Of a DNA stretch of 64,000 nucleotides, positions 1-64,000 are shown in pieces. The notes under the pieces are model-generated. The model did not search any database. It was not told the origin of the DNA and saw nothing but the letters and a program-made list of their open reading frames with translations. The position numbers and the translations under genes were made by a program. Position 1 is the stretch's first letter. Every line of letters begins with the position of its first letter. The stretch is from Pseudoscleropodium purum (taxonomy: Eukaryota; Streptophyta; Bryopsida; Hypnales; Brachytheciaceae): contig OZ017802.1 in assembly GCA_963969395.1 (NCBI GenBank), forward strand, positions 5,644,501 to 5,708,500. Direction: 5' to 3'.

Positions 1-3000
1 TAACTAGAAGTAATGCTAAAGAAACACAACACCAAACTCCATTCAGATTCTAGTTTTATCTTATCTTTTTTTTTTCTAATTCTAGCTCTTGATCTTACAT
101 TGCACACACTTTACAATGAACCATCAATTATTCCTTTTTGGAATGAATGTACGAAATTCTAGATGAATAATTTATGTTTTGTTTGTATTTTGCATGTTTC
201 ACCTACGTATATAGATGTAAGTAGCTTCTTCATTCCAACAAAGATTGTTCTTTACATTGTCTAAAATGAATGAAAAGAAAAACTATTCTACACTAAAGGT
301 TTTTTGTTATTGCTCTAAAGTGATACAAATTATTTTAGCAAGGATGTTTGGCAATATGTATTCTTCCTTTAGAAATGAACGAAATCACTAAATTATTTCA
401 AATTCTTCAAAGAACATCACTCTATTTTGGATGGATATATGTACACTTGGATGATTAAATGAACTACCATCCATATCTTGTAAGTTTCATCCATGCTTAT
501 GGATGAGAAGAGATTGATGACTTCAATGAAGATCTCTTTTCACATTGCCCAAAAGGAATGAAATATAAAGGTTAGTCATGCTTAAGATTGAAAGAAGAAT
601 AGAATAGGCTTTGCATAAACAAAAGTTGCTTGTAAGGTAGTTTGAAAATGACCTCACATAAAAGCCAATTCAATGCTATAAAGACAAAGCCTTATGTATT
701 CTAGCTTTTTGTTATTAGTATATTTTAATTTGGCACAATCCCCTTCCTTGATATGGTTATGAACAAAAAAAAAGAGGCATTGCATTGATAAAACGACAAC
801 ATGTAATGGAATTTGTGGAAGATTTTACATGATAGTTGAGCTAGTGACACACAAACAAAACCTCTCATAGTATAATTTCTTGTTATTTTAAACTTACAAA
901 TTATATTTCAATTTGGAACCATATTCTTTTTTATTATTACTTTGAACCTACTAGTATGTTTTCAACTCCACTCTTTTTATTGGCCAAGGACTATTATTGG
1001 TTCTTTGCATTAACAAAAACTACATTACAGTAAATGTAAAGAGTATAAGCCTATAACCTTACTCATTGGAAAAATTAGATAAGCCTCTTGTAATGTAGTT
1101 GCATGTTTTTTTTAACTTATTTGAACTTAAAGATATGCTCAAACTTGGAGTTAGTAATTTTGTGGGCTTCTAAAATTAATAAGGTAAATTACACTACAAA
1201 CTTAATTTTAGGTTGATTTGTAGTTGATTTGAATGCCATTTGTATGTATAGAGTTAAAAAATTATAATCAATTTTTTTTACTTTGAAGATAGAAGGAATC
1301 AAAAAATTTCAATTCAAAAAAATCTAGGTTTAAGGTTTTAAAATGTTCAAATTTAAAGTTTTAAAATTATAAAATATTATATTGGCTTGTAAACTCATAA
1401 ATTGATTATTTATAAATTTAAAAAAATTTAATCTTTTTTAATTTTACTTTGTAAGTTACTTTTTGCTAATGAAATTATATTTTTATTTTTTCAAATTTTC
1501 AGTTTTTCATTGTAAACTTGTAGAATTGTTAAACTTCTATTTTTTTCAAATTTTGAATTCACAAATTTCGAAAATTTAGACTTCTTAGAATTTCATTTAT
1601 TATAATTTTAAATTAATCTAATGATTTTTGTCAATTATATCTTTTGTATTTTTCAAGTTTTTCTTCAAGTTTTTATATTGACAATAGATGAATAAATTTG
1701 TTTTCAAAATTTTGATTTTGACTTTTTTTTGTTGATCATAATTTTAAATTTGATTTTGTCTCTTTGTCCTTTTGTTTATTTTGTATAAAAAGACATTAAA
1801 AAATATTAAAGTCCAAAATCTAATAGCTTGCTTGAACCTTCCTATTTATTTAGGGCTTTGGATTGTGATTCCATATTCCACTTTATAGGGCCTCTAATCT
1901 ACCTTTACAAGATTCACTTGAAATATTCACCAATTTTTTTCTTATCCTAACACCTACTAAAGTAGTAACAACTTTTTTTTTTTTTTTTTGAGGTGGGGTG
2001 GGGGTGGGGGTAGGCCGGGAGGATAATAAACCATTCTCTAACATCAATAGCTACTAGTACTGTTTTTATAGGTGAAATGTGAAAAATCCTATGAAAAATA
2101 TTTTGTACAACAATGGACCTTGTCACTATCTATTCACTCAACTTTGGCCATTATTTATTTAAAACAATGTAATATGGGTTCATCAATTGTTGAAGATCCA
2201 AGTATATAGGATCATAAAATAGAATGATCATTTACAAGTGCTCAAGAAATTAGTCTACCGTACCTTGAAGTCAGGTTTGTCATAGCCAATTCAAAATCAT
2301 TTCTTTTCCAAGAAAATCTCCTTTGTTAGTAGCTTTTAGAATTTCTAAAAATTTGTTATGGAGCAAGAAGAATATTTTGTTTACTTTACAAGTAGGGACC
2401 TCCAACTTTTTAGAAAGCAAGCAAGTTCGCATATTTGCGATGTCCTGTTCCCTTGAAGAATCTTGCACCAAATCTCCTCATAGAATATCATATTTGGGTG
2501 GAATTTGGGGCATGCTCATGAGGTTTTGGGCATGAAAACCACTAATTGCATACATGGAATGTTTTTCTTCACCTTAGAATAAGTTAATGAATTGATGTTT
2601 CCAGGCTATTCTCCTCTACCTCAGGAATAGAAAAGTGCAGTTACTCCAACGGTGATGTCTATTGAATTTAAGGATTAGAATGAATACATGATTTTAAATC
2701 ATGGATTTCTTACATTTATAAAGCAATCACGTTGGTGTTTTTATTATTTTTCATTTTTCACTTTTCATGGGGTTCTTTTTCTAAGATTAAAATTATTTTC
2801 ATCAATATTTTCTACACTTTTCAAATATGTCATAATAGAATTTCTAAAAATTTCATCATAGGCCATATTCATTTATTTTTATTTTATTTTTTAAGGAATC
2901 TAACTTGAATGTAGGGTATTTCATCCTTTGGATATTTTGACCTCTTAGAATGAAATTTTTTTCCTAGATATTTGATTCTCTTCACTTCAAGGTTGACTAT

Positions 3001-5588
3001 TCTATAATAGATGGGAATCCTACATTTGCTCAAATTCTCCACTAAAAGGGTGAAAATATGAGATTTGGAGCAAAGATTTCATGAGTATTTACCAAGTGTC
3101 AACAAGTTGTCTTTCAAGCTTCTAATGAACATTGATGCCCTACACTTAGTTACAAATTTATTTGTGATTCTCTCACTATGTAGAAGTTATAGTTGATAGA
3201 TAGGGAGTAGGTAGTAGGTAGGGAGACTTGCATCAATGGCCTTTGATCCACTAAACATTGGCTCATTGTCATTATAAAGAGACACTTTATTCATGCCAAT
3301 CCTCTTTGAAGACTAGAGTTTTTATCTATCTATCTAGGGAGACTGTAAGGAAGGCCCAATTATATGAGAGGGGAGGTCAAAACGGGAAAGATACAAATGC
3401 TGGCAATTAAGTTAGATTGCTTTGAAACATTTTTCTTCACAATTTTGATGATTGTTGTATTTCTTAGTAAGTTATTGTTTGAAATTATGAGTATTTTAGG
3501 AGCTTTCATATCAATGTTTAAGGAATCAATGTAATATAGAATGTCTATGGACATCTTGTTGTGCACATGAATGTCATGAACTTTGAGTATGAATTCATTG
3601 GTAGATGAGCTAATTCATGATGGAATGTATACTTATTATATAATTGATTATGGTTAGTGTGTAAGCAAAGATTGCCTAAATATAGGTATTTCTAGATGAA
3701 GAATTTGTATGTACACTAAAGCTAGACAACTTCCAAATGATGACATGTGCACTCAATGTATTTTGGGGGTTGATTTACTGCTCAAAGGCTATATACTTTT
3801 TTTTAAAGAAAATTGAGCAAAAGATTCTCCTATTTTCAATGAATAAAAGCACTCTATTGTTACATAATCTATGGACAATATTGTTCTATTATGGATGATT
3901 ATACACAATTTTGGATGAATATGTGTGCTTTCATTTATGTAGTATTTTCTTTGAATATGCATGTCAATAGATGTAAATAACTTCACCACTATATTTGAGA
4001 TTGTTTTCTGTACTATTTAGAAAAAAATGAAGAAAAAATTGCTTGCACTAAAATATGCACTAGAGTTAAATATACAACTCCTAGATAATAACAAGTGTGT
4101 TGGAATTTGGAATTGGACTATTTGAAATAGAGGGTTATGATTGTGATGAGATGTGCACTAGCCAAGTTAAAATACTTCTAAGGATGACTAGGATTTTTTT
4201 GATTGACTTTTAGCTTTCTATTTTTATTTTTATCTTGAATTATCTAGTAAGTAAAAGTCCTACTCATAAAAATAGAAAATAGATTCTAATCATACTTAAA
4301 AGTATTCTAATTTCCAATGCACATCTTATCTAAATTTTAATCTTTCACTTCAAATTCCAATGCACTTGTCTTCATCTAAAGCTATCTTAACTCCCATGCA
4401 ATGTTTAGTGCACTTTTCATTATCAATGAGCTCTCTAACTCCCTTGCATAAATCCAAAAATTTGGGTAGTGTCATGAGTCATCCAAATGGTGTTGTCTAA
4501 CTCCAATGTACAAATTCCTTGTTTAGAGATATCTATCTCTTTTCACACTAACTCCAATTAAGTGTAATTATTTAGTGTACATTCAATCATAGATTAGTTC
4601 ATCTACCAATGAATTCAACCACCTAGTTCATGACAATACTAAAGTGTTGGCTATCACCTATTATGGTTGGAAAAATATAAATTACTGTAAGAAAAAGCAT
4701 CCATTACCAAAGAAGTGCAGTTGAACAATGTATCTATAAATGCAATCCCTAGTTCCACTAGTGTAGCCTAAGGTGACCTTTGGTACATTTTTGCCGAACA
4801 ATTATTTAAAATTGAAAGGGTTGATTTGGCAATTCATTTTTTAATACGAAATTATTTGACAAATGTTAAATATATTTTTTTAACTTTTGGCAATCCTTCA
4901 AATAATCTTAAAAGTTGGATAAGTTTTTTTCATTGTATAGGAAAGTGATATTAATGGCTTTCAATGAACTCATTACTTTTTATAGTGTCTTGCTTTGTTG
5001 TAAAGTTAGTGGAATGAATTTGGATTCTGGATTATTTAGTCAACATATTGTAGGATCAAAATGTATAGGTATCTTTTCCAACATTTTGACTTTCTTTATG
5101 TTTAATTTTTCTTGGATTTGACAATGTGGCTAATTAATTTCCAAATCCATTCAACTTCAAAAATTTTAATGATTTTTTGCCAAAGTTGACCTCATGCTAC
5201 AATACCTTGATATTATAAATATAATAGGACAATAAAATAAATAATTCTAAAATTAAATTAAAATAAAGTAAAATCCATTAGTGAAACATAATAAATAATG
5301 CAAAGGAAAAGATCATCACTTCAAAGGCTTTTGTTACAACAAACAAACCAAAACATACACACCATACATGCTTCAATACCTTGTGGATGTAAATCTTCTA
5401 GATTTCAACATCTTTTTTTAGCACGTCTGCTTGTATCTTCTTTGTTGTTAGCCTTCATCTTCATCTTTGCCTTTGCTATTACAGACATATTTTCCACCTC
5501 CTTTAATCTTTGAAACCCTCTCTCAAATCTTACTAAATCTTTGGTTGCCCCTTTATGAATTGGAATTATATAGTTTATAGTCTTGAAC
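1..5588. other. AT-rich intergenic DNA, no gene seen
   Basis: No supported gene. All open frames are short (below about 75 codons), AT-biased and lack recognisable domains or coherent splice structure. A degenerate repeat can be noticed: the stretch around 130-300 resembles that around 3880-4060, both with 'agatgtaa.taacttc' followed by a shared 'agattgtt.t' block. A 17-base T run at 1973-1989 is followed by a G-rich tract. Probably old transposon debris. Confidence 0.6.
1995..2019 (+). other. G-rich tract, potential G-quadruplex
   Basis: Four runs of three or more G (GGGG, GGGGG, GGGGG, GGG) are separated by loops of 1, 1 and 6 bases, directly after a T run. It fits the simple G3+N1-7 quadruplex rule and is compositionally odd in very AT-rich surroundings. 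No gene is adjacent. Confidence 0.4.
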
Positions 5589-5741
5589 CATGGTTGTCAT
5601 ACTGGACAAGTTACTATTCATTTCATATCCTGTAGGACGAGTTATTATTCATCAAATGTACCTAAGAGATAGATTTGATGAATAATAACTCGTCCTACAA
5701 GACATGAAATGAATAGTAACTTGTCCAGTATGACAACCATG
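5589..5741. mobile_element. 153-bp hairpin MITE with 8-bp target duplication
   Basis: Two 69-base arms (5589-5657 and 5673-5741) are inverted copies with only two mismatches by eye, around a 15-base loop. The ends read CATGGTTGTCATACTGG. The element is flanked on both sides by TCTTGAAC (5581-5588 and 5742-5749), an 8-bp direct duplication. An 8-bp duplication is typical of hAT-type elements, so a hAT-derived MITE is the best guess, though the terminal bases are not the classical hAT CAGGG. High arm identity suggests recent insertion. If transcribed it would form a long, nearly perfect hairpin that could feed small-RNA production. Confidence 0.8.
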
Positions 5742-5749
5742 TCTTGAAC

Positions 5750-8700
5750 TCGCCTTGCAAAGCCATGTCACAAATTCTTCAAAGACCAATATAAACTCAA
5801 TGGAGAATCACACCCAAAATTGTGTATGATAGGGGTCCTAATATTGGCCAACCTCTCAAACCGTTATGTAACACAAAGGTATATTTTCCTTCTTCGATGC
5901 ACCATCATTACATAAGTAGTTTATATTTTAGGAGGTGGACACTTTTTTGATACTTCTACATTATAACTTTCACAAATTCATAACTAATTCCAAAAAGGCC
6001 TAGAAAATATAAAACGACTCAGGTTAGATGTCAATTTCATTTTTCTCTCCAAAACAAATATTTCATTATAATGGTAGTATTCCACAAACTTGGCACTTTT
6101 TGGCTTAGAACGTGCCATCTAAGTTATATACCTGTCCTAGATTTCATGATTTCAAGGTTTGAAATCTATACCAATCTTAGAAAATTAATGAAAAAATGGC
6201 GGAAAAATGGCGCCATTTTAACGAAATATTTGTACTATGAAAATTGAGTTTCTGAAAAATACAATCAACTCTTAAAAGGCACGCTTTCTAGACCTCGCCC
6301 TACCTTACTGGCTTACTGTGACACCCCCAATAGTCTAAAGTCAACAAGAATTCCCCCAAAATTCCCATTTCCAAAAAAAAAATTGAAGACCGAAAACTTG
6401 TAGGTGGCAATGATTGATGATGGTCCATGTGATTGACTTCAATGAGGCTAGCTAGAAATTGCTTTGCGAGGTTAATGCCGGATTCATGAGCTTGCAGTTC
6501 AACGGCTTCAACTACTGCAGCAGCAGTTCTGTTCTGCAGTTGTTGGCATGGTGTCAATATTTGCCATAAAGAGGGCAGCCTGATTAATTTGTGATAGTGC
6601 GTGGTGCCGTGGTGCCTTTCACGTCACTAACTTATTTCCTGGTGGAATAATCAAGTTCCATCAATCAAGCAGTGCTAGCTGTTATTGATCAACATTAAAA
6701 TGCGGCAATTATGTTCATAATGAAGGAGTCGCGTCCAGTGAGACCGGAGGAGCAATGCAAAGGTTCCTAGCCTGTCAACAAATTAGAGGAGACAGATCGA
6801 ATGAGTAATTAAGTTACTGGATCGAATGCATGAGAGTACGTACTGGCATGGATCGGGATGCACTGAGTGCGGGATGGAGCTCGACGGTGACAATCAAAAC
6901 AGTTCGCATAACTTAACTTACGTACACGGCGTGTCTAGATTTAGAGTTTTCTGACAGCACGGTCGAGTCTATCGATCGGGTACGTCGACCGGGTTTGTCT
7001 GTCTGTCTGTCATCGATCATGCATGACCAATACTCTTGAAAGATTGTGCAGAAATCTTGAGAAGAATCGTACAACAGTGAATACACCGAACTAAGTAAGT
7101 TATGATCGAGCTTTGGAGAGCAAGTGACTACGGTATGGACTACGGAATTATCAGTCGACACTTCCACTGAACTGTGAGGTACAGCGACAAACGATACTCA
7201 CTACACTTTGCACATACTCAATATACAACCATCGACAATTCATAAGCTTGGAAATTTGAAAATTGGACATGATGCTACACAAGTTCATGTAGATCTATGT
7301 ATGCAAAATTGTACATTACATTACTGAAAACAAGAAAGTATGTTACAAAGTCAAATGAGAAACTATATATTACTTAGTTTTGTTCAAGTTTGCTACAAAA
7401 TCTTTCGTAATTAGTTTGGTAGCCTTTGCTCTTCAACACAACAATTCTTCTTGGCATGGTTTAAAAAAAGTGCCATGCAATCCTCTTCATTGAAATTTGG
7501 AATACACATAACGCACACGCCCTCACAATTCTTGGATTCAAATGTGGAGATTGTGTAGGCTATAGGAGATTGGCTCATGCCCAAGAGAAAGCAACAATTT
7601 TTTGGTGTAGAAACATTGCTTTGAAGTTGCACTCAAAGCTTGGTGCTTTTACTCTTCACATAGTGGAGGTATATGATACTAACAACACACTAGAAACACA
7701 ACCCAAGTAACACCATGCAAACTCACAGAGACAAAAAAGTTAGAAGGTTGGTGGCAAAAGGCAAACAAGAACAAATTCTAGGAGTCCTAACCACTTCAAA
7801 GATTCTTATTTTTAAAACCCTAATTTCTTTTCGCTTTTCGGTTTCACATTGATATAATTAGTTGCTTGGATTTATGCTTTGATCATGCAATCTCTATTTT
7901 TCTAATTTAAATTGGTCGGAAATAGGTGCAAAAGTTGGGTTTGCTTTAAACATACTCAATTTTGTTTCTAATTATATAAGTACCTATTATTATTGACTAC
8001 CTAAATATTGCCTCTTCACCCCTAAATGACCAATTGTTCCCCTCTTGGGACACTTGTAGGTTTGGACAAATCCTTGTAATTTCAATTTTTGACATGATTT
8101 TCTAATTTTTTTTCAAAATAGGGAAATACATTAGCTTTTTGGAAATATAATTTCTATACTAATAAATGACCAGAGGCAAAAGTTATGCCATCCTAAACTT
8201 GAAAAATAGTTTGTTGGACAACATACATAAAATCACAAAAACTCAAAATGAAATTTTAAAATTTTCATTTCTCATAGAAAATACTTTTGTTTACAGATTA
8301 TTTCTATTTGATTTGATTCATTCTATTTGGATTAATGATGAGAAACTTATGGAGAGTCTTTTTTTTTCAAACAATTACATCGTTTAGGCAAAATAATTTG
8401 TAGAATTCATTTTTGAACTCAATTTTCACAATTAAAAAGAAGAAGTTGCACTCGATTTAATTTGATTTCCAAATCAATCTTACAATTGTTTCAATTCCAT
8501 CTTTGATTTAGAACTACTAACAATTTAGTTTTCTTTCTATTTCATATCTACTTCTATACAACAATTTTTTTAAGAATGAAAACTAAATGTTTTTTGAATT
8601 TTTTTTAGACTCTCAAATTGTGTTAAAAAATTCTGAAATTTCTTCCATATATCCTTTCCTAATTTAGTGCAAGATCCTATAGTTGGATATGCACCTCTCC

Positions 8701-9270
8701 CCATCTACGTTTAATAGTTTTACAACTTGTGATAGAAATGACAACTTAAAGTGTTTTTGATGAAAAAAAAGCTTTGATCTTTTAGGGATTAAAATATGAG
8801 CACTACTAATGAAGGAAGGTATGATAGACTATTTCTAAAGAAAGCCATGGAAGAAGCCCTTGAACATGCATTATTTTGTAAATTAACCTATCATCTTGTG
8901 AACCTACCATTATGAGTATTTATTGTATTCTTTTCAAAATGTCTTGTTCTAAATTTGGAGATGTCTTTAGTTTCAATTGTTGGTGCTCTCCCAAGATGAA
9001 CTTTGAAAAGTAATAAAGATATCTAAAAAGTAGATGGATAGATGGATCATAAACAATATCTCATCATTTTTGGGCCAAAGTTCTCTACTTCAACTAAATT
9101 CCAGCAAGCCCTTCTCTACAATTTACTAAGAAAAACATATCTTTCCAATCACTCTTTGACTCATTGCAATAAGTGACAATTATAGGTGCATGTACCTTAC
9201 AATAAATCCCTCAAGATAGTGGACTCGTGCCTGAAGCTCAAGAGATTCCTAAGGGTCTATATTCTTTATT
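5750..9270. other. Intergenic DNA, no supported gene
   Basis: Mostly AT-rich. A segment at about 6300-7200 has more balanced composition. It holds a minus-strand open frame from an ATG at 6557 (a helical, Ala/Glu-rich start) that I could not connect to further exons or to a family. It may be a gene relic. From about 7880 the sequence belongs to a dispersed repeat annotated separately. Confidence 0.45.
7880..9100 (+). repeat. Dispersed repeat, copy A
   Basis: This stretch and 47850-48750 share the same order of degenerate blocks in the same orientation. They include 'gaaatacattagctt', 'gcaaaagttatg', 'acaattacatc', a 'gg.gttaatatg'-like block, and 'ggtgtt/gctctaccatgatgaacttt' near 8980 and 48670. 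The copies are old, with many indels, and I see no intact ORF. They are probably internal parts of the same unclassified transposon family. Confidence 0.45.
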
Positions 9271-9472
9271 ACCTCTGAAGTATATCAAACCACTCCTGCT
9301 AAAAATTCGAACTTCCATTCTGTATAAAGTTTCTATCCGTTGTATGCGAACTACTTAAGATATAAATTACCTCTAAAGTATGTCTAAAGTATGTCAAACC
9401 ACTTCTACTGAAAATTCGAACTTCCATTCTGTATATTCTCTCCGTTGTATTCGAACTACTTAAGAGATAAGA
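9271..9472. repeat. Tandem duplication, about 100-bp unit
   Basis: Two adjacent copies (about 9271-9368 and 9369-9472) share 'acctctraagtat', 'aaaattcgaacttccattct', 'ccgttgtat.cgaacta' and 'cttaaga'. The copies differ by small indels. It lies about 200 bp beyond the stop codon of the PDI gene (minus strand) and has no evident coding role. Confidence 0.6.
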
Positions 9473-9670
9473 AAGACCAGTAGAAAAAATAATCACATCA
9501 ACGAGGACCATGTGCATAGAGTCAAAGCACATTGAGGGGATTCAGGGGCTAAAGACCACGGTGCTAGGAGGGGCTAATCAACCAAAAAAAGGGGCTAATG
9601 TACCAGTATTTAAAGCCCCTGTTTACTCCAAAATTAAGCCTGACTAAATGTCAAAAACCTCCTCGTGGCA

Positions 9671-12600
9671 TTAATCCCGCTTGACGTCGCTTCCTGGTAT
9701 TCTGGAAGGCCGACTTTCAGCCCATCTGCCAGTGCTAGGACCCCTGTACTCTTCCCGATCCTCTTGAAAGGCACTGTAGTCCAGACTCCTCAATAACATG
9801 ACCAAAACACCTACAACCAAGAATACATATGTGGCTGTAAGGGCTAAATTAGCAGTGGCTCGCTCATACAGCGATGGAGTTCGCATTTTATGTCGCTTGA
9901 GAGTGTTATCTTTATATCCTTGCAACAGCTTGGCCAGCTCTGACTCCATCGAGTTGCCAACAAATGCATCTGTGTTGTTGCTCTGTTTCATGTGCACATA
10001 AAATTGTTAGCGTCAATTTCGTACACAAGGGGTTTGTCTACGACGAACCTGATGTCATACAAGATCGCAACCAACCCTACTAGAGAGCTGCATGCCTAAC
10101 CCCACCTATTTTAGTATCAACCATGATTTTAATGTAACACCAAAATTGTGTAATATAAAGTAAATGATTTCTTTTGTTAAATTCTGTTCGTTGAGACCAC
10201 CATCGAGAAGCTTTTCAATGTTGTCACTCAAGCGACAAGTGCCCTACACTAGATCCAAAGCCCAATAAGTAGTGTTGCCAATAATTGCACTAATTCATGA
10301 TGTTCTTAGTGTTTCATGGGACAACAGAATGGTGCATTATACACTAAATAGAAAAAATGAAGTAGAAATCAAATCTTGGGAGTCTTAGAAATCTTAGTGA
10401 ATCTTAGAAATTTAACCAGGGAGTCCACTTGACTTGGCTGGAACTGGTCACTGGTGATCAATTCCAGCCAAGTTGGGTGGACAACCCGGGTTGGAACAGG
10501 ACACGATTTTCACTAGTGCATATAATTGGGCTATTGTGCAAGTTGAATTTGTACGTTGCAGACTCACCATTACAAAAGAGTCGTCATTCCAGACAAACAC
10601 TGTGGGAAGCTTGGTATCTTTCCTGATGTAGAAAGGGCGCAAAAACTCGGGAAACTCAGGGGCAACCACGTATGTGAACACGAACTTGCGATATGCAGGG
10701 GCAGCCATTTTCAGATTCTTGATGAAGTGCTTGGCTTCGGGTGTGCTATCAGACTCCAGAATAGCAACTACTGCTGGACGCCCGTCCTCCTGCACTGGCC
10801 TCAGAGTCTCCCCGGTCATATGAGAAACAAGTGGAAGCAGATTTTGTTGCACAAACTCCTCGACATACTCCGCTGCCACAAACAACCATTTTAAGGATTA
10901 GAGAGAGATTCTGGACGCCAAGAAGTTCTTGTCGTTAGAACAGGTTCATGTGAAAAATATTGACAAGCTGTACATAAGACAAACTTGATATGTAACAATA
11001 GTAGCATTGTTTATGTTAAAAGCTATCACTCTCGAGAACAATAATGACATTATTGAGAAATTAGCCAAGCCAAGGGTGGTTGAGAAGAATCGTGTCACTC
11101 TCGGAGGAATGAAACCACTATTCACAAAACAGTGGGAACGTCTTGTTGGGGGACGTTTCAAGCACATCATTCCTCTAATGGATCAGCCTGGCATCATTCC
11201 CCAAACAAAGCAAATTGCACAGCTTTCCCAGAAGTGACTTCACAAGAAACGAAAACCAGCTTCCCTACTGAGAAGTTCCCCTCGAAGCGCTTAACCCCTA
11301 AAGGACCGAGATCTCATAGTTTTAAAATGGCTAACTCGGGTTGAGAAAATTGTTATTCAAATGGGACCAAATTTTATAATACGAGAAGCAGTATAAAATA
11401 TTGCATGTGTTGATCGAAAAAATTAAAGAATAAGCAAAAGAAAGTTCCCACATAACCCACTCAATAGTGCTTAAAAACTCACGAAGCTTATTTTGGATTA
11501 GCCTAAACCAACCTTCAAAAGGACCATAAAACGTTGATCTCTCGCCAAATTCGCCACGCATCACCACAATGGCAGGGCCCTTGTCAAAATCAAAGGCCTC
11601 CATGACACTGTCAGAGAACATTTCCATCACAGCAAACCATGCCTTGGTTCGGTACTTCTTGGCAAGCTCTTCCAGGTCAATGACTTTGAGACCGAACCCC
11701 ACGAAGACGGGAATCTCAGGTCCAATAGATTTCAGAAACATTCGTAGGCCGGCTTCAGTGTCCAACTGTTGGATGGAAGGAGCCGACAAGCGTCTCAAGT
11801 AAGATACTATGCCATCCGCTTTTCGAGGCCCAGCGTAATCTGTAGGGAACCCATTGATGAAAAACTTCAGGGTCGGAAAGGCACTGGCAAACAGAAGAAT
11901 GAGTCAAAAAAATGGCATCTGAAAACTCGCTCCCAAGCAATTCCATTGACGCTGATACTTGCAGAGACCCTGGACAAAAAATTCCATATTCATTTGACCC
12001 CAAAGACTCTTGGTTCCCTGGTTAACTAAACTAAGGTAACTATAACTGCAACACTTGCGCATTGAGTATAGTTACTACTATCATAAAGGTAAAAATCTTT
12101 GTACATTCTTGTTCGCAAATCCGAGGGGATTCCAATGCACCAGAGAATGCATTGTTTGGATACTATATGCAAAAGTTATGAGAGTTCAAAGTCTTGTGGG
12201 GAAACCAACATATGTTCATATCTGCTTATCAAACGGTGGGGTCCATTCTCCAAAACAATACGTATTCATCTTGCAAGTTTTGAGGGTATACGCATAACAT
12301 GACTCAATTAAGTACCTCTACCTCCTTGCCCAACCACTCAAAAACTTTGGTTTTGCATGATGGTAGATATGACAAAACATATCTTGGTAACGCTGCATCT
12401 TGATAAGTACATAACTTTTTGATACATGGATGATCAACTCATTTGAGACTAAATGGGAAATAAGGGACACAGTCTGAAAAGTTTTCTTCTAATGCTCAAG
12501 TTAGTCCCCTTGTGCCCGGTAAAAATGAAATCCATCGAGCAATCATTCCCTAACGGAACAACTCTTCAGTACAGTACATGAAAAAATATCACACTCATCT

Positions 12601-14041
12601 AGGGTCAGACATTGCTATTAGCATCTATAACTAAAGTGGAAAATTTCTGTAGGTTCCTACAATTGAAGTTCAATCACTCCATGAAAATTTCTTTAACCAC
12701 TAGGAACTTCATAATTCTAACTTTTGATTCTAGTCCTATTGATCCTTGAAATCAAGAGAAGGGGGTACTTTCACAAGCAAGGACACAGAAGCTGGTGTTA
12801 GTGGAGCATATATGGGATAGCAACTTGAAGTCCTGAAAATACGGTCATGAAAAGATACCTTATTTTATACTGTGAGGCAACTCTTGAGTGCTTTTCGGCA
12901 TCAATTTTAGCCAAAACGATTGGTCTCGAATCCTTAGCGAGCACAGGAGCAGCGAGGTCCAGCTGCAAAGGAGTACACGAAAAGAGGGCTTATCAGAAAA
13001 CCAATTATGCATGTGGCGGGGTACAATTTTTTTGTGTAGCATATGAATCCACGCTCCCCTTCACATAGGTCAAACGGGGAGTTTAAGTAGATTGCAACAA
13101 ACTCTTTGAATTTCAAATTTCACCCCTTGCATTTTATCCCTATTCTGGAGAATTACGTCGCAAATAATTAGTGCATTCTCAATCCATATGTTGTGGTCTT
13201 CCATTCTACGTCTCAATACTACACGAATTGGATTCCAAGTTGGAATTTCCAACAAGATTGTTGAAAATGCACATTGAACTTGAGGAGGCCACATCTCCTA
13301 TTCATCATGATGGGGCAATTCAACGAGATCATTGAATTTAATTGTAGCAACCTTCAATGAAACTTACAATCCTTCCTCGAAGCAATCTACAGTCTCTAAC
13401 AATCAAAATTCCAGAGAATAACCCCTTCTGTTGGGATTCGAAAGCATGCATTGTCGATGTGATCTTCCTAGCTCACGTTCCTGTGATTCCAGCTCTAAGC
13501 AAATCCGCAAAGCTATGAAATAAGTTCAACACAGACGTATGTACAATCACTGTAACAATAGGGAGACCTCCCCAAGTTCTTTAAACAGTCTACTTATACT
13601 GAAAACCCTGATAGGAAATAAAGCATGTGCAGCTCGTTTTACACCCTTGAAATCTATCCACAGCCCGAAGAAAGAAAAATCACAATCGCATTCCAAAACC
13701 TGAGGAAAATAGAATTCCGTTGTGCCTAATTTGGTAACAAACTTGCAAATCACAAGGTCCAAGCTCAATGGCATATGCAGGCATTAGCCTACCTGAGGCG
13801 AGAGACGCTTGCAGTGGCCACACCAGGGCGCATAAAAGTCCACCAAGATGTGATCATGCTTGGCAATTGCCGCATCGAAGCTCTCATCCGTGAGCTCCAC
13901 GACGCGCCCGTAGAAACTGCTCGCGGGCACTGTTTCTCCAACTACAGTCTCCTCTTCCACAAGCTCTTGCGCACAAAGGCCAGCGAAATACAGGAAAACC
14001 AAACACACACAGAAATACGAGCCCCTCGACGACACCGCCAT
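9671..14041 (-). CDS. PDIL5-2: Protein disulfide isomerase-like, PDIL5-2 type, five exons
   Basis: Exons on the minus strand: 14041-13793, 12962-12859, 11883-11513, 10872-10568 and 9982-9671. All junctions are GT-AG with consistent phases and give 446 residues, close to the usual ~440 of plant PDIL5-2. A signal peptide occupies residues 1 to about 24. One thioredoxin domain follows with active site WCGHC (Cys 74 and 77) and the cis-Pro segment FPTLKFF. Two redox-inactive thioredoxin-like regions contain FVGFG and YGPFE. A membrane segment at about 386-409 precedes a charged tail ending VKRD. This is the family's single-domain, membrane-anchored layout, so the protein probably sits in the ER membrane and oxidises or isomerises disulfides. 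The ATG at 14041 fits the signal peptide; only a TTG lies just upstream in frame. The gene is divergent from the coiled-coil gene at 15023. Family assignment rests on motifs and layout. Confidence 0.93.
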
Positions 14042-15022
14042 AGCTAACAACGCCCAGTCGACCTGAAACTCAGGTCAACACAACTATACATAAGCTTCCA
14101 GAGGTCAACCGCTCCAAAAAGGAAAGCAAAAGCTCCGTCGACAGTACCGACAGCTTCGCTTCCACTGTAGTCTCCGCGCGTTGTTGCGTTTACTCTCACG
14201 AGCCGCACCGTTGTGAGAATTGAGTGCAAGGCACAGGCGATGGTGGAAATCAAGGGTTTAGCATTCTAATCCAGCAAAGACGTACCCGTGCTCCTCGCTC
14301 CTGTCCTAACCTAATGCAAGCACGAAGAATTTCAGGAAGGGGATTCCGAGGGAGGATTTCACTAATCGCCAAAGAGATTGAGAAACAGAATCCTAAGTAA
14401 AGCGTCAACAAAGCGAAAGAGCGGAAGAACTCACCAAGCACTGATACCCAGAATCGGAGATCCGCGGTAGCTTCGCGGAGTCTGCAACGACACAAAGGAC
14501 CATATATATCAGATGAAAACTGCGAAATGAAATGGATGAAAGGTGAATGTTTTTCATCCTCATCGTGCGTACATTTATGGCCCTGTGGACGCCCTACCAC
14601 AGGGCACGACGGTTTCGGTTGAAACTTGTCTCCCTCTCAAACAAAAGTTCGTACCGCCCAAAATAGAACAACTGGCCCGAAACTGGAAAGTAACGTTTTC
14701 AAACTTTCAAACCGTCATTCAACGTCTCTATTCTGTTCTTCAATCCCCTAATCCCCTCTAGATGCAGAGGATTCTCTGACCAAGTGTCAAGGATCGATGC
14801 AGAGATGTGGTGACATTCGTGCAGAGTTTGAAGGGGTTTGAAATTCTCCAAGACTTCGGTGTCTGGAGTTTGAGAGCGACATTGGCGTTTGTTTGTTTTC
14901 AAGTGTACGTGTGACCCGCCGAGGTGTTTTCACGTTGCTTACTGCGGGTGTATTCTTTATGTGTACGAGCGCTTGCGCTATGAGAGGTTGCTTGGCAGTA
15001 TCGTGGACAATTTGAGCGCCGA
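14042..15022. promoter_or_regulatory. Shared upstream region of a divergent gene pair
   Basis: About 980 bp separate the ATG of the PDIL5-2-like gene (minus) from that of the coiled-coil gene (plus), so both promoters and leaders must lie here. On the minus strand a strong donor, TTG|GTGAGT, near 14435 suggests a 5' leader intron for the PDI gene. The composition is more GC-rich than distant intergenic DNA. No clear TATA box was picked out. Confidence 0.5.
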
Positions 15023-18000
15023 ATGTTATTGAGCGCGATGGAGACCAGTAACGGGGAATTTGAGCTAGTGCTGCAGGAAGCTGCCGCGGGTGTGAGTGCG
15101 CAGGTACTTTCAGTTTCTATTTGAGTTTTTCTTGTTTCTGCATTGGTAAGTTTGAGCTTGAATAAGCCGGGAAGTATGCATTTCTGTTGGGGTTGAATCA
15201 GTCTCACAGGAAACCTATAAATTGGTGGTGTAGTGGGAGGCCTTTCTACTGGATTTCTTTACGGTGTCTTCGCGTTCTTAAGTGAGATTCAGATGCTGTT
15301 TTACCGATTTCCCCTGCCTCTGTAAAAGGTTTATTGATAGGAGTGTACGCGTAAATATTTTGAGCGACGTCGTAAGAGGCCAGTCGCTGAAGCATTCCTA
15401 TCATCCGTCCTTTTGGTATAAGTGTTGGGCGCGGTGATACCAGAAAACAGGAATTCTAGTTCACCGGTTTCTAATTCAGCATCAATCTAAATGTTTTCCA
15501 ATCTTTTTCAGAGCTTAAGAACGGTCTTCAGGAACCATATCTAAAGAATCGCAGTCTAAGGCAATCAGAACCGCAAGTAAAGAATCTTGAGGACAAGAAT
15601 CTTCTGTTTGTCTGTCATCATTGGTTTCACGAGCAATAGTAAATGAGTGCTCACTCGCTTTGAGATAGTGCCTGTCACAATGTGAGTTTCCGAAAATGTC
15701 CAGCAATAGGAGCCCTTGATTTGCATCCATATTTTGAATCACACCTGTATTTCTTGTTTCACAGAAAGACATGGTGGTTTCTCCTAGAGACGTAGCAAAA
15801 GGGGATGGGAAACTATCACACTTGGGAGTGCAGGAGTCGTGGGAAATTGAAAGACGGCAACTGGAGAAGGAGCTTTACGAAGTGAGTGCCGTCCTTTTGC
15901 ATTTTCGCTACTTCCTTTTGTGTTCGTCGAAGTACCGTAGCAGTACTATCTGGCGATGTTTATCAGTCTAAAGATCAGTTAATCATGCAAGTTCATTAAA
16001 GCCCTAAATTTCAGTGGCGAGGTTTCGGTTTTTCTTTCAACGATACCAAATTAGAGGCGATGAGAAACTTTTTTCGATAGTTGTTCCAGAAGCCAAGTCG
16101 TCGTTACATATCAATTTTTTTGACTAGTTCCTGGCGGTTCGCAGTGCACGAGAGCTCACAAAATGAGTATTGTCCAAGGTGCTTATGAAATGTCGAAGCT
16201 CCAGGTGTCCTTTGGCGTGGTGAAACGACAGGAATCCCTTGCAAAAGAACAATTAGGTGAGCTGAGGTCCATCTGAAATGCTTATTGAGCTCTGAAGTAG
16301 AATTTGAGGGACTACTAAATCGTGGCCCTCGAATTGAGAATTCCACTAGTAGAGACTGCAGCATTGGAATTCTGAAATTCTCATTCTTATCCAGCCTCTT
16401 CTTTCAACTCCAGTATTGACTAACTTAAGTCGTGCAGAGGATGCTCTCGTCGTTGTTAAGAAACTTCAAACGGAGGTCGAAAGGCTGAATGGCCAGCTTC
16501 GGCACACTGAAACTGAGAACATGAAACTCAGCACTGAATTATCTTCCTTACGCTCTGAACTTGACGGGCAAACTGCTAAGGGCGAGAGCATTGATAGGGA
16601 GCCTGAAGCAGCCATGAAACCCCCCGTTAAGTCTGTAGATGTCGTGAAGATTTTGTCAGAAGAGACGGTTCCACTGCTTGCCCAACATGAATTGCAAACC
16701 AAGCAACTACAGAAAATTGAGAACAACTTGGAAAGTGGTGAAGGACTAGTAACGGATCAAAATGTTCTGGAGAAATGGACTGTAGAGAACGAAGCCCTGC
16801 ACTCGGCGACCATGCAAATAGAGGAACTGAAACAAAGGTTGGCAGTCAGGGAAAGTCTTGAAGCGGACTTGACGACGAGCCAACAAGGCATAGAGAAAGT
16901 TACTAAAGAGAAAGAGGAGCTCCTGATGCGGCTCGAGGCAGTCACCAAGGAGCTCCTACAATGCAAGAAAAGGATAGCAGAGACCGAGATGCACGATGTA
17001 GAGCAGGTTCAATATTCTCAGGTGATAGCTGGGCTGAATGTGGAGAAAATCTCATTGATTAGCCAGCTTGAGCTCCTGAGAGGGGAGCTAGAGAATCAAA
17101 AGGAGGCAGCTAAAAAAGCTCAAACCGAAGCGAGCAAGGTGAGTGCATCTCTTTGTAACGCCAAAGGACAGGGAGGCCTAAATTGAGCCTCATGGTTTTC
17201 TTCAAGCAGTTTTGAGTCGGTCATGTATTTTTAGACCGACGCAGTGTTCAGCTTTGAGTAGGTCACCTTTTTTTTGTATTTTTTCAGTGTTCTTCGCTGA
17301 TGCTGTTGGTATAAAGTTTGCCCGTCTAAATTATATTTTCACAATATGATCAATCAATTTAGTCATTTTAAAACCTCGAATTATGGACTTCAAGGGTTGA
17401 GACTTGGAGCAAGCGCAGGCGAGAAGTTTATTTTTCCAGCTTCACGCGTTTTAGCCTCTAGTATCCCAAGCTGTGATCCGTAAAGCAACTGTGTTTGTCA
17501 CCCTGTTAAATTTTTAGCGGACGCTGTTACAGGCAATGGAAGCTGAACGAGAATGTGCGAAGGCTTTTAAGCTTGTGGAGGAGAAAGAAGAGGAGATGGA
17601 ATATTACATGAGGCAGCTCGAGAGTTTGCGGGAGAAAAATAGCATGTTGCGTACTCAGCTTGACATGGAACAACAGTGCAAAGAGATTGAGGTGCGTACC
17701 CGCATTCAATTACCTTTTTGTCTAGAGACCCTGAAGACTCCATTCATTTATGAGAAAATAATTTCCGCAAATGAGCAGTATCTATCAAGCTCGTCTACGA
17801 GAATTTCACTTGACATGTATTCTATCCCTTTTCAGATGGCTGGGATGCCTAAAGTGCACGAACAGGCTATGAATCAATTCAGTCGTAATTTTAATACCTC
17901 CATTGAGCTGGTGGCTAGCAACAGTGTCCAGAACCCTCTAAAGATACCTTCGGAGCCGACTTCTTTGCATGTAAGCACAATCTAAAATAATTTATTCCAG

Positions 18001-19929
18001 TTTGGTCACAAACTAGTATGAACTGTAGACATCGTAACTATGTCCCCCTCGACCCCTCTCCGAATATTCCAGTGTCATGCTGTTTGATATCCCCCCTCTA
18101 CCTCTAGTGATTTTGAAGCAATTTTTTGCAGGCCCAGGGAGCAGTTACAACAGCACCAAAAACACGAAAAGCATCTAATGACTCCAGTCTCAAGGTACCC
18201 ATTCCGAAGACTCTAAATGGATTGACATGCTTTCTAGATCTTCTTGATGTTTGGGGTATTCTAATGGACCTTCCTTCAGTAGCTTCGTATCTTGTGAATC
18301 TGTAGTTCTACAATCAAATCACAGGTGATGTTCTTCGCAATTTCTCGAGACATAAACGTCTGTATTCTACGTTCAACGTCCGTGAAACTTTTTAAGAACT
18401 TCTGCTTGTGGAACTGTATTCTGTTGCGGTAAAGTCTAACTCAAGTTTTTCTGCTTAGCCTCTGCAAGATGCATCCCGAGAAGGAATAGGCAGCCCGCCA
18501 ACTGAGGGTCCCGTTGCGCTGATGAACCTTGAGCCAGTTGCAATACAGCAACCTGCAAAACCGACAGTGAAAAAGAGCTTGAGGTTGAGAAATCGAGCAC
18601 ACGCACAACAATCGATGGTGAACCCCGAGATCCTGTTTTATCTTGAATCACAAAACTTGGCAGTGGGTCTACACGGCGGCTATGCTTGCTGCGTCTCTTC
18701 TAGCAACAGTATTGCTTTTAACTTGTTGGTGTCGCTTTAGAAATCCTATTTAAAATTTCAGCATTCAAATTATCCAACGGTTACTGGCACTTGTATTGCC
18801 CGTTTCACGATTTCACTAAGCCCAATACTTCGTGGAATGGTACAGGACTCTGGTTCTGCTACGACAGGTGCCGTCAAGCAAGTGATTTACTTGACGGAGG
18901 AGAACGATGAGGATGACGGAGTCATTGAGGACGTTAGACAATTGAAGAAAGGAAGCCTTTCGAGATTGGTAAACTCAACCGCTCTACCGATGAATCCTTT
19001 CGCCGCTGTTTCATTCTATGCTCTTTACTTCTTCCCTTTGTCAAAGTCATACATTGGGTTAGAGATTTAAATCCGATGCTCAAAGCTATGTTGCCAGAAG
19101 CCTCTCACTGTTGTGTGCGCACTTGTATGAGTTGCTTAACAGATCATACGACTTTACTTGAATAGGACCTAGGCAATTGTAATCAAAGACGTGGTATCAA
19201 AAAGGGTTACCAGCCACTGGTCCTAACTTGCAAATGATTTTAGATAGCCGTGGCCTCGATGGCCCTGTCAAATGCAAATGGCTCGGAACCAAATTCTGTT
19301 CCAAGTTCATTCTCTGTTCTTAATCTGCAAAATCCAACCGAAGGATCTTAAAGATTGTGTTGTGCTTGTCCTACCCCCCAATTTTCAGTCGTTGGTCATA
19401 AATATCCTGAAAGATCATAGCAATAAAAGTTCTAGATTTCAGCAATTTGACTAAATTGACATTAAGCTTTAGTTTATGTACTTGGAATCTCATTGGTTGC
19501 ATTTCTTACAAATTAGATTCTGTAGTGGGTTGCAAGTGAATTAATAAGGGCTAGGATTGCGGTTTCTATTCCTCTCATCCATCGAGTCTCTTAAGTGCCA
19601 CAGCAGCTTCAAAATCCTGCTTTGACATAAAAAAATAAACAAAAAATTCCTCTACCCATAAGTTTGTAGGCTTGTAAAACATGGATTTACTGACAAGGAT
19701 TTGGGCCCACTTGCAGCTGAAGAGAGCTGCGGTACCGATGCCCAGTGACGCGGAGACAAGCAAGAAGAAAGGACGGAAGAAAAATTTGAACGCCAGAAGG
19801 GGCAACGATCCTGATGCCGAACTTGGTCTAGCTCATCTTCTTGTGAAAAAAAGCGACCGTGTCGGCGCTCGCCCCACGCCTTTGCGATCAAATATTACTC
19901 CCAGAAGTGGTTCCAGGCTACCTAGATGA
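15023..19929 (+). CDS. Coiled-coil protein of unknown function, ten exons
   Basis: Exons: 15023-15103, 15765-15881, 16145-16256, 16438-17138, 17518-17691, 17836-17970, 18132-18194, 18459-18617, 18846-18968 and 19717-19929. All junctions are GT-AG and phases agree throughout, giving about 625 residues ending in TGA. Residues from about 80 to 400 are rich in Glu, Lys, Leu and Gln with heptad character, so long coiled coils are likely. The C-terminal third is low-complexity, with an acidic patch (EENDEDD) and basic runs (KKKGRKK) that could be a nuclear localisation signal. No catalytic motif and no membrane segment are visible. The start could also be the second in-frame ATG at 15038. I do not recognise the family; a scaffold or cytoskeletal/nuclear structural role is only a guess. 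Confidence 0.8.
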
Positions 19930-20062
19930 CATTGAGATGCGCATTGAACACGCTGTCGAATTGTAGAATGCATGGGATGTACCAATGTCAGTGACTCAGT
20001 GACATAGCTTCATCTGCTGGTGAGATCTCTACAATAGCAATCCATATCCTGTGCTTTAGAAA
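19930..20062. other. 3' flank of the coiled-coil gene
   Basis: Short non-coding stretch directly after the TGA stop at 19929, presumably 3' leader and terminator sequence. No clear poly(A) signal was assigned. Confidence 0.3.
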
Positions 20063-20199
20063 TCTTGCTCACAGTAAATAGCAATGGAACAGGATCATAG
20101 GATTACACTTCTTTAGCTCCCGCTTGTTCAGGAGAATTTGAATCTTAATCTATTGCCAGGATCGCATCCTGTTCCACTGCGATTCACTGTGAGCGAGAT
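20063..20199. repeat. Inverted repeat, about 38-bp arms
   Basis: The left arm (20063-20099), starting TCTTGCTCACAGT, pairs with the right arm (20162-20199), ending ACTGTGAGCGAGA. The shared core is ATCCTGTTCCAYTGC. There are several mismatches, so it is an older structure. About 60 bases separate the arms. It may be a MITE relic or a hairpin at the 3' end of the neighbouring gene; no flanking duplication was found. Confidence 0.55.
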
Positions 20200-20254
20200 A
20201 TGAGCTGCGAACACAAGTTAGGGTTTCGGACGCAGCGGTGAGAGAACACTTTAT

Positions 20255-20690
20255 TTCAATGCAACTCATAGCTCGTTGAATGCGCATTGTCAAAACCTTT
20301 TCTGAACTACCTCACACGCATCATTGTGATTCTTGTGCAAGCGGGAGTCGTATTAATAGAACATGCTTTGCACTGTTTATCACTTTGATCTACAACTCTG
20401 ATCCTCAAAGTTGTTGATGCCCCATCATCTTCTGGAGTTTGTTTTGTGTTTCAAAGCAACTCATGGCTCGTTGGATGCGCATTGTCAAAACCTTTCGAAA
20501 CCACCTCACTCGCTTCGTAATGATTTATATTGAGCAATTTATTAGCAGAAAATCAACCATTGAAATAAATGCTTCAATGTTTCAAATGCTTGTTGTGGTG
20601 AGACATTCAATTTTAAAGCATCTCATAGCTTGTTGGATGTTCTTTGTCAATATCTTTACAAGACCACCTCAGATGGCCTTGGTTTATGGA
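20255..20690 (+). repeat. Three degenerate direct repeats, about 180-bp spacing
   Basis: A block of about 60 bases occurs near 20260, 20452 and 20622. All copies share 'aactcatrgctcgttgratg', 'attgtcaa.a.ctt' and 'accacctca'. The third copy is the most diverged. Intervening sequence is only weakly similar, so these are separate insertions or remains of a satellite-like array. Confidence 0.5.
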
Positions 20691-20959
20691 AGAAGTGTAT
20701 CCCCATGTTCTGTCCATAAAATTTTCTAAAATGTCATATATGGTAATTTTTGTAATCTTACAAGATATATGGTTTCTGCTTCATTAAAATGTTATTTCGG
20801 AAAACCTTAATTATGGTCAAGGATAAAAGCACAAATTAAGGACAAAACCTTAATTATGATCAAGAAAAAGAGTACAATACTTTCACCAATCTATTTTCAT
20901 AGTAAAATCCAATGGCAATCTATAAAAGGATATCAAAAGTTATCACAATTTTTATAATA

Positions 20960-23710
20960 AATATCTATTGAATCTCTGGCTCTAAAACATTGAGTTGTCA
21001 TATTCCAATGCCATAAATAAGTTGACAATATGTAGATAACAGAAGAGCCTTGTTGAAGAGATCAACAAGATTATCTACTAATATAACTTTCTTGATATCA
21101 TGTGCTCACTCTGTAATCAAGTCATAGGTACAACTAAAATATATTAGATCAGTATATTTATTTCAGTCATCTTTAAGAAAACCAACGTGCATTTGTGCAA
21201 CACAAGCGGTGTTGTCTTCATATAAGATAGTTGGAGAATCATCACGTGGTAATCCATAATTTGTTCAAATAAATTATTCAATTCATCTCAACCAAATGCA
21301 TTCTTGAAATACTTCATGCAAAGTAACATTTTTCTATATGTTTGGATGATTTTGTAGTTATTGTTTGCTTTATTGATTTTTAGGATATTGCAACTTTCTA
21401 TTGTAAAAAAGCATAGCCTATTTCAGACTTGGTTAATGTAGGATCAGATTTATAGCCAATATCAATTTATCCAATCAATTTGAGATATATTGATTGAAAA
21501 TAATATAATCACAAATCTTTAGTTCCTTTCAAATAACAAGGTATTTAATGCCATTCCAATGTTGTAGTATGGGATGGGCATTATGTCTTGCAACGACACT
21601 AATTGCAAATGCAACATCAAACCTTGTAGATGTAGTCAAATATAAAAGTGTTCCAACTACAAATAAGGTATGAATATTGTTCATTCAATAGTTCCTCTAG
21701 CTCGTAAGGGTGATAAAGATCACTACTTTTGTTACTACAACCAACCATAGGTGTGGAGAGTGGATAGGTATTTATCATATTGAAGTTTTGCAAAATTCAA
21801 TTGATATAAGCCATTTGTTTAGGAAAAATGCTACCATCTTTCACATACAAAATTTGTAGGCTAATGCATAAGGTATTTCAAAACCATTTTGCCTCATTTG
21901 ATGAAAAGACATGGAGGGAATGAATCATTTATAAAGAGATGCTCACTAAGATAGTCTTATAGTTGTTAATACCACATGAATCTTGATTGTTTAACATCAT
22001 GTAATGCTTGTTGTAATTTAATACTACAATATTTGTCTTGAATGGGTGTTTTATGACTAATGGTTTCAGGACCAAGTGGGATTTTCATATAAATATTAGC
22101 ATGAAGACAAGTATATAAATAAGCAGTGATTACATCCATCAAGCACAATTCAAGGATGATGTGCACTACCATTCCAATAAAATATCATAAAGTAATAGAA
22201 TCCTTGCTTGTTGAATATGTAAAATCATAATCAATGCCAAACTTTTGTATGAAACCTTGAGCAAGTAGATGGATTTTATAACAAATAATTTGATCTTTTT
22301 CATTCTGTTTTTGTACAAATTCCAGCTTGTGTTCAAGAAGTTAAGAAGTAAAATTATTCATAATAGGTCCAAAGACTCATCTTTTATGCTAAGAAACATA
22401 AACCTCCTTGAGAACAACTTTTGACTTTATCTAATCAAAGCAATGCATCTCTTCTTCAATAGTGCTTGATTATCTTTTTCGTAAGAAAGATTTTCTACAA
22501 TCATACAAATGAATGATTCATCTATTTCAATTGTTTCCCTATTCTAAATATCACTAGTACCACGATATATCACAAATAACTATGTATTCAATTTGGACTT
22601 ATCTTGTTCATAAGTAATAATGTCTTCCTCAATAATTGTAGTGATATTAGATGTAGATGGGCAATCTAATATAAGTGATCCTATAAAATTTGTAAGGGTT
22701 ACAATAGGCATAAAGGAAATAATAGTATCAATCGTTGCCTTACATTTGCATGGTTGTTTATCTAGTTCATGAATTCATTTTCTTGTAGTAATGGTTTCCA
22801 GCATTGAAACTCAAACATGGACATTATGAGCTTCACTCAATAGAGTTTTGGTAATTCTTAGTGTATCATTGAAACCGTCAAATGTCTCATCAAATAATCT
22901 TTTGTAAAGGTAAAATTTTGGCAACCTCAGTTTTTAACCAAAGATATTCTAGGATTAGAATTCAATGTAAATGTCTCAAGTGCCTTGAACATGAGGCCCT
23001 TAGAATTCTCTTGAATAGATGTTCTTCTTTTTAAAAATGAAAATATGTCTTCTTCAAATCGACAATTAGTAAAACAAACATGTAACAAAATATCAATTGA
23101 TGAATTGATATAAAGAATCATTTTGGAGAATCAAAGCCAACATAGACATAGATGCCTTTTTGTCAATGAACTCCAATAGTATGGCATTGTGGTTTCCGAG
23201 TTAAAATCCATATGCAGCAACTAAATACTTAGAAATGAAATACATTGTGAACACATTATAAATGAAACCCTTGTGAAAAAGTAATTTCCATAGATAGATG
23301 ACGTAATCAAATTAAAATTGCAACATGTAAAACTACATGTCTTTATATAAAAGTAGACAAATTTGTGTGAAGAAGCAAAAGTGTTGTAATAAGCTGAATC
23401 CATTTGATAAAAGACTTTGCTAGTATATTTTGAACATGTTCACATCAAAATGAATAGGTCAAGTCAATCCGTCTTGCAATGTATTAATCTTCAAAAGATT
23501 TTGACTAAAATTCTTGGTCATTATCCATTTGTAGTGTTTTGATAGAATAATCAAGAAAATGAGCTTTGGAATGGATTACTATTAAAAGTAAATTGACAAA
23601 AGTCAAATTTTTCATTGATAATAATGAGACATGTTTGCTTAAAGCATCAACCAAAACATAAAAAATATTGAAATGTTTCAAGTATAGAATTTATTGGACC
23701 ATAAATACTA
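20960..23710 (-). mobile_element. Decayed Ty1/copia pol
   Basis: Read on the minus strand, broken frames run in copia order. Integrase-like sequence lies at about 23600-23000 (KTLQMDNDQEF, like the family's TDNGGEF). Reverse transcriptase fragments follow at 22172-21966, with MDVITAYL and IYMKIPLGPE corresponding to MDVKTAFL and IYMKQPEGF. YLTTSTRFDVAFAISVVARH lies at about 21660-21560, and a terminal segment resembles DNLADIFTKAL near 21070. Many stops and frameshifts show it is long dead. No LTRs were identified. Confidence 0.75.
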
Positions 23711-26700
23711 CCATGTGTGAGTTCTTATTTTATCACTTGGCACTCACAATTTTATTTTTTTCATTTTTGCTATTTTGAGTATAGTTTTATATACCAAAAC
23801 CCCTCAAAAGAGTGTAAAATCCAAATAGGTATGTTACATGCCAATATATCATTTGGTTTTAAAAAGAATATTTTTTTATAGTAAATCCAAATTATACATG
23901 TAAATAGGATAGAAACCCCAAAATTGTACAAATTATGATTATGTAGCATAAATTGCCCAAATTGCCTAAATTTGTCTTGCATTTGATAGAGTATGGTTAA
24001 ATTGGTTTGTAAAAACATATGTGAGAACCCTAAGTCAAATCTTGTAGAAAGGTTTCGTTTCCCATTTCATTTTATAAAGTAGTAGAAATCTCAATTGTTA
24101 GGCTATAAGTGAAGAAAACTCAAGATAGGCCAATGAAGGGAATTTATAACCTAAATATAAAGTTTTTAGGTGGAAATCACACTAAGGGTCCAATTGCGAA
24201 ATTGATTTGTCAAGATTCCCTTCCATATAAAAGATTTTTTATTCATCAAAAATTAAACAAGATAGTAGGGTTTGATTCTCCCTTTTTTGATTGGGTTAAG
24301 TAAGTGTATGACTTTACAGATGTTTTGTGGCATTCTATGAGAGGTTTCATAAAAAGTTTCAGAATTTTTTGGTAGTTAGAGGATCCTCTTCTACACAATC
24401 AATTGCCAAAATCTATGGTAGGAAATTCATAGAAATTTTACTGAGTACGTGAAAATGTCACTAAAAATTAGACTATCTTTTTATATGATAATAGCATGCT
24501 TTGATAAGTTTCTTAACATTCTAATAGCCAAAAGTACCCATACTAGGGATTACTAGCAAAATTCGCCAATTACCAACAATTTTAAAGATTATGGCAAAAT
24601 TGATTGGCGTTTCGGGAGTGTATGAAATCAGAATGGGGTCCACTTTAGTTCTTTTCTTACTTCCTCATATCTAATAGTGAAGCTAGGATAGTTACTTTTC
24701 ATAGAAAAATCAATCTTCAAAAGTTGGATTTCAAACTCTTTTTAGTTTTAAATTGGGGCTATGTTTCAATGAGTTTTTGGCAATAGGAAAAGAGATGGGG
24801 ATTCATTTACTATCTAAAAATGACCTTTTGAAGTCAATGACACAATCAATTTTGTGATTTGGAGTCTTTCTTCAAAAATTAAAGTTTTGATTTTACATAA
24901 AAAGTAAAAAATGGAAGATTAGGATGGATTTCCTAAATGATAAGATTACCACATAGAAAATGAGAGGGGATGAGTGCCCTAAAAAGAATATATAAAAGCA
25001 CTCATTCTCCTCTCAAAACACCATTTGTAGCTATTTTTTAGCATGTTCACACGTTAGTTCATTTAGTTGGATTTTTGGCCATTTTTGAATTAAAGTTGGA
25101 AAACGTGTATTTTTGAAGCATTTCAAGCTCTAAATGTTGTTATTTCCACAAGATTTGAAAGACCTAAGGGTCTCTTCAAATCTTACTAACTCCTTTTGGG
25201 TTGAATTTTGAACTTGCACTAATTTATTTAATAGTTTGTGCAAATTTTGTCGAAATATTGTCAAAGTTTATACTTGTATTTTTGGATACTAATCCTAAAA
25301 TGACCCCTTCCATACCTTGGCAATGCTACTTAAGGGGGTCTATAGTGTCAAGTTTTGTTGAGTTTTGTACTAAGTGTTCACTAACTTGTGTTATATGTTT
25401 GAGTTCTTTTATATTAATCCCTTGTAGTAACATATTGTACTATTATGTAACATTTTATTAACCTTGTCCAAAGTATTGCATAGTTTTTCCTTGGTTGTCT
25501 ACCACAATAAAATTTTGACTATAGATGACAAAAGCTTTAGAAAATTAGAGTTTAGCCCAAAACATGACAAAGTTTTGATTATAGATGTTTTGACAAACTT
25601 TAAAACTTAGAATTTAGCTTAAAACATGATAAAGCTTTAACTATAGGTGTGTTAGAGAAAATCACCAAACAAAAGCCAAGTTTTTTGCAAAAATATCCAA
25701 AATTTAGAGACTATTTGTTAGATTTATCTAAACAATTTTATTTAGTATAGTCGACCAAAAATCCTTGTTTTAATTTATTTTTCAAGCTAGGGCTCTTGTT
25801 AACCCCTAAAGTTTCTTTGACTATATTTTCACCAAAAATGCTCAAAAACTGCCATTTTTAAGACGAATATTAAAATTTAAAAAAAAACATTTTTGGACCC
25901 AACCAACTGTAGAATCTTCCATGATGCTGAATTAAAAAGATGTGGAAAATTTCAGAAATTTCCATTGTGTAAATTGCAAGATATTAGCATTTGGATTGAC
26001 AAAAAGCCTTCTTTTGGGCCCTACAAAAAAACGTTTTTTTGAACTTCACAAGGTCACATTTGTATGAAAAAATTTCCAAAATGGTTGCAAATATTTGGAT
26101 TCATTCTCAAGCCAAGTTGGCTAAATGTATGAAAAATTGTAGATCATTTGGAATTATATAACATATAAAAAAGAATGGTAAATAGAAAGAAGTAGAGAAT
26201 GTATCAAAATACTAAATTATAAAGAATTTATTTGTAGAATTGAAAAATCCCAATTCCAATAGTTGAAATGTTGTAGTAAGCAATCTACATCCTATGGTTC
26301 TAATTTTTTCAAAAATATTGAAAATCGAGTTAAATAAACAAGTTGAGAGTTTATTTTAGAGTAGAGAATCTATAATTGCCTCACACTAAAAGTCCTCATA
26401 ATTTTCATCTTATTGATCAAAATGGAATTTTTTTTAAAGATTGTTTATGTATATTTAAATTTTAAAAACTAATTTCAAATTTTTGTTTTTGGAAAAAGTG
26501 ATTTTTTCTTATTTGCCTAGATTGCTTGCTTGGTGAAAACTACATATCATACAATAACTTTTTAACCATATAGTCAAAAGTTATGAAAATTGTTAGGCCT
26601 TAAATAAAATCTTGTTTATATATTGTATGAAAATTTTATCAAAAATAAATAAAAACTCCATTTGTAGTGACCTACCCGAAAGCACTATATTGCCAAAAAA

Positions 26701-28479
26701 TGCAACTTGGTCCTTTAGGAATTTAGCTAGGCTTTTTTTCTCTACTACCCAAGAAACCAGGGCACCTCAACAATGCTCCCACTTGGGCTGGGGCTCCCTT
26801 GTTACTTGGGGCTCCCTTGCTACTTAGGGCTCCTACTTCATCAAGGACCTCCACAGTCAAGGGCTCTTTCACCTAAGGGGATCCCTACCACCCTAGCAAG
26901 GCTCCCCCGCATGCGCCAAAGAGGCCACATAGCTCATGAGTCTCCCACAGGGGTTTCAAAATCAAATAGGAGTCTCTTCCATTGTCTAATTTTCATGACA
27001 AATAGTCTTTGGGGGGCAATTTTAGTGTAGAGTTAGTACAAAATAAACATAGAAGAGGGAGAAAATAGAATAGGATAAAATAGAAGCTAAATTAGAAAGT
27101 CCAAGAAATCTCTACAAAGTTCAAATAGAAGACAATTCTGTCAATTGCACCACAACTCAAAGCTTTCAAGTTTTAGAATACAGAAAAATGAATGAAAGAG
27201 AATTGGGGGAGAATGATAGTTTAGGAAAAAGGGAGATTAGAAAGAAGACCAAGAGAATTTGAATAGCTATTAGGAAAAAGTGTAATTAATAGTTGATAGG
27301 AGAATAAACACACCAAATTTCAACTATTCTTTAGAAGAAGGTGGCAAAATATTCTATTGTAAGCAAAAGTCAACTAATAGTTAATTCATGATATGATAGA
27401 ATAATATTAGAAGGGATGAAGGGAAAGACATGAGTGGTAAAAAAGGTTTAGAAAGAATAGTATGTGTTTAAAGGCAAAATTTTGAACATGTGTACCAAAC
27501 AATTTATCTTAATTTAAGTGCTAAGCAAAAAATATAAAATTTAAACAGAAGGATAATGGCCCAAGCGAAGGACTTTGAGGAGGTTTTGCAATACTAGTAT
27601 GATGAAATGCAATCTAAGGTATATTCCTAATGCCTGTTTTTCTTGGCTTTAATTAGTGAGTTTTAATGAGAGCTAAGGCCTAGAAGAAAAGCATGCTATT
27701 TAGGCAAAGAATCTAGTCAAATTTGAATCTAGAACCTTGTATAAGAGTCTAGAGATTTTCAAAAACATGAAATAGGTTGAAATTGGAGTTAAAACAAGAA
27801 AGTAAGAGGCAGATGTAGTTTAGAAGTTAAAATGGATGAACTTTAGCAAATTTTATCCATAAAAAACAAGAATAGAAATTTACAAATTAGAAACTTATAA
27901 GAAGCGAAAAGTGAAAATAAAATAGAATTTCAATTGTAGGTTTCAAGAAAATTGTAGATGAACTTTAATTAGCCAATTAGTAGTCAAAACTTTATTTGTC
28001 CATATTTTTTTGTTAGAAAGGTCCAATTATATTGAGTTTTATGTTTTTAAAAATGGAATGATATTTTCTTTAACTTTATATGTAATTAAATTTAGGTGAA
28101 ACCAATTCCCTTAAGCAAACACAATGGTCTTAGAAGTTTAACCATTAGGGTCGTTTTTTATAATTAAGGTAGAATTTTATGGTTCATTTGACAAGTTTAG
28201 GACATTTAGGCATTAGAAAAGATCCATTTCTTGGAAGGTACAATAAACAGTGCCTAAACACCCTTTAGAATAGAAATTTAGGTAAAAACTACAACTTGAT
28301 TGTGCTTGTGTATTTTACAAGGGTGTGTAAATAAATGCTCACACCATGTAGCTTTGAAAACATTGATGGTAATTCATGAGGAAGCTTCTATAATGATGGC
28401 TTGGAAATAAGTTTACTTTACATGCATATTTGAAAAAATGCTAAAGAATTAACATTTGTTGGTTACAAATTACATTCAA
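23711..28479. other. AT-rich intergenic DNA, no gene seen
   Basis: No supported gene. Local features are a hairpin around a TATA-like core at 24962-25014 (annotated separately), loosely repeated 'aaaacatgayaaag' blocks at about 25500-25650, and a short GC-rich patch at 26760-26960 with imperfect repeats of 'ggggctcccttgytactt'. Probably decayed retrotransposon and LTR sequence. Confidence 0.5.
24962..25014. repeat. Hairpin enclosing a TATA-like core
   Basis: A stem of about 16 bases (GAGAGGGGATGAGTGC with GCACTCATTCTCCTCTC, one extra base on the right) encloses a 20-base loop containing 'aatatataaaa'. This could be the TATA region of an old LTR promoter or a MITE relic. No associated ORF follows. 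Confidence 0.45.
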
Positions 28480-28600
28480 TAATACATGGAATAATTTTTC
28501 ACAATGAAGTAGAGCCAAGATGGCCCAATCTTCTATGCCAAAGAGAAATTTTATTATCTGTACAAGATAAAGTAAAACTAAATACAATAGATGGTTGGAT
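28480..28600 (-). mobile_element. Copia pre-integrase (GAG-pre-INT) fragment
   Basis: On the minus strand one frame reads through LWHRRLGHLG, the conserved zinc-binding start of the copia pre-integrase domain (LWHxRLGH). The frame is broken soon after. It ends near the left LTR of the chromovirus. It need not belong to the copia pol at 20960-23710, because the gap is larger than in an intact element. Confidence 0.6.
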
Positions 28601-28755
28601 TAGAATCCAATATTTTGAGCCACTTGGCATAGTAAAGGCTATTTCCACTACTTTATTGTTTTATACAAAACTAGAACCTTTTCCTTATCTAGAATTTTGA
28701 TCAAGAGATGAAAATCATTCGTGTGCATATTCCAATAGTTGATCAAGCTTCAAAG

Positions 28756-29011
28756 TGTTACGAACCCGTTTGTAACAAGTGAACTGTTGTAACGGTTAGG
28801 ATTAGTTGGTCTCTCCCTTGTCTTTAATAACCATGAGAGGAGGGTTGTTCCTCACTTGACATTTTGCTTAATGAAGATAAGATGATTGCACCACAATGTG
28901 TAAGTTTGATTCTTCTTGTCGTTGTTGTAATTTAGTTGTAATTTAGTATTGATTTACTTTGAATGAAATCCAAGTAGAGCATTGACTTCCTTGTTGAATC
29001 AATCCGTAACA
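28756..29011 (+). repeat. Left LTR of the chromovirus
   Basis: Begins TGTTACGAACCCG and ends CCGTAACA, the canonical TG...CA. It is nearly colinear with 47349-47603. The first and last bases define the element edge. Confidence 0.9.
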
Positions 29012-29144
29012 TAATGTCAAGTCACTTAAAGTCCATGCTCTAATTTGGATTCCCAAGTTGAAGGTGCATTGATGGCATTGATTCGCGGCCATTGCAAGGA
29101 GGGATTTTGTATGATTATTTGATTCGTGAACCTAATATCCTTCG

Positions 29145-30240
29145 ATGGATCAAGAACTACGGGTCATCAACCTGGGGGAAGAATTGATGGTGGATGGGGT
29201 GGCGTTGGAGTGGGTGGCCTTCATCCAACAACAAACTCAAAGTGTTTTCTTAGCCACAATTCCTCATTTGATGCAAGAGATTTCGAGTAGAGCAGTGTAG
29301 GGACCACAACCAGTTGTCTCTCCCATATCCAATAGTGGAGGGATACTAGGAGGGAGGTGTGCGGAATTGAACATCGAACCCAAAGAATCTAACGTAGCGG
29401 AACCGGATAAGTTTTCTGGAAACAAGGGAAATGAAGTTTACCAATGGTTTGTACAACTCCGTCTTATATTTTGAGGTAAACCGCAAACTTATAGCTCTGA
29501 TGCAGATAAAGTAGCTTATGCTCTTTTGTATATGATTGGAGCAGCGCAAAATTAGGCTATGCCTCTTCTCCAAGCTCTGGACGAGGAACATGATCACAAG
29601 TTGTTGGGCAACTATCATACTTTTCGAGAATTTGTGATTGCTGTCTATGGGGATATTGATCGTAGAAGCAATGCCGAGGATTGCATTGGGAAGCTTCAAC
29701 AAACTAGGTCAGTTTCCAATTATATTTCTATGTTTAATGAATATGCGGCTCTACTCGATTGGAATGAATCCAGTTTGGTAGCTCGATTCTGTGGTGGACT
29801 TAAGGATGAGATTTTGGATTTGGTGGCGACAGCTGAGATACAACCACGGTGACTACAAGATTCAATGTCAATGTCGTCACGAATCAATGAGAGATTATGG
29901 GGTCGGTGTCAAAACCACCGTTCACAATTTGAGGCTCCAAGTTTCCGATCTCCAACAAATATTGCCACGGGATGCCGTAGGAAAATTCCAATCTAACTCA
30001 AATACCTTTGGTCTAGTGCCAATGGAACTTGGGGCGGTGCGTACTTCTACTACAGCCGTGGCAAAGACAAGGGTGGAACGGCAGGAATATCAATGTCAAG
30101 GACGTTGTTGGGGTTGCGGTGAAGTAGGTCATATTCGATCGCGTTGCCCCACGAATCCCTCCAAGCCATTGTCTATCTCTGCTATCATTGGAGCGGAAGG
30201 CACCTCTTTGGGAAAAGAGAAAGCCCAGGACTAAAGGAAA
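29145..30240 (+). pseudogene. Chromovirus gag, broken
   Basis: A gag-like region starts near the ATG at 29145. Helical capsid-like sequence (for example YISMFNEYAALL around 29720) leads to one CCHC zinc knuckle, CWGCGEVGHIRSRC, at 30106-30147. In-frame stops near 29305, 29475 and 29555, and a frame change near 29850, disrupt it. Gag would form the particle and bind the element's RNA. Confidence 0.8.
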
Positions 30241-31392
30241 ATTTTCAGTACCCGGGCACTATACAAACTACCGCTGCCATCATCCATAAGACACCCATGT
30301 TGGAAGCAACAAGGAAGGTGGACAATATGAGGGAGCAACACCTTGAGTCGGCTCCTTGGGAGAATTTGCAATGGGGTAACATATGGTCAAATAATGTTGC
30401 AAAGATTTCGAAGGAGGTAGAAGGTGGATTAGATCCATTATATTTATGTGCCACTATTGATCCTAGTGCACATGTGATGTTGAATGCAAAGCTCAATTCT
30501 GTCCCAGGCCTCACATTAGTGGATTCGGGGGCCATGGGAATATTTATGTATTCTAGGTTTATTGAGCAATGTAATGCGGTGCTACAACAAAAGCTAGTGC
30601 CGCGTGAAGTTAGGGTATTTGATGGACGAATGATCAGGTTTTGGGCTTATAACCCATGAGGCTATGGTGGAAATTATAATTGGAAATCATCGTGAAAGAT
30701 TGGTAGCGGATGTTACGAATACAGGCAAGTATCCATGTATCTTAGGCATTCCATGGTTGATCCGCTATGGTCTGACTATTCAGTGGTCTCAACGAAGTGT
30801 GGTATTTGATTCTCCATATTGTCATGCTTTGTGCATGATGCATAGAGTGCAAGGAGAAAGAGAAAATGATGAAGCTATTGAATGTGAAGAAAATGCCGAG
30901 AAAATGGAGGAAAAAAATTTTCCAACCCTACAGGCGCAGCCTGTCGAGCGGGGCTGGGCACTAGTGCCTGGCATTCCGGTTTGCCGGGGCGGGCCTGACA
31001 CCAGCCACCATGCCTGGTAGGGCTGGCCCGCCAAGCAACAGTGGCTGGGTTGCTTGGCGGCCTATAGGGAAAGGGCCCCCTCCCAAAAAAAATATAATTT
31101 GAATGTCAAGGAGGGAAAGGAAATTTTTTTTAGTTGCTCCAAAGCATGCATTGGTGTTTGCAGCAACTTTTCGTTTTTTGGCAAAGGAAGCAAAAATTTA
31201 TGCACTCGAGGTTTCTGAAGTTGATACCCCATTATCTTCCTCCATTTTAGAAGAATATCATGATTTAAAGGCAGCTTTTAGTGAGGTGGCATCAAATGAG
31301 TTGCCAGCCCATGGTGCTTGTGATATGAAGATTGAATTTAAAGAAGGACAAGAGCCCCATAATATTGGATTGCGACCAATGTCTCCGGTGGA
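30241..31392 (+). pseudogene. Chromovirus protease and start of reverse transcriptase
   Basis: An aspartic protease signature, LVDSGA, lies at about 30513-30530. After further frame changes the N-terminal part of the reverse transcriptase runs from about 31103 to 31392, where a GAA codon is interrupted by the nested transposon. The frame resumes at 44573. Confidence 0.8.
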
Positions 31393-31422
31393 ATTAACTG
31401 ATATTTAATTAATTATGGACAA
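31393..31422 (+). repeat. Left terminal inverted repeat
   Basis: Starts ATTAACTGATATTT and contains AATTATGGACAA. It matches the inverted right end at 27 of 30 positions. Similarity continues inward through 'aatccatagtcca' if a 19-bp duplication in the right end is allowed for. Confidence 0.85.
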
Positions 31423-32032
31423 ATCCATAGTCCAGAAATATATCGGCCGTCAGCTGATATAGTCAAATGCATAGATTTGTGTGTCATAAGCAATGAACAG
31501 AAATGGACGCAACCACTAAACAAACCAAAGTACCACAACACACGGCAAGTTATTGAGTTCAGAGCCTCCAATTAGTAGTTAAATGAATAATTTCATAAGC
31601 TCCTATGCTGTGTCCAAATTTGGAACAAAGTATCGGCTGGCGCCTGATACTGCCAACCGATTCCTAACATCATTCTCTAAAGCACTTAGATCTATGAAAG
31701 TGTTTGCACTACGTAAACTATGAAAATCGACTATGGCAGCTATCTGTAAGATGAAGAGCAACGAATGCTCCTCCTTAAACCCTAAACCCTGAGTCCATCC
31801 GATCCAATGAACTGAATTGCTCGTATCAGCTGGCAGCCGATATCCCCCCCAGAAAACTCCAGAGAACAGGTCTTGAAGTGAAGAGGCAGTCGATTCGATA
31901 ATACTGGCGTTGACAATAAAGCCGTTCAAATTTGGGAATAAGATAAAGGGGACGAGATTGGAAGGTATTGAAGCCCCCCCCGATTCCACTCTGCAAGGGT
32001 ATCGGCTGGCGGCCGACACCATGTAGGGCAAA
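31423..32032 (-). other. 3' region of the minus unit, possible extra small exons
   Basis: Four palindrome copies lie here (31441, 31631, 31824, 32000). On the minus strand the copy at 32000 can sit in a short GT-AG intron (donor TTTTG|GTGATT near 32036, acceptor CCCTTGCAG near 31990). The one at 31824 may also lie in a short intron. That would extend the preceding FCP1-like reading frame, but the models are uncertain. Confidence 0.35.
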
Positions 32033-32683
32033 TCACCAAAATATCCCATTCCGGTTTGGCTTCCCGTACTTGATTGACTGTGCAACCTCATAGTGTAATT
32101 GTCCTGGTCTGATTGAGCCTTTCATGTATTCCGAGACTGACTCATGCTCGTACATGGGATAAATGAATGGAATAATATCCGTTGAAATGTTCGGAATAAT
32201 TCTACTAATATTCGGGAAATTGAGATCCCCCGTAAATGGTAGCGGAATATAGCACGTCGGATCCGGCGTCCTCCTGAGCGAAAGCGGGCACACATCGACC
32301 ATGAGCACTTGGTCCGTGAAGCATGTCATCTTGGATGGTTTCTTAGTGTGAAGTATTGAGAGCATTTTGTAGCACCACGGGAAATTCTGGCTATCTACAT
32401 AGTACTCTCTGCCATAAACAAACGCTAGGTTGTCTCTGACATGTTTTGGAAGCAAGTGCGCAAGCAGAGGCCTAAGATCCACTATTGGCATCCTAGACCA
32501 AATTCCTACGTGGAACTTTTCAAACAGTGTCATGAACATTGCAACTAGCCCTGGCCTTTTAATGACATTTCTGTGCGGGTCCGACTTGTCCACCTCGATA
32601 TTCGGGTCGAGATAACAAAGTAGTCCCGTGATGCATAGAACCACACATTTCTTGAACGACTGTGAATGGCCCACGTTGGACTC
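32033..32683 (-). pseudogene. Second FCP1-like HAD phosphatase-related segment
   Basis: From an acceptor at 32683 (TTCTGTTCAG|GAG) an open frame of about 216 codons runs to a TGA at 32033. It follows the FCP1/SCP (NLI-interacting) HAD order. Motif I-like sequence LLCYLDPNIEV is followed by KRPGLVAMF, a VGIWS motif and VLMVDVCPLS near the end. The motif I nucleophile Asp is present but the second Asp is Asn, and the motif IV acidic pair is reduced to one Asp, so phosphatase activity is doubtful. No in-frame stop breaks this segment. It may be an extra exon of the large minus gene or a separate gene; the connection upstream is unresolved. Two palindromes (33114, 32758) lie between it and the previous exon. 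Confidence 0.55.
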
Positions 32684-33134
32684 CTGAACAGAACATGAGT
32701 TAGTAGCTACAAGATTATACAACATCAACATCCACTGAAAGAAGACAAGCCAGTTGATATCGGCTGGCAGCCGATATTGCGGATTGACACACGACAACAG
32801 CCAATAGTTCATATTGAAAAACAAACAAAAGGTGCCAGATAGATTGTGCACAGATGAGTGAATGCCTGCACCTACATTATTGCAATCACTTGATTAGAAT
32901 GACCAAGACCTAATGCTGAAACTCTCAAAGGAAACATTTGAATGCTTTGAGAGTGAGTGTCCCATGCGCAAGTTTTAGGAAAAATCGGACTGAAATGCCT
33001 TCATTACAAGAAAATTGATTAATCAATACAAAAGAAAATAATGTACACAAAAGATGTAGTCTCTAGACGTCCTCCTTTATCTACAAAGAATATATACAAT
33101 CTACAGAAATATGTGTCGGCTGGCAGCCGATACA

Positions 33135-36100
33135 CTACGCCTCCTCCATTAGGACCCGTGAGCTAGGAACTCCCATGGCCTGCAGCTCCTCCAGTGAATA
33201 TGGCACCTTGAATCCCTTTTGATATGGCGGTGTCACATTCACGAACTGATTATGAAGAAGAGAGCCCGACATACAACGTGCACTCCCAACTGAAGAGTTC
33301 TTTAGGCTGAACTCTGGGACCGTGAGTCCCGAAGACAAAAACCGTTCAATGAACGGGATGAGCTTCGCCTGGAGATAAGGCAGTTTTCCACCCTTCAACG
33401 AACCCTCTGAATACATAGTAACCGTGGGTGGATGAATCGCACTATATGGCTGATTCAAAACGTTCCGGTAGGGCTCGTGATCCACGATCAATGAGTTGTT
33501 GATCGTGGCCCTATTATCGTACAAGGAGGATGAAGCGAGAATCCTTGCGAGACGCTTCAGAAAAATTGGTCGTATGGGATTCTGAGGGTCTCGATAAGCA
33601 CTCTCGTCACACTACTCCTGTCCAAAAGCCAAGTAATCGTCTCCAATATCCGGCACCATATATTTCAGGTTATGAAGACGCTGCTCAAGAGTCTTCTTGG
33701 GTAAATGCGACTAATAAATGATTTGAATGTCCTGACCCTTACAGAACCTGATGGACTCCTGAAGACCTAGTCGAGGTCTTACTTGCGACCTCTAATGCAT
33801 ACTTTTTCCTTTTAAAATGAGGGGCTCATAGAAGAGCAGAGTTCCCTGAACCTCAAGGAAAAGAAACAACTTCGGAGTCGCTACCTGAGACGGGCCAGCA
33901 CTAGACGATTTCCCTGCCCTTTCTTCTAGAGCTGGTTTGTCACACTCCTACCAACCTTCAGACGTGGTGGCGGGGAATTTCTCAGAAGTTTTGGAGTCAT
34001 CATCTACATTGCAAAACGAAATACATAGAGCATGAGAAGCAATGAACCTAGGTACATAACAAAACATTCGTGCACCGTATCGGCTGGCAGCCGACACAGT
34101 CCATAAGTACTCTAGTCTGCCGAGATGAAGGCTCCTACTGACAAGTCTACGCACAAGTCTGAGCCAGGCAGTGCTACGTATACATGAGCTATTTTAGATA
34201 CTCCACAAACATCGCGGAGCATGTCTATCGCCTACGAACCTCCAGTCTGAGCCCGCCTTTGAGATCGAGCGGGAGACATTGCTTCATTTGGGAAGTCCTG
34301 TTCCCGCGCCGCCATGCCACCGTCTTCCTCGTCACTCGGTCGTTTCCGCTTTTGCTGAACCCGAGTTGACCTCCGCGAGTCCGCCGACTCCGACTCCTTT
34401 TCAAGCGTGGCCGACTTGCTTCTTCCCTGTCGAGGTTCAAGCGGGGAAACCACCATGGGTGTCGGCTGGCAGCCGATACTAATGTCAGCTGCAGTAGCTG
34501 GGTGGCCAATTGCAGTGACTCCCACTTGAGGCTCTGTCGCAGGACTGACCACTGGAGCCTGTGGAATCTTGCGAATCTCCTCTGACGGTGGTTGAACGTG
34601 CAAGTCCACGACCATTGTGATCGATGAATTTTCCGGTCGGAGCATCCTGAGCGTCTCCGAATTTGGAGCCCGGGGGAGATTGAGAGAACGCCGCGGAGAT
34701 GAAGGACTTCGTTGCCGCTGCCTTCGAATGAGTGTCTCTTCTGGGGTGTCATCACTGTCTGAGTCAATCAGAAACGTCTGAATTTCTGGTCGCTCTTGAG
34801 ACTGACCCTGCGGCCGTCTCTGCGCCGCCGCGCCACCGGGAGTCTCCGTCAGATTGAGGGTCGAGATCGGCCGCGGTTGCTGATGTGATGCCGCAGGCGA
34901 CACTTGCCCCGATCCGCTTGCGCCCCCCCGGTCTGTCAGCGCAGGCGTCTCCGAAGAAGGTCCCAAGGAAGCTGAGGAGACAAGGTTCATTCCCCTCACA
35001 TGTTCCGTGACCTTCTGCAATCCGTCCTCCTCCCGAACAAACTCCATGACGGCCCGCCCATTCCTCTGCGAACCCATGGAGTACAAGTGAGTAACATGTT
35101 GTATCGGCTGCCAGCCGACAGGATTTCATTTCCTCTGAACAATGCAAATTTGAGGAAGGGATAAGAAAACTTACCAGAGCGATCTCCGTGATGTTCCCGC
35201 CCCCCCAGATGTTGATGATGGTGGCATCCTTGGATTTTAGGGTCGGCATCATCAGTTTCTCTAGAAGTCCATGACCAACCCCGCACATCCCGCCATTCTA
35301 GTCGACCTCGCCCTCAACGTCGACATTGAACCAGTCGGGCGCCTTATTGATCCCAGTGAAGCGCTTGAAGACCGGGAAAATACTGGACCTGTCCTCGGGC
35401 TTCGGGAAGGTCAAGGACAGAGTGACCAAAGGCATGGATTCAATCTCCGCCTTCTGAAAGCCTCCACGGGGAGATGGTTGATAGTACACCGAATGGTAGT
35501 ACCAGGAGGACAAGGACGAGTACGAGGCCGTTGCGACAGAATCTCGGAAACGCGTGTTCCCGATCAGGAGCATTAGCAGGGGGATGTACGCTTCGGTCTC
35601 TTCGATATTCGGACCGTCCACCTCAGGGATTTCAGCGGCCAGTGCTAGATCGAGCAGATCGTTCTTGTTCACTGGAAGCGGTTCTCCCATATCTGTATAC
35701 CCAAAGAGGACAATGAATTTTTTGTCCTCAGGTTCCAGCGCCATATTCCCCTTCGATTGACGGACGAAGTCGACCACCTCAGGAATACTCTCTCCGACAT
35801 AGCATTCGTATTTCAGGTCGGCGGACTTCCCACGCGTCGGAGTCAATTCGACTTTGGCATAGTTCGCCAACGTCGTGAAGAAGACCCCCGGCGCCTTGCC
35901 ATCCTTCAACTTGTCCGTCGTTGGATTCATAGGGTTCACTCACCCCTTCAACCAGTTGTTGGCGTCCGTGAACTTCATCATGTCCTTCCAGACGTTTCGG
36001 ACTACGGCCGCTGAGTACCCCTCCTTTTCAGCAAGCTCCATCCAATCCTCGTCAGTATATGGGGTCCAATTCTGGTCCTTGCAGGGAAGGGGATGCTTCT

Positions 36101-38392
36101 TCCTGGTCCACATGATCTCGTTCATGACGATTCTATCCAGCTTTTTGTCCTTGCACCAGTCGAAGAGAGTGATCTTCCCCGAGGACTTAGCCTTCGCGGT
36201 GTTCTTGATGCTCACGCGAAGTGCAACGATCTCCCGCCCTAGCTCGCACAGATCCGAATCTCGAAGCCCCAACGTTGGCGTGAGATCCGTTTTGGTGATG
36301 TGAGTGAGCGGCTTCCGATTGACGAGGAGATTCAGCACAATCCCATCATCTCCAATAAGCTCCCCGTTCTCCCACGCATCGAATACCTCCGTCCATAGCA
36401 CCCAGGTGGTCTCCTTGATGAAGATGAGGGGCAACTTGGAGGACACCTTCTCATCCATGAAGTGCGCCATCACCTTCAGCTTCGCAGCCTGGAGGAGATC
36501 CACCGCAATGTTTAGAACATGCGAGAATGGTATCGGCTGCCAGCCGATACATAATATATTAATGAAAAGGGAGAAAAAAATAAAGGTGAGTGGGAATTAC
36601 CTCAAATGCTGCAGACGGCTTTCCACCTCCACGATGCAGCTCTGGGCACCCCGCCTGCATCCACGCCGCTCTTCCCATCTCTGCGCAAGATCTGAAGGTC
36701 TCCTTTGCCACTTTCTCCACGATGTTGAGATTGAGGGCATTGGAGACTCTGACGAGTGTGTCCGGGTCTCTACTGAATACCGGAATGACCTCGAACTCCA
36801 GGAGGTCGGTTTTGGCTTCAGAGCCGTCCGGATATTGCTCGGCCAATTCTCGACAGGCCGTCACTATGTGTTGCCCACCAATGATATACTAGTGGACATT
36901 TGGCGCCTTCCACCACGGCATTGAGATGCCGTCGACAACAACAGTCTGATCCTTCCCGGGACACTCGTCCATCACGGCGTCTAGCCCTTTGTCCGTTGGC
37001 AGTGGAGCCCGCTTCAGAGGAATCCCATGGATTTCCGGCTTCTTCCTGATGGACCCGTATCCTTTGTACATGGTCTTCACCTGAATTGAGAGAAGGCTAA
37101 AATATTAAGGACCAGCTACAGATGTCGGCTGCCAACTGATACATTATATGGGAAAATAAAAACCAGTAAAGGATGGAAGTAATCGTCGAATTACCTGGCT
37201 AAGTCGGTCCTTTGCAATCTTCCGGTACTTCAACTCGTCCGGTGCAATGTGGAATTTGTCCGAGTGAATGACCCCCGGAAGACGCTGCTTTTTGTAAGGA
37301 AACGCGTGCAGGAGCCCCGTTTCCAACGCGTGGTAAATAGCGTTCACCTCGTTCTCCTTCGTCTTGGTTGTGAGATGATTTCCACGCCGGAGTGCCTCGT
37401 CGAGTGTCAGCTTCAGCGGCTTGTTGGGGTCGTCCCTGGCCTTCGCTTTTCTCTTCGGTTTGCTGGGCGACCCGGTCTCCTGCAGATCAGTTGCAGCGTC
37501 TTCAGTCACTCTTGCCGCCACTTGCTTCCTCGTAGAGGGTACCTTTTTCTTCCCCTTTTCCAACTCACGAGCGATGAACGCATTATGCTCATCGCGCTCT
37601 ATCTTCAAGCACTCCCAGCCCTGGATGAGCTCCTCTGTACTGGACGGTGTGCTTCCCTCGAACGTCATGCCCATCGACATTGACTTCTCTCCACAAACCT
37701 CCTCCGTGCACTTGTTCACCGACAACTCCACCACGAAATAATCGGCAATTCCATCCGTGCTTCCTAGTGGCATCAAGCATATCATGACGTGCACGGAATC
37801 GCCAACAGCCATGACGGACAATACACTTCCTTTGTTGGGGGTCATGTTCCCTTTCAACTTGAAGGAGCATACGATCTCCACTGTCGTGTCGGGTAACTGC
37901 CTCCAACACAGACCCCATTCTTGGATGGCCTCGATCGCTCGCCATGTTGCCCTCGGTAGAAACTCGTCTCCCAATATCCGAGAGTTTGGGATTTGCTTTC
38001 CCAGAAGGCGGGCCAAGAGAGTCGGTTTCCTACAGAACAATACAATTGAATTCTCAGTACACTCACACTATGCACCTTCACTTTGTGCATCCACTGTATC
38101 GGCTGCCAACCGATACAACCTCTCAGTCCCTAAACCCTATCGTCGGAAGACATTTCTAGAAATTCCTAAGTCAACCGTCCCGGCATCATATCGGCTGCCA
38201 GCCGACATAGCTTAAGCTCAGGCTCCTAGTGAGTGCTACAATGTATGTCGGCTGCCAGCCGATATAGCAAGTAATAGGTGCCTCAGAATCTCAATGGCTA
38301 TCCCATATGATATAGCAAATGAGAGTGTATCGGCTGGCAGCCGATACATGTAGTGAAAAGTACCTCTCAGTCGCCAAATCGGAGGACGCCAT
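33135..38392 (-). pseudogene. Large minus-strand transposon gene: ParB-like, methylase-like and FCP1-like regions
   Basis: Proposed exons: 38392-38364, 38029-37195, 37080-36601, 36488-35175, 35065-34526, 34426-34240 and 34003-33135. GT-AG junctions and phases agree, giving 1,417 codons to a TAG at 33135. The second and third exons end in a ParB/Srx-like order with GISMPWW, IIGGQH in place of the ParB GERR box, and FEVIPVFSRD. The fourth exon ends INIWGGGNITEIAL and the fifth begins RNGRAVMEF, resembling the C-terminal motif of N4/N6 DNA methyltransferases; ParB-methylase fusions are known in phages. A Ser/Pro/Arg-rich linker follows. The last exon is FCP1-like (LEVQGTLLF, FLKRLARIL, SLIVDHEPY) with motif I Asp residues replaced. 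In-frame stops occur at 36889, 35940, 35298, 33948, 33792, 33711 and 33612, without frameshifts. The domain calls are by eye and need profile searches. Confidence 0.55.
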
Positions 38393-39685
38393 CGCCAATG
38401 GACTCTGTCGCTTATCGGTTGCTGAAGATGACTTGTCGGCTGCTGAAAAAGCACGCTTGCCTCGCTCTCCTTCACTGTCGGCTGGCCAGAAATGCGTATC
38501 GGTTGCGCTCGGATGTATCGGCTGCTACTTTGCTTTGCGAAGGGATGTCAGCTGCAAGCCGAACTGAAGGAGGGAGAATGGCAGAGTGAGAGTGAGTGAG
38601 GCTGAGAGTGAGTGAGAGAGAGAGAGAGTGAGTGACAGAGAGAGAGCAGGAGACGCAAATGGCAAATGAGAGAAAATGAAAGTGGCCAGGGGTGTATACC
38701 TCCTAAACCCTCGGCTGCCAGCCGGTAGGCGTAATCATGACAAACCGAGTCCGTTCTTCCATAAATTTCATCCATCGCAGGTTTTCATCCGTTAGCATGT
38801 ACTCCACATCCAGCAAAGTACATGGAAGTTACGAACACTCATATCAGAGATGCGTATGTTTCCCAACACGATCTCCCGATGCATGGACTTGTCTCTCTTG
38901 CAATCACCACAACTTCATCCTCTTCCAGATTCAAATTTCAAGCGCCAAATTCAGTTTCAGGCTTGCTCACCTAGGATCAGATCTTGGAGGACTTCCATTT
39001 TCATTTTCATTTGCCCCACACACGCACTCAGAGCGTCCAAGAACCGTCAGGGAATTGCAGTGGCTTGTTGTAGAATGTTTATGAGGAATGCAACGTGACA
39101 GGGAATTCAGTAGACCTCAGTTCAGTGCAGCATTGAGTAGTCTTCGGGTTCAGGAAGCGCTCTTTGACAGTTGTTATTTGGCGTTTAGGCTTACGTAGGA
39201 TTTGTAGTAGGATTTGAATTGCTCCAAGCTACATTTGAATTGCAGTAGGATTCTAATTGCAGTAGTAGTTAGGAGCATTCTCGAAAATAAGTTGCCTGAC
39301 AGAGGTTCAGGATTTCCTATTCGGTTGCACATGTGTTTCCATTTCATTATTTTTACTGGTCAGAGCATCTGTGGACAGTGCCTAGATCATAGGAAGCGCA
39401 AAATCTAGCTTCGTGCATGATCCCCAAAGTTCTAGCTGTATAGTCTTGCCTCTGTGCTTTGCCGTACGGACAGTGGTATCGGCTGCCAGCCGATACCAAT
39501 TTCTATACCAGGAAGGTCGTAAAGCACCAGGTACACAGACGTATCGGCTGCGAGCCGATACCAATTTCTGTACCAGAAAGGTCGTGAAGCACCAAGTACA
39601 CAGACGTATCGGCTGCCAGCCGATAAGGTCATCATGGGTCTAACAAAGATTCCGAAATTGTGGGTTCTGACTCCGATTTCAAATC
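38393..39685. promoter_or_regulatory. Divergent promoter region of the nested transposon
   Basis: It lies between the ATG of the large minus gene (38392) and that of the transposase-like gene (39686). It contains palindrome half-sites (38410-38570), a GA-rich microsatellite at about 38585-38655, a palindrome at 38709, and a 65-bp tandem repeat carrying three palindromes at 39477-39625. A short minus-strand frame at 38775-38548 is mostly simple sequence and is not called as a gene. Leader exons may exist. Confidence 0.5.
39477..39625 (+). repeat. 65-bp tandem repeat containing the palindrome
   Basis: Palindromes at 39477, 39542 and 39607 are exactly 65 bp apart. Between them 'ccaatttctrtaccag' and 'aaggtcgtraagcacca' repeat. 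The array ends about 60 bp before the ATG of the transposase-like gene, so it may act in its promoter or leader. Confidence 0.8.
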
Positions 39686-42600
39686 ATGAGTGGATCTGAT
39701 GACTGGACATCAGGTGCGAGTCCTATTGAGGCATTCACGAAAAATGGAGGCTCCGGAAGACTGAAAATGCAGAAGGGAGTTATTGTGGCTCTTACACTGG
39801 AAGGATTATACTACTCCGAAAGGGCGGTCGTAGAAAGGGTGGTGAGCCGCGATCCCTACCTCGTGCGCGTTCATGTCCTAGACGTTCCAAATAACCTCGA
39901 TATGCCTCTTCCGTTTCCTGAGGGAGACATGGTGTTCCTGCGACACTACCCGGGAAGGTCAATCGTGTGGGAGGTAGAGAACATCTATCCCCATGCAGAG
40001 TCTGAAGGGTCTTCTTCTGCTGGTGTCGGCCGGCAGCCGATACAAGTGGTCACAGATGAAAAACCCATAGAACAATTCCTGTCACTCACTATCAATATTG
40101 ATGTCTCACTACTGTAGACTGTGGGCACGGATCTGCTGTATGCTGGTGTAGGTACAATTGTAGAATGCTCTCCGAAGGGTTACTGGGAAGGCTTTTGCGT
40201 TCCACACAGCTTCTTCCTCGTTGTGAAGCTACTGCACGTCGCCGATGATTTCCAGGATCAGAGTGCTTATTGCGAGATTCCTGAATTCATGACACTCAAA
40301 CGCTGTGTTGGATTCAAAATACTCTGGAGTGGTTATAAGGTCAGACCAATCGAGACCTCCGTCCCAATAACCAAGGTTGTCGGCTGCCAGCCGACAGGAG
40401 AACTTGCGACCCATTTCATGCAGGCTCAAGTCGATGGTAACTACGAGAGTGGTGGGAGTTCGAACGATGTACAGGTAGAATTATGTGATCCGGGAACACA
40501 GCGAGTACTTCCTACTGCATCAGATGAAGACGAGCGAGATGATAGGCTCTATTTGTCCGACGATGACAACCGCAGGTCTGCAGAGGATCACCGCGATGTT
40601 CATAGTTACAGTACCTCTGGCACTGCCGTGTCCGACACAAGTGTTGCTGACAGCATGGATCATTCAGACGCATTTAGAGCTGATACTCAAAGTGGAGATA
40701 ATGGCCATCCAGATAGAATGCAAGCTGAGCTTCCAATCCCAAATAGACCGCTCTGGAGAAATCAATACTGTGAACTTCTCAATGATGACTTCTCGGTTCT
40801 CGGAAGAGCCATGATCCAAGTCTGCCTACCAGATGAGGCCTGCGATGATGGCGTCCTGGGCAACACGGATGTCGGGGTCATGTTCGTATCGGACAATGAC
40901 GAAATGCAAATGACAACCATGCGCTGGAGGCTCACACACACAAGGTTGGAGGGTGGAAGGCTACTATCTGAAATTGTCACGCTCTGCTCAGAGGCTGCTC
41001 TACTGAATGAGTCGGACGATAACGGAATGCAGGGGGTACCGAGGAATCCATACTGCTCTGTGCGCAGAAGGGTGATTCCCAAGGATCACGAAAGCCAATC
41101 CAGGCTGCAAATGAAGACCTCAGAGATGGAGGTATGTAAGGTCAGCTCACAGAAGTGTTGTAAGCTCAGATGCTGCCAGACGTTTCCCTCGGAGGACACG
41201 AGGTCTATACGACGAAAGTTCTTCACTTGCACATTCGAGAGTAGGAGGGAGGTAGCGCATGCGGTGCAGAGTCAGCTTCATGCAGGGGTTATTCCAGGAA
41301 AAAAATTCATTACTCTTGCAAATACAGACGTCTGCGAGAACGCATGGTATATCATTCACGGGGTATCGAGGTCGGCCTATCATGTTTACAAGGCTGCGGC
41401 CGTGGGAGGATCCGTTAACGGCTCGCATGGAAATGCGGGGGCCCGACGGCCACGGCCACAAACAATCTAAGCTCAAGCAACCCTCAAAACGATCATCGAC
41501 GACAATGCCGACAAAATGCCAAACGAGTTCAGAATGGTTGGAAATAAACGTGTCGACAATCTCAAGGTCCTCCCCTCTGCAATGAATTGGGATCACATGC
41601 GCGAACAAGTCAATTATGTAAGTCCATCATCTGCCTCTTCGTCTACAGTAGAAAAGTCCTTTTATCGGCTACCAGCCGATACAATCATGTCTGGACTTTG
41701 AATGTAGAAGCCATTGATCTTTCCTTTCTATAGGCCGTCATTTGCAGTTCTGTCGGCTGCTAGCCGATACAACTCTGTAGTCTTCCATGGAAACTCATCC
41801 ATGAAGTCATGTTCTTCAGGTCAATGGAATATGCAATATGAAGCCGGTCTCGCAGTCTACTATCAGCCGCCTTCGGAATGCTCATTTCAAAAACGTAGAG
41901 GTCAAGGCCGTAGGGAGCAATTTCTCAAAATGCACAGAATGCGACTTCCTGGTAGAGTTCATTGCAAAGTATCCAAGAGGTTGTGATGAGTGGCAGGCCC
42001 TGGTCGACGACAGAGAGAGACATCTCAATTACCAGCGCGCTTGTAGAAATGTATACAGTGGATGGACCGCGCAGTCGGTGCAAAATCCATTAGAGTTCCT
42101 TTGCATTATTCATGACAAAATGGACACCACAAAGACTGCCATTCCGAGGATGCAGCGCATCACCAAGGCCACCGCAGGGCTAGGGCAAATACCAATCTCG
42201 TGTACTGGAATGCTCACACATGGACATGGAGATGGCGTGTATGCACATTACTCCACATCACTCTAGCCTGGGGATTCAAATTTCACAATTTCGTCCATTT
42301 GCAGGGTCCTTAGGGCCCTAGAACTACCACCTGTTCGGGAGTCCAAGATCCTCTTCTCGACTCCACCGCTAAACACCTTCTTCGAGGCTCTACTTCATGG
42401 GAAATCGAGATGCAACTCGTCAATTCCGCAGGCTTCGAACATGGTGATCGACGCAGCGACACCAGGACGACCTCAAGTCCCACTTCCGAGGAAACTGTTC
42501 TTGCAACTCGACAATTCAGCAAAGAACAACAAAAATCGATTCCTCATGGCTTTTTGCTCACTGCTCACTGCCAGGCGCATATTCAAGGAAGTTTCAGTGG

Positions 42601-43838
42601 GGTTCCTTATTGTCGGGCATACGCACGAGGACATTGATGCGCACTTCAGTTATCTCTCTAAACTGATCAAAAGGAAGAACACATACATACTTGCGGATCT
42701 CATGAAGGCATTCATGGATTCACAGAAGACTGTAGCCTTCATTCCGGAGTTCGTGCAAGAAGTGGCGGACTTCAAATCATACTTCAAGGGCTTCCATCAT
42801 GATGGGGTGAACAAAATCATCGGGCTCGGAGATAAACACCTCTTCAAGTTCTACGTCGTCGAGGATGGTGTGGATCGTGGATGGCCGGTCATGAGGTACA
42901 AGCTCAGGGCCACAGATTCTTTGTGGCTGCCTCCTGGTGCACCTGTCAAAATGTGGACAGCGGACGAAAATGGACAACCCAATATTCCACAGGGGGACCC
43001 TTGACCTGTGTCTTTCAAGGCACTCTGGGGGAATGTGGACATTAATACCAGAAGGTGAAATGCAGAAAGGGAAGTCGCAAGGGCTACAGAGTGCAATGAG
43101 AAACAGACATTCATCAAAAACGGAATAGCAAAGTTCATTGAGTTCTGGAAATCGGGAATGGCCAGAGATAGACGGTACGCACAGGAAATGGCAGGCTGTG
43201 TGGCTTACTGGGAAAGAATTCAATCAGAGATCAATTCGGCGCTGCCTCAAATTCCTGCATTGCTTCAAGAAGGATTATGGCCGCTCTCTGACTGGACAAG
43301 AGATCACACGTCGACTTTTGTAGACAAGGGGGTGGAGGAGAATTATTCAGTAGACACCACTCCGGAGGACGAAGGGGATCCCACTCCATATTACGGACCT
43401 GCGAAGGACAGGCCGCGCTTGAGATTCAATCCATTTAGGGATGTTCTGCTCGGAGACTTTGTTCTTTGTCGACCATGTCACAACAATCATCTGCATGTCT
43501 AGCTGGGACGGGTACTCCAATGTGTGGACATGTCTCCGGGGCCCACGTATGGTAATTTTAAAATTGAGTGGTGGACTCCGATGAAAGCCAAGAGGGAGTC
43601 AAAAGCGCTCATTGCGAGGGAGTGCTGGACCCGAAGATGGCACAAGGAACTCTGTCTTCCGCAGATGGTCCATGTCAACATTGTCTTGTATTCGCACAGA
43701 ATGCCCTCACACGCAAAGAAAGGACCTCCCACATCTCATGTCATCCCGGAGGCATCCGTTGCTGCTGCTATTGCGAATCTGGAGGCCGCGGGGGTAGCTT
43801 TGGACAGAGATGCAGACGAGGGCGGAGAGGATTACTGA
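39686..43838 (+). pseudogene. Putative DDE-type transposase of the nested transposon
   Basis: Proposed exons: 39686-39973, 40118-40339, 40424-41617 and 41820-43838. All are GT-AG and phase 0, giving 1,240 codons. Exon 3 holds a Cys-rich segment (QKCCKLRCCQTF) and IHGVSRSAY. Exon 4 has CTECDF, IIHDKMDTTKT, LQLDNSAKNNKNR and GHTHEDIDAHF, three acidic clusters in the order expected of an RNase H-fold DDE/D catalytic core. The combination recalls an uncharacterised eukaryotic family that I associate, from memory, with the DUF7869 label. The enzyme would bind the TIRs and cut the element out. In-frame stops: TAA 41468, TAG 42264, TGA 43002, TGA 43056, TAG 43500. Each can arise from a sense codon by one transition, and there is no frameshift. 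The TAG at 40115 lies at an intron acceptor and is not counted. This copy should be inactive. Confidence 0.7.
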
Positions 43839-44538
43839 CATATCGACTCGGACCTATTGGCTGCCAGCCGATACAATAGTTTAGCTCTGGAGTTGTGTCA
43901 CCATCACATTGCTAGACGGATCCGAGTCCTCGCTGCAGGTGTCGGCTGCCAGCCGATACTAAGGGCTTCGCTGCATGTCGATCGCATGGTTCTTGAACAG
44001 GATGTTTTCACTTCAGGATGATTACATGCATATCCACAATATTTACTCATTTGTGAATGTGCCTTCATATCTTTTAGGGTGTGCCTTCATATCTTATAGG
44101 TTGTGACTATAAGTCTTATGACTAGTCAGTTTTGACATTTTTAATATGTATCCGTTGGCTGCTGACAAATCACATTTATTTGAATCTCCTATGGGGACCA
44201 TGTTACAACTGTTTTATCTTCAGTGCACAGGCGATTTGCTCATATCTCTATCTTTCTTGTTCGTTGTCCTGCTTTTTGGTTTTGCGCACTTTACTGTGCT
44301 GTCTTATCGGTTGCCAACCTATATGTCAATGGGCACGGAATGGGTGCACGGTCATAGGCACCGGTTCTGCTATTGCATAGAAACCGGTCCAAAATACAAC
44401 AATCCACTTTTTTTTTGTACCCTCGATTCTTCTAAACAAGGTGTGGGTGGGCTGCCGACACTTTTTAATCATTTGAAGCATGTTCTCTACCTTTTTTAAT
44501 GTGGCTATGGACTATAAATTTGTCCATAATTTGTGCAA
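43839..44538 (+). other. 3' flank of the transposase-like gene
   Basis: Non-coding DNA between the stop codon at 43838 and the right TIR. It contains palindromes at 43855, 43940 and 44305, plus weak half-like sites near 44150 and 44448. A short direct repeat, 'gtgccttcatatctt', occurs at about 44059 and 44081. No supported ORF. Confidence 0.55.
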
Positions 44539-44568
44539 TTGTCCATAATTAGTTAAATATAGGTTAAT
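44539..44568 (-). repeat. Right terminal inverted repeat
   Basis: In inverted orientation it starts ATTAACCTATATTT. Just inside, 'TTGTCCATAATT' occurs twice 19 bp apart (about 44519-44550). The right end therefore has a tandem subterminal duplication that the left end lacks. Confidence 0.85.
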
Positions 44569-44572
44569 TGGA

Positions 44573-47330
44573 AGAACTCCAAAGATATTTAGACGAAAAT
44601 TAAGGTAAGGGCTTGATTCGAAGATCCAAGTCTCATGTTTCGGCACCTATTGTATTCGCTCGGAAAAAAGACAATTCAATTTGGGTTTGTGTAAATTACC
44701 AGAATCTTAATAAGGTCACCGTGTGGAACCGTTATCCCCTACCTCTTATCTCTGAGCTCATTGACCGGTTGGTAGGAGCTACAATTTTCTTCAAATTGGA
44801 CATTCGACAAGCCTATCATCGAGTTTGTATGGCTATGGGCCATGAATTCAAAATGGCTTTCAAAACGCGGTACGGATTATTTGAATATTTAGTTATGCCA
44901 TTTGGATTGACTAATGCCCTAACTCAATTCCAATCTTTAATGCAAGATATTTTTAAGGACCTTTTGGACATATCTGTCGTTATATATTTAGATGACATCT
45001 TAATTTTTTCAAAGAATCTTGAAGAGCATCGGCAAGTAGTAAGGGACGTGTTACAAAGATTATAGGAACATGGGCTATATGCTAAGGAATCCAAATGTCA
45101 ATTCCATCGGCATTCCGTAGAATTTTTGGAAATGATTGTCTCAGCTAAAGGACTTGAAATGTGTCCAAACAAGGTGCAAACTATTAAGGATTGGCTTGTT
45201 CCAAAGTTTGTTAAGGAGATTCAAACTTTCCTTGGATTTGTGAATTTTTACCGCTAATTCATATGTGATTATTCTAAGATCACCGTTCCTCTCACTATTT
45301 TGACCCAAAAGAATAAACAATTTGAATGGAATCTACAAGCAAGTCAAGTATTCATGGACCTCCAATCAAGATTTCTTCAAGCACTAGTACTGCTCCATCT
45401 TGACTTTTCACGACTTTTTATAGTTGAAACGGATGTGTCGGACATGGCAACAGTTGCAATTCTTTCGCAGCATGGGGATGATGGTCATTTACATCCATGT
45501 GCTTATAGGAGTTCTAAAATGTCTTCGGCCGAACTGAACTACGACATTTATGACAAAGAACTCCTAAGTATTATTCTAGCTTTTTAGAATTGGTGAGTGT
45601 ATTTAGAAGGGTCACCTCATCAAGTCCGGGTAATTTCGGATCATAAAAATTTGGAGTATTTTTTTACTACAAAGCAATTAAATAGGCGCCAGGCCTAATG
45701 GTTAGAATTTTTATCCGCGTTCGATTTTAATATCCAACATCGGCCAGGTTCATTAAATGGGCGTGCAGATGCCCTCTCAAGAAGAGTTGATCTCATGGAA
45801 GGCCGAAATAAAGAAAATCGTCTCCTTTTGCGTTTGGCAGCATTAGAGGATTGTGAACTTGTCTAGAGTGATGCCCATATTATAGAACAAATAAAACTAT
45901 GCATTGACGAAGCCCCCACATTGCAACCAATATTGGCATTTTTAAAAGGGGGATTAAAAAAGAGTTCACATGACATCCGTCATCGGTTTCAAGAATATAA
46001 CTTTATAGATCGGTTCAAAGACATGATATATGTACCAAACGATGACGAACTCTGGCGACAAATATTGCGATCGAGGCATGATGCTCCTGCCGCGGGACAT
46101 CAAGGTTGGCCTAAAACTTTAGAATTGGTGATTAGAATTTTTTATTGGCCAACTATTCGTTGTTCTGTTCATCAATATGTTGATGGGTACGATTTGTGCC
46201 AGAGGTCAAAAGCAACACGTCATCCTCGCTATGGCCTACTACAACCAATTCCAGCCGCTCATGCTCTATGGAAACGTGTTTCCATTGACTTCATCGTTAA
46301 ACTATCCTAAAGCAAAGGGTATAATGGTTGTTGATAAAAATACTAAACTAGCTCATTTTGTCCCTACAAAAGAGACCATTGACTCTAATGATACTGTATT
46401 GTTATATTTAAACAATGTGTGGAAATATCACGACATGCCAAATGAGGTCATATCAGATAGGGGCTCCGTTTTTGTGTCAAAGTTTATACATAGACTATGT
46501 GAACTTCTCAAGATCCAACCTTCACCAATGACAACTTTTCATCCCCAAGGGGATGGACAAACAGAGAGGGTGAACCAAATAATTGAACAATTTCTTCGAA
46601 TGTTTACCACAAAACGTCAAGACAATTGGGCTAATTTCTTGCCATTAGCAGAGTTTGCCTACAACAATGCATGCCACTCTACAACGGGATTTTCTCCATT
46701 CTATGCCACTTATAGTTACCATTCGGCGTTATCGTTTTCTATACCTACAGCATCCACTATTCCAGCAACCGAAGACCAGGTTCGACATCTACAACAAGTT
46801 CATGAGGAACTCAAGACTATGATTATGATTGCAGGGGAACAAGCTAAGCAAAATTACGATCAAGGGGTACAACTACAACCAAACTTTCAACCAGGTGACA
46901 AAATCCTCTTACACCATGAGAATATTGCAACTACAGAGCCCTCTCATAAATTAGCTTCTAAGTTTCTTGGGCCGTTTCCAATAATTGATAAACTCTCTGA
47001 TCTTGTTTACCGGTTGAAATTACCTAAAACATTACGTATTCACAACGTCTTTCATGTTTTTCTACTTGAAAAATATCGTGAAGATACCATTTCCGGGCGT
47101 CGCTGTATACTACCTCCACCAATTATTACCCCAATTGGAGATGTAGAGTGGGAGGTGCACAAAGTTATTGATTCATGTTTATTCGGCTGTTGGAAAAAAC
47201 TCCACTATTTGGTGTCATAGGAGGACTTTGGCTCGGAGGAGAATTCGTTGGAGTCGGTAGACAATCTTGAAAACGCACCGGAGGCTATTGCAGATTTCCA
47301 TAAACTTCATCCAACGGCACTGGGGCCCCA
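44573..47330 (+). pseudogene. Chromovirus RT, RNase H, integrase and chromodomain
   Basis: This continues pol after the nested insertion. Reverse transcriptase has YLDD at 44985-44996. RNase H starts near 45420 (VETDVSD) and continues to RADALSRR near 45780. Integrase has an HHCC-like zinc region (45920-46220) and a DDE core including SDRGSVFVS and FHPQGDGQTERVN. From 47146 a chromodomain-like segment (EWEVHKVID, LHYLVS) follows. Frame 0 holds to about 46300 with stops (for example TAA 44601), then shifts once. Several stops replace conserved Trp or Arg codons, consistent with point-mutational decay. Confidence 0.85.
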
Positions 47331-47348
47331 ACCTAGAAGGAGGGGTAA

Positions 47349-47603
47349 TGTTATGAACCCGTTCGTAACAAATGAACAATTGTAACGGTTGGATTAGTTG
47401 GTCTCTCCCTTGTCTTTAATAACCATGAGAGGAGGGTTGTTCCTCACTTGACATTTTGCTTAATGAAGATAAGATGATTGCACCACAATGTGTAAGTTTG
47501 ATTCTTCTTGTCGTTGTTGTAATTTAGTTGTAATTTAGTATTGATTTACTTTGAATGCAATTCAAGTAGAGCATTGACTTCCTTGTTGAATCGATTCATA
47601 ACA
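47349..47603 (+). repeat. Right LTR of the chromovirus
   Basis: Begins TGTTATGAACCCG and ends TCATAACA. A purine-rich tract (AGAAGGAGGGG, 47335-47345) ends three bases before it and fits a polypurine tract for plus-strand priming. The long central stretch is identical to the left LTR; differences cluster at both ends. Confidence 0.9.
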
Positions 47604-50600
47604 TGGGGCCTCTAGATGCTTGCAAGTTATCACAGCTTGCGAGCACAAGAAATAGGTTCGGTGCAACGGTCTGATGTGGCCGAGATCTTGCCACGTCATT
47701 GACCATTTTTTTTAATTTTTTAATTTTTAATTTTTAATTATTTTTAATTATTTTTATGAAAATAAATTTTGATAGCGGGCCATTCCCCTCGTTGCAGGGA
47801 ATAACTACGGGGGAACAAGCCCGAAATAAGCTTTTGGACCCCCCAAAACTCTTCTAATGCCTTTTGTCTCTTTGGGAGATAAATGAGAATTTGGATAGGA
47901 TTATATGATCTCAATTTTTAATGAAATATTTTAAAGATTGAAAAATACATTAGCTTCGTTTGGACATGACTTTTATTTCAATTGGTGCATGGAAGCAAAA
48001 GTTATGCAACACTTTGCTTTGAATAAAATTCATCAAGTGAAACAAAAAGATTTACAAAATTTGAAAATATTGAAAAAAAAGTTTGGTTTTCAAAGAAAGG
48101 AATTTTGTGTATATGGAAAGATGATATTCATTCTACTTGGAGTAGTGATGAAAAAGTGATGAAGAAATTTGTATTTGGGGAGAAATGGGAGAATCTTTTT
48201 CCAAAAAATATTTAAAAAATTTATTTTTCAACTCACTTTTCAAATAATTATTAAAAAAATGTTCCATGTGATTTAGTTTTTTACTAGAACAATTACATCA
48301 TTGGAATTAATATCTTTTAATTCCATCTAACAATTATAAACCAATTAGTTTTTTTTTAATCTTATATGTACTTTTGTTTGAATAAACTTTTGAAGGATGA
48401 AAATCAATTTCTTTTTAAATTCTAAAACTTTGAAAGCAATTTTTGAACTTAAGAAAATATTTAGGGGTTAATATGCAATCTATGTAATCTTGATTTATGA
48501 ATAGCCTTCTATCTACTAGTAGAAATATGGGTCACATAGACTAGTGAAAAGACCCTTGAGTAAAAAATTTAGGACCAACTAAAATAGATTTTGGTCTTCA
48601 AGGACATGTTCCCCAAGTCTACATGGCCCATGTTTCTACTAGTAATCTACTTATTATTACTAATTATTGGTGTTCTACCATGATGAACTTTACAAGTGAA
48701 TACCTCTCTATTACTAAAGTACACTTCAACATGCCTTTCCCTCCAACCGCTAAAACCAATTAGAGAATCACATTATGTAATTTTTTCATCCAAATTCCAA
48801 TTAGTTTTGGCTACATAGCAAATATATGATGATTACATGTACATATAGCTTAGTGACACTTGATAAGATATAAGTTTGATTCTCATGCATTTATCTTTTT
48901 TCTAATTTTAATTTTAATGAGCTCATACAAGAATTTGAAATACATGTCATAGAAGACAATGGACCAGTTGTTTCAAAGGTAGCATAACATCTTGCCAAAG
49001 CATCTCCTAACGTTAGCTGCCTCTTATGTTTCTAAATCTTAAAGCCAAAAGATTTGGTGTTATAACCTTTCAAAATGTTTTTCTTTATTGCACTTTTTTA
49101 TTTCAACAAAAAACTAGGAGCCACGTGAAAAAAAATTGCATTGAGAATGATATTTAGTATTATGTTACCTTCAAATTTATTTTCTACATTGGTGAACTTA
49201 TAATCATTCTCATTTTGTAGTTGGTGATTAGTATTTATATTGACATTTTCATTCAATTTTAAATACTACTTTAGGACTAGTTGAACTATCTTGCTACAAA
49301 TTATGTATTTTGGATGGAAATGTAGTTGACAATTGATGCTGTGGTATTGACATTTAGTGTTTGTAATAAATATTAAGAACTCTACATTTTATTATTACAA
49401 TAGTGTTGTGTGAATTACAATTCTGAAGATAAACTACTTCTCATCAACACGTGTTATGTGTGGCTCGACGACCCCTTGAACTAGCTTTGTAGATTAACTA
49501 AAGTAAATAGATTTACTATTAATAGATTGGAATTCAATTCAAAGTTCTATTTCAAGATTGAATTCAATTTTATTGTATTCTAATGTAGTTTTAATTGAAT
49601 TGAGTGTGCAATTGGGATTCAAAGTCTTAGAGTTGGGTTAGAAAGTCACCACTTCATCAATGCAATGAACACATTGCACATAACAAAAGGCTCATTTATT
49701 GTTTCATTCTATGAAGAATTGCTTCTAGATTTCCATTGGAACCACATAAAGAAGTAAGAGGTACATTAGAATCTCCAAAGATAAGAATAGTCCCTCTTGT
49801 GAAACACAATGGGAAGTTATATATTTTTACTATGACCACCTATAATGTATCTCTCTATTCTAAAAATGACATACTTTTTGCCAACATAGGAATCTTCTTT
49901 GAATAGTATTGATATCTACGTTCTTGGTAAAAATATTTATCTTCCATAGAAAATTATAGACTTTAGTAAGTACCTCTATATAGATGACACTAAATACTTT
50001 TTGAATGTAGTGTGGTTCTAACATGAAAATGAAAATAATGATTCAAATACATTGCTAAATAAATTCACAATAAACTTATGGTAAGCTTATGGCACCTAAA
50101 TCATATGATGTGTCCTGGATGTCTATGTTCTTCCATTTTTTTCCTCATTGTGCAATGCAACTATACACAAGATATATCCTACATATACCACTATTTCAAA
50201 ACTATCATCATTTAGTGTACATCTTCAAATGTTTGATGTTTGACGTTTGTACTCATCTCATCACTTAGTATTCAGGGCTCTCAAATATACGAGATCTTAA
50301 AGAAAAAATCACATGAAAAATTAATTAAAAAAATTAAAGAATAGATTTAGAGAAGCCATAATTTGATTCTAGGGGTAGGTAAGTTTTGTCCTTTCATCCT
50401 CATGTATTTGTGGTGACCAATTTTTTACATTTGACATGTAAAAAGAAGATTGAAATACTTCAAATTGGTTTCATAGTTTTCACACCCTCATGATCAAACA
50501 TTCCAATCTTTCAATTCATAAGTGATATTGTTAACTTTTCCTTTCCCATTCAACATTTAATGTGTTTGGTTTCAATCTGTATGGTTACAATTTAAAAAAT

Positions 50601-51881
50601 CTGATAAAGCTTATCAAAATGTTGGCTTTTTGTTAATTTTAGAGCAAGTTTCAAGAAGCTCAAAAAAGGCCTTGGGCATTTTCGGATTCATATGCAATGA
50701 AATTGTAGGCATTTGTTCCAACCCTTCTTTGAATTTTATCCCAAACTTTTGACTAGAGACTTTGAATCTCAAATGGATTTTCAGAGATGAAAGTTAGTTT
50801 GATTTACCAACTTCTCTTAGTTCAAAGTTTCTTGACAAAAATTATTCTACTATACCTACATGAGGTTTGAAGTTCTACATTGCACACAATTCCTGCATTT
50901 TGACAATTAGTGATCTAGCTCTCATTTTCAAATTGTCCCATACTCTTTGAAGATTCATGATGGACAATGAATTTCATTATAAAAGCAATCTCTCAACCCA
51001 TTGTAAGGAGTGCATGATTTGGAAATGAATTGATTTGAAGACTTTTCTAGTTTTTGGATTTTCTATACAATTCCATGGATTTGGGGGAGTGACTTCTTTA
51101 TTTTCAAAATTTTGATAAATCCTAGTCATCAGATCAAAATCTGTAAGAGGATGTGCTGGGGTCCATGAAATTCCATAACTGCTGAATAAAATACCAACCA
51201 TATGGAAACAGCACCTCTTTCTGAAACAATCGGTACAGTTCCGAACCTGCACTGCCGGAAAAAAAAAAGATTTCCTTTAAATGCTGAAGTTTTATCTTTA
51301 AGCACACCCTCTTTGTTAACGACAGGTGGGAACGGCCCCTAAGAGTGCAACAAACTCTACTTACATCGCAAAATGGGTCTTTAAAATGTTATTTTTAGCC
51401 TAAATTCAGAACATTTTATCCAACATGAAGATCATTTTGGGACAGAGGTAGTATGACGTACACATCCAAAACCCCATGTTATGACCATGATGATTGGAGT
51501 TTTTTTGTACGCATAGAAACAAGCTAAATCACAAAAATAAAAGGAAATGAAAGGGGAGGAGTGGAGTACCTTAGCTGAACTTTGGTAATACAATTACATG
51601 CTGCCTTGATGGCAGTCTCTTCTAATAAATGTGTCATATCCAAGAGGAGAATCAGAATTCCTCCAAACTCGCATAGGGTTCCATAACCGAGAGGGCTGAA
51701 ATAATCCTAAGAAGGAGCTGAAGCCTTCACCGTGTAACGCAAAATGCTTTCTGGATGGCTTTCCAGATTACTGTATAGATGAAAATTTGCACCTAATGGG
51801 TCCATAAATCGGATCATTTCTGGTAAAAGAACCTTGGTGATAGGGCTCGTCCTTTCAGGAATAAAAACTACTTACTCATGA
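47604..51881. other. AT-rich intergenic DNA, no gene seen
   Basis: No supported gene. A low-complexity 'tttttaatt' run lies at about 47705-47760. Copy B of the dispersed repeat covers about 47850-48750. A minus-strand frame at 51252-50977 lacks recognisable features. The last few hundred bases are presumably the 3' end of the RING gene. Confidence 0.5.
47850..48750 (+). repeat. Dispersed repeat, copy B
   Basis: Same-orientation partner of 7880-9100, with shared blocks in the same order. It begins shortly after the chromovirus right LTR. An open frame at 47938-48159 is part of the repeat, and the equivalent stretch in copy A is also partly open, so it may once have been coding. Confidence 0.45.
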
Positions 51882-54800
51882 TCAAAGTGAATGACTAGAT
51901 GAAGAAGGAAGTAAACTGCTGGATGGATGCACAGGAGGATCAGGAGAGGTTTCTACACCCTGTTCCTGCAAAGGCACTCGGCACAAAGGACAGCTGCCGT
52001 CGTTCCGGAACCATTCTTCCAGACACCTCACGTGGAACACATGCTTACAGCCAGGCAGCCTACACACAATCTCGCCTACGTTGTAGCTGTTGAGGCAAAT
52101 GGAGCACCTGCAACACCACAATCCAAACGCACCGTAAGAAAACAAACAGCTACGGAGAGGAGCTCGGTCCCTGTAGTAGCACTGGCTCACTTGTTGAGTA
52201 CCCTCGCCATCACCCTCGTTCGTCAATAATAATTAGTACAGATTAGGAAATTATTAGAAAATATGCAGAATCTCACAGCGTTCAAGATTAACTTTTGAAA
52301 AATCAAGACGTTTACATTCAGGGAATAAACTAAGAGTGTAGTATAGTCACATCTTTCCAACACAATCTATTGTTTATTTTCCATGCATTTTCAACAAGTG
52401 ATGAAATCTTTAGAAATGATCAGATAAGCTTTGATGAAAAGCTTGCATCCAAATAATAATAATAATTCATCGGTGACAAACTAGACTCTCTTAGAAAGAC
52501 CCTACTCAAACTTCCTCACATGTAGCTTTTGTCAATGCGAAGCAATCTCCCGTTTCGTCCACAGACAATAAATTATGCACTAATAAGGTTTTAATAAATT
52601 TCTTCAGAGCAGAATCAGAGCCCCCGGCAATGTTAGAACCCTACCCGTAAACCCATATTACAAGGGACCGTCAAAGTTCTTAAAAGTTCACTAAAAGCAA
52701 CTCTTAAAGCAACTGAAAATCTTTCCTACAATCAGATTGACTTGGAATTTACGAGTCTGCTGAAAAGGAGTTCTACCACATTTTAGCATGTCTTGTTTGG
52801 ACACAGTTAACTAAACTATTATATATAAGTGCTGATTATAGGTTTAATCCTACTTTCATATTTTCAATGATAATGTTTTACGCAAGAATCTATGGGGGAT
52901 GATCTTAGACAAGAATCATACCTAGGTGCAGTTACCTTAAAAAGAAACTCTTCAAGCAACTGAGAAAAGTTCCTTATACAAGGTTAACTTGGAGTTGTGA
53001 ACACTTGAAAGGGATTCTAACAAGCATCTTAGCATTTTCAAGGAGCTACCAACAGTTGGACCCTAAGCCTGGGTAAAAGGGCTTACCCAGCATCCTCCTT
53101 GGGGAGCAGTCCTTTCTGAAATGCTAGCAAAGGCAACGTGCTGATCATAAGTGTTTCCTGATTACGATTTTGCACCATTTCCTGTTCCCAAAAAATAATT
53201 ACACTGGTCAGACCAAGTCCAGGCTAAACAAAACAGCGACAATTTTCAAAGTGCCACATAGGTTTTAGTAACACAATCAACCAATGACAACATAGAACAT
53301 AGAACATAGAACATTGAATAACTAATTTGAAAAAATTTATGTACTCAAGTGGCAGCCACATAGAGTATTTGGAACTAATAATCCGTGAGTGTCTGAACTA
53401 AAAATAGAAATTTCACTATGGAAGATCATTGCCAACTACAGTGACTTTCTAAAGATATGTTTCGCATCCAAAAAAATAAGGGCAAGTTTCATTCTCACCA
53501 ACAGTGAATCGAACATATTTCCTTTAAACTGCTAAATAATTCATAAATAAATATGAACGGCCAAATAAGCACTGTAGAAGGAAAGGAAAGCAGTCATTCA
53601 TATAATAATGGGAATAGATGAGTATACCAATTCTTGGGGTGTGGCCTCAAAATCCATATTCATTCTAGATCCGCTAGTACCATGTTGTCCTCTCCTCTGC
53701 ATCATATGCCTGACTAATAATGCCATTGAGAGTAAGAATATGGAACTCGCAATTGCCGCAAGGATGATTACCCATATGGCTAGCTCTTTTCGAGTGCCTA
53801 AAAACACAATTCGACACACACACACAAACACAAACATAATTAGAACAATGGGACGAAAACGTTCCATTTCCATCATCATTATAACTCGAAAAGGACTTCA
53901 GGCCTCTTTTCAGTATGATAAGAATTTTAAGTTAATGGAGGAATTCTCTCCACCAGTATACTGGTCCTAAGATTGGCATGAACAGAGGTAGCTCCACCAG
54001 CTAAGCCACATGAACCTAGAGTCAACGCTACCTTTGGAAAAGAAGAACAAACTAATGAAAAACTCTGGTCATAAGATCAAAGTGAATGATTAGCTATGCG
54101 ACCTAAACCACGTAGACCTCGATAGAAAGTGCTAACATTGAAATAAAATCAACTAAAGAATAACTCAAGGTTAAAATCACTACATATAAATAGTTGCGTT
54201 GGGAGGAGTTCAACTAGAGAATCCACATGGACCTAGCCAATGAGCGCATACTAGACATACATTCTTCGAATAATATGAAAGAACTCATGTATTACAAGAA
54301 ACAAGCATTACCGTGACCTAGACATACGTATAAAAAAATCAGTGGACAAGTCACAAAACCAATATATAATAACAAATTCAAAGGGCAGCAAGCATGCTCA
54401 CCAATGATCACAAGTTCAAAATCAGAGACACCCCGATGCATGTAATCCACATTGAAGACTCCCAGGATCACGGCAGCACCACTGATGTGATACGTGTCAT
54501 TCGGCGTGGGGGCCAAACTGGAGTTGGAGAACTTCAAGTGGAAGTTTGTGAGTGTGGGGAAGTCATTTTGCTGCGCCAGAAGAATGGGATGTCCGGTGGA
54601 GAAGCTGAAGGAGACCGCAACATCGATATCATCTGGCAACTGCTGCGCCGACATGTTGATATAAGCCCATTCTCCAGGTTGAAGTTGTCCACTGTATGCT
54701 TTTCGCGGAGCACCTCGCGAAAGTGCTGCAATTCAAATCAGGGACACAAAATCAGCAAAACATGACACCCAGAGATCCAGGCATCTACAAACATGATGCA

Positions 54801-57800
54801 TAATCGACACGCTGCAATTGGCTATGTCCCTTTCATAGTGCTGCTGCAATGTGACAAGAGGTTATGTCTCAATGGTAGAGCACATACAAAGTAACGAGAG
54901 GCCACGCAGCTCCTTTCAGAGTGTAGCGGCCATGGCCATGTAACTTATTTCCGTTAGGAACAACATCGTAAATATGAAACTACTCAAACTTTCTCACTTC
55001 ACAGTAAATCTGGTTACTGCTGATGCAACTGGACCCCTCAATTTTGGTGCAGAGGCAACGATAGATACATGATCTCGTAAGGGTCTCATTTGGGGGGTGG
55101 AGTGCTGCTCAGGAGACACCCAGTATGTGTTCTCTATAGAGAGCATGTACTGTACTCAGGGGTGTTGACGCCTGAGCAAACGCTTGTCCCACATTTGGTA
55201 CAGTTCAAATGAAGGACCACCAAATCAGCAAAGACAAACCAGCAAAAGGAAAGCAAGAGGAAGAAGGAATCCGCAACAAGAGGCTCTACTACAAGTTGTC
55301 ATGTTTTGGCCAACTTACATCCTGCACAGTACGGGCCTCCAAACCCAGCTGCACAACTGCACACATCGTCTTGCACACACTGCCCTTGAGGGTACGAACA
55401 GTTCATGGGGCACAAGTTGATCCCATCACTTGGAACGACGGTGGTAATGGTCAGGTTGAAGGTTGAGTCTTCTTCCAAACACGCATCCGCATTGAAAATG
55501 CCAATTATGTAGTTTCCAGAACCATTTACAAAACGCGCGTGATGGCTTAATCGGTTCTGAAAACTTGGGAGATCAGCATACTTGACATCCTGCTCTATTG
55601 GTAGCGCATCAATGTTATCATCGTCATCAGTTTCAGTACTGTCGTCGCGTTTAACAAACAAAACTAAGTCGCCATATGCTCTTTCCATCTCCACCAGCGT
55701 GCGACTCTCATTCTTGTAAGCCTGCACATGAAAAAGCACAATGCCGTTATGCCACACATGAAATATTAACAAGCAGCTACGCTGTGAGGGGGTTCTGTCC
55801 CAGTAGCACAGGCTCGAGTTTTCAGTAAGGTCCTACTCAAATTTCCTCACATTCAATGTAAATGAAGCTTCTGCGAATGCAAAGCCTCCTCCCCTCCGGT
55901 CTAGAGCCAACAATCATCCCTGATTCAAAAGCTCTGCTATATATTAGATAGTCACATACGTTAAAATAGCGTGTTTCAGAACGCCAAAATTGTGACGTTC
56001 AAGTACCAAAAGCTCTACATTCTATGACGGATATAGATCTGAGGTTTCTGAACAGTATCAGCTTTCAATGAAATTGACCATTTTAACGAGGTTAAATTGA
56101 CAGATGGGCTACCAGATCAAACGGCGACTGAATCCTTCACAGTGAAACAACAGTAGAGGTAACACTTCTTCACTATTCTGGTTATGAAACGGATAACATC
56201 AAAGTATGTTCTTACAGGCACTCAGGTGAGTGTAAATGAAAAACCCACCTGGAACCGAAAGTACCTCCATGCCCCATGTGAAACAATGTCGTGGGTGTGA
56301 GAGAAACCATATCTTGATACTATGTCCTCTTCATCTGGCAAAGTCTCCACGTCTGGAGGAAACCAGTAAAAGATAGCCAGAGCTTCATCAATAACAAAAC
56401 AACTAGATAAGAAAAGATCGAAGTTCTATATCAGCTTGAACCCCGAATAGCCAAAATATCCACTTCATATCTGTAAGAGTCGAAGTAAAGCATCTAGGAA
56501 GGTAACAAAATATATCAATAGAAAGAATAATTATATCTTTCACTTCTGAACGATAGAAATCAATGTTTTTGGAAAGTAGTGTACTTGCCTATCAGCTCCA
56601 AATTGGAATTTCTATTTAGGGTTTAAAACAAGTGACAATATCTCTACAGAAACTACACAGCAATAGGGATCCAATGACGGACCTATGTCACAACCTTCCC
56701 CAGTCTCCAAATCGCATCGACACTTATCAAGGCTAACACAAGGTCCACTGTCAGGGTCACTGCAGCTCAAGTTGCAACCTTTACTCACTGCATTCAGAGA
56801 AATTCGACAAATTAATAAAGCATTCAAATCTATCAACGAGTACACCCCAAACTCATCAAGAAAAAAGAACGGAGTCACTGCCTTTTGCTTAAAAATTTTC
56901 ACGAGCATACAATAACAATTCATTCAACACAGTCTAGCCTGCGCGGTAGTACCTGAGCACCAAGCCTTTAAAGAATATTGCACAGGACCACAGCTGCTGT
57001 AAAAGCCAACAGTCCACGACTGAGAAGCATTTTGACCTAGAGGAATGTCCAAATGCCCATATAATCCATAACTTTCCCCGCCTGCAATCCAAAAAGTTCA
57101 AATCATGAAGTGCAAACACAAACGTGAAGAAAGAGATGCATCATGCTCCTCACACAATAGGAAGTGTCAGAGCTGGCCACAGAAGAAGGCAATTCCAAAA
57201 TCAAGCTAAAACCCCCACCAGAGGACTAGTACGTAAGAAAAGAAGTATGCACAATTGAGTACTAAACCTCCAAATCGCAAAAGGTTGACACCCCTACCCT
57301 GTAATTAGAAGAAATTCCATAGTCTCCAAACACTCTTAGTTTCCTACGTTCACTCTTTCGAAACACCTAAAAAATCTTAAAACAAAAGTACTAAGTAACC
57401 AAAAAAAACCTTTCTGACAGACACTCTGAATCTTGCTCAGTGGTCAACTACTTGAGAACTGCACAAAACGCAATTACAAAAACTGCAAGTGTGGACCAAA
57501 TTTGCAAAATTCCCTGCAAGAGGTCACCGGGGCAAATACCTAAGTAATCTGAAATAGTGTTGCCGTCGTCGTTGGTGCTCGTAACATTGGTTACTGGAAC
57601 CTTCTTCCCTTGAGTATTTACAAATACAGACCACGTGTGATTGTCAGCACATTGCTGGAAGATGCGTGCTTGCACCTCCAAGTACCTTAAACCCAGGGAC
57701 GGGTCCTGGAAACACTTGGAAGTGTCGAGCGGGTAGTACACAATTTGCTCCTCCGTCACGAGGTTCTTCATACAAACATTGGAAGCGGACAGAGTCACAT

Positions 57801-58835
57801 TATCCGCGTTTTCGTCTTCTTTACCTTGTTGGAGCGACCTCAACGGCTGCTTCGCATCGCAACCTGCCAACCCCCAAAACCAGATTATCATCAGCTGTGC
57901 TCTAAAATTTCAAATAGAGGTGACTCAAATCTTTCAGATCTCTTCAATCTGATTTATACGACCTTCTCTACAACGACATTCTAAACTATCCTGAACACTT
58001 GCCAACTACTATTCCCTGTGGCACACATTCAAACTATGTCACAGTGGAAGAGTTGCAACCCAAAGAGGCTTGAGTACTCATATAAGATTGGGATCCCCGG
58101 TGAAAAAGATTAAACAGGATCTTTCAAATCTCGTAAACCTGATTACTACGACCTTCTAAATATCCTGCACACTTGCCATATTACCACTCCCGGTTGCTCA
58201 CATTCGAACTAAGTCACAGTGGAAAAGTTGCAACCCAAAGAGGTTTGAGATCCCCCTTCGAAAGATTAAAGAGGATTGAATGTACGCAAAGCTGAAATAA
58301 GAAGCGCACAACAACCGAATCCACACATTGGAGGAAACCGACTAAACCCTACAACAAGTGTGATCCCTCCCAACGTAACCCTTGATTATAAAATCTCCGA
58401 CAATGCAAGAGTGGGTGGGACACATTCAAACTAAGTCACAGGGGAAATATCGCAACCCCAAGAAGCTTGAGTGCACATCAACGCTTGCAATTCCCGGTGG
58501 TAAGATTAAAGAGGACCGAGTGTACACATATTAAGCTGAAATAAAAAAGCGCACAGCACCTGAATTCATATACTGAAGGAAACCGCCTAAACCCTACGAC
58601 AAGCGCGATCCCGCCCAAAGTAATCCTCGATTTTGAATCTCAGACAATGTAAGAGTGATTTTCCAGGGTTTCTCAGATCGCCAGACTTCAAAAATACGAT
58701 ACCCTGCAAAAGAGGAAGCGAGCGTTTACCGCAGCAGAGTAGGGAGAGGAGAATCAAGATCAACAGCAGGTAGCCATGCACACCACCTCGACACCCAGCT
58801 GCGGCGGCGTGCTGCGACGGAGCCGCCCGTTTCAT
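51882..58835 (-). CDS. Transmembrane EGF-like RING-H2 E3 ubiquitin ligase, ten exons
   Basis: Exons: 58835-58730, 57863-57540, 57081-56953, 56787-56683, 56352-56249, 55721-55319, 54725-54402, 53797-53628, 53181-53087 and 52107-51882. All are GT-AG with consistent phases, giving about 661 residues. A signal peptide core (YLLLILILLSLLCC) opens the protein. The long lumenal or extracellular part has many N-glycosylation sites and two Cys-rich EGF-like pieces, at about 187-221 and 361-390 (CSCAAGFGGPYC). One membrane helix lies at about 504-527. The cytosolic tail carries a RING-H2 finger, CSIC...GCKHVFHVRC...CPLC, with all eight zinc ligands. It should place an E3 activity at the cytosolic face of an endomembrane or the plasma membrane. 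I do not recognise a named orthologue; substrates are unknown. Confidence 0.88.
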
Positions 58836-58888
58836 AACCCCACTCCTTCACTTTCCAATTCCACCAACAAGCAAAATCTGTCACTGAC

Positions 58889-58928
58889 ACTCTCACTCTC
58901 TCTCTCTCTCTCACTCACTCACTCTCAC
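58889..58928. repeat. CT/GA microsatellite
   Basis: A run of TC/CA dinucleotides (GA/GT on the minus strand) about 55 bp upstream of the RING gene ATG. It probably lies in its 5' leader or core promoter, where GA-rich tracts are common in plants. Confidence 0.7.
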
Positions 58929-59961
58929 AACAAACAGCGCTTCGGTAACAGGTCCATCGTCCTCATGAGAGCGAACAACCAATGTTGGCAGCGTGGTAAG
59001 TAGCCCCCGTGGTTGCCACCAATGGGGTAGAGCTGGGACAATGAGAAGCTCGGTGCGACTGGTCCAGATGTGCCCTACACCAAAGTACAGCAACAACCTC
59101 TCCTTCTCCTTCGTCTACCTTCTGCGCCCCCACCCCACCTCGTCTCGCCCTGTGCATCCCGGACGATTGGCACCCACCAACGAGACGAAAGGCGAAGGGG
59201 AAGGGACGATCTTCAACTTCGGTCATAGTCAGCTGGCGATGGCGGAGGAGGGGGAACAGAGGCAACTCATAATCAGGAGACATGATGGGGAAAAAGAGGA
59301 GGCTCATGAAGGTGCAAGAGGCCTGGCAGGAGCATCAGATACAACCTCCCTCAAATACAGCTAAACTTATGATCGGCTTGTTCAGCAGCTGCTTCCTGAG
59401 AGGACTTCACGGTCGTACCCAGTGCAACCACAGTCCTTGTGATTTCTACTTCCTTCGTGAGCGAGAATCTGAGAATCTGTTGTGTGCTTGGCTTGTGTGT
59501 TAGATTCGCAGGTCGTGGGATTCAACAGGTCTGGCTATTTCTGAGTCCACCGGAATCCATGGCCTCGTCGGGAGTTATGTGGCGATTTAATTTTCTGGTG
59601 CTGTAAAGCCGTCTTTTGGTGTGGCAAGCGACTTCGTGGGGGCTTTTCTAGTGAAGAAAAGGATAATGCGACTGGGCTTTAGGGGATCTGCTGCCGTGAG
59701 TGGGGTGAAGGCGCGGCGATGAACATGCTGAGTTTGACGACGGCGAAGGGCGAGGCAAAGGAAATTGATGAAAACGCAACCCGACGGACGCGCGTGCTGG
59801 TCACGGGAGTCGCGCCCGTCTGGAGGACGGCGCCTGCCAGATCTAAGGAAAATGGTTTAATATTAGTAGGAATTCAATTTCTGCTGGTTTCATGTGGCTG
59901 GTGTGGAAAGCATCCACAGTGGACACAGCAAAATGGCCCCGGCTAATGTATTAAGGGTAGG
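58929..59961. other. GC-richer flank upstream of the RING gene
   Basis: Composition is more balanced here and several frames stay open on both strands (for example plus 58993-59364 and 59719-59946). None shows a recognised domain or a coherent exon chain. It could be the promoter region of the RING gene plus the start of an unrecognised divergent gene. Confidence 0.35.
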
Positions 59962-60356
59962 GTAGCCAACCCATTTCCAACCATTCAAGCAATTACGCAT
60001 ATTTGAAGTGCGGGTTTTTGGAATTTGTAATTTTTCCCATGTACAGAAATAGAATACAGAAGGATTTCGTATTTTTCTAGAATTTTATTACACGAAACAT
60101 AATTACTATGAATTTTTTAGTTAAAGATATTCTTTGACCTATAATGGTATTATAGACCTTTTTATTTTTGACCATAGGCTGATTGCAAAATCAACCAAGG
60201 GCTTGTTGCAATATTGAGAATCTTATAGCTAATAGTAATGCACCAGAACTGTGTTGGGAATTGTGCCATGATTAATCATTGCTCATTTCCTACTAGTCAA
60301 AAAGAGAATAGTCTATATCACAAGAATGGGAGGGTGATTAGAAATGGGTTGGCTAC
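59962..60356. mobile_element. Small TIR element, about 395 bp
   Basis: The ends are inverted copies: GTAGCCAACCCATTTC at 59962-59977 and its reverse complement at 60341-60356. Similarity continues inward for a few more bases. The interior is AT-rich without an ORF, so it resembles a MITE. No clear target duplication was seen. Confidence 0.55.
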
Positions 60357-62649
60357 TATAGGCACATTTTCTCTGAAGACAAAATTTCACTAAAGAATGA
60401 GGAGCTCAAGAGAGAAACTTGGAGCCAATTATTAAGTGCCTAAAATTATAAAGAAGGTGTGACATCCCTTTTGTACTATCTCAAGGAGGAGTGATGAGAA
60501 TTGGAAAATTACGTTTGATAAGGATTGCACAATGAAGCCACAAAATATACTTGGCACTAAGTTCCACACAATGAAGGCTTAAATGCAATAAGCAAGAGTG
60601 AAGAAATTTTCACAACACTCAATATACCCCTTTTGAGCAAAATAACAAGCGTGATGAAAACTTCGCATAAACAATATATTTTGCATTTGAAGCTTAGTAG
60701 GAAGTCAATGCAGAGTCGCCTTGTACACCTTCTCTAGAGAATGCTTGCATAGTAAAGAAGGTGTGATTATCCCTATTGCAAGAATGAGAATGGAAACTTT
60801 ATAAAATTGTTCACCTACAATTAGGATTGATGCAATAAAGAGTCACAATTAGTGGCACACAAATGGTGAAAAATGGATCAAAAAATTCTTCAAGAAATTT
60901 TCTTCACACCCATTCTTCTTCTCCAAAAAGAAAAATAGGCATTCACAATCCTCAAAAAATGGAAGCTCTACAAGCTACAAATAGCCAACAAGAAAGTGCC
61001 ACGTCTCCATTCTCTAAGAATTGAAGATGGGATGAAGAAGGTATGATAACCCCTATTGTTAAATTTTGTTTGGCAAGAATTTGAATTTGGGAGTTCTACT
61101 AATAATAAAATTTTGTGTTACAACAAATCAGCCTATGATAGGCAATATGACTACTTTGTCATATTGTCATTGTTCAAAAAAAATTTTAAAAATTCCTATA
61201 TAATGACAAATGTGAGAAATAAAAAATTAGAGCAATTGAAATTTAATTTCTTTGAAACATTATGAATTTTTTATGAATTTTTGAAGTAAGCTTCCCAATT
61301 CATCCTAAAGAATCTCTAGACTACCCCCAAACCATCAAAAAGTATATCCATAATCGGGTCATCTTACTCATCCAAAGTAATCACAATATTTTTTAACATA
61401 GCTACATGAAGGCCTAAAAAAGTCATTTAGTTCAAAAAAGTCATGAATTTACATTTAAAAGGTCGAAGTTCTTATTGCAATCACTAATCATTCCATCACC
61501 ATCATTTTAAACATTGATTGTGGTCACTAATTCAACTTTATATAGATCAAATCTCATTTATTGGAAAAAAATTGTGGTAAATTCATGTAAGACTTTAACT
61601 AATAGACAACATATATGGTTACATGATGACAATAGATAGCTTGAATCAACATGTATCAAATTCTTCTTTTATGTTTGAAATTTGGTAGTTATATAACAAG
61701 CAAAAATAGGATGCAATTGCAAAAAAATTTGCATGATGTGTAAAGCAAAAATCATATTTTAAGAGAAATTGAAGTCCATTGCTCATGTTGGGCAAGTTTA
61801 GAAAAAAATTCTTCCACTAAATTCAAAGGTCAAATGCTATAATCTATAACTCCTAGTGATCAAAGTTTCTGAAATGCTTTCTACTCATTCCCTCAATAGT
61901 TACTCTGGGTTTATTTTTTTATTGTTTTCTCACTCCCTAAAAAGTAGCACTTATTACAATTAATGCCTAAATTGTACCCTAGTCCTTTTCCTTTAGGGAT
62001 AAAAATTTGTCTTGAAATTCTAATCAATTTTTACTTATCAAAGTTAAATTGAGCTTTGAAGATCTACCAATTGTTCAAACACATTGATTGCAAGAGCAAA
62101 AAAATTGATGCCTAAATGTCAACAAGTTAGATGCCTCACATCCTAGCATTGTAAATGACATAGAAACAAGAATTGTAGAAGGTCTGTGCAAGGATGCTAG
62201 TTGAGGGCCAAAGAACAAACCCCATTGTCGTCTATTGTAAAGGCCTACTTAAACTATTTTATCACTATTTTCAGGTTGTCACTTCTCCTTGACCAAATTG
62301 TTCATTGGCCACATGACACTATTGAAATTGACCTTATCTATTGCACAACTTTATAGAGTTGAGAGGGAGGAACAAAAGAAGCACTTTGACAAGAAGATCA
62401 CCAAAATCTATATTCATTTGTTAAATTTGAAAGGGCCTTCAATCGTTGAATGGTTGGGCTTCATTTTGAAAAGCCGTCAACATTTGTAACCATTACTTGA
62501 GCAACAATGGTGGACAAGAAAACTTATAGGCTTGCTAGGCGACATTAAGGCTATGCTTGGTGCACCAAGGTGCAAGCGCTCTTAGTATCAATCTACTCCA
62601 CGATGGGCAGGGTGAACCAACCCCCTCACTAGCTTGTTATTGAATTTAT
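60357..62649. other. AT-rich intergenic DNA, no gene seen
   Basis: Short AT-biased frames only. A loosely recurring 'gaaggtgtgay' motif (about 60453, 60758, 61039) suggests weakly repeated transposon-derived sequence. Confidence 0.5.
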
Positions 62650-63990
62650 CTCTTAGGAAAAGCACATGACTTTTTATTTGCCACCAATAATAAAATTTTG
62701 AAATTTTGAACTCACATCTACAATCCAAGGCCCCAAATTAGCTTGGAGTTGTGTAGAAAATAGGACAATCAAGCACAAAATAGGGAGTCCTTTTTTTTTT
62801 TAACATACATCCCAAGGGAAAAAAGTCACAGACCTTAGGAGGAAAAGCAAGGGGTTCATCCCAACCACTATTTCTAATTACAAAATAAAAAAACAAATAT
62901 CAAAGACATTGTTTGTTCTGCATTTTCTTAGAATAAACTTCAAGATTTAGATTTTAACTCTTTGAGAGGTATGTGATAAAGGCAAAATTGGAAAACAAAA
63001 TGATTATTTTTTTAAATTTTTATCTAATCATGAATGAATGGACAAAGAAGATTGACCCTTCTATTGCCTCTCCAAGAGAATAAATGTCAAAATTGAACCC
63101 TATTTTGTACTAATCAAATTTTGTATTTCATCACATCCTCTAGTTGATTGGGGGTCTTTGAATGAAGATATAAATTCAGAATTTGCAAATTTTATCATAT
63201 GTGGCAAATAAAAAGTTTCAGGATTTTCTACAGGGATAAAACATGGGGCAATAGAGGGGTCAATCATCCTTAGCCTCAATGAATTGGTAGGGAAATACAA
63301 CCCAGGAGGATTGACCCCCTTGGCATTGCCCTAACCAAGGATAATTGTAAAAAAAATTGCCCCCTACTTTGTGCTCCATTAATTTTGAAAATCTGCCTTC
63401 AAAATTTCAAAATTTTGTCATGTGCTGCAAATAACAAAATTTCCGGTGAGTGTTGCAGGGGTACAGTAAACTGCGGAGCAATGAGTAGCGGGGGCAAATC
63501 ACCCTGGCTGCGAAATACGCACTGTTTCAGGGCCCTGTAAAGTTGGTTGCCACATGGCAAGTCATGATTGGGGTGGAGCGTGTGTTCTTAGTGTGGGTGC
63601 ATTGGCCAGCGTGTGCACTAGCGCGACCAGCAGCCAACTCAGATCTGATAGGGTGTCCATGTCACGGACTAGTAACTTACTGTTACGCTTTGACATTTCA
63701 GGTTCCGTTTTACCCTGAAAGGAGGGAGCCTATGGCAATCAAGTCAAACTTGGCCAGGGAGGATCGCCCCGTATTTTATCCTTGTAGAAAACACTGAAAT
63801 TTTTCATTTTTCATAGGGTAAAATTTGCAAATTTTGAATTCATATTTACAAGCAAAGACCCCAAATTAGCTAGGGGATGTGATGAAATATAAAATTTTAG
63901 TAGCACAAAATAGGGAGCAATTTTGACATTTACCCTCTAATGGGACAACAGAGGGGTCAATCCTCCCTAGCCGTCAAACTTCGACAAGAT
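62650..63990. repeat. Cluster of direct and inverted repeats
   Basis: The block at 63800-63970, with 'aaatttgcaaattttgaatt', 'gatgtgatgaaatayaaaatt' and 'caattttgacattta', recurs inverted at about 63055-63235. It recurs directly and more diverged at about 62690-62830. Smaller inverted copies of 'gcaatagaggggtcaatc' lie at 63248 and near 63310. A GC-richer island at 63430-63780 has an open frame without recognisable features. It looks like the subterminal region of a larger or fold-back element running off the window. Confidence 0.5.
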
Positions 63991-64000
63991 CCTTCACCAA

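Follow-up and report, generated by a model that had tools for sequence, protein, structure and literature searches.

Within a 64-kb window (the whole stretch of DNA that was analysed), a 19-bp palindrome, TRTCGGCTGSCAGCCGAYA, recurs throughout a giant transposon, and the question raised by this locus is what the repeated sequence does. Four possibilities were raised by the first-pass annotation: an array for protein binding, a target of methylation, a signal for splicing or hairpin formation, and a scar left by the origin of the introns. We find that the palindrome more probably serves as a place where the element's own protein lands than as a signal for splicing.

The element is a DNA transposon whose host insertion site we read as a Ty3/gypsy retroelement. 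Its terminal inverted repeats (TIRs) start AACTGATATTTAA, and its limits and target site duplications (TSDs) are as follows:

31396-44565, no strand: whole DNA transposon, 13,170 bp, nested in retroelement (TIRs, TSD, other copies)
31396-31427, plus: left TIR (repeat search; other copies)
44534-44565, minus: right TIR (repeat search; other copies)
31392-31395, no strand: left TSD, AATT (sequence; other copies)
44566-44569, no strand: right TSD, AATT (sequence; other copies)

Four further full copies have the TSDs CTAC, ATTT, GTAA and TAAG, and the TSD length is constant at 4 bp in all five. Exon 2 of the plus-strand gene encodes a DUF7869 domain (PF25273; E 4.8e-36, above the Pfam cut-off). 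The QLDN and HTHEDID stretches of this protein are almost invariant among 46 homologues, and HDxMD is invariant among seven. By domain, TIRs and constant-length TSD, the element is a DUF7869 transposon. Since all five full copies read contain stops, the arrays in the present copies may now be without any use. None of 79 stretches of viral contigs proved to be a relative. An open frame at 32033-32893 matched a NIF-like phosphatase (E 3.3e-4), but its 20.8 bits fall just short of the Pfam cut-off of 21.8 bits and the assignment was set aside.

Allowing up to three mismatches to TRTCGGCTGSCAGCCGAYA, we obtained 26 matches, all within 31441-44323 and none elsewhere in the window, against a chance mean of 0.01 and a maximum of 1 in 100 dinucleotide shuffles. 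Two 9-bp half-sites, TRTCGGCTG, lie head to head around one S, and the sequence includes two CpG sites as well as CHG sites. The exact 15-bp core is present in 13 of the 26 palindromes. In the host genome this core occurs 1,083 times and its reversed control not at all; among 50 genome places listed, 48 lay in copies of the element family and two in captured exon pieces. The earlier claim of 26 copies with none outside the TIRs thus stands for the window, while genome-wide two of the 50 listed places lie outside family copies. The positions from the motif search, with any further support in brackets, are:

31441-31459, plus: palindrome 1 (3 mismatches), left end
31631-31649, plus: palindrome 2 (3 mismatches), left end
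31824-31842, plus: palindrome 3, left end
32000-32018, plus: palindrome 4, left end
32758-32776, plus: palindrome 5, left 3 kb (gene model unsupported)
33114-33132, plus: palindrome 6, directly beyond stop of minus-strand open frame (open frames)
34078-34096, plus: palindrome 7, left of minus gene exon 5
34460-34478, plus: palindrome 8, probably exonic, minus gene exon 5, IGCQPT (gene model)
35102-35120, plus: palindrome 9, minus gene intron 4 (gene model)
36531-36549, plus: palindrome 10, minus gene intron 3 (gene model)
37123-37141, plus: palindrome 11, minus gene intron 2 (gene model)
38097-38115, plus: palindrome 12, minus gene intron 1 (gene model)
38189-38207, plus: palindrome 13, minus gene intron 1 (gene model)
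38246-38264, plus: palindrome 14, minus gene intron 1 (gene model)
38328-38346, plus: palindrome 15, minus gene intron 1 (gene model)
38709-38727, plus: palindrome 16, spacer, identical 3 mismatches in 5/5 copies (copy comparison)
39477-39495, plus: palindrome 17, spacer, in 65-bp tandem unit (repeat search)
39542-39560, plus: palindrome 18, spacer, in 65-bp tandem unit (repeat search)
39607-39625, plus: palindrome 19, spacer, 65 bp beyond palindrome 18 (repeat search)
40024-40042, plus: palindrome 20, exonic, DUF7869 gene exon 1, VGRQPI (homologues)
40378-40396, plus: palindrome 21, probably exonic, DUF7869 gene exon 1, VGCQPT (gene model)
41663-41681, plus: palindrome 22, DUF7869 gene intron (gene model)
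41751-41769, plus: palindrome 23, DUF7869 gene intron (gene model)
43855-43873, plus: palindrome 24, right end, directly beyond DUF7869 gene
43940-43958, plus: palindrome 25, right end
44305-44323, plus: palindrome 26 (3 mismatches), right end

The placement of these sites depends on the gene models. Six introns had been proposed in the large minus gene and three in the transposase-like gene, each with one to four copies; we modelled four and one, all GT-AG, and the range of copies holds for all five (4, 1, 1, 1 and 2 palindromes). For minus intron 4 and the plus intron both boundaries are backed by homologues, for minus intron 3 a single boundary:

39686-41617, plus: DUF7869 gene exon 1, stops by decay (homologues, gene model)
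41618-41819, plus: DUF7869 gene sole modelled intron, GT-AG, 2 palindromes (homologues, gene model)
41820-43841, plus: DUF7869 gene exon 2, transposase-like core, 0 palindromes (PF25273, homologues, gene model)
38364-38392, minus: large minus gene exon 1 (open frame and splice sites only)
38030-38363, minus: intron 1, 4 palindromes (open frame and splice sites only)
37195-38029, minus: exon 2 (open frame and splice sites only)
37081-37194, minus: intron 2, 1 palindrome (open frame and splice sites only)
36601-37080, minus: exon 3 (open frame and splice sites only)
36489-36600, minus: intron 3, 1 palindrome (homologues on one side, gene model)
35175-36488, minus: exon 4, 0 palindromes (homologues, gene model)
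35066-35174, minus: intron 4, 1 palindrome (homologues on both sides, gene model)
34232-35065, minus: exon 5, 1 palindrome inside (gene model; homologue for first part only)

On these models nine palindromes lie in introns, three read as exon and 14 lie elsewhere, namely in the element ends, in the spacer between the divergent starts or in the left 3 kb, which has no supported gene models. With 17 of the 26 outside modelled introns, the signal is not tied to splicing. Density was nevertheless highest in internal introns, at 10.3 per kb compared with 2.9 in other non-exon DNA and 0.4 in exons, and three sites read as exonic where exon length would predict 14.7 (P about 2.5e-6). We read this as coding sequence tolerating the motif poorly.

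The statement that no palindrome lies in an exon did not survive, as those at 34460, 40024 and 40378 read as exonic. For 40024 the coding position is firm, judging from the alignment of homologues: 29 of 66 carry residues across the six alignment columns, the strict hexapeptide is present in 16 of these 29, and the flanks align on. Four frame-neutral GT-AG stretches of up to 130 nt enclose this whole palindrome; candidates of 24, 33 and 48 nt are too short, being smaller than usual plant introns, and one of 129 nt would delete residues common to homologues, so an intron here was rejected. At 40378 no homologue aligns across the six residues. Since 19 such stretches (from 48 nt) can be written around this site and nine (from 93 nt) around 34460, both are only probably exonic. 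The hexapeptide [IV]G.[PQ]P[IT] was found in 41 of 66 exon-1 homologues versus 1 of 120 exon-2 homologues (reversed control 0), and its conservation could partly reflect constraint on the protein. Prompted by IGGPPI peptides, we also searched the host genome for palindromes with a GG/CC centre, and found none (control 0).

A distant relative, L060 (34% identity), has an intronless transposase gene with a 944-residue frame. It carries its own recurring palindrome, TTTAGCTCGASTCGAGCTAAA, which differs from TRTCGGCTGSCAGCCGAYA and is built on the same plan of arm, S, arm. This occurs in non-coding DNA once exactly and twice with one mismatch (0 in shuffles), and at up to seven mismatches all 12 sites are non-coding. 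Half-sites, derived from L060 itself, numbered 15 in non-coding DNA versus 1.5 in shuffles, and 0 in coding DNA versus 2.4. Since an intronless relative has a non-coding palindrome of its own, we read the motif as a family-specific address. Thirty other DUF7869 loci of the host genome (3.4-3.6 kb each) and L061 had no convincing recurring palindrome, merely weak, mostly AT-rich groups of chance type, so that such an array is not established for every DUF7869 element.

Based on these observations, we consider it reasonably probable that the palindrome is a family-specific DNA address bound by an element-encoded dimeric protein, which would act in anti-silencing, in a transposition complex or in both. 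A dimer would read double-stranded DNA where two half-sites pair around S, and the element would maintain palindromes over its full length, wherever coding constraint is weak: at its ends, in the spacer, in introns and in at least one protein linker. Binding along the whole element would most likely mark it for its own protein. By analogy with VANC on VANDAL elements such marking may counter host silencing, and, like TNPA on CACTA elements, it may also or instead build a transposition complex. Of the explanations first offered, protein binding is the best fit, given the sites in the ends, spacer and left 3 kb, at least one in an exon, the half-site spacing described below and the palindrome of L060; the binder itself we infer. 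Conservation also favours this reading, as 24 of the 26 sites align without gaps across all five copies, the remaining two being tandem-unit members.

The half-sites also occur singly:

38413-38524, plus: five solo half-sites TRTCGGYTG in one orientation, starts 38413, 38434, 38476, 38497 and 38516 (other copies)

Exact solo half-sites were found only upstream of the large minus gene, all pointing the same way, at steps of 21, 42, 21 and 19 bp (about 21 bp). Four other copies have the same half-sites, showing decay and one deletion of 21 bp, and the place of the half-sites before this gene suggests that it might regulate itself.

A narrower role, in which an element protein binds the sites as TNPA does, only to pair the ends and cut, is possible, though clearly less likely. 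Palindromes do lie near both ends, and the subterminal motifs of CACTA elements, which differ by family, are believed to be targets of an element protein (PMC2613891). Among S-centred sites the middle base is G in all seven that precede 34.5 kb and in 2 of the 18 beyond it, a remaining site having T; the pattern looks like two halves of the element facing each other. However, this split may stem from local duplication, and the sites span all 13 kb with their peak density in internal introns.

Neutral spread by slippage and local duplication, with no binding and with coding sequence selecting against the repeat, is unlikely. In its favour, tandem units of 65 bp and 149 bp carry palindromes, and their number varies among copies. 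Beyond these units, however, the repeat search turned up few longer sequences common to the surroundings of different sites. The solo half-sites step by about two helical turns, the relative has an unlike palindrome on the same plan, and the position at 40024 is kept in homologues, all of which argue against a neutral origin.

We find still less reason to believe that the palindrome folds in pre-mRNA and aids splicing or export. It is present in all five modelled introns, a direct reading of the sequence allows 8 bp to pair around a 3-base loop, and the intron link would be tighter if 34460 and 40378 sat in short introns. Against this, the 14 sites beyond both modelled genes, the exonic site at 40024 and the palindromes of a relative with an intronless gene leave a splicing or hairpin signal unsupported; solo half-sites cannot form a hairpin, yet cluster upstream of the minus gene.

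Sequence change among copies bears on a possible host-side reader of the palindrome, either a methyltransferase or a silencing factor. Changes of C to T or G to A accounted for 66 of the 76 in palindromes and for 1,054 of 1,380 elsewhere. Outside CpG, C and G changed somewhat faster in palindromes (49/935 versus 777/25,224), but CpG letters changed no faster there (23/510 versus 412/6,586). Retention at 26 places, or exchange for another palindrome in a relative, would be surprising for a harmful target, and we regard a host-side target as very unlikely; judging by the C to T changes, methylation looks like a fate of the palindromes.

The scar of intron origin is the least credible explanation, for although each modelled intron has at least one palindrome and introners with inverted repeats are known (PMC7789003), the palindrome varies in position within introns, lies mostly outside them, is retained at 40024 in homologues where it is no intron, and has its counterpart in an intronless relative.

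Protein searches speak against the main reading. Pfam gave no DNA-binding domain in the minus-gene pieces, nothing at E up to 10 for minus-gene exon 3 or for four of five homologue queries, and no VANC homologue; an A2M match for the homologue query P0191 (E 0.095) was attributed to chance. Against PDB sequences, exon 3 had only unrelated matches (E about 1) and exon-4 homologues none, while the structure predicted for the latter was unusable (mean pLDDT 41.7). Foldseek placed tandem Tudor domains at the top for an exon-1 homologue model (best E 0.034, mean pLDDT 52.4), and this predicted likeness is a hint only.

Several known systems invite comparison. Bacterial ParB-parS likewise has several palindromic sites over kilobases. 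One exon appeared ParB-like by eye, but no ParB homology was found in the minus-gene pieces tested, and a ParB- or methyltransferase-like minus gene was dropped as Pfam and PDB sequence searches gave no support. The name DUF7869 was absent from the literature searched, and titles and opening lines of abstracts on palindromes and transposons held nothing similar, which is no proof that the arrangement is unpublished.

Introners of Amoebophrya and others also place inverted repeats within introns, where these join the two termini of an intron while its splice sites lie within direct repeats (PMC7789003); the palindrome here neither joins intron ends nor is restricted to introns, which separates it from them. 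CACTA elements (En/Spm, Tgm) share large size and a repeated motif, specific to each family, that a protein of the element is believed to bind (PMC2613891), but Tgm has subterminal motifs, a 3-bp TSD and CACTA TIRs, whereas our element has a 4-bp TSD and TIRs starting AACTGATATTTAA.

If the element's own protein reads the address, transposons outside Mutator and CACTA have arrived at this solution too, using a palindrome whose length makes it nearly unique in a genome. Comparing families whose palindromes differ would then be a natural experiment for pairing reader proteins with sites, and dead copies, decaying by C-to-T change, offer a way to ask whether address loss accompanies silencing.

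A further comparison is with the VANDAL elements of Arabidopsis and their VANC anti-silencing proteins. VANDALs are Mutator-like, with TSDs longer than 4 bp; the DUF7869 gene and 4-bp TSD set our element apart from them. The VANC21 target motif is family-specific, rare elsewhere, and occurs in introns as well as in intergenic and terminal non-coding DNA (PMC5735166); VANC-related proteins recognise other motifs, and motif number shifts by tandem repeats. Our element too has a motif that is mainly non-coding and, among the first 50 genome places listed, largely family-specific, and its site number varies by tandem units. VANC21, however, targets dense arrays of a 9-bp motif in one orientation, YAGTATTAY, whereas here a sparse 19-bp palindrome includes at least one exonic site. 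We tentatively suggest that large DUF7869 transposons may form a class with an element-wide palindromic address, changing by family together with an encoded dimeric reader and written even through coding sequence at domain linkers, which would make them a second, independently evolved counterpart of the VANDAL/VANC anti-silencing system.

The palindromes were found within a single element of the window.

31396-44565: DNA transposon, 13,170 bp, with imperfect terminal inverted repeats (TIRs) and a 4-bp target site duplication (TSD), AATT

The element splits a retroelement, read as Ty3/gypsy from its frames, whose LTR copies lie at 28799-29012 and 47391-47604 of the window. Four further full copies, of 13.1-13.3 kb each, were located on the host contig C1. 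Their pieces are 93.6-96.5% identical to the window element, and their TSDs are CTAC, ATTT, GTAA and TAAG.

The palindrome consists of two 9-bp half-sites (TRTCGGCTG) head to head around one S. The first-pass annotation had counted 26 palindromes between the TIRs and none outside. A search with TRTCGGCTGSCAGCCGAYA at up to 3 mismatches recovered all 26, from 31441 to 44323, and none elsewhere in the 64 kb; shuffles of the window gave a mean of 0.01 matches. The exact core, present in 13 of the 26, occurs at 1,083 places in the 313-Mb host assembly, and the pattern read backwards at none. Among the first 50 core matches listed, 48 belong to the family, falling within six fetched regions that each have long matches to it (two of these six copies are interrupted). 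The remaining two (C1:277793 and C1:2447845; loci L028 1888-2088 and L029 1956-2082) are duplicated pieces of exon 1 of the DUF7869 gene that include the palindrome starting at 40024. These pieces are captured fragments, and the neighbour of both looks like a copia-type gag frame. The absence outside the element thus holds for the window but not for the genome. On the plus strand, the centre base of the S-centred palindromes (31631-44323) is G in 7 of 7 left of 34.5 kb and in 2 of 18 right of there, as if two element halves faced each other.

The product of the plus-strand gene has DUF7869 (PF25273, E 4.8e-36). Homologue alignments divide this gene into two exons, separated by one GT-AG intron at 41618-41819. 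On the exon 1 side the alignments of P0121, P0123, P0124, P0128, P0132 and P0138 start at 39.65-39.8 kb and extend unbroken to 41620 or beyond, and on the exon 2 side P0001 aligns unbroken over 41871-43820 and P0009 from 41820. The large minus-strand gene (38392 to 34232) was modelled with five exons, four GT-AG introns and a predicted product of 1,163 residues. Its exon 4 is covered by homologues P0187, P0188, P0189, P0191 and P0192, and P0195 runs from the last part of exon 4 into the first part of exon 5; the models of exons 1-3 and of the remainder of exon 5 are based on splice sites and open frames. In the window copy the minus gene is interrupted by three internal stops and the plus gene by six. 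Stops are present in the other full copies as well, and plus codon 144, a stop in the window copy, is CAG in all four of them. The left 3 kb holds minus-strand open frames without support as genes. A GGQHxVTACRELA stretch in minus exon 3 (36601-37080, minus strand) resembles ParB/sulfiredoxin-like domains by eye, a reading without support from Pfam or PDB searches. A homologue model of DUF7869 exon 1, searched with Foldseek, matched structures of UHRF1 tandem Tudor, SAWADEE and agenet domains (best E 0.034, below significance), a hint that the exon 1 product may hold Tudor-like domains in the part encoded at 39686-40400.

It had been proposed that all introns of the two genes, six and three in number, carry the palindrome and that no exon does. 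Our models give four and one introns, and each of these five has at least one palindrome. By these models 9 of the 26 palindromes lie in introns, 3 read as exonic and 14 lie elsewhere, corresponding to 10.3, 0.4 and 2.9 per kb, respectively. Since the exons of the two genes occupy 7,446 of 13,170 bp, 14.7 exonic sites would be expected across the whole element, against the 3 observed (P about 2.5e-6). If the count is limited to the two genes, exons hold 3 of 12 palindromes where 10.7 would be expected (P about 2.5e-7); with the unsupported left-hand frames included, 3 of 26 compare with an expectation of 17.0. The shortage of palindromes in exons is real, not absolute.

The three palindromes that read as exonic, at 40024, 40378 and 34460, share a common reading frame, encoding (I/V)G(C/R)QP(T/I). 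In an alignment of 66 homologues, 29 have six residues in the column of 40024, and 16 of these match [IV]G.[PQ]P[IT]; other homologues show near forms such as IGCRPT there, and the downstream residues KPI..FL stay aligned. The alignment has no homologue with six residues at 40378, and P0121 has VGCPPT near this position. For 34460, P0195 shows SVGGQPTR and a similar tail, read by eye and not aligned. Frame-neutral GT-AG stretches are possible around all three. On account of the homologue alignment and these stretches, we regard the exonic reading of 40024 as firm and those of 40378 and 34460 as probable. The observed array is genuine and striking; the claim about exons went too far.

In whole proteins, [IV]G.[PQ]P[IT] occurs 51 times, in 41 of the 66 exon 1 homologues, and not at all in reversed proteins. 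It was also seen in 3 of nine minus exon 4 homologues, for two of these within tails taken for intron, and in a single one of the 120 exon 2 homologues. Among the proteins listed, nine have two hexapeptides, spaced by 119 (P0121) or 124 residues; the spacing in the window is 118. These hexapeptides, known from protein alone, are what such palindromes would encode. Both in P0121 (residues 164-169 and 283-288) lie where predicted confidence is low (154-179 and 266-356), in what are probably linkers. The tails of P0187, P0188 and P0195, read as intron, contain YRLPADI, IGRQPI and SAASRY, which is how the palindrome reads in other frames.

Comparison of the 26 sites in the five full copies gave 76 changes from the site majority in 2,318 bases, a count that drops gapped rows (39477 and 39542 in four copies); the by-context count, with other gap handling, is 78. 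C to T or G to A accounts for 66 of the 76, and for 1,054 of 1,380 changes outside palindromes. CpG letters changed no faster in palindromes (23/510) than elsewhere (412/6,586), and non-CpG C and G somewhat faster (49/935 versus 777/25,224). Alignment across all five copies is gap-free at 24 of the 26 sites. Intron 1 has an additional palindrome 149 bp off in three of the five copies, and a 65-bp repeat carries three palindromes in the window copy and two in each of the others.

Just upstream of the first ATG of the minus gene lie five exact solo half-sites (TRTCGGYTG; 38413-38524), in one orientation and at steps of 21, 42, 21 and 19 bp. No further exact solo half-site was found in the element, and outside it the window holds no half-site 9-mer and one 8-mer, at 11781. 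All four of the other full copies keep the cluster; one of them has a deletion of 21 bp in it, and several differ by single changes. As the steps approximate two helical turns, the spacing suggests that proteins sit side by side on this DNA.

Prokaryote genome contigs were scanned once with 46 aligned transposase homologues, which yielded 46 stretches and three loci, taken for stray eukaryotic contigs in bins. L060 (CADCWO010000071.1; 34% identity) has a single, intronless open frame of 944 residues. The contig has an exact copy of TTTAGCTCGASTCGAGCTAAA at 114 and copies with a single mismatch at 34 and 489; shuffles gave none. With a limit of 7 mismatches 12 sites were recovered, all non-coding; raising the limit to 8 gives 15, of which one is coding. 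The half-site, derived from the L060 contig itself, matches at up to 2 mismatches 15 times in non-coding sequence versus 1.5 in shuffles, and 0 times in coding sequence versus 2.4. In L062 a tandem 89-bp unit (4989-5146), close to the contig end and beside a DUF7869 relative, carries the palindromes GTTCGTTCGCGAACGCAC and CTTGTGTTCGTTTCCGAACACAAG. In L061 and 30 host DUF7869 loci (3.4-3.6 kb each) no recurring palindrome was convincing, and for many of them the test returned weak, mostly AT-rich groups. The array is therefore shown for some DUF7869 elements, not every one. Palindromes of the GCGGAC...GTCCGC type cluster at 108-167 in L040, and a similar cluster lies at 1048-1095 in L033, both DUF7869 loci, in numbers too small to weigh. 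A PF25273 search of the host genome gave at least 181 matches (150 of 885 candidates scored), many stop-free; several apparently young DUF7869 families are present there.

The palindrome is unlikely to have an intron-related function. It is best explained as an element-wide DNA address recognised by a putative dimeric protein, because the site is long, near-perfect and strand-symmetric, occurs at the ends and in spacers and introns as well as in at least one linker, and has given way to a different palindrome in a relative. Its family specificity suggests that the element itself would encode the protein that reads it. By analogy, the role of the address may be anti-silencing, transposition or both. 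VANC21, an anti-silencing protein of Arabidopsis VANDAL elements, is the closest precedent: it is found in introns of VANDAL21 as well as in its intergenic and terminal non-coding DNA, and its targets evolve through tandem repeats (PMC5735166; PMC10398659). CACTA elements have subterminal motifs for TNPA-like proteins (PMC2613891). The present element differs from both VANDAL and CACTA in gene, TIR and TSD and is a member of neither. An element-wide address of this sort would belong to a known kind of system, seen here in a new variant.
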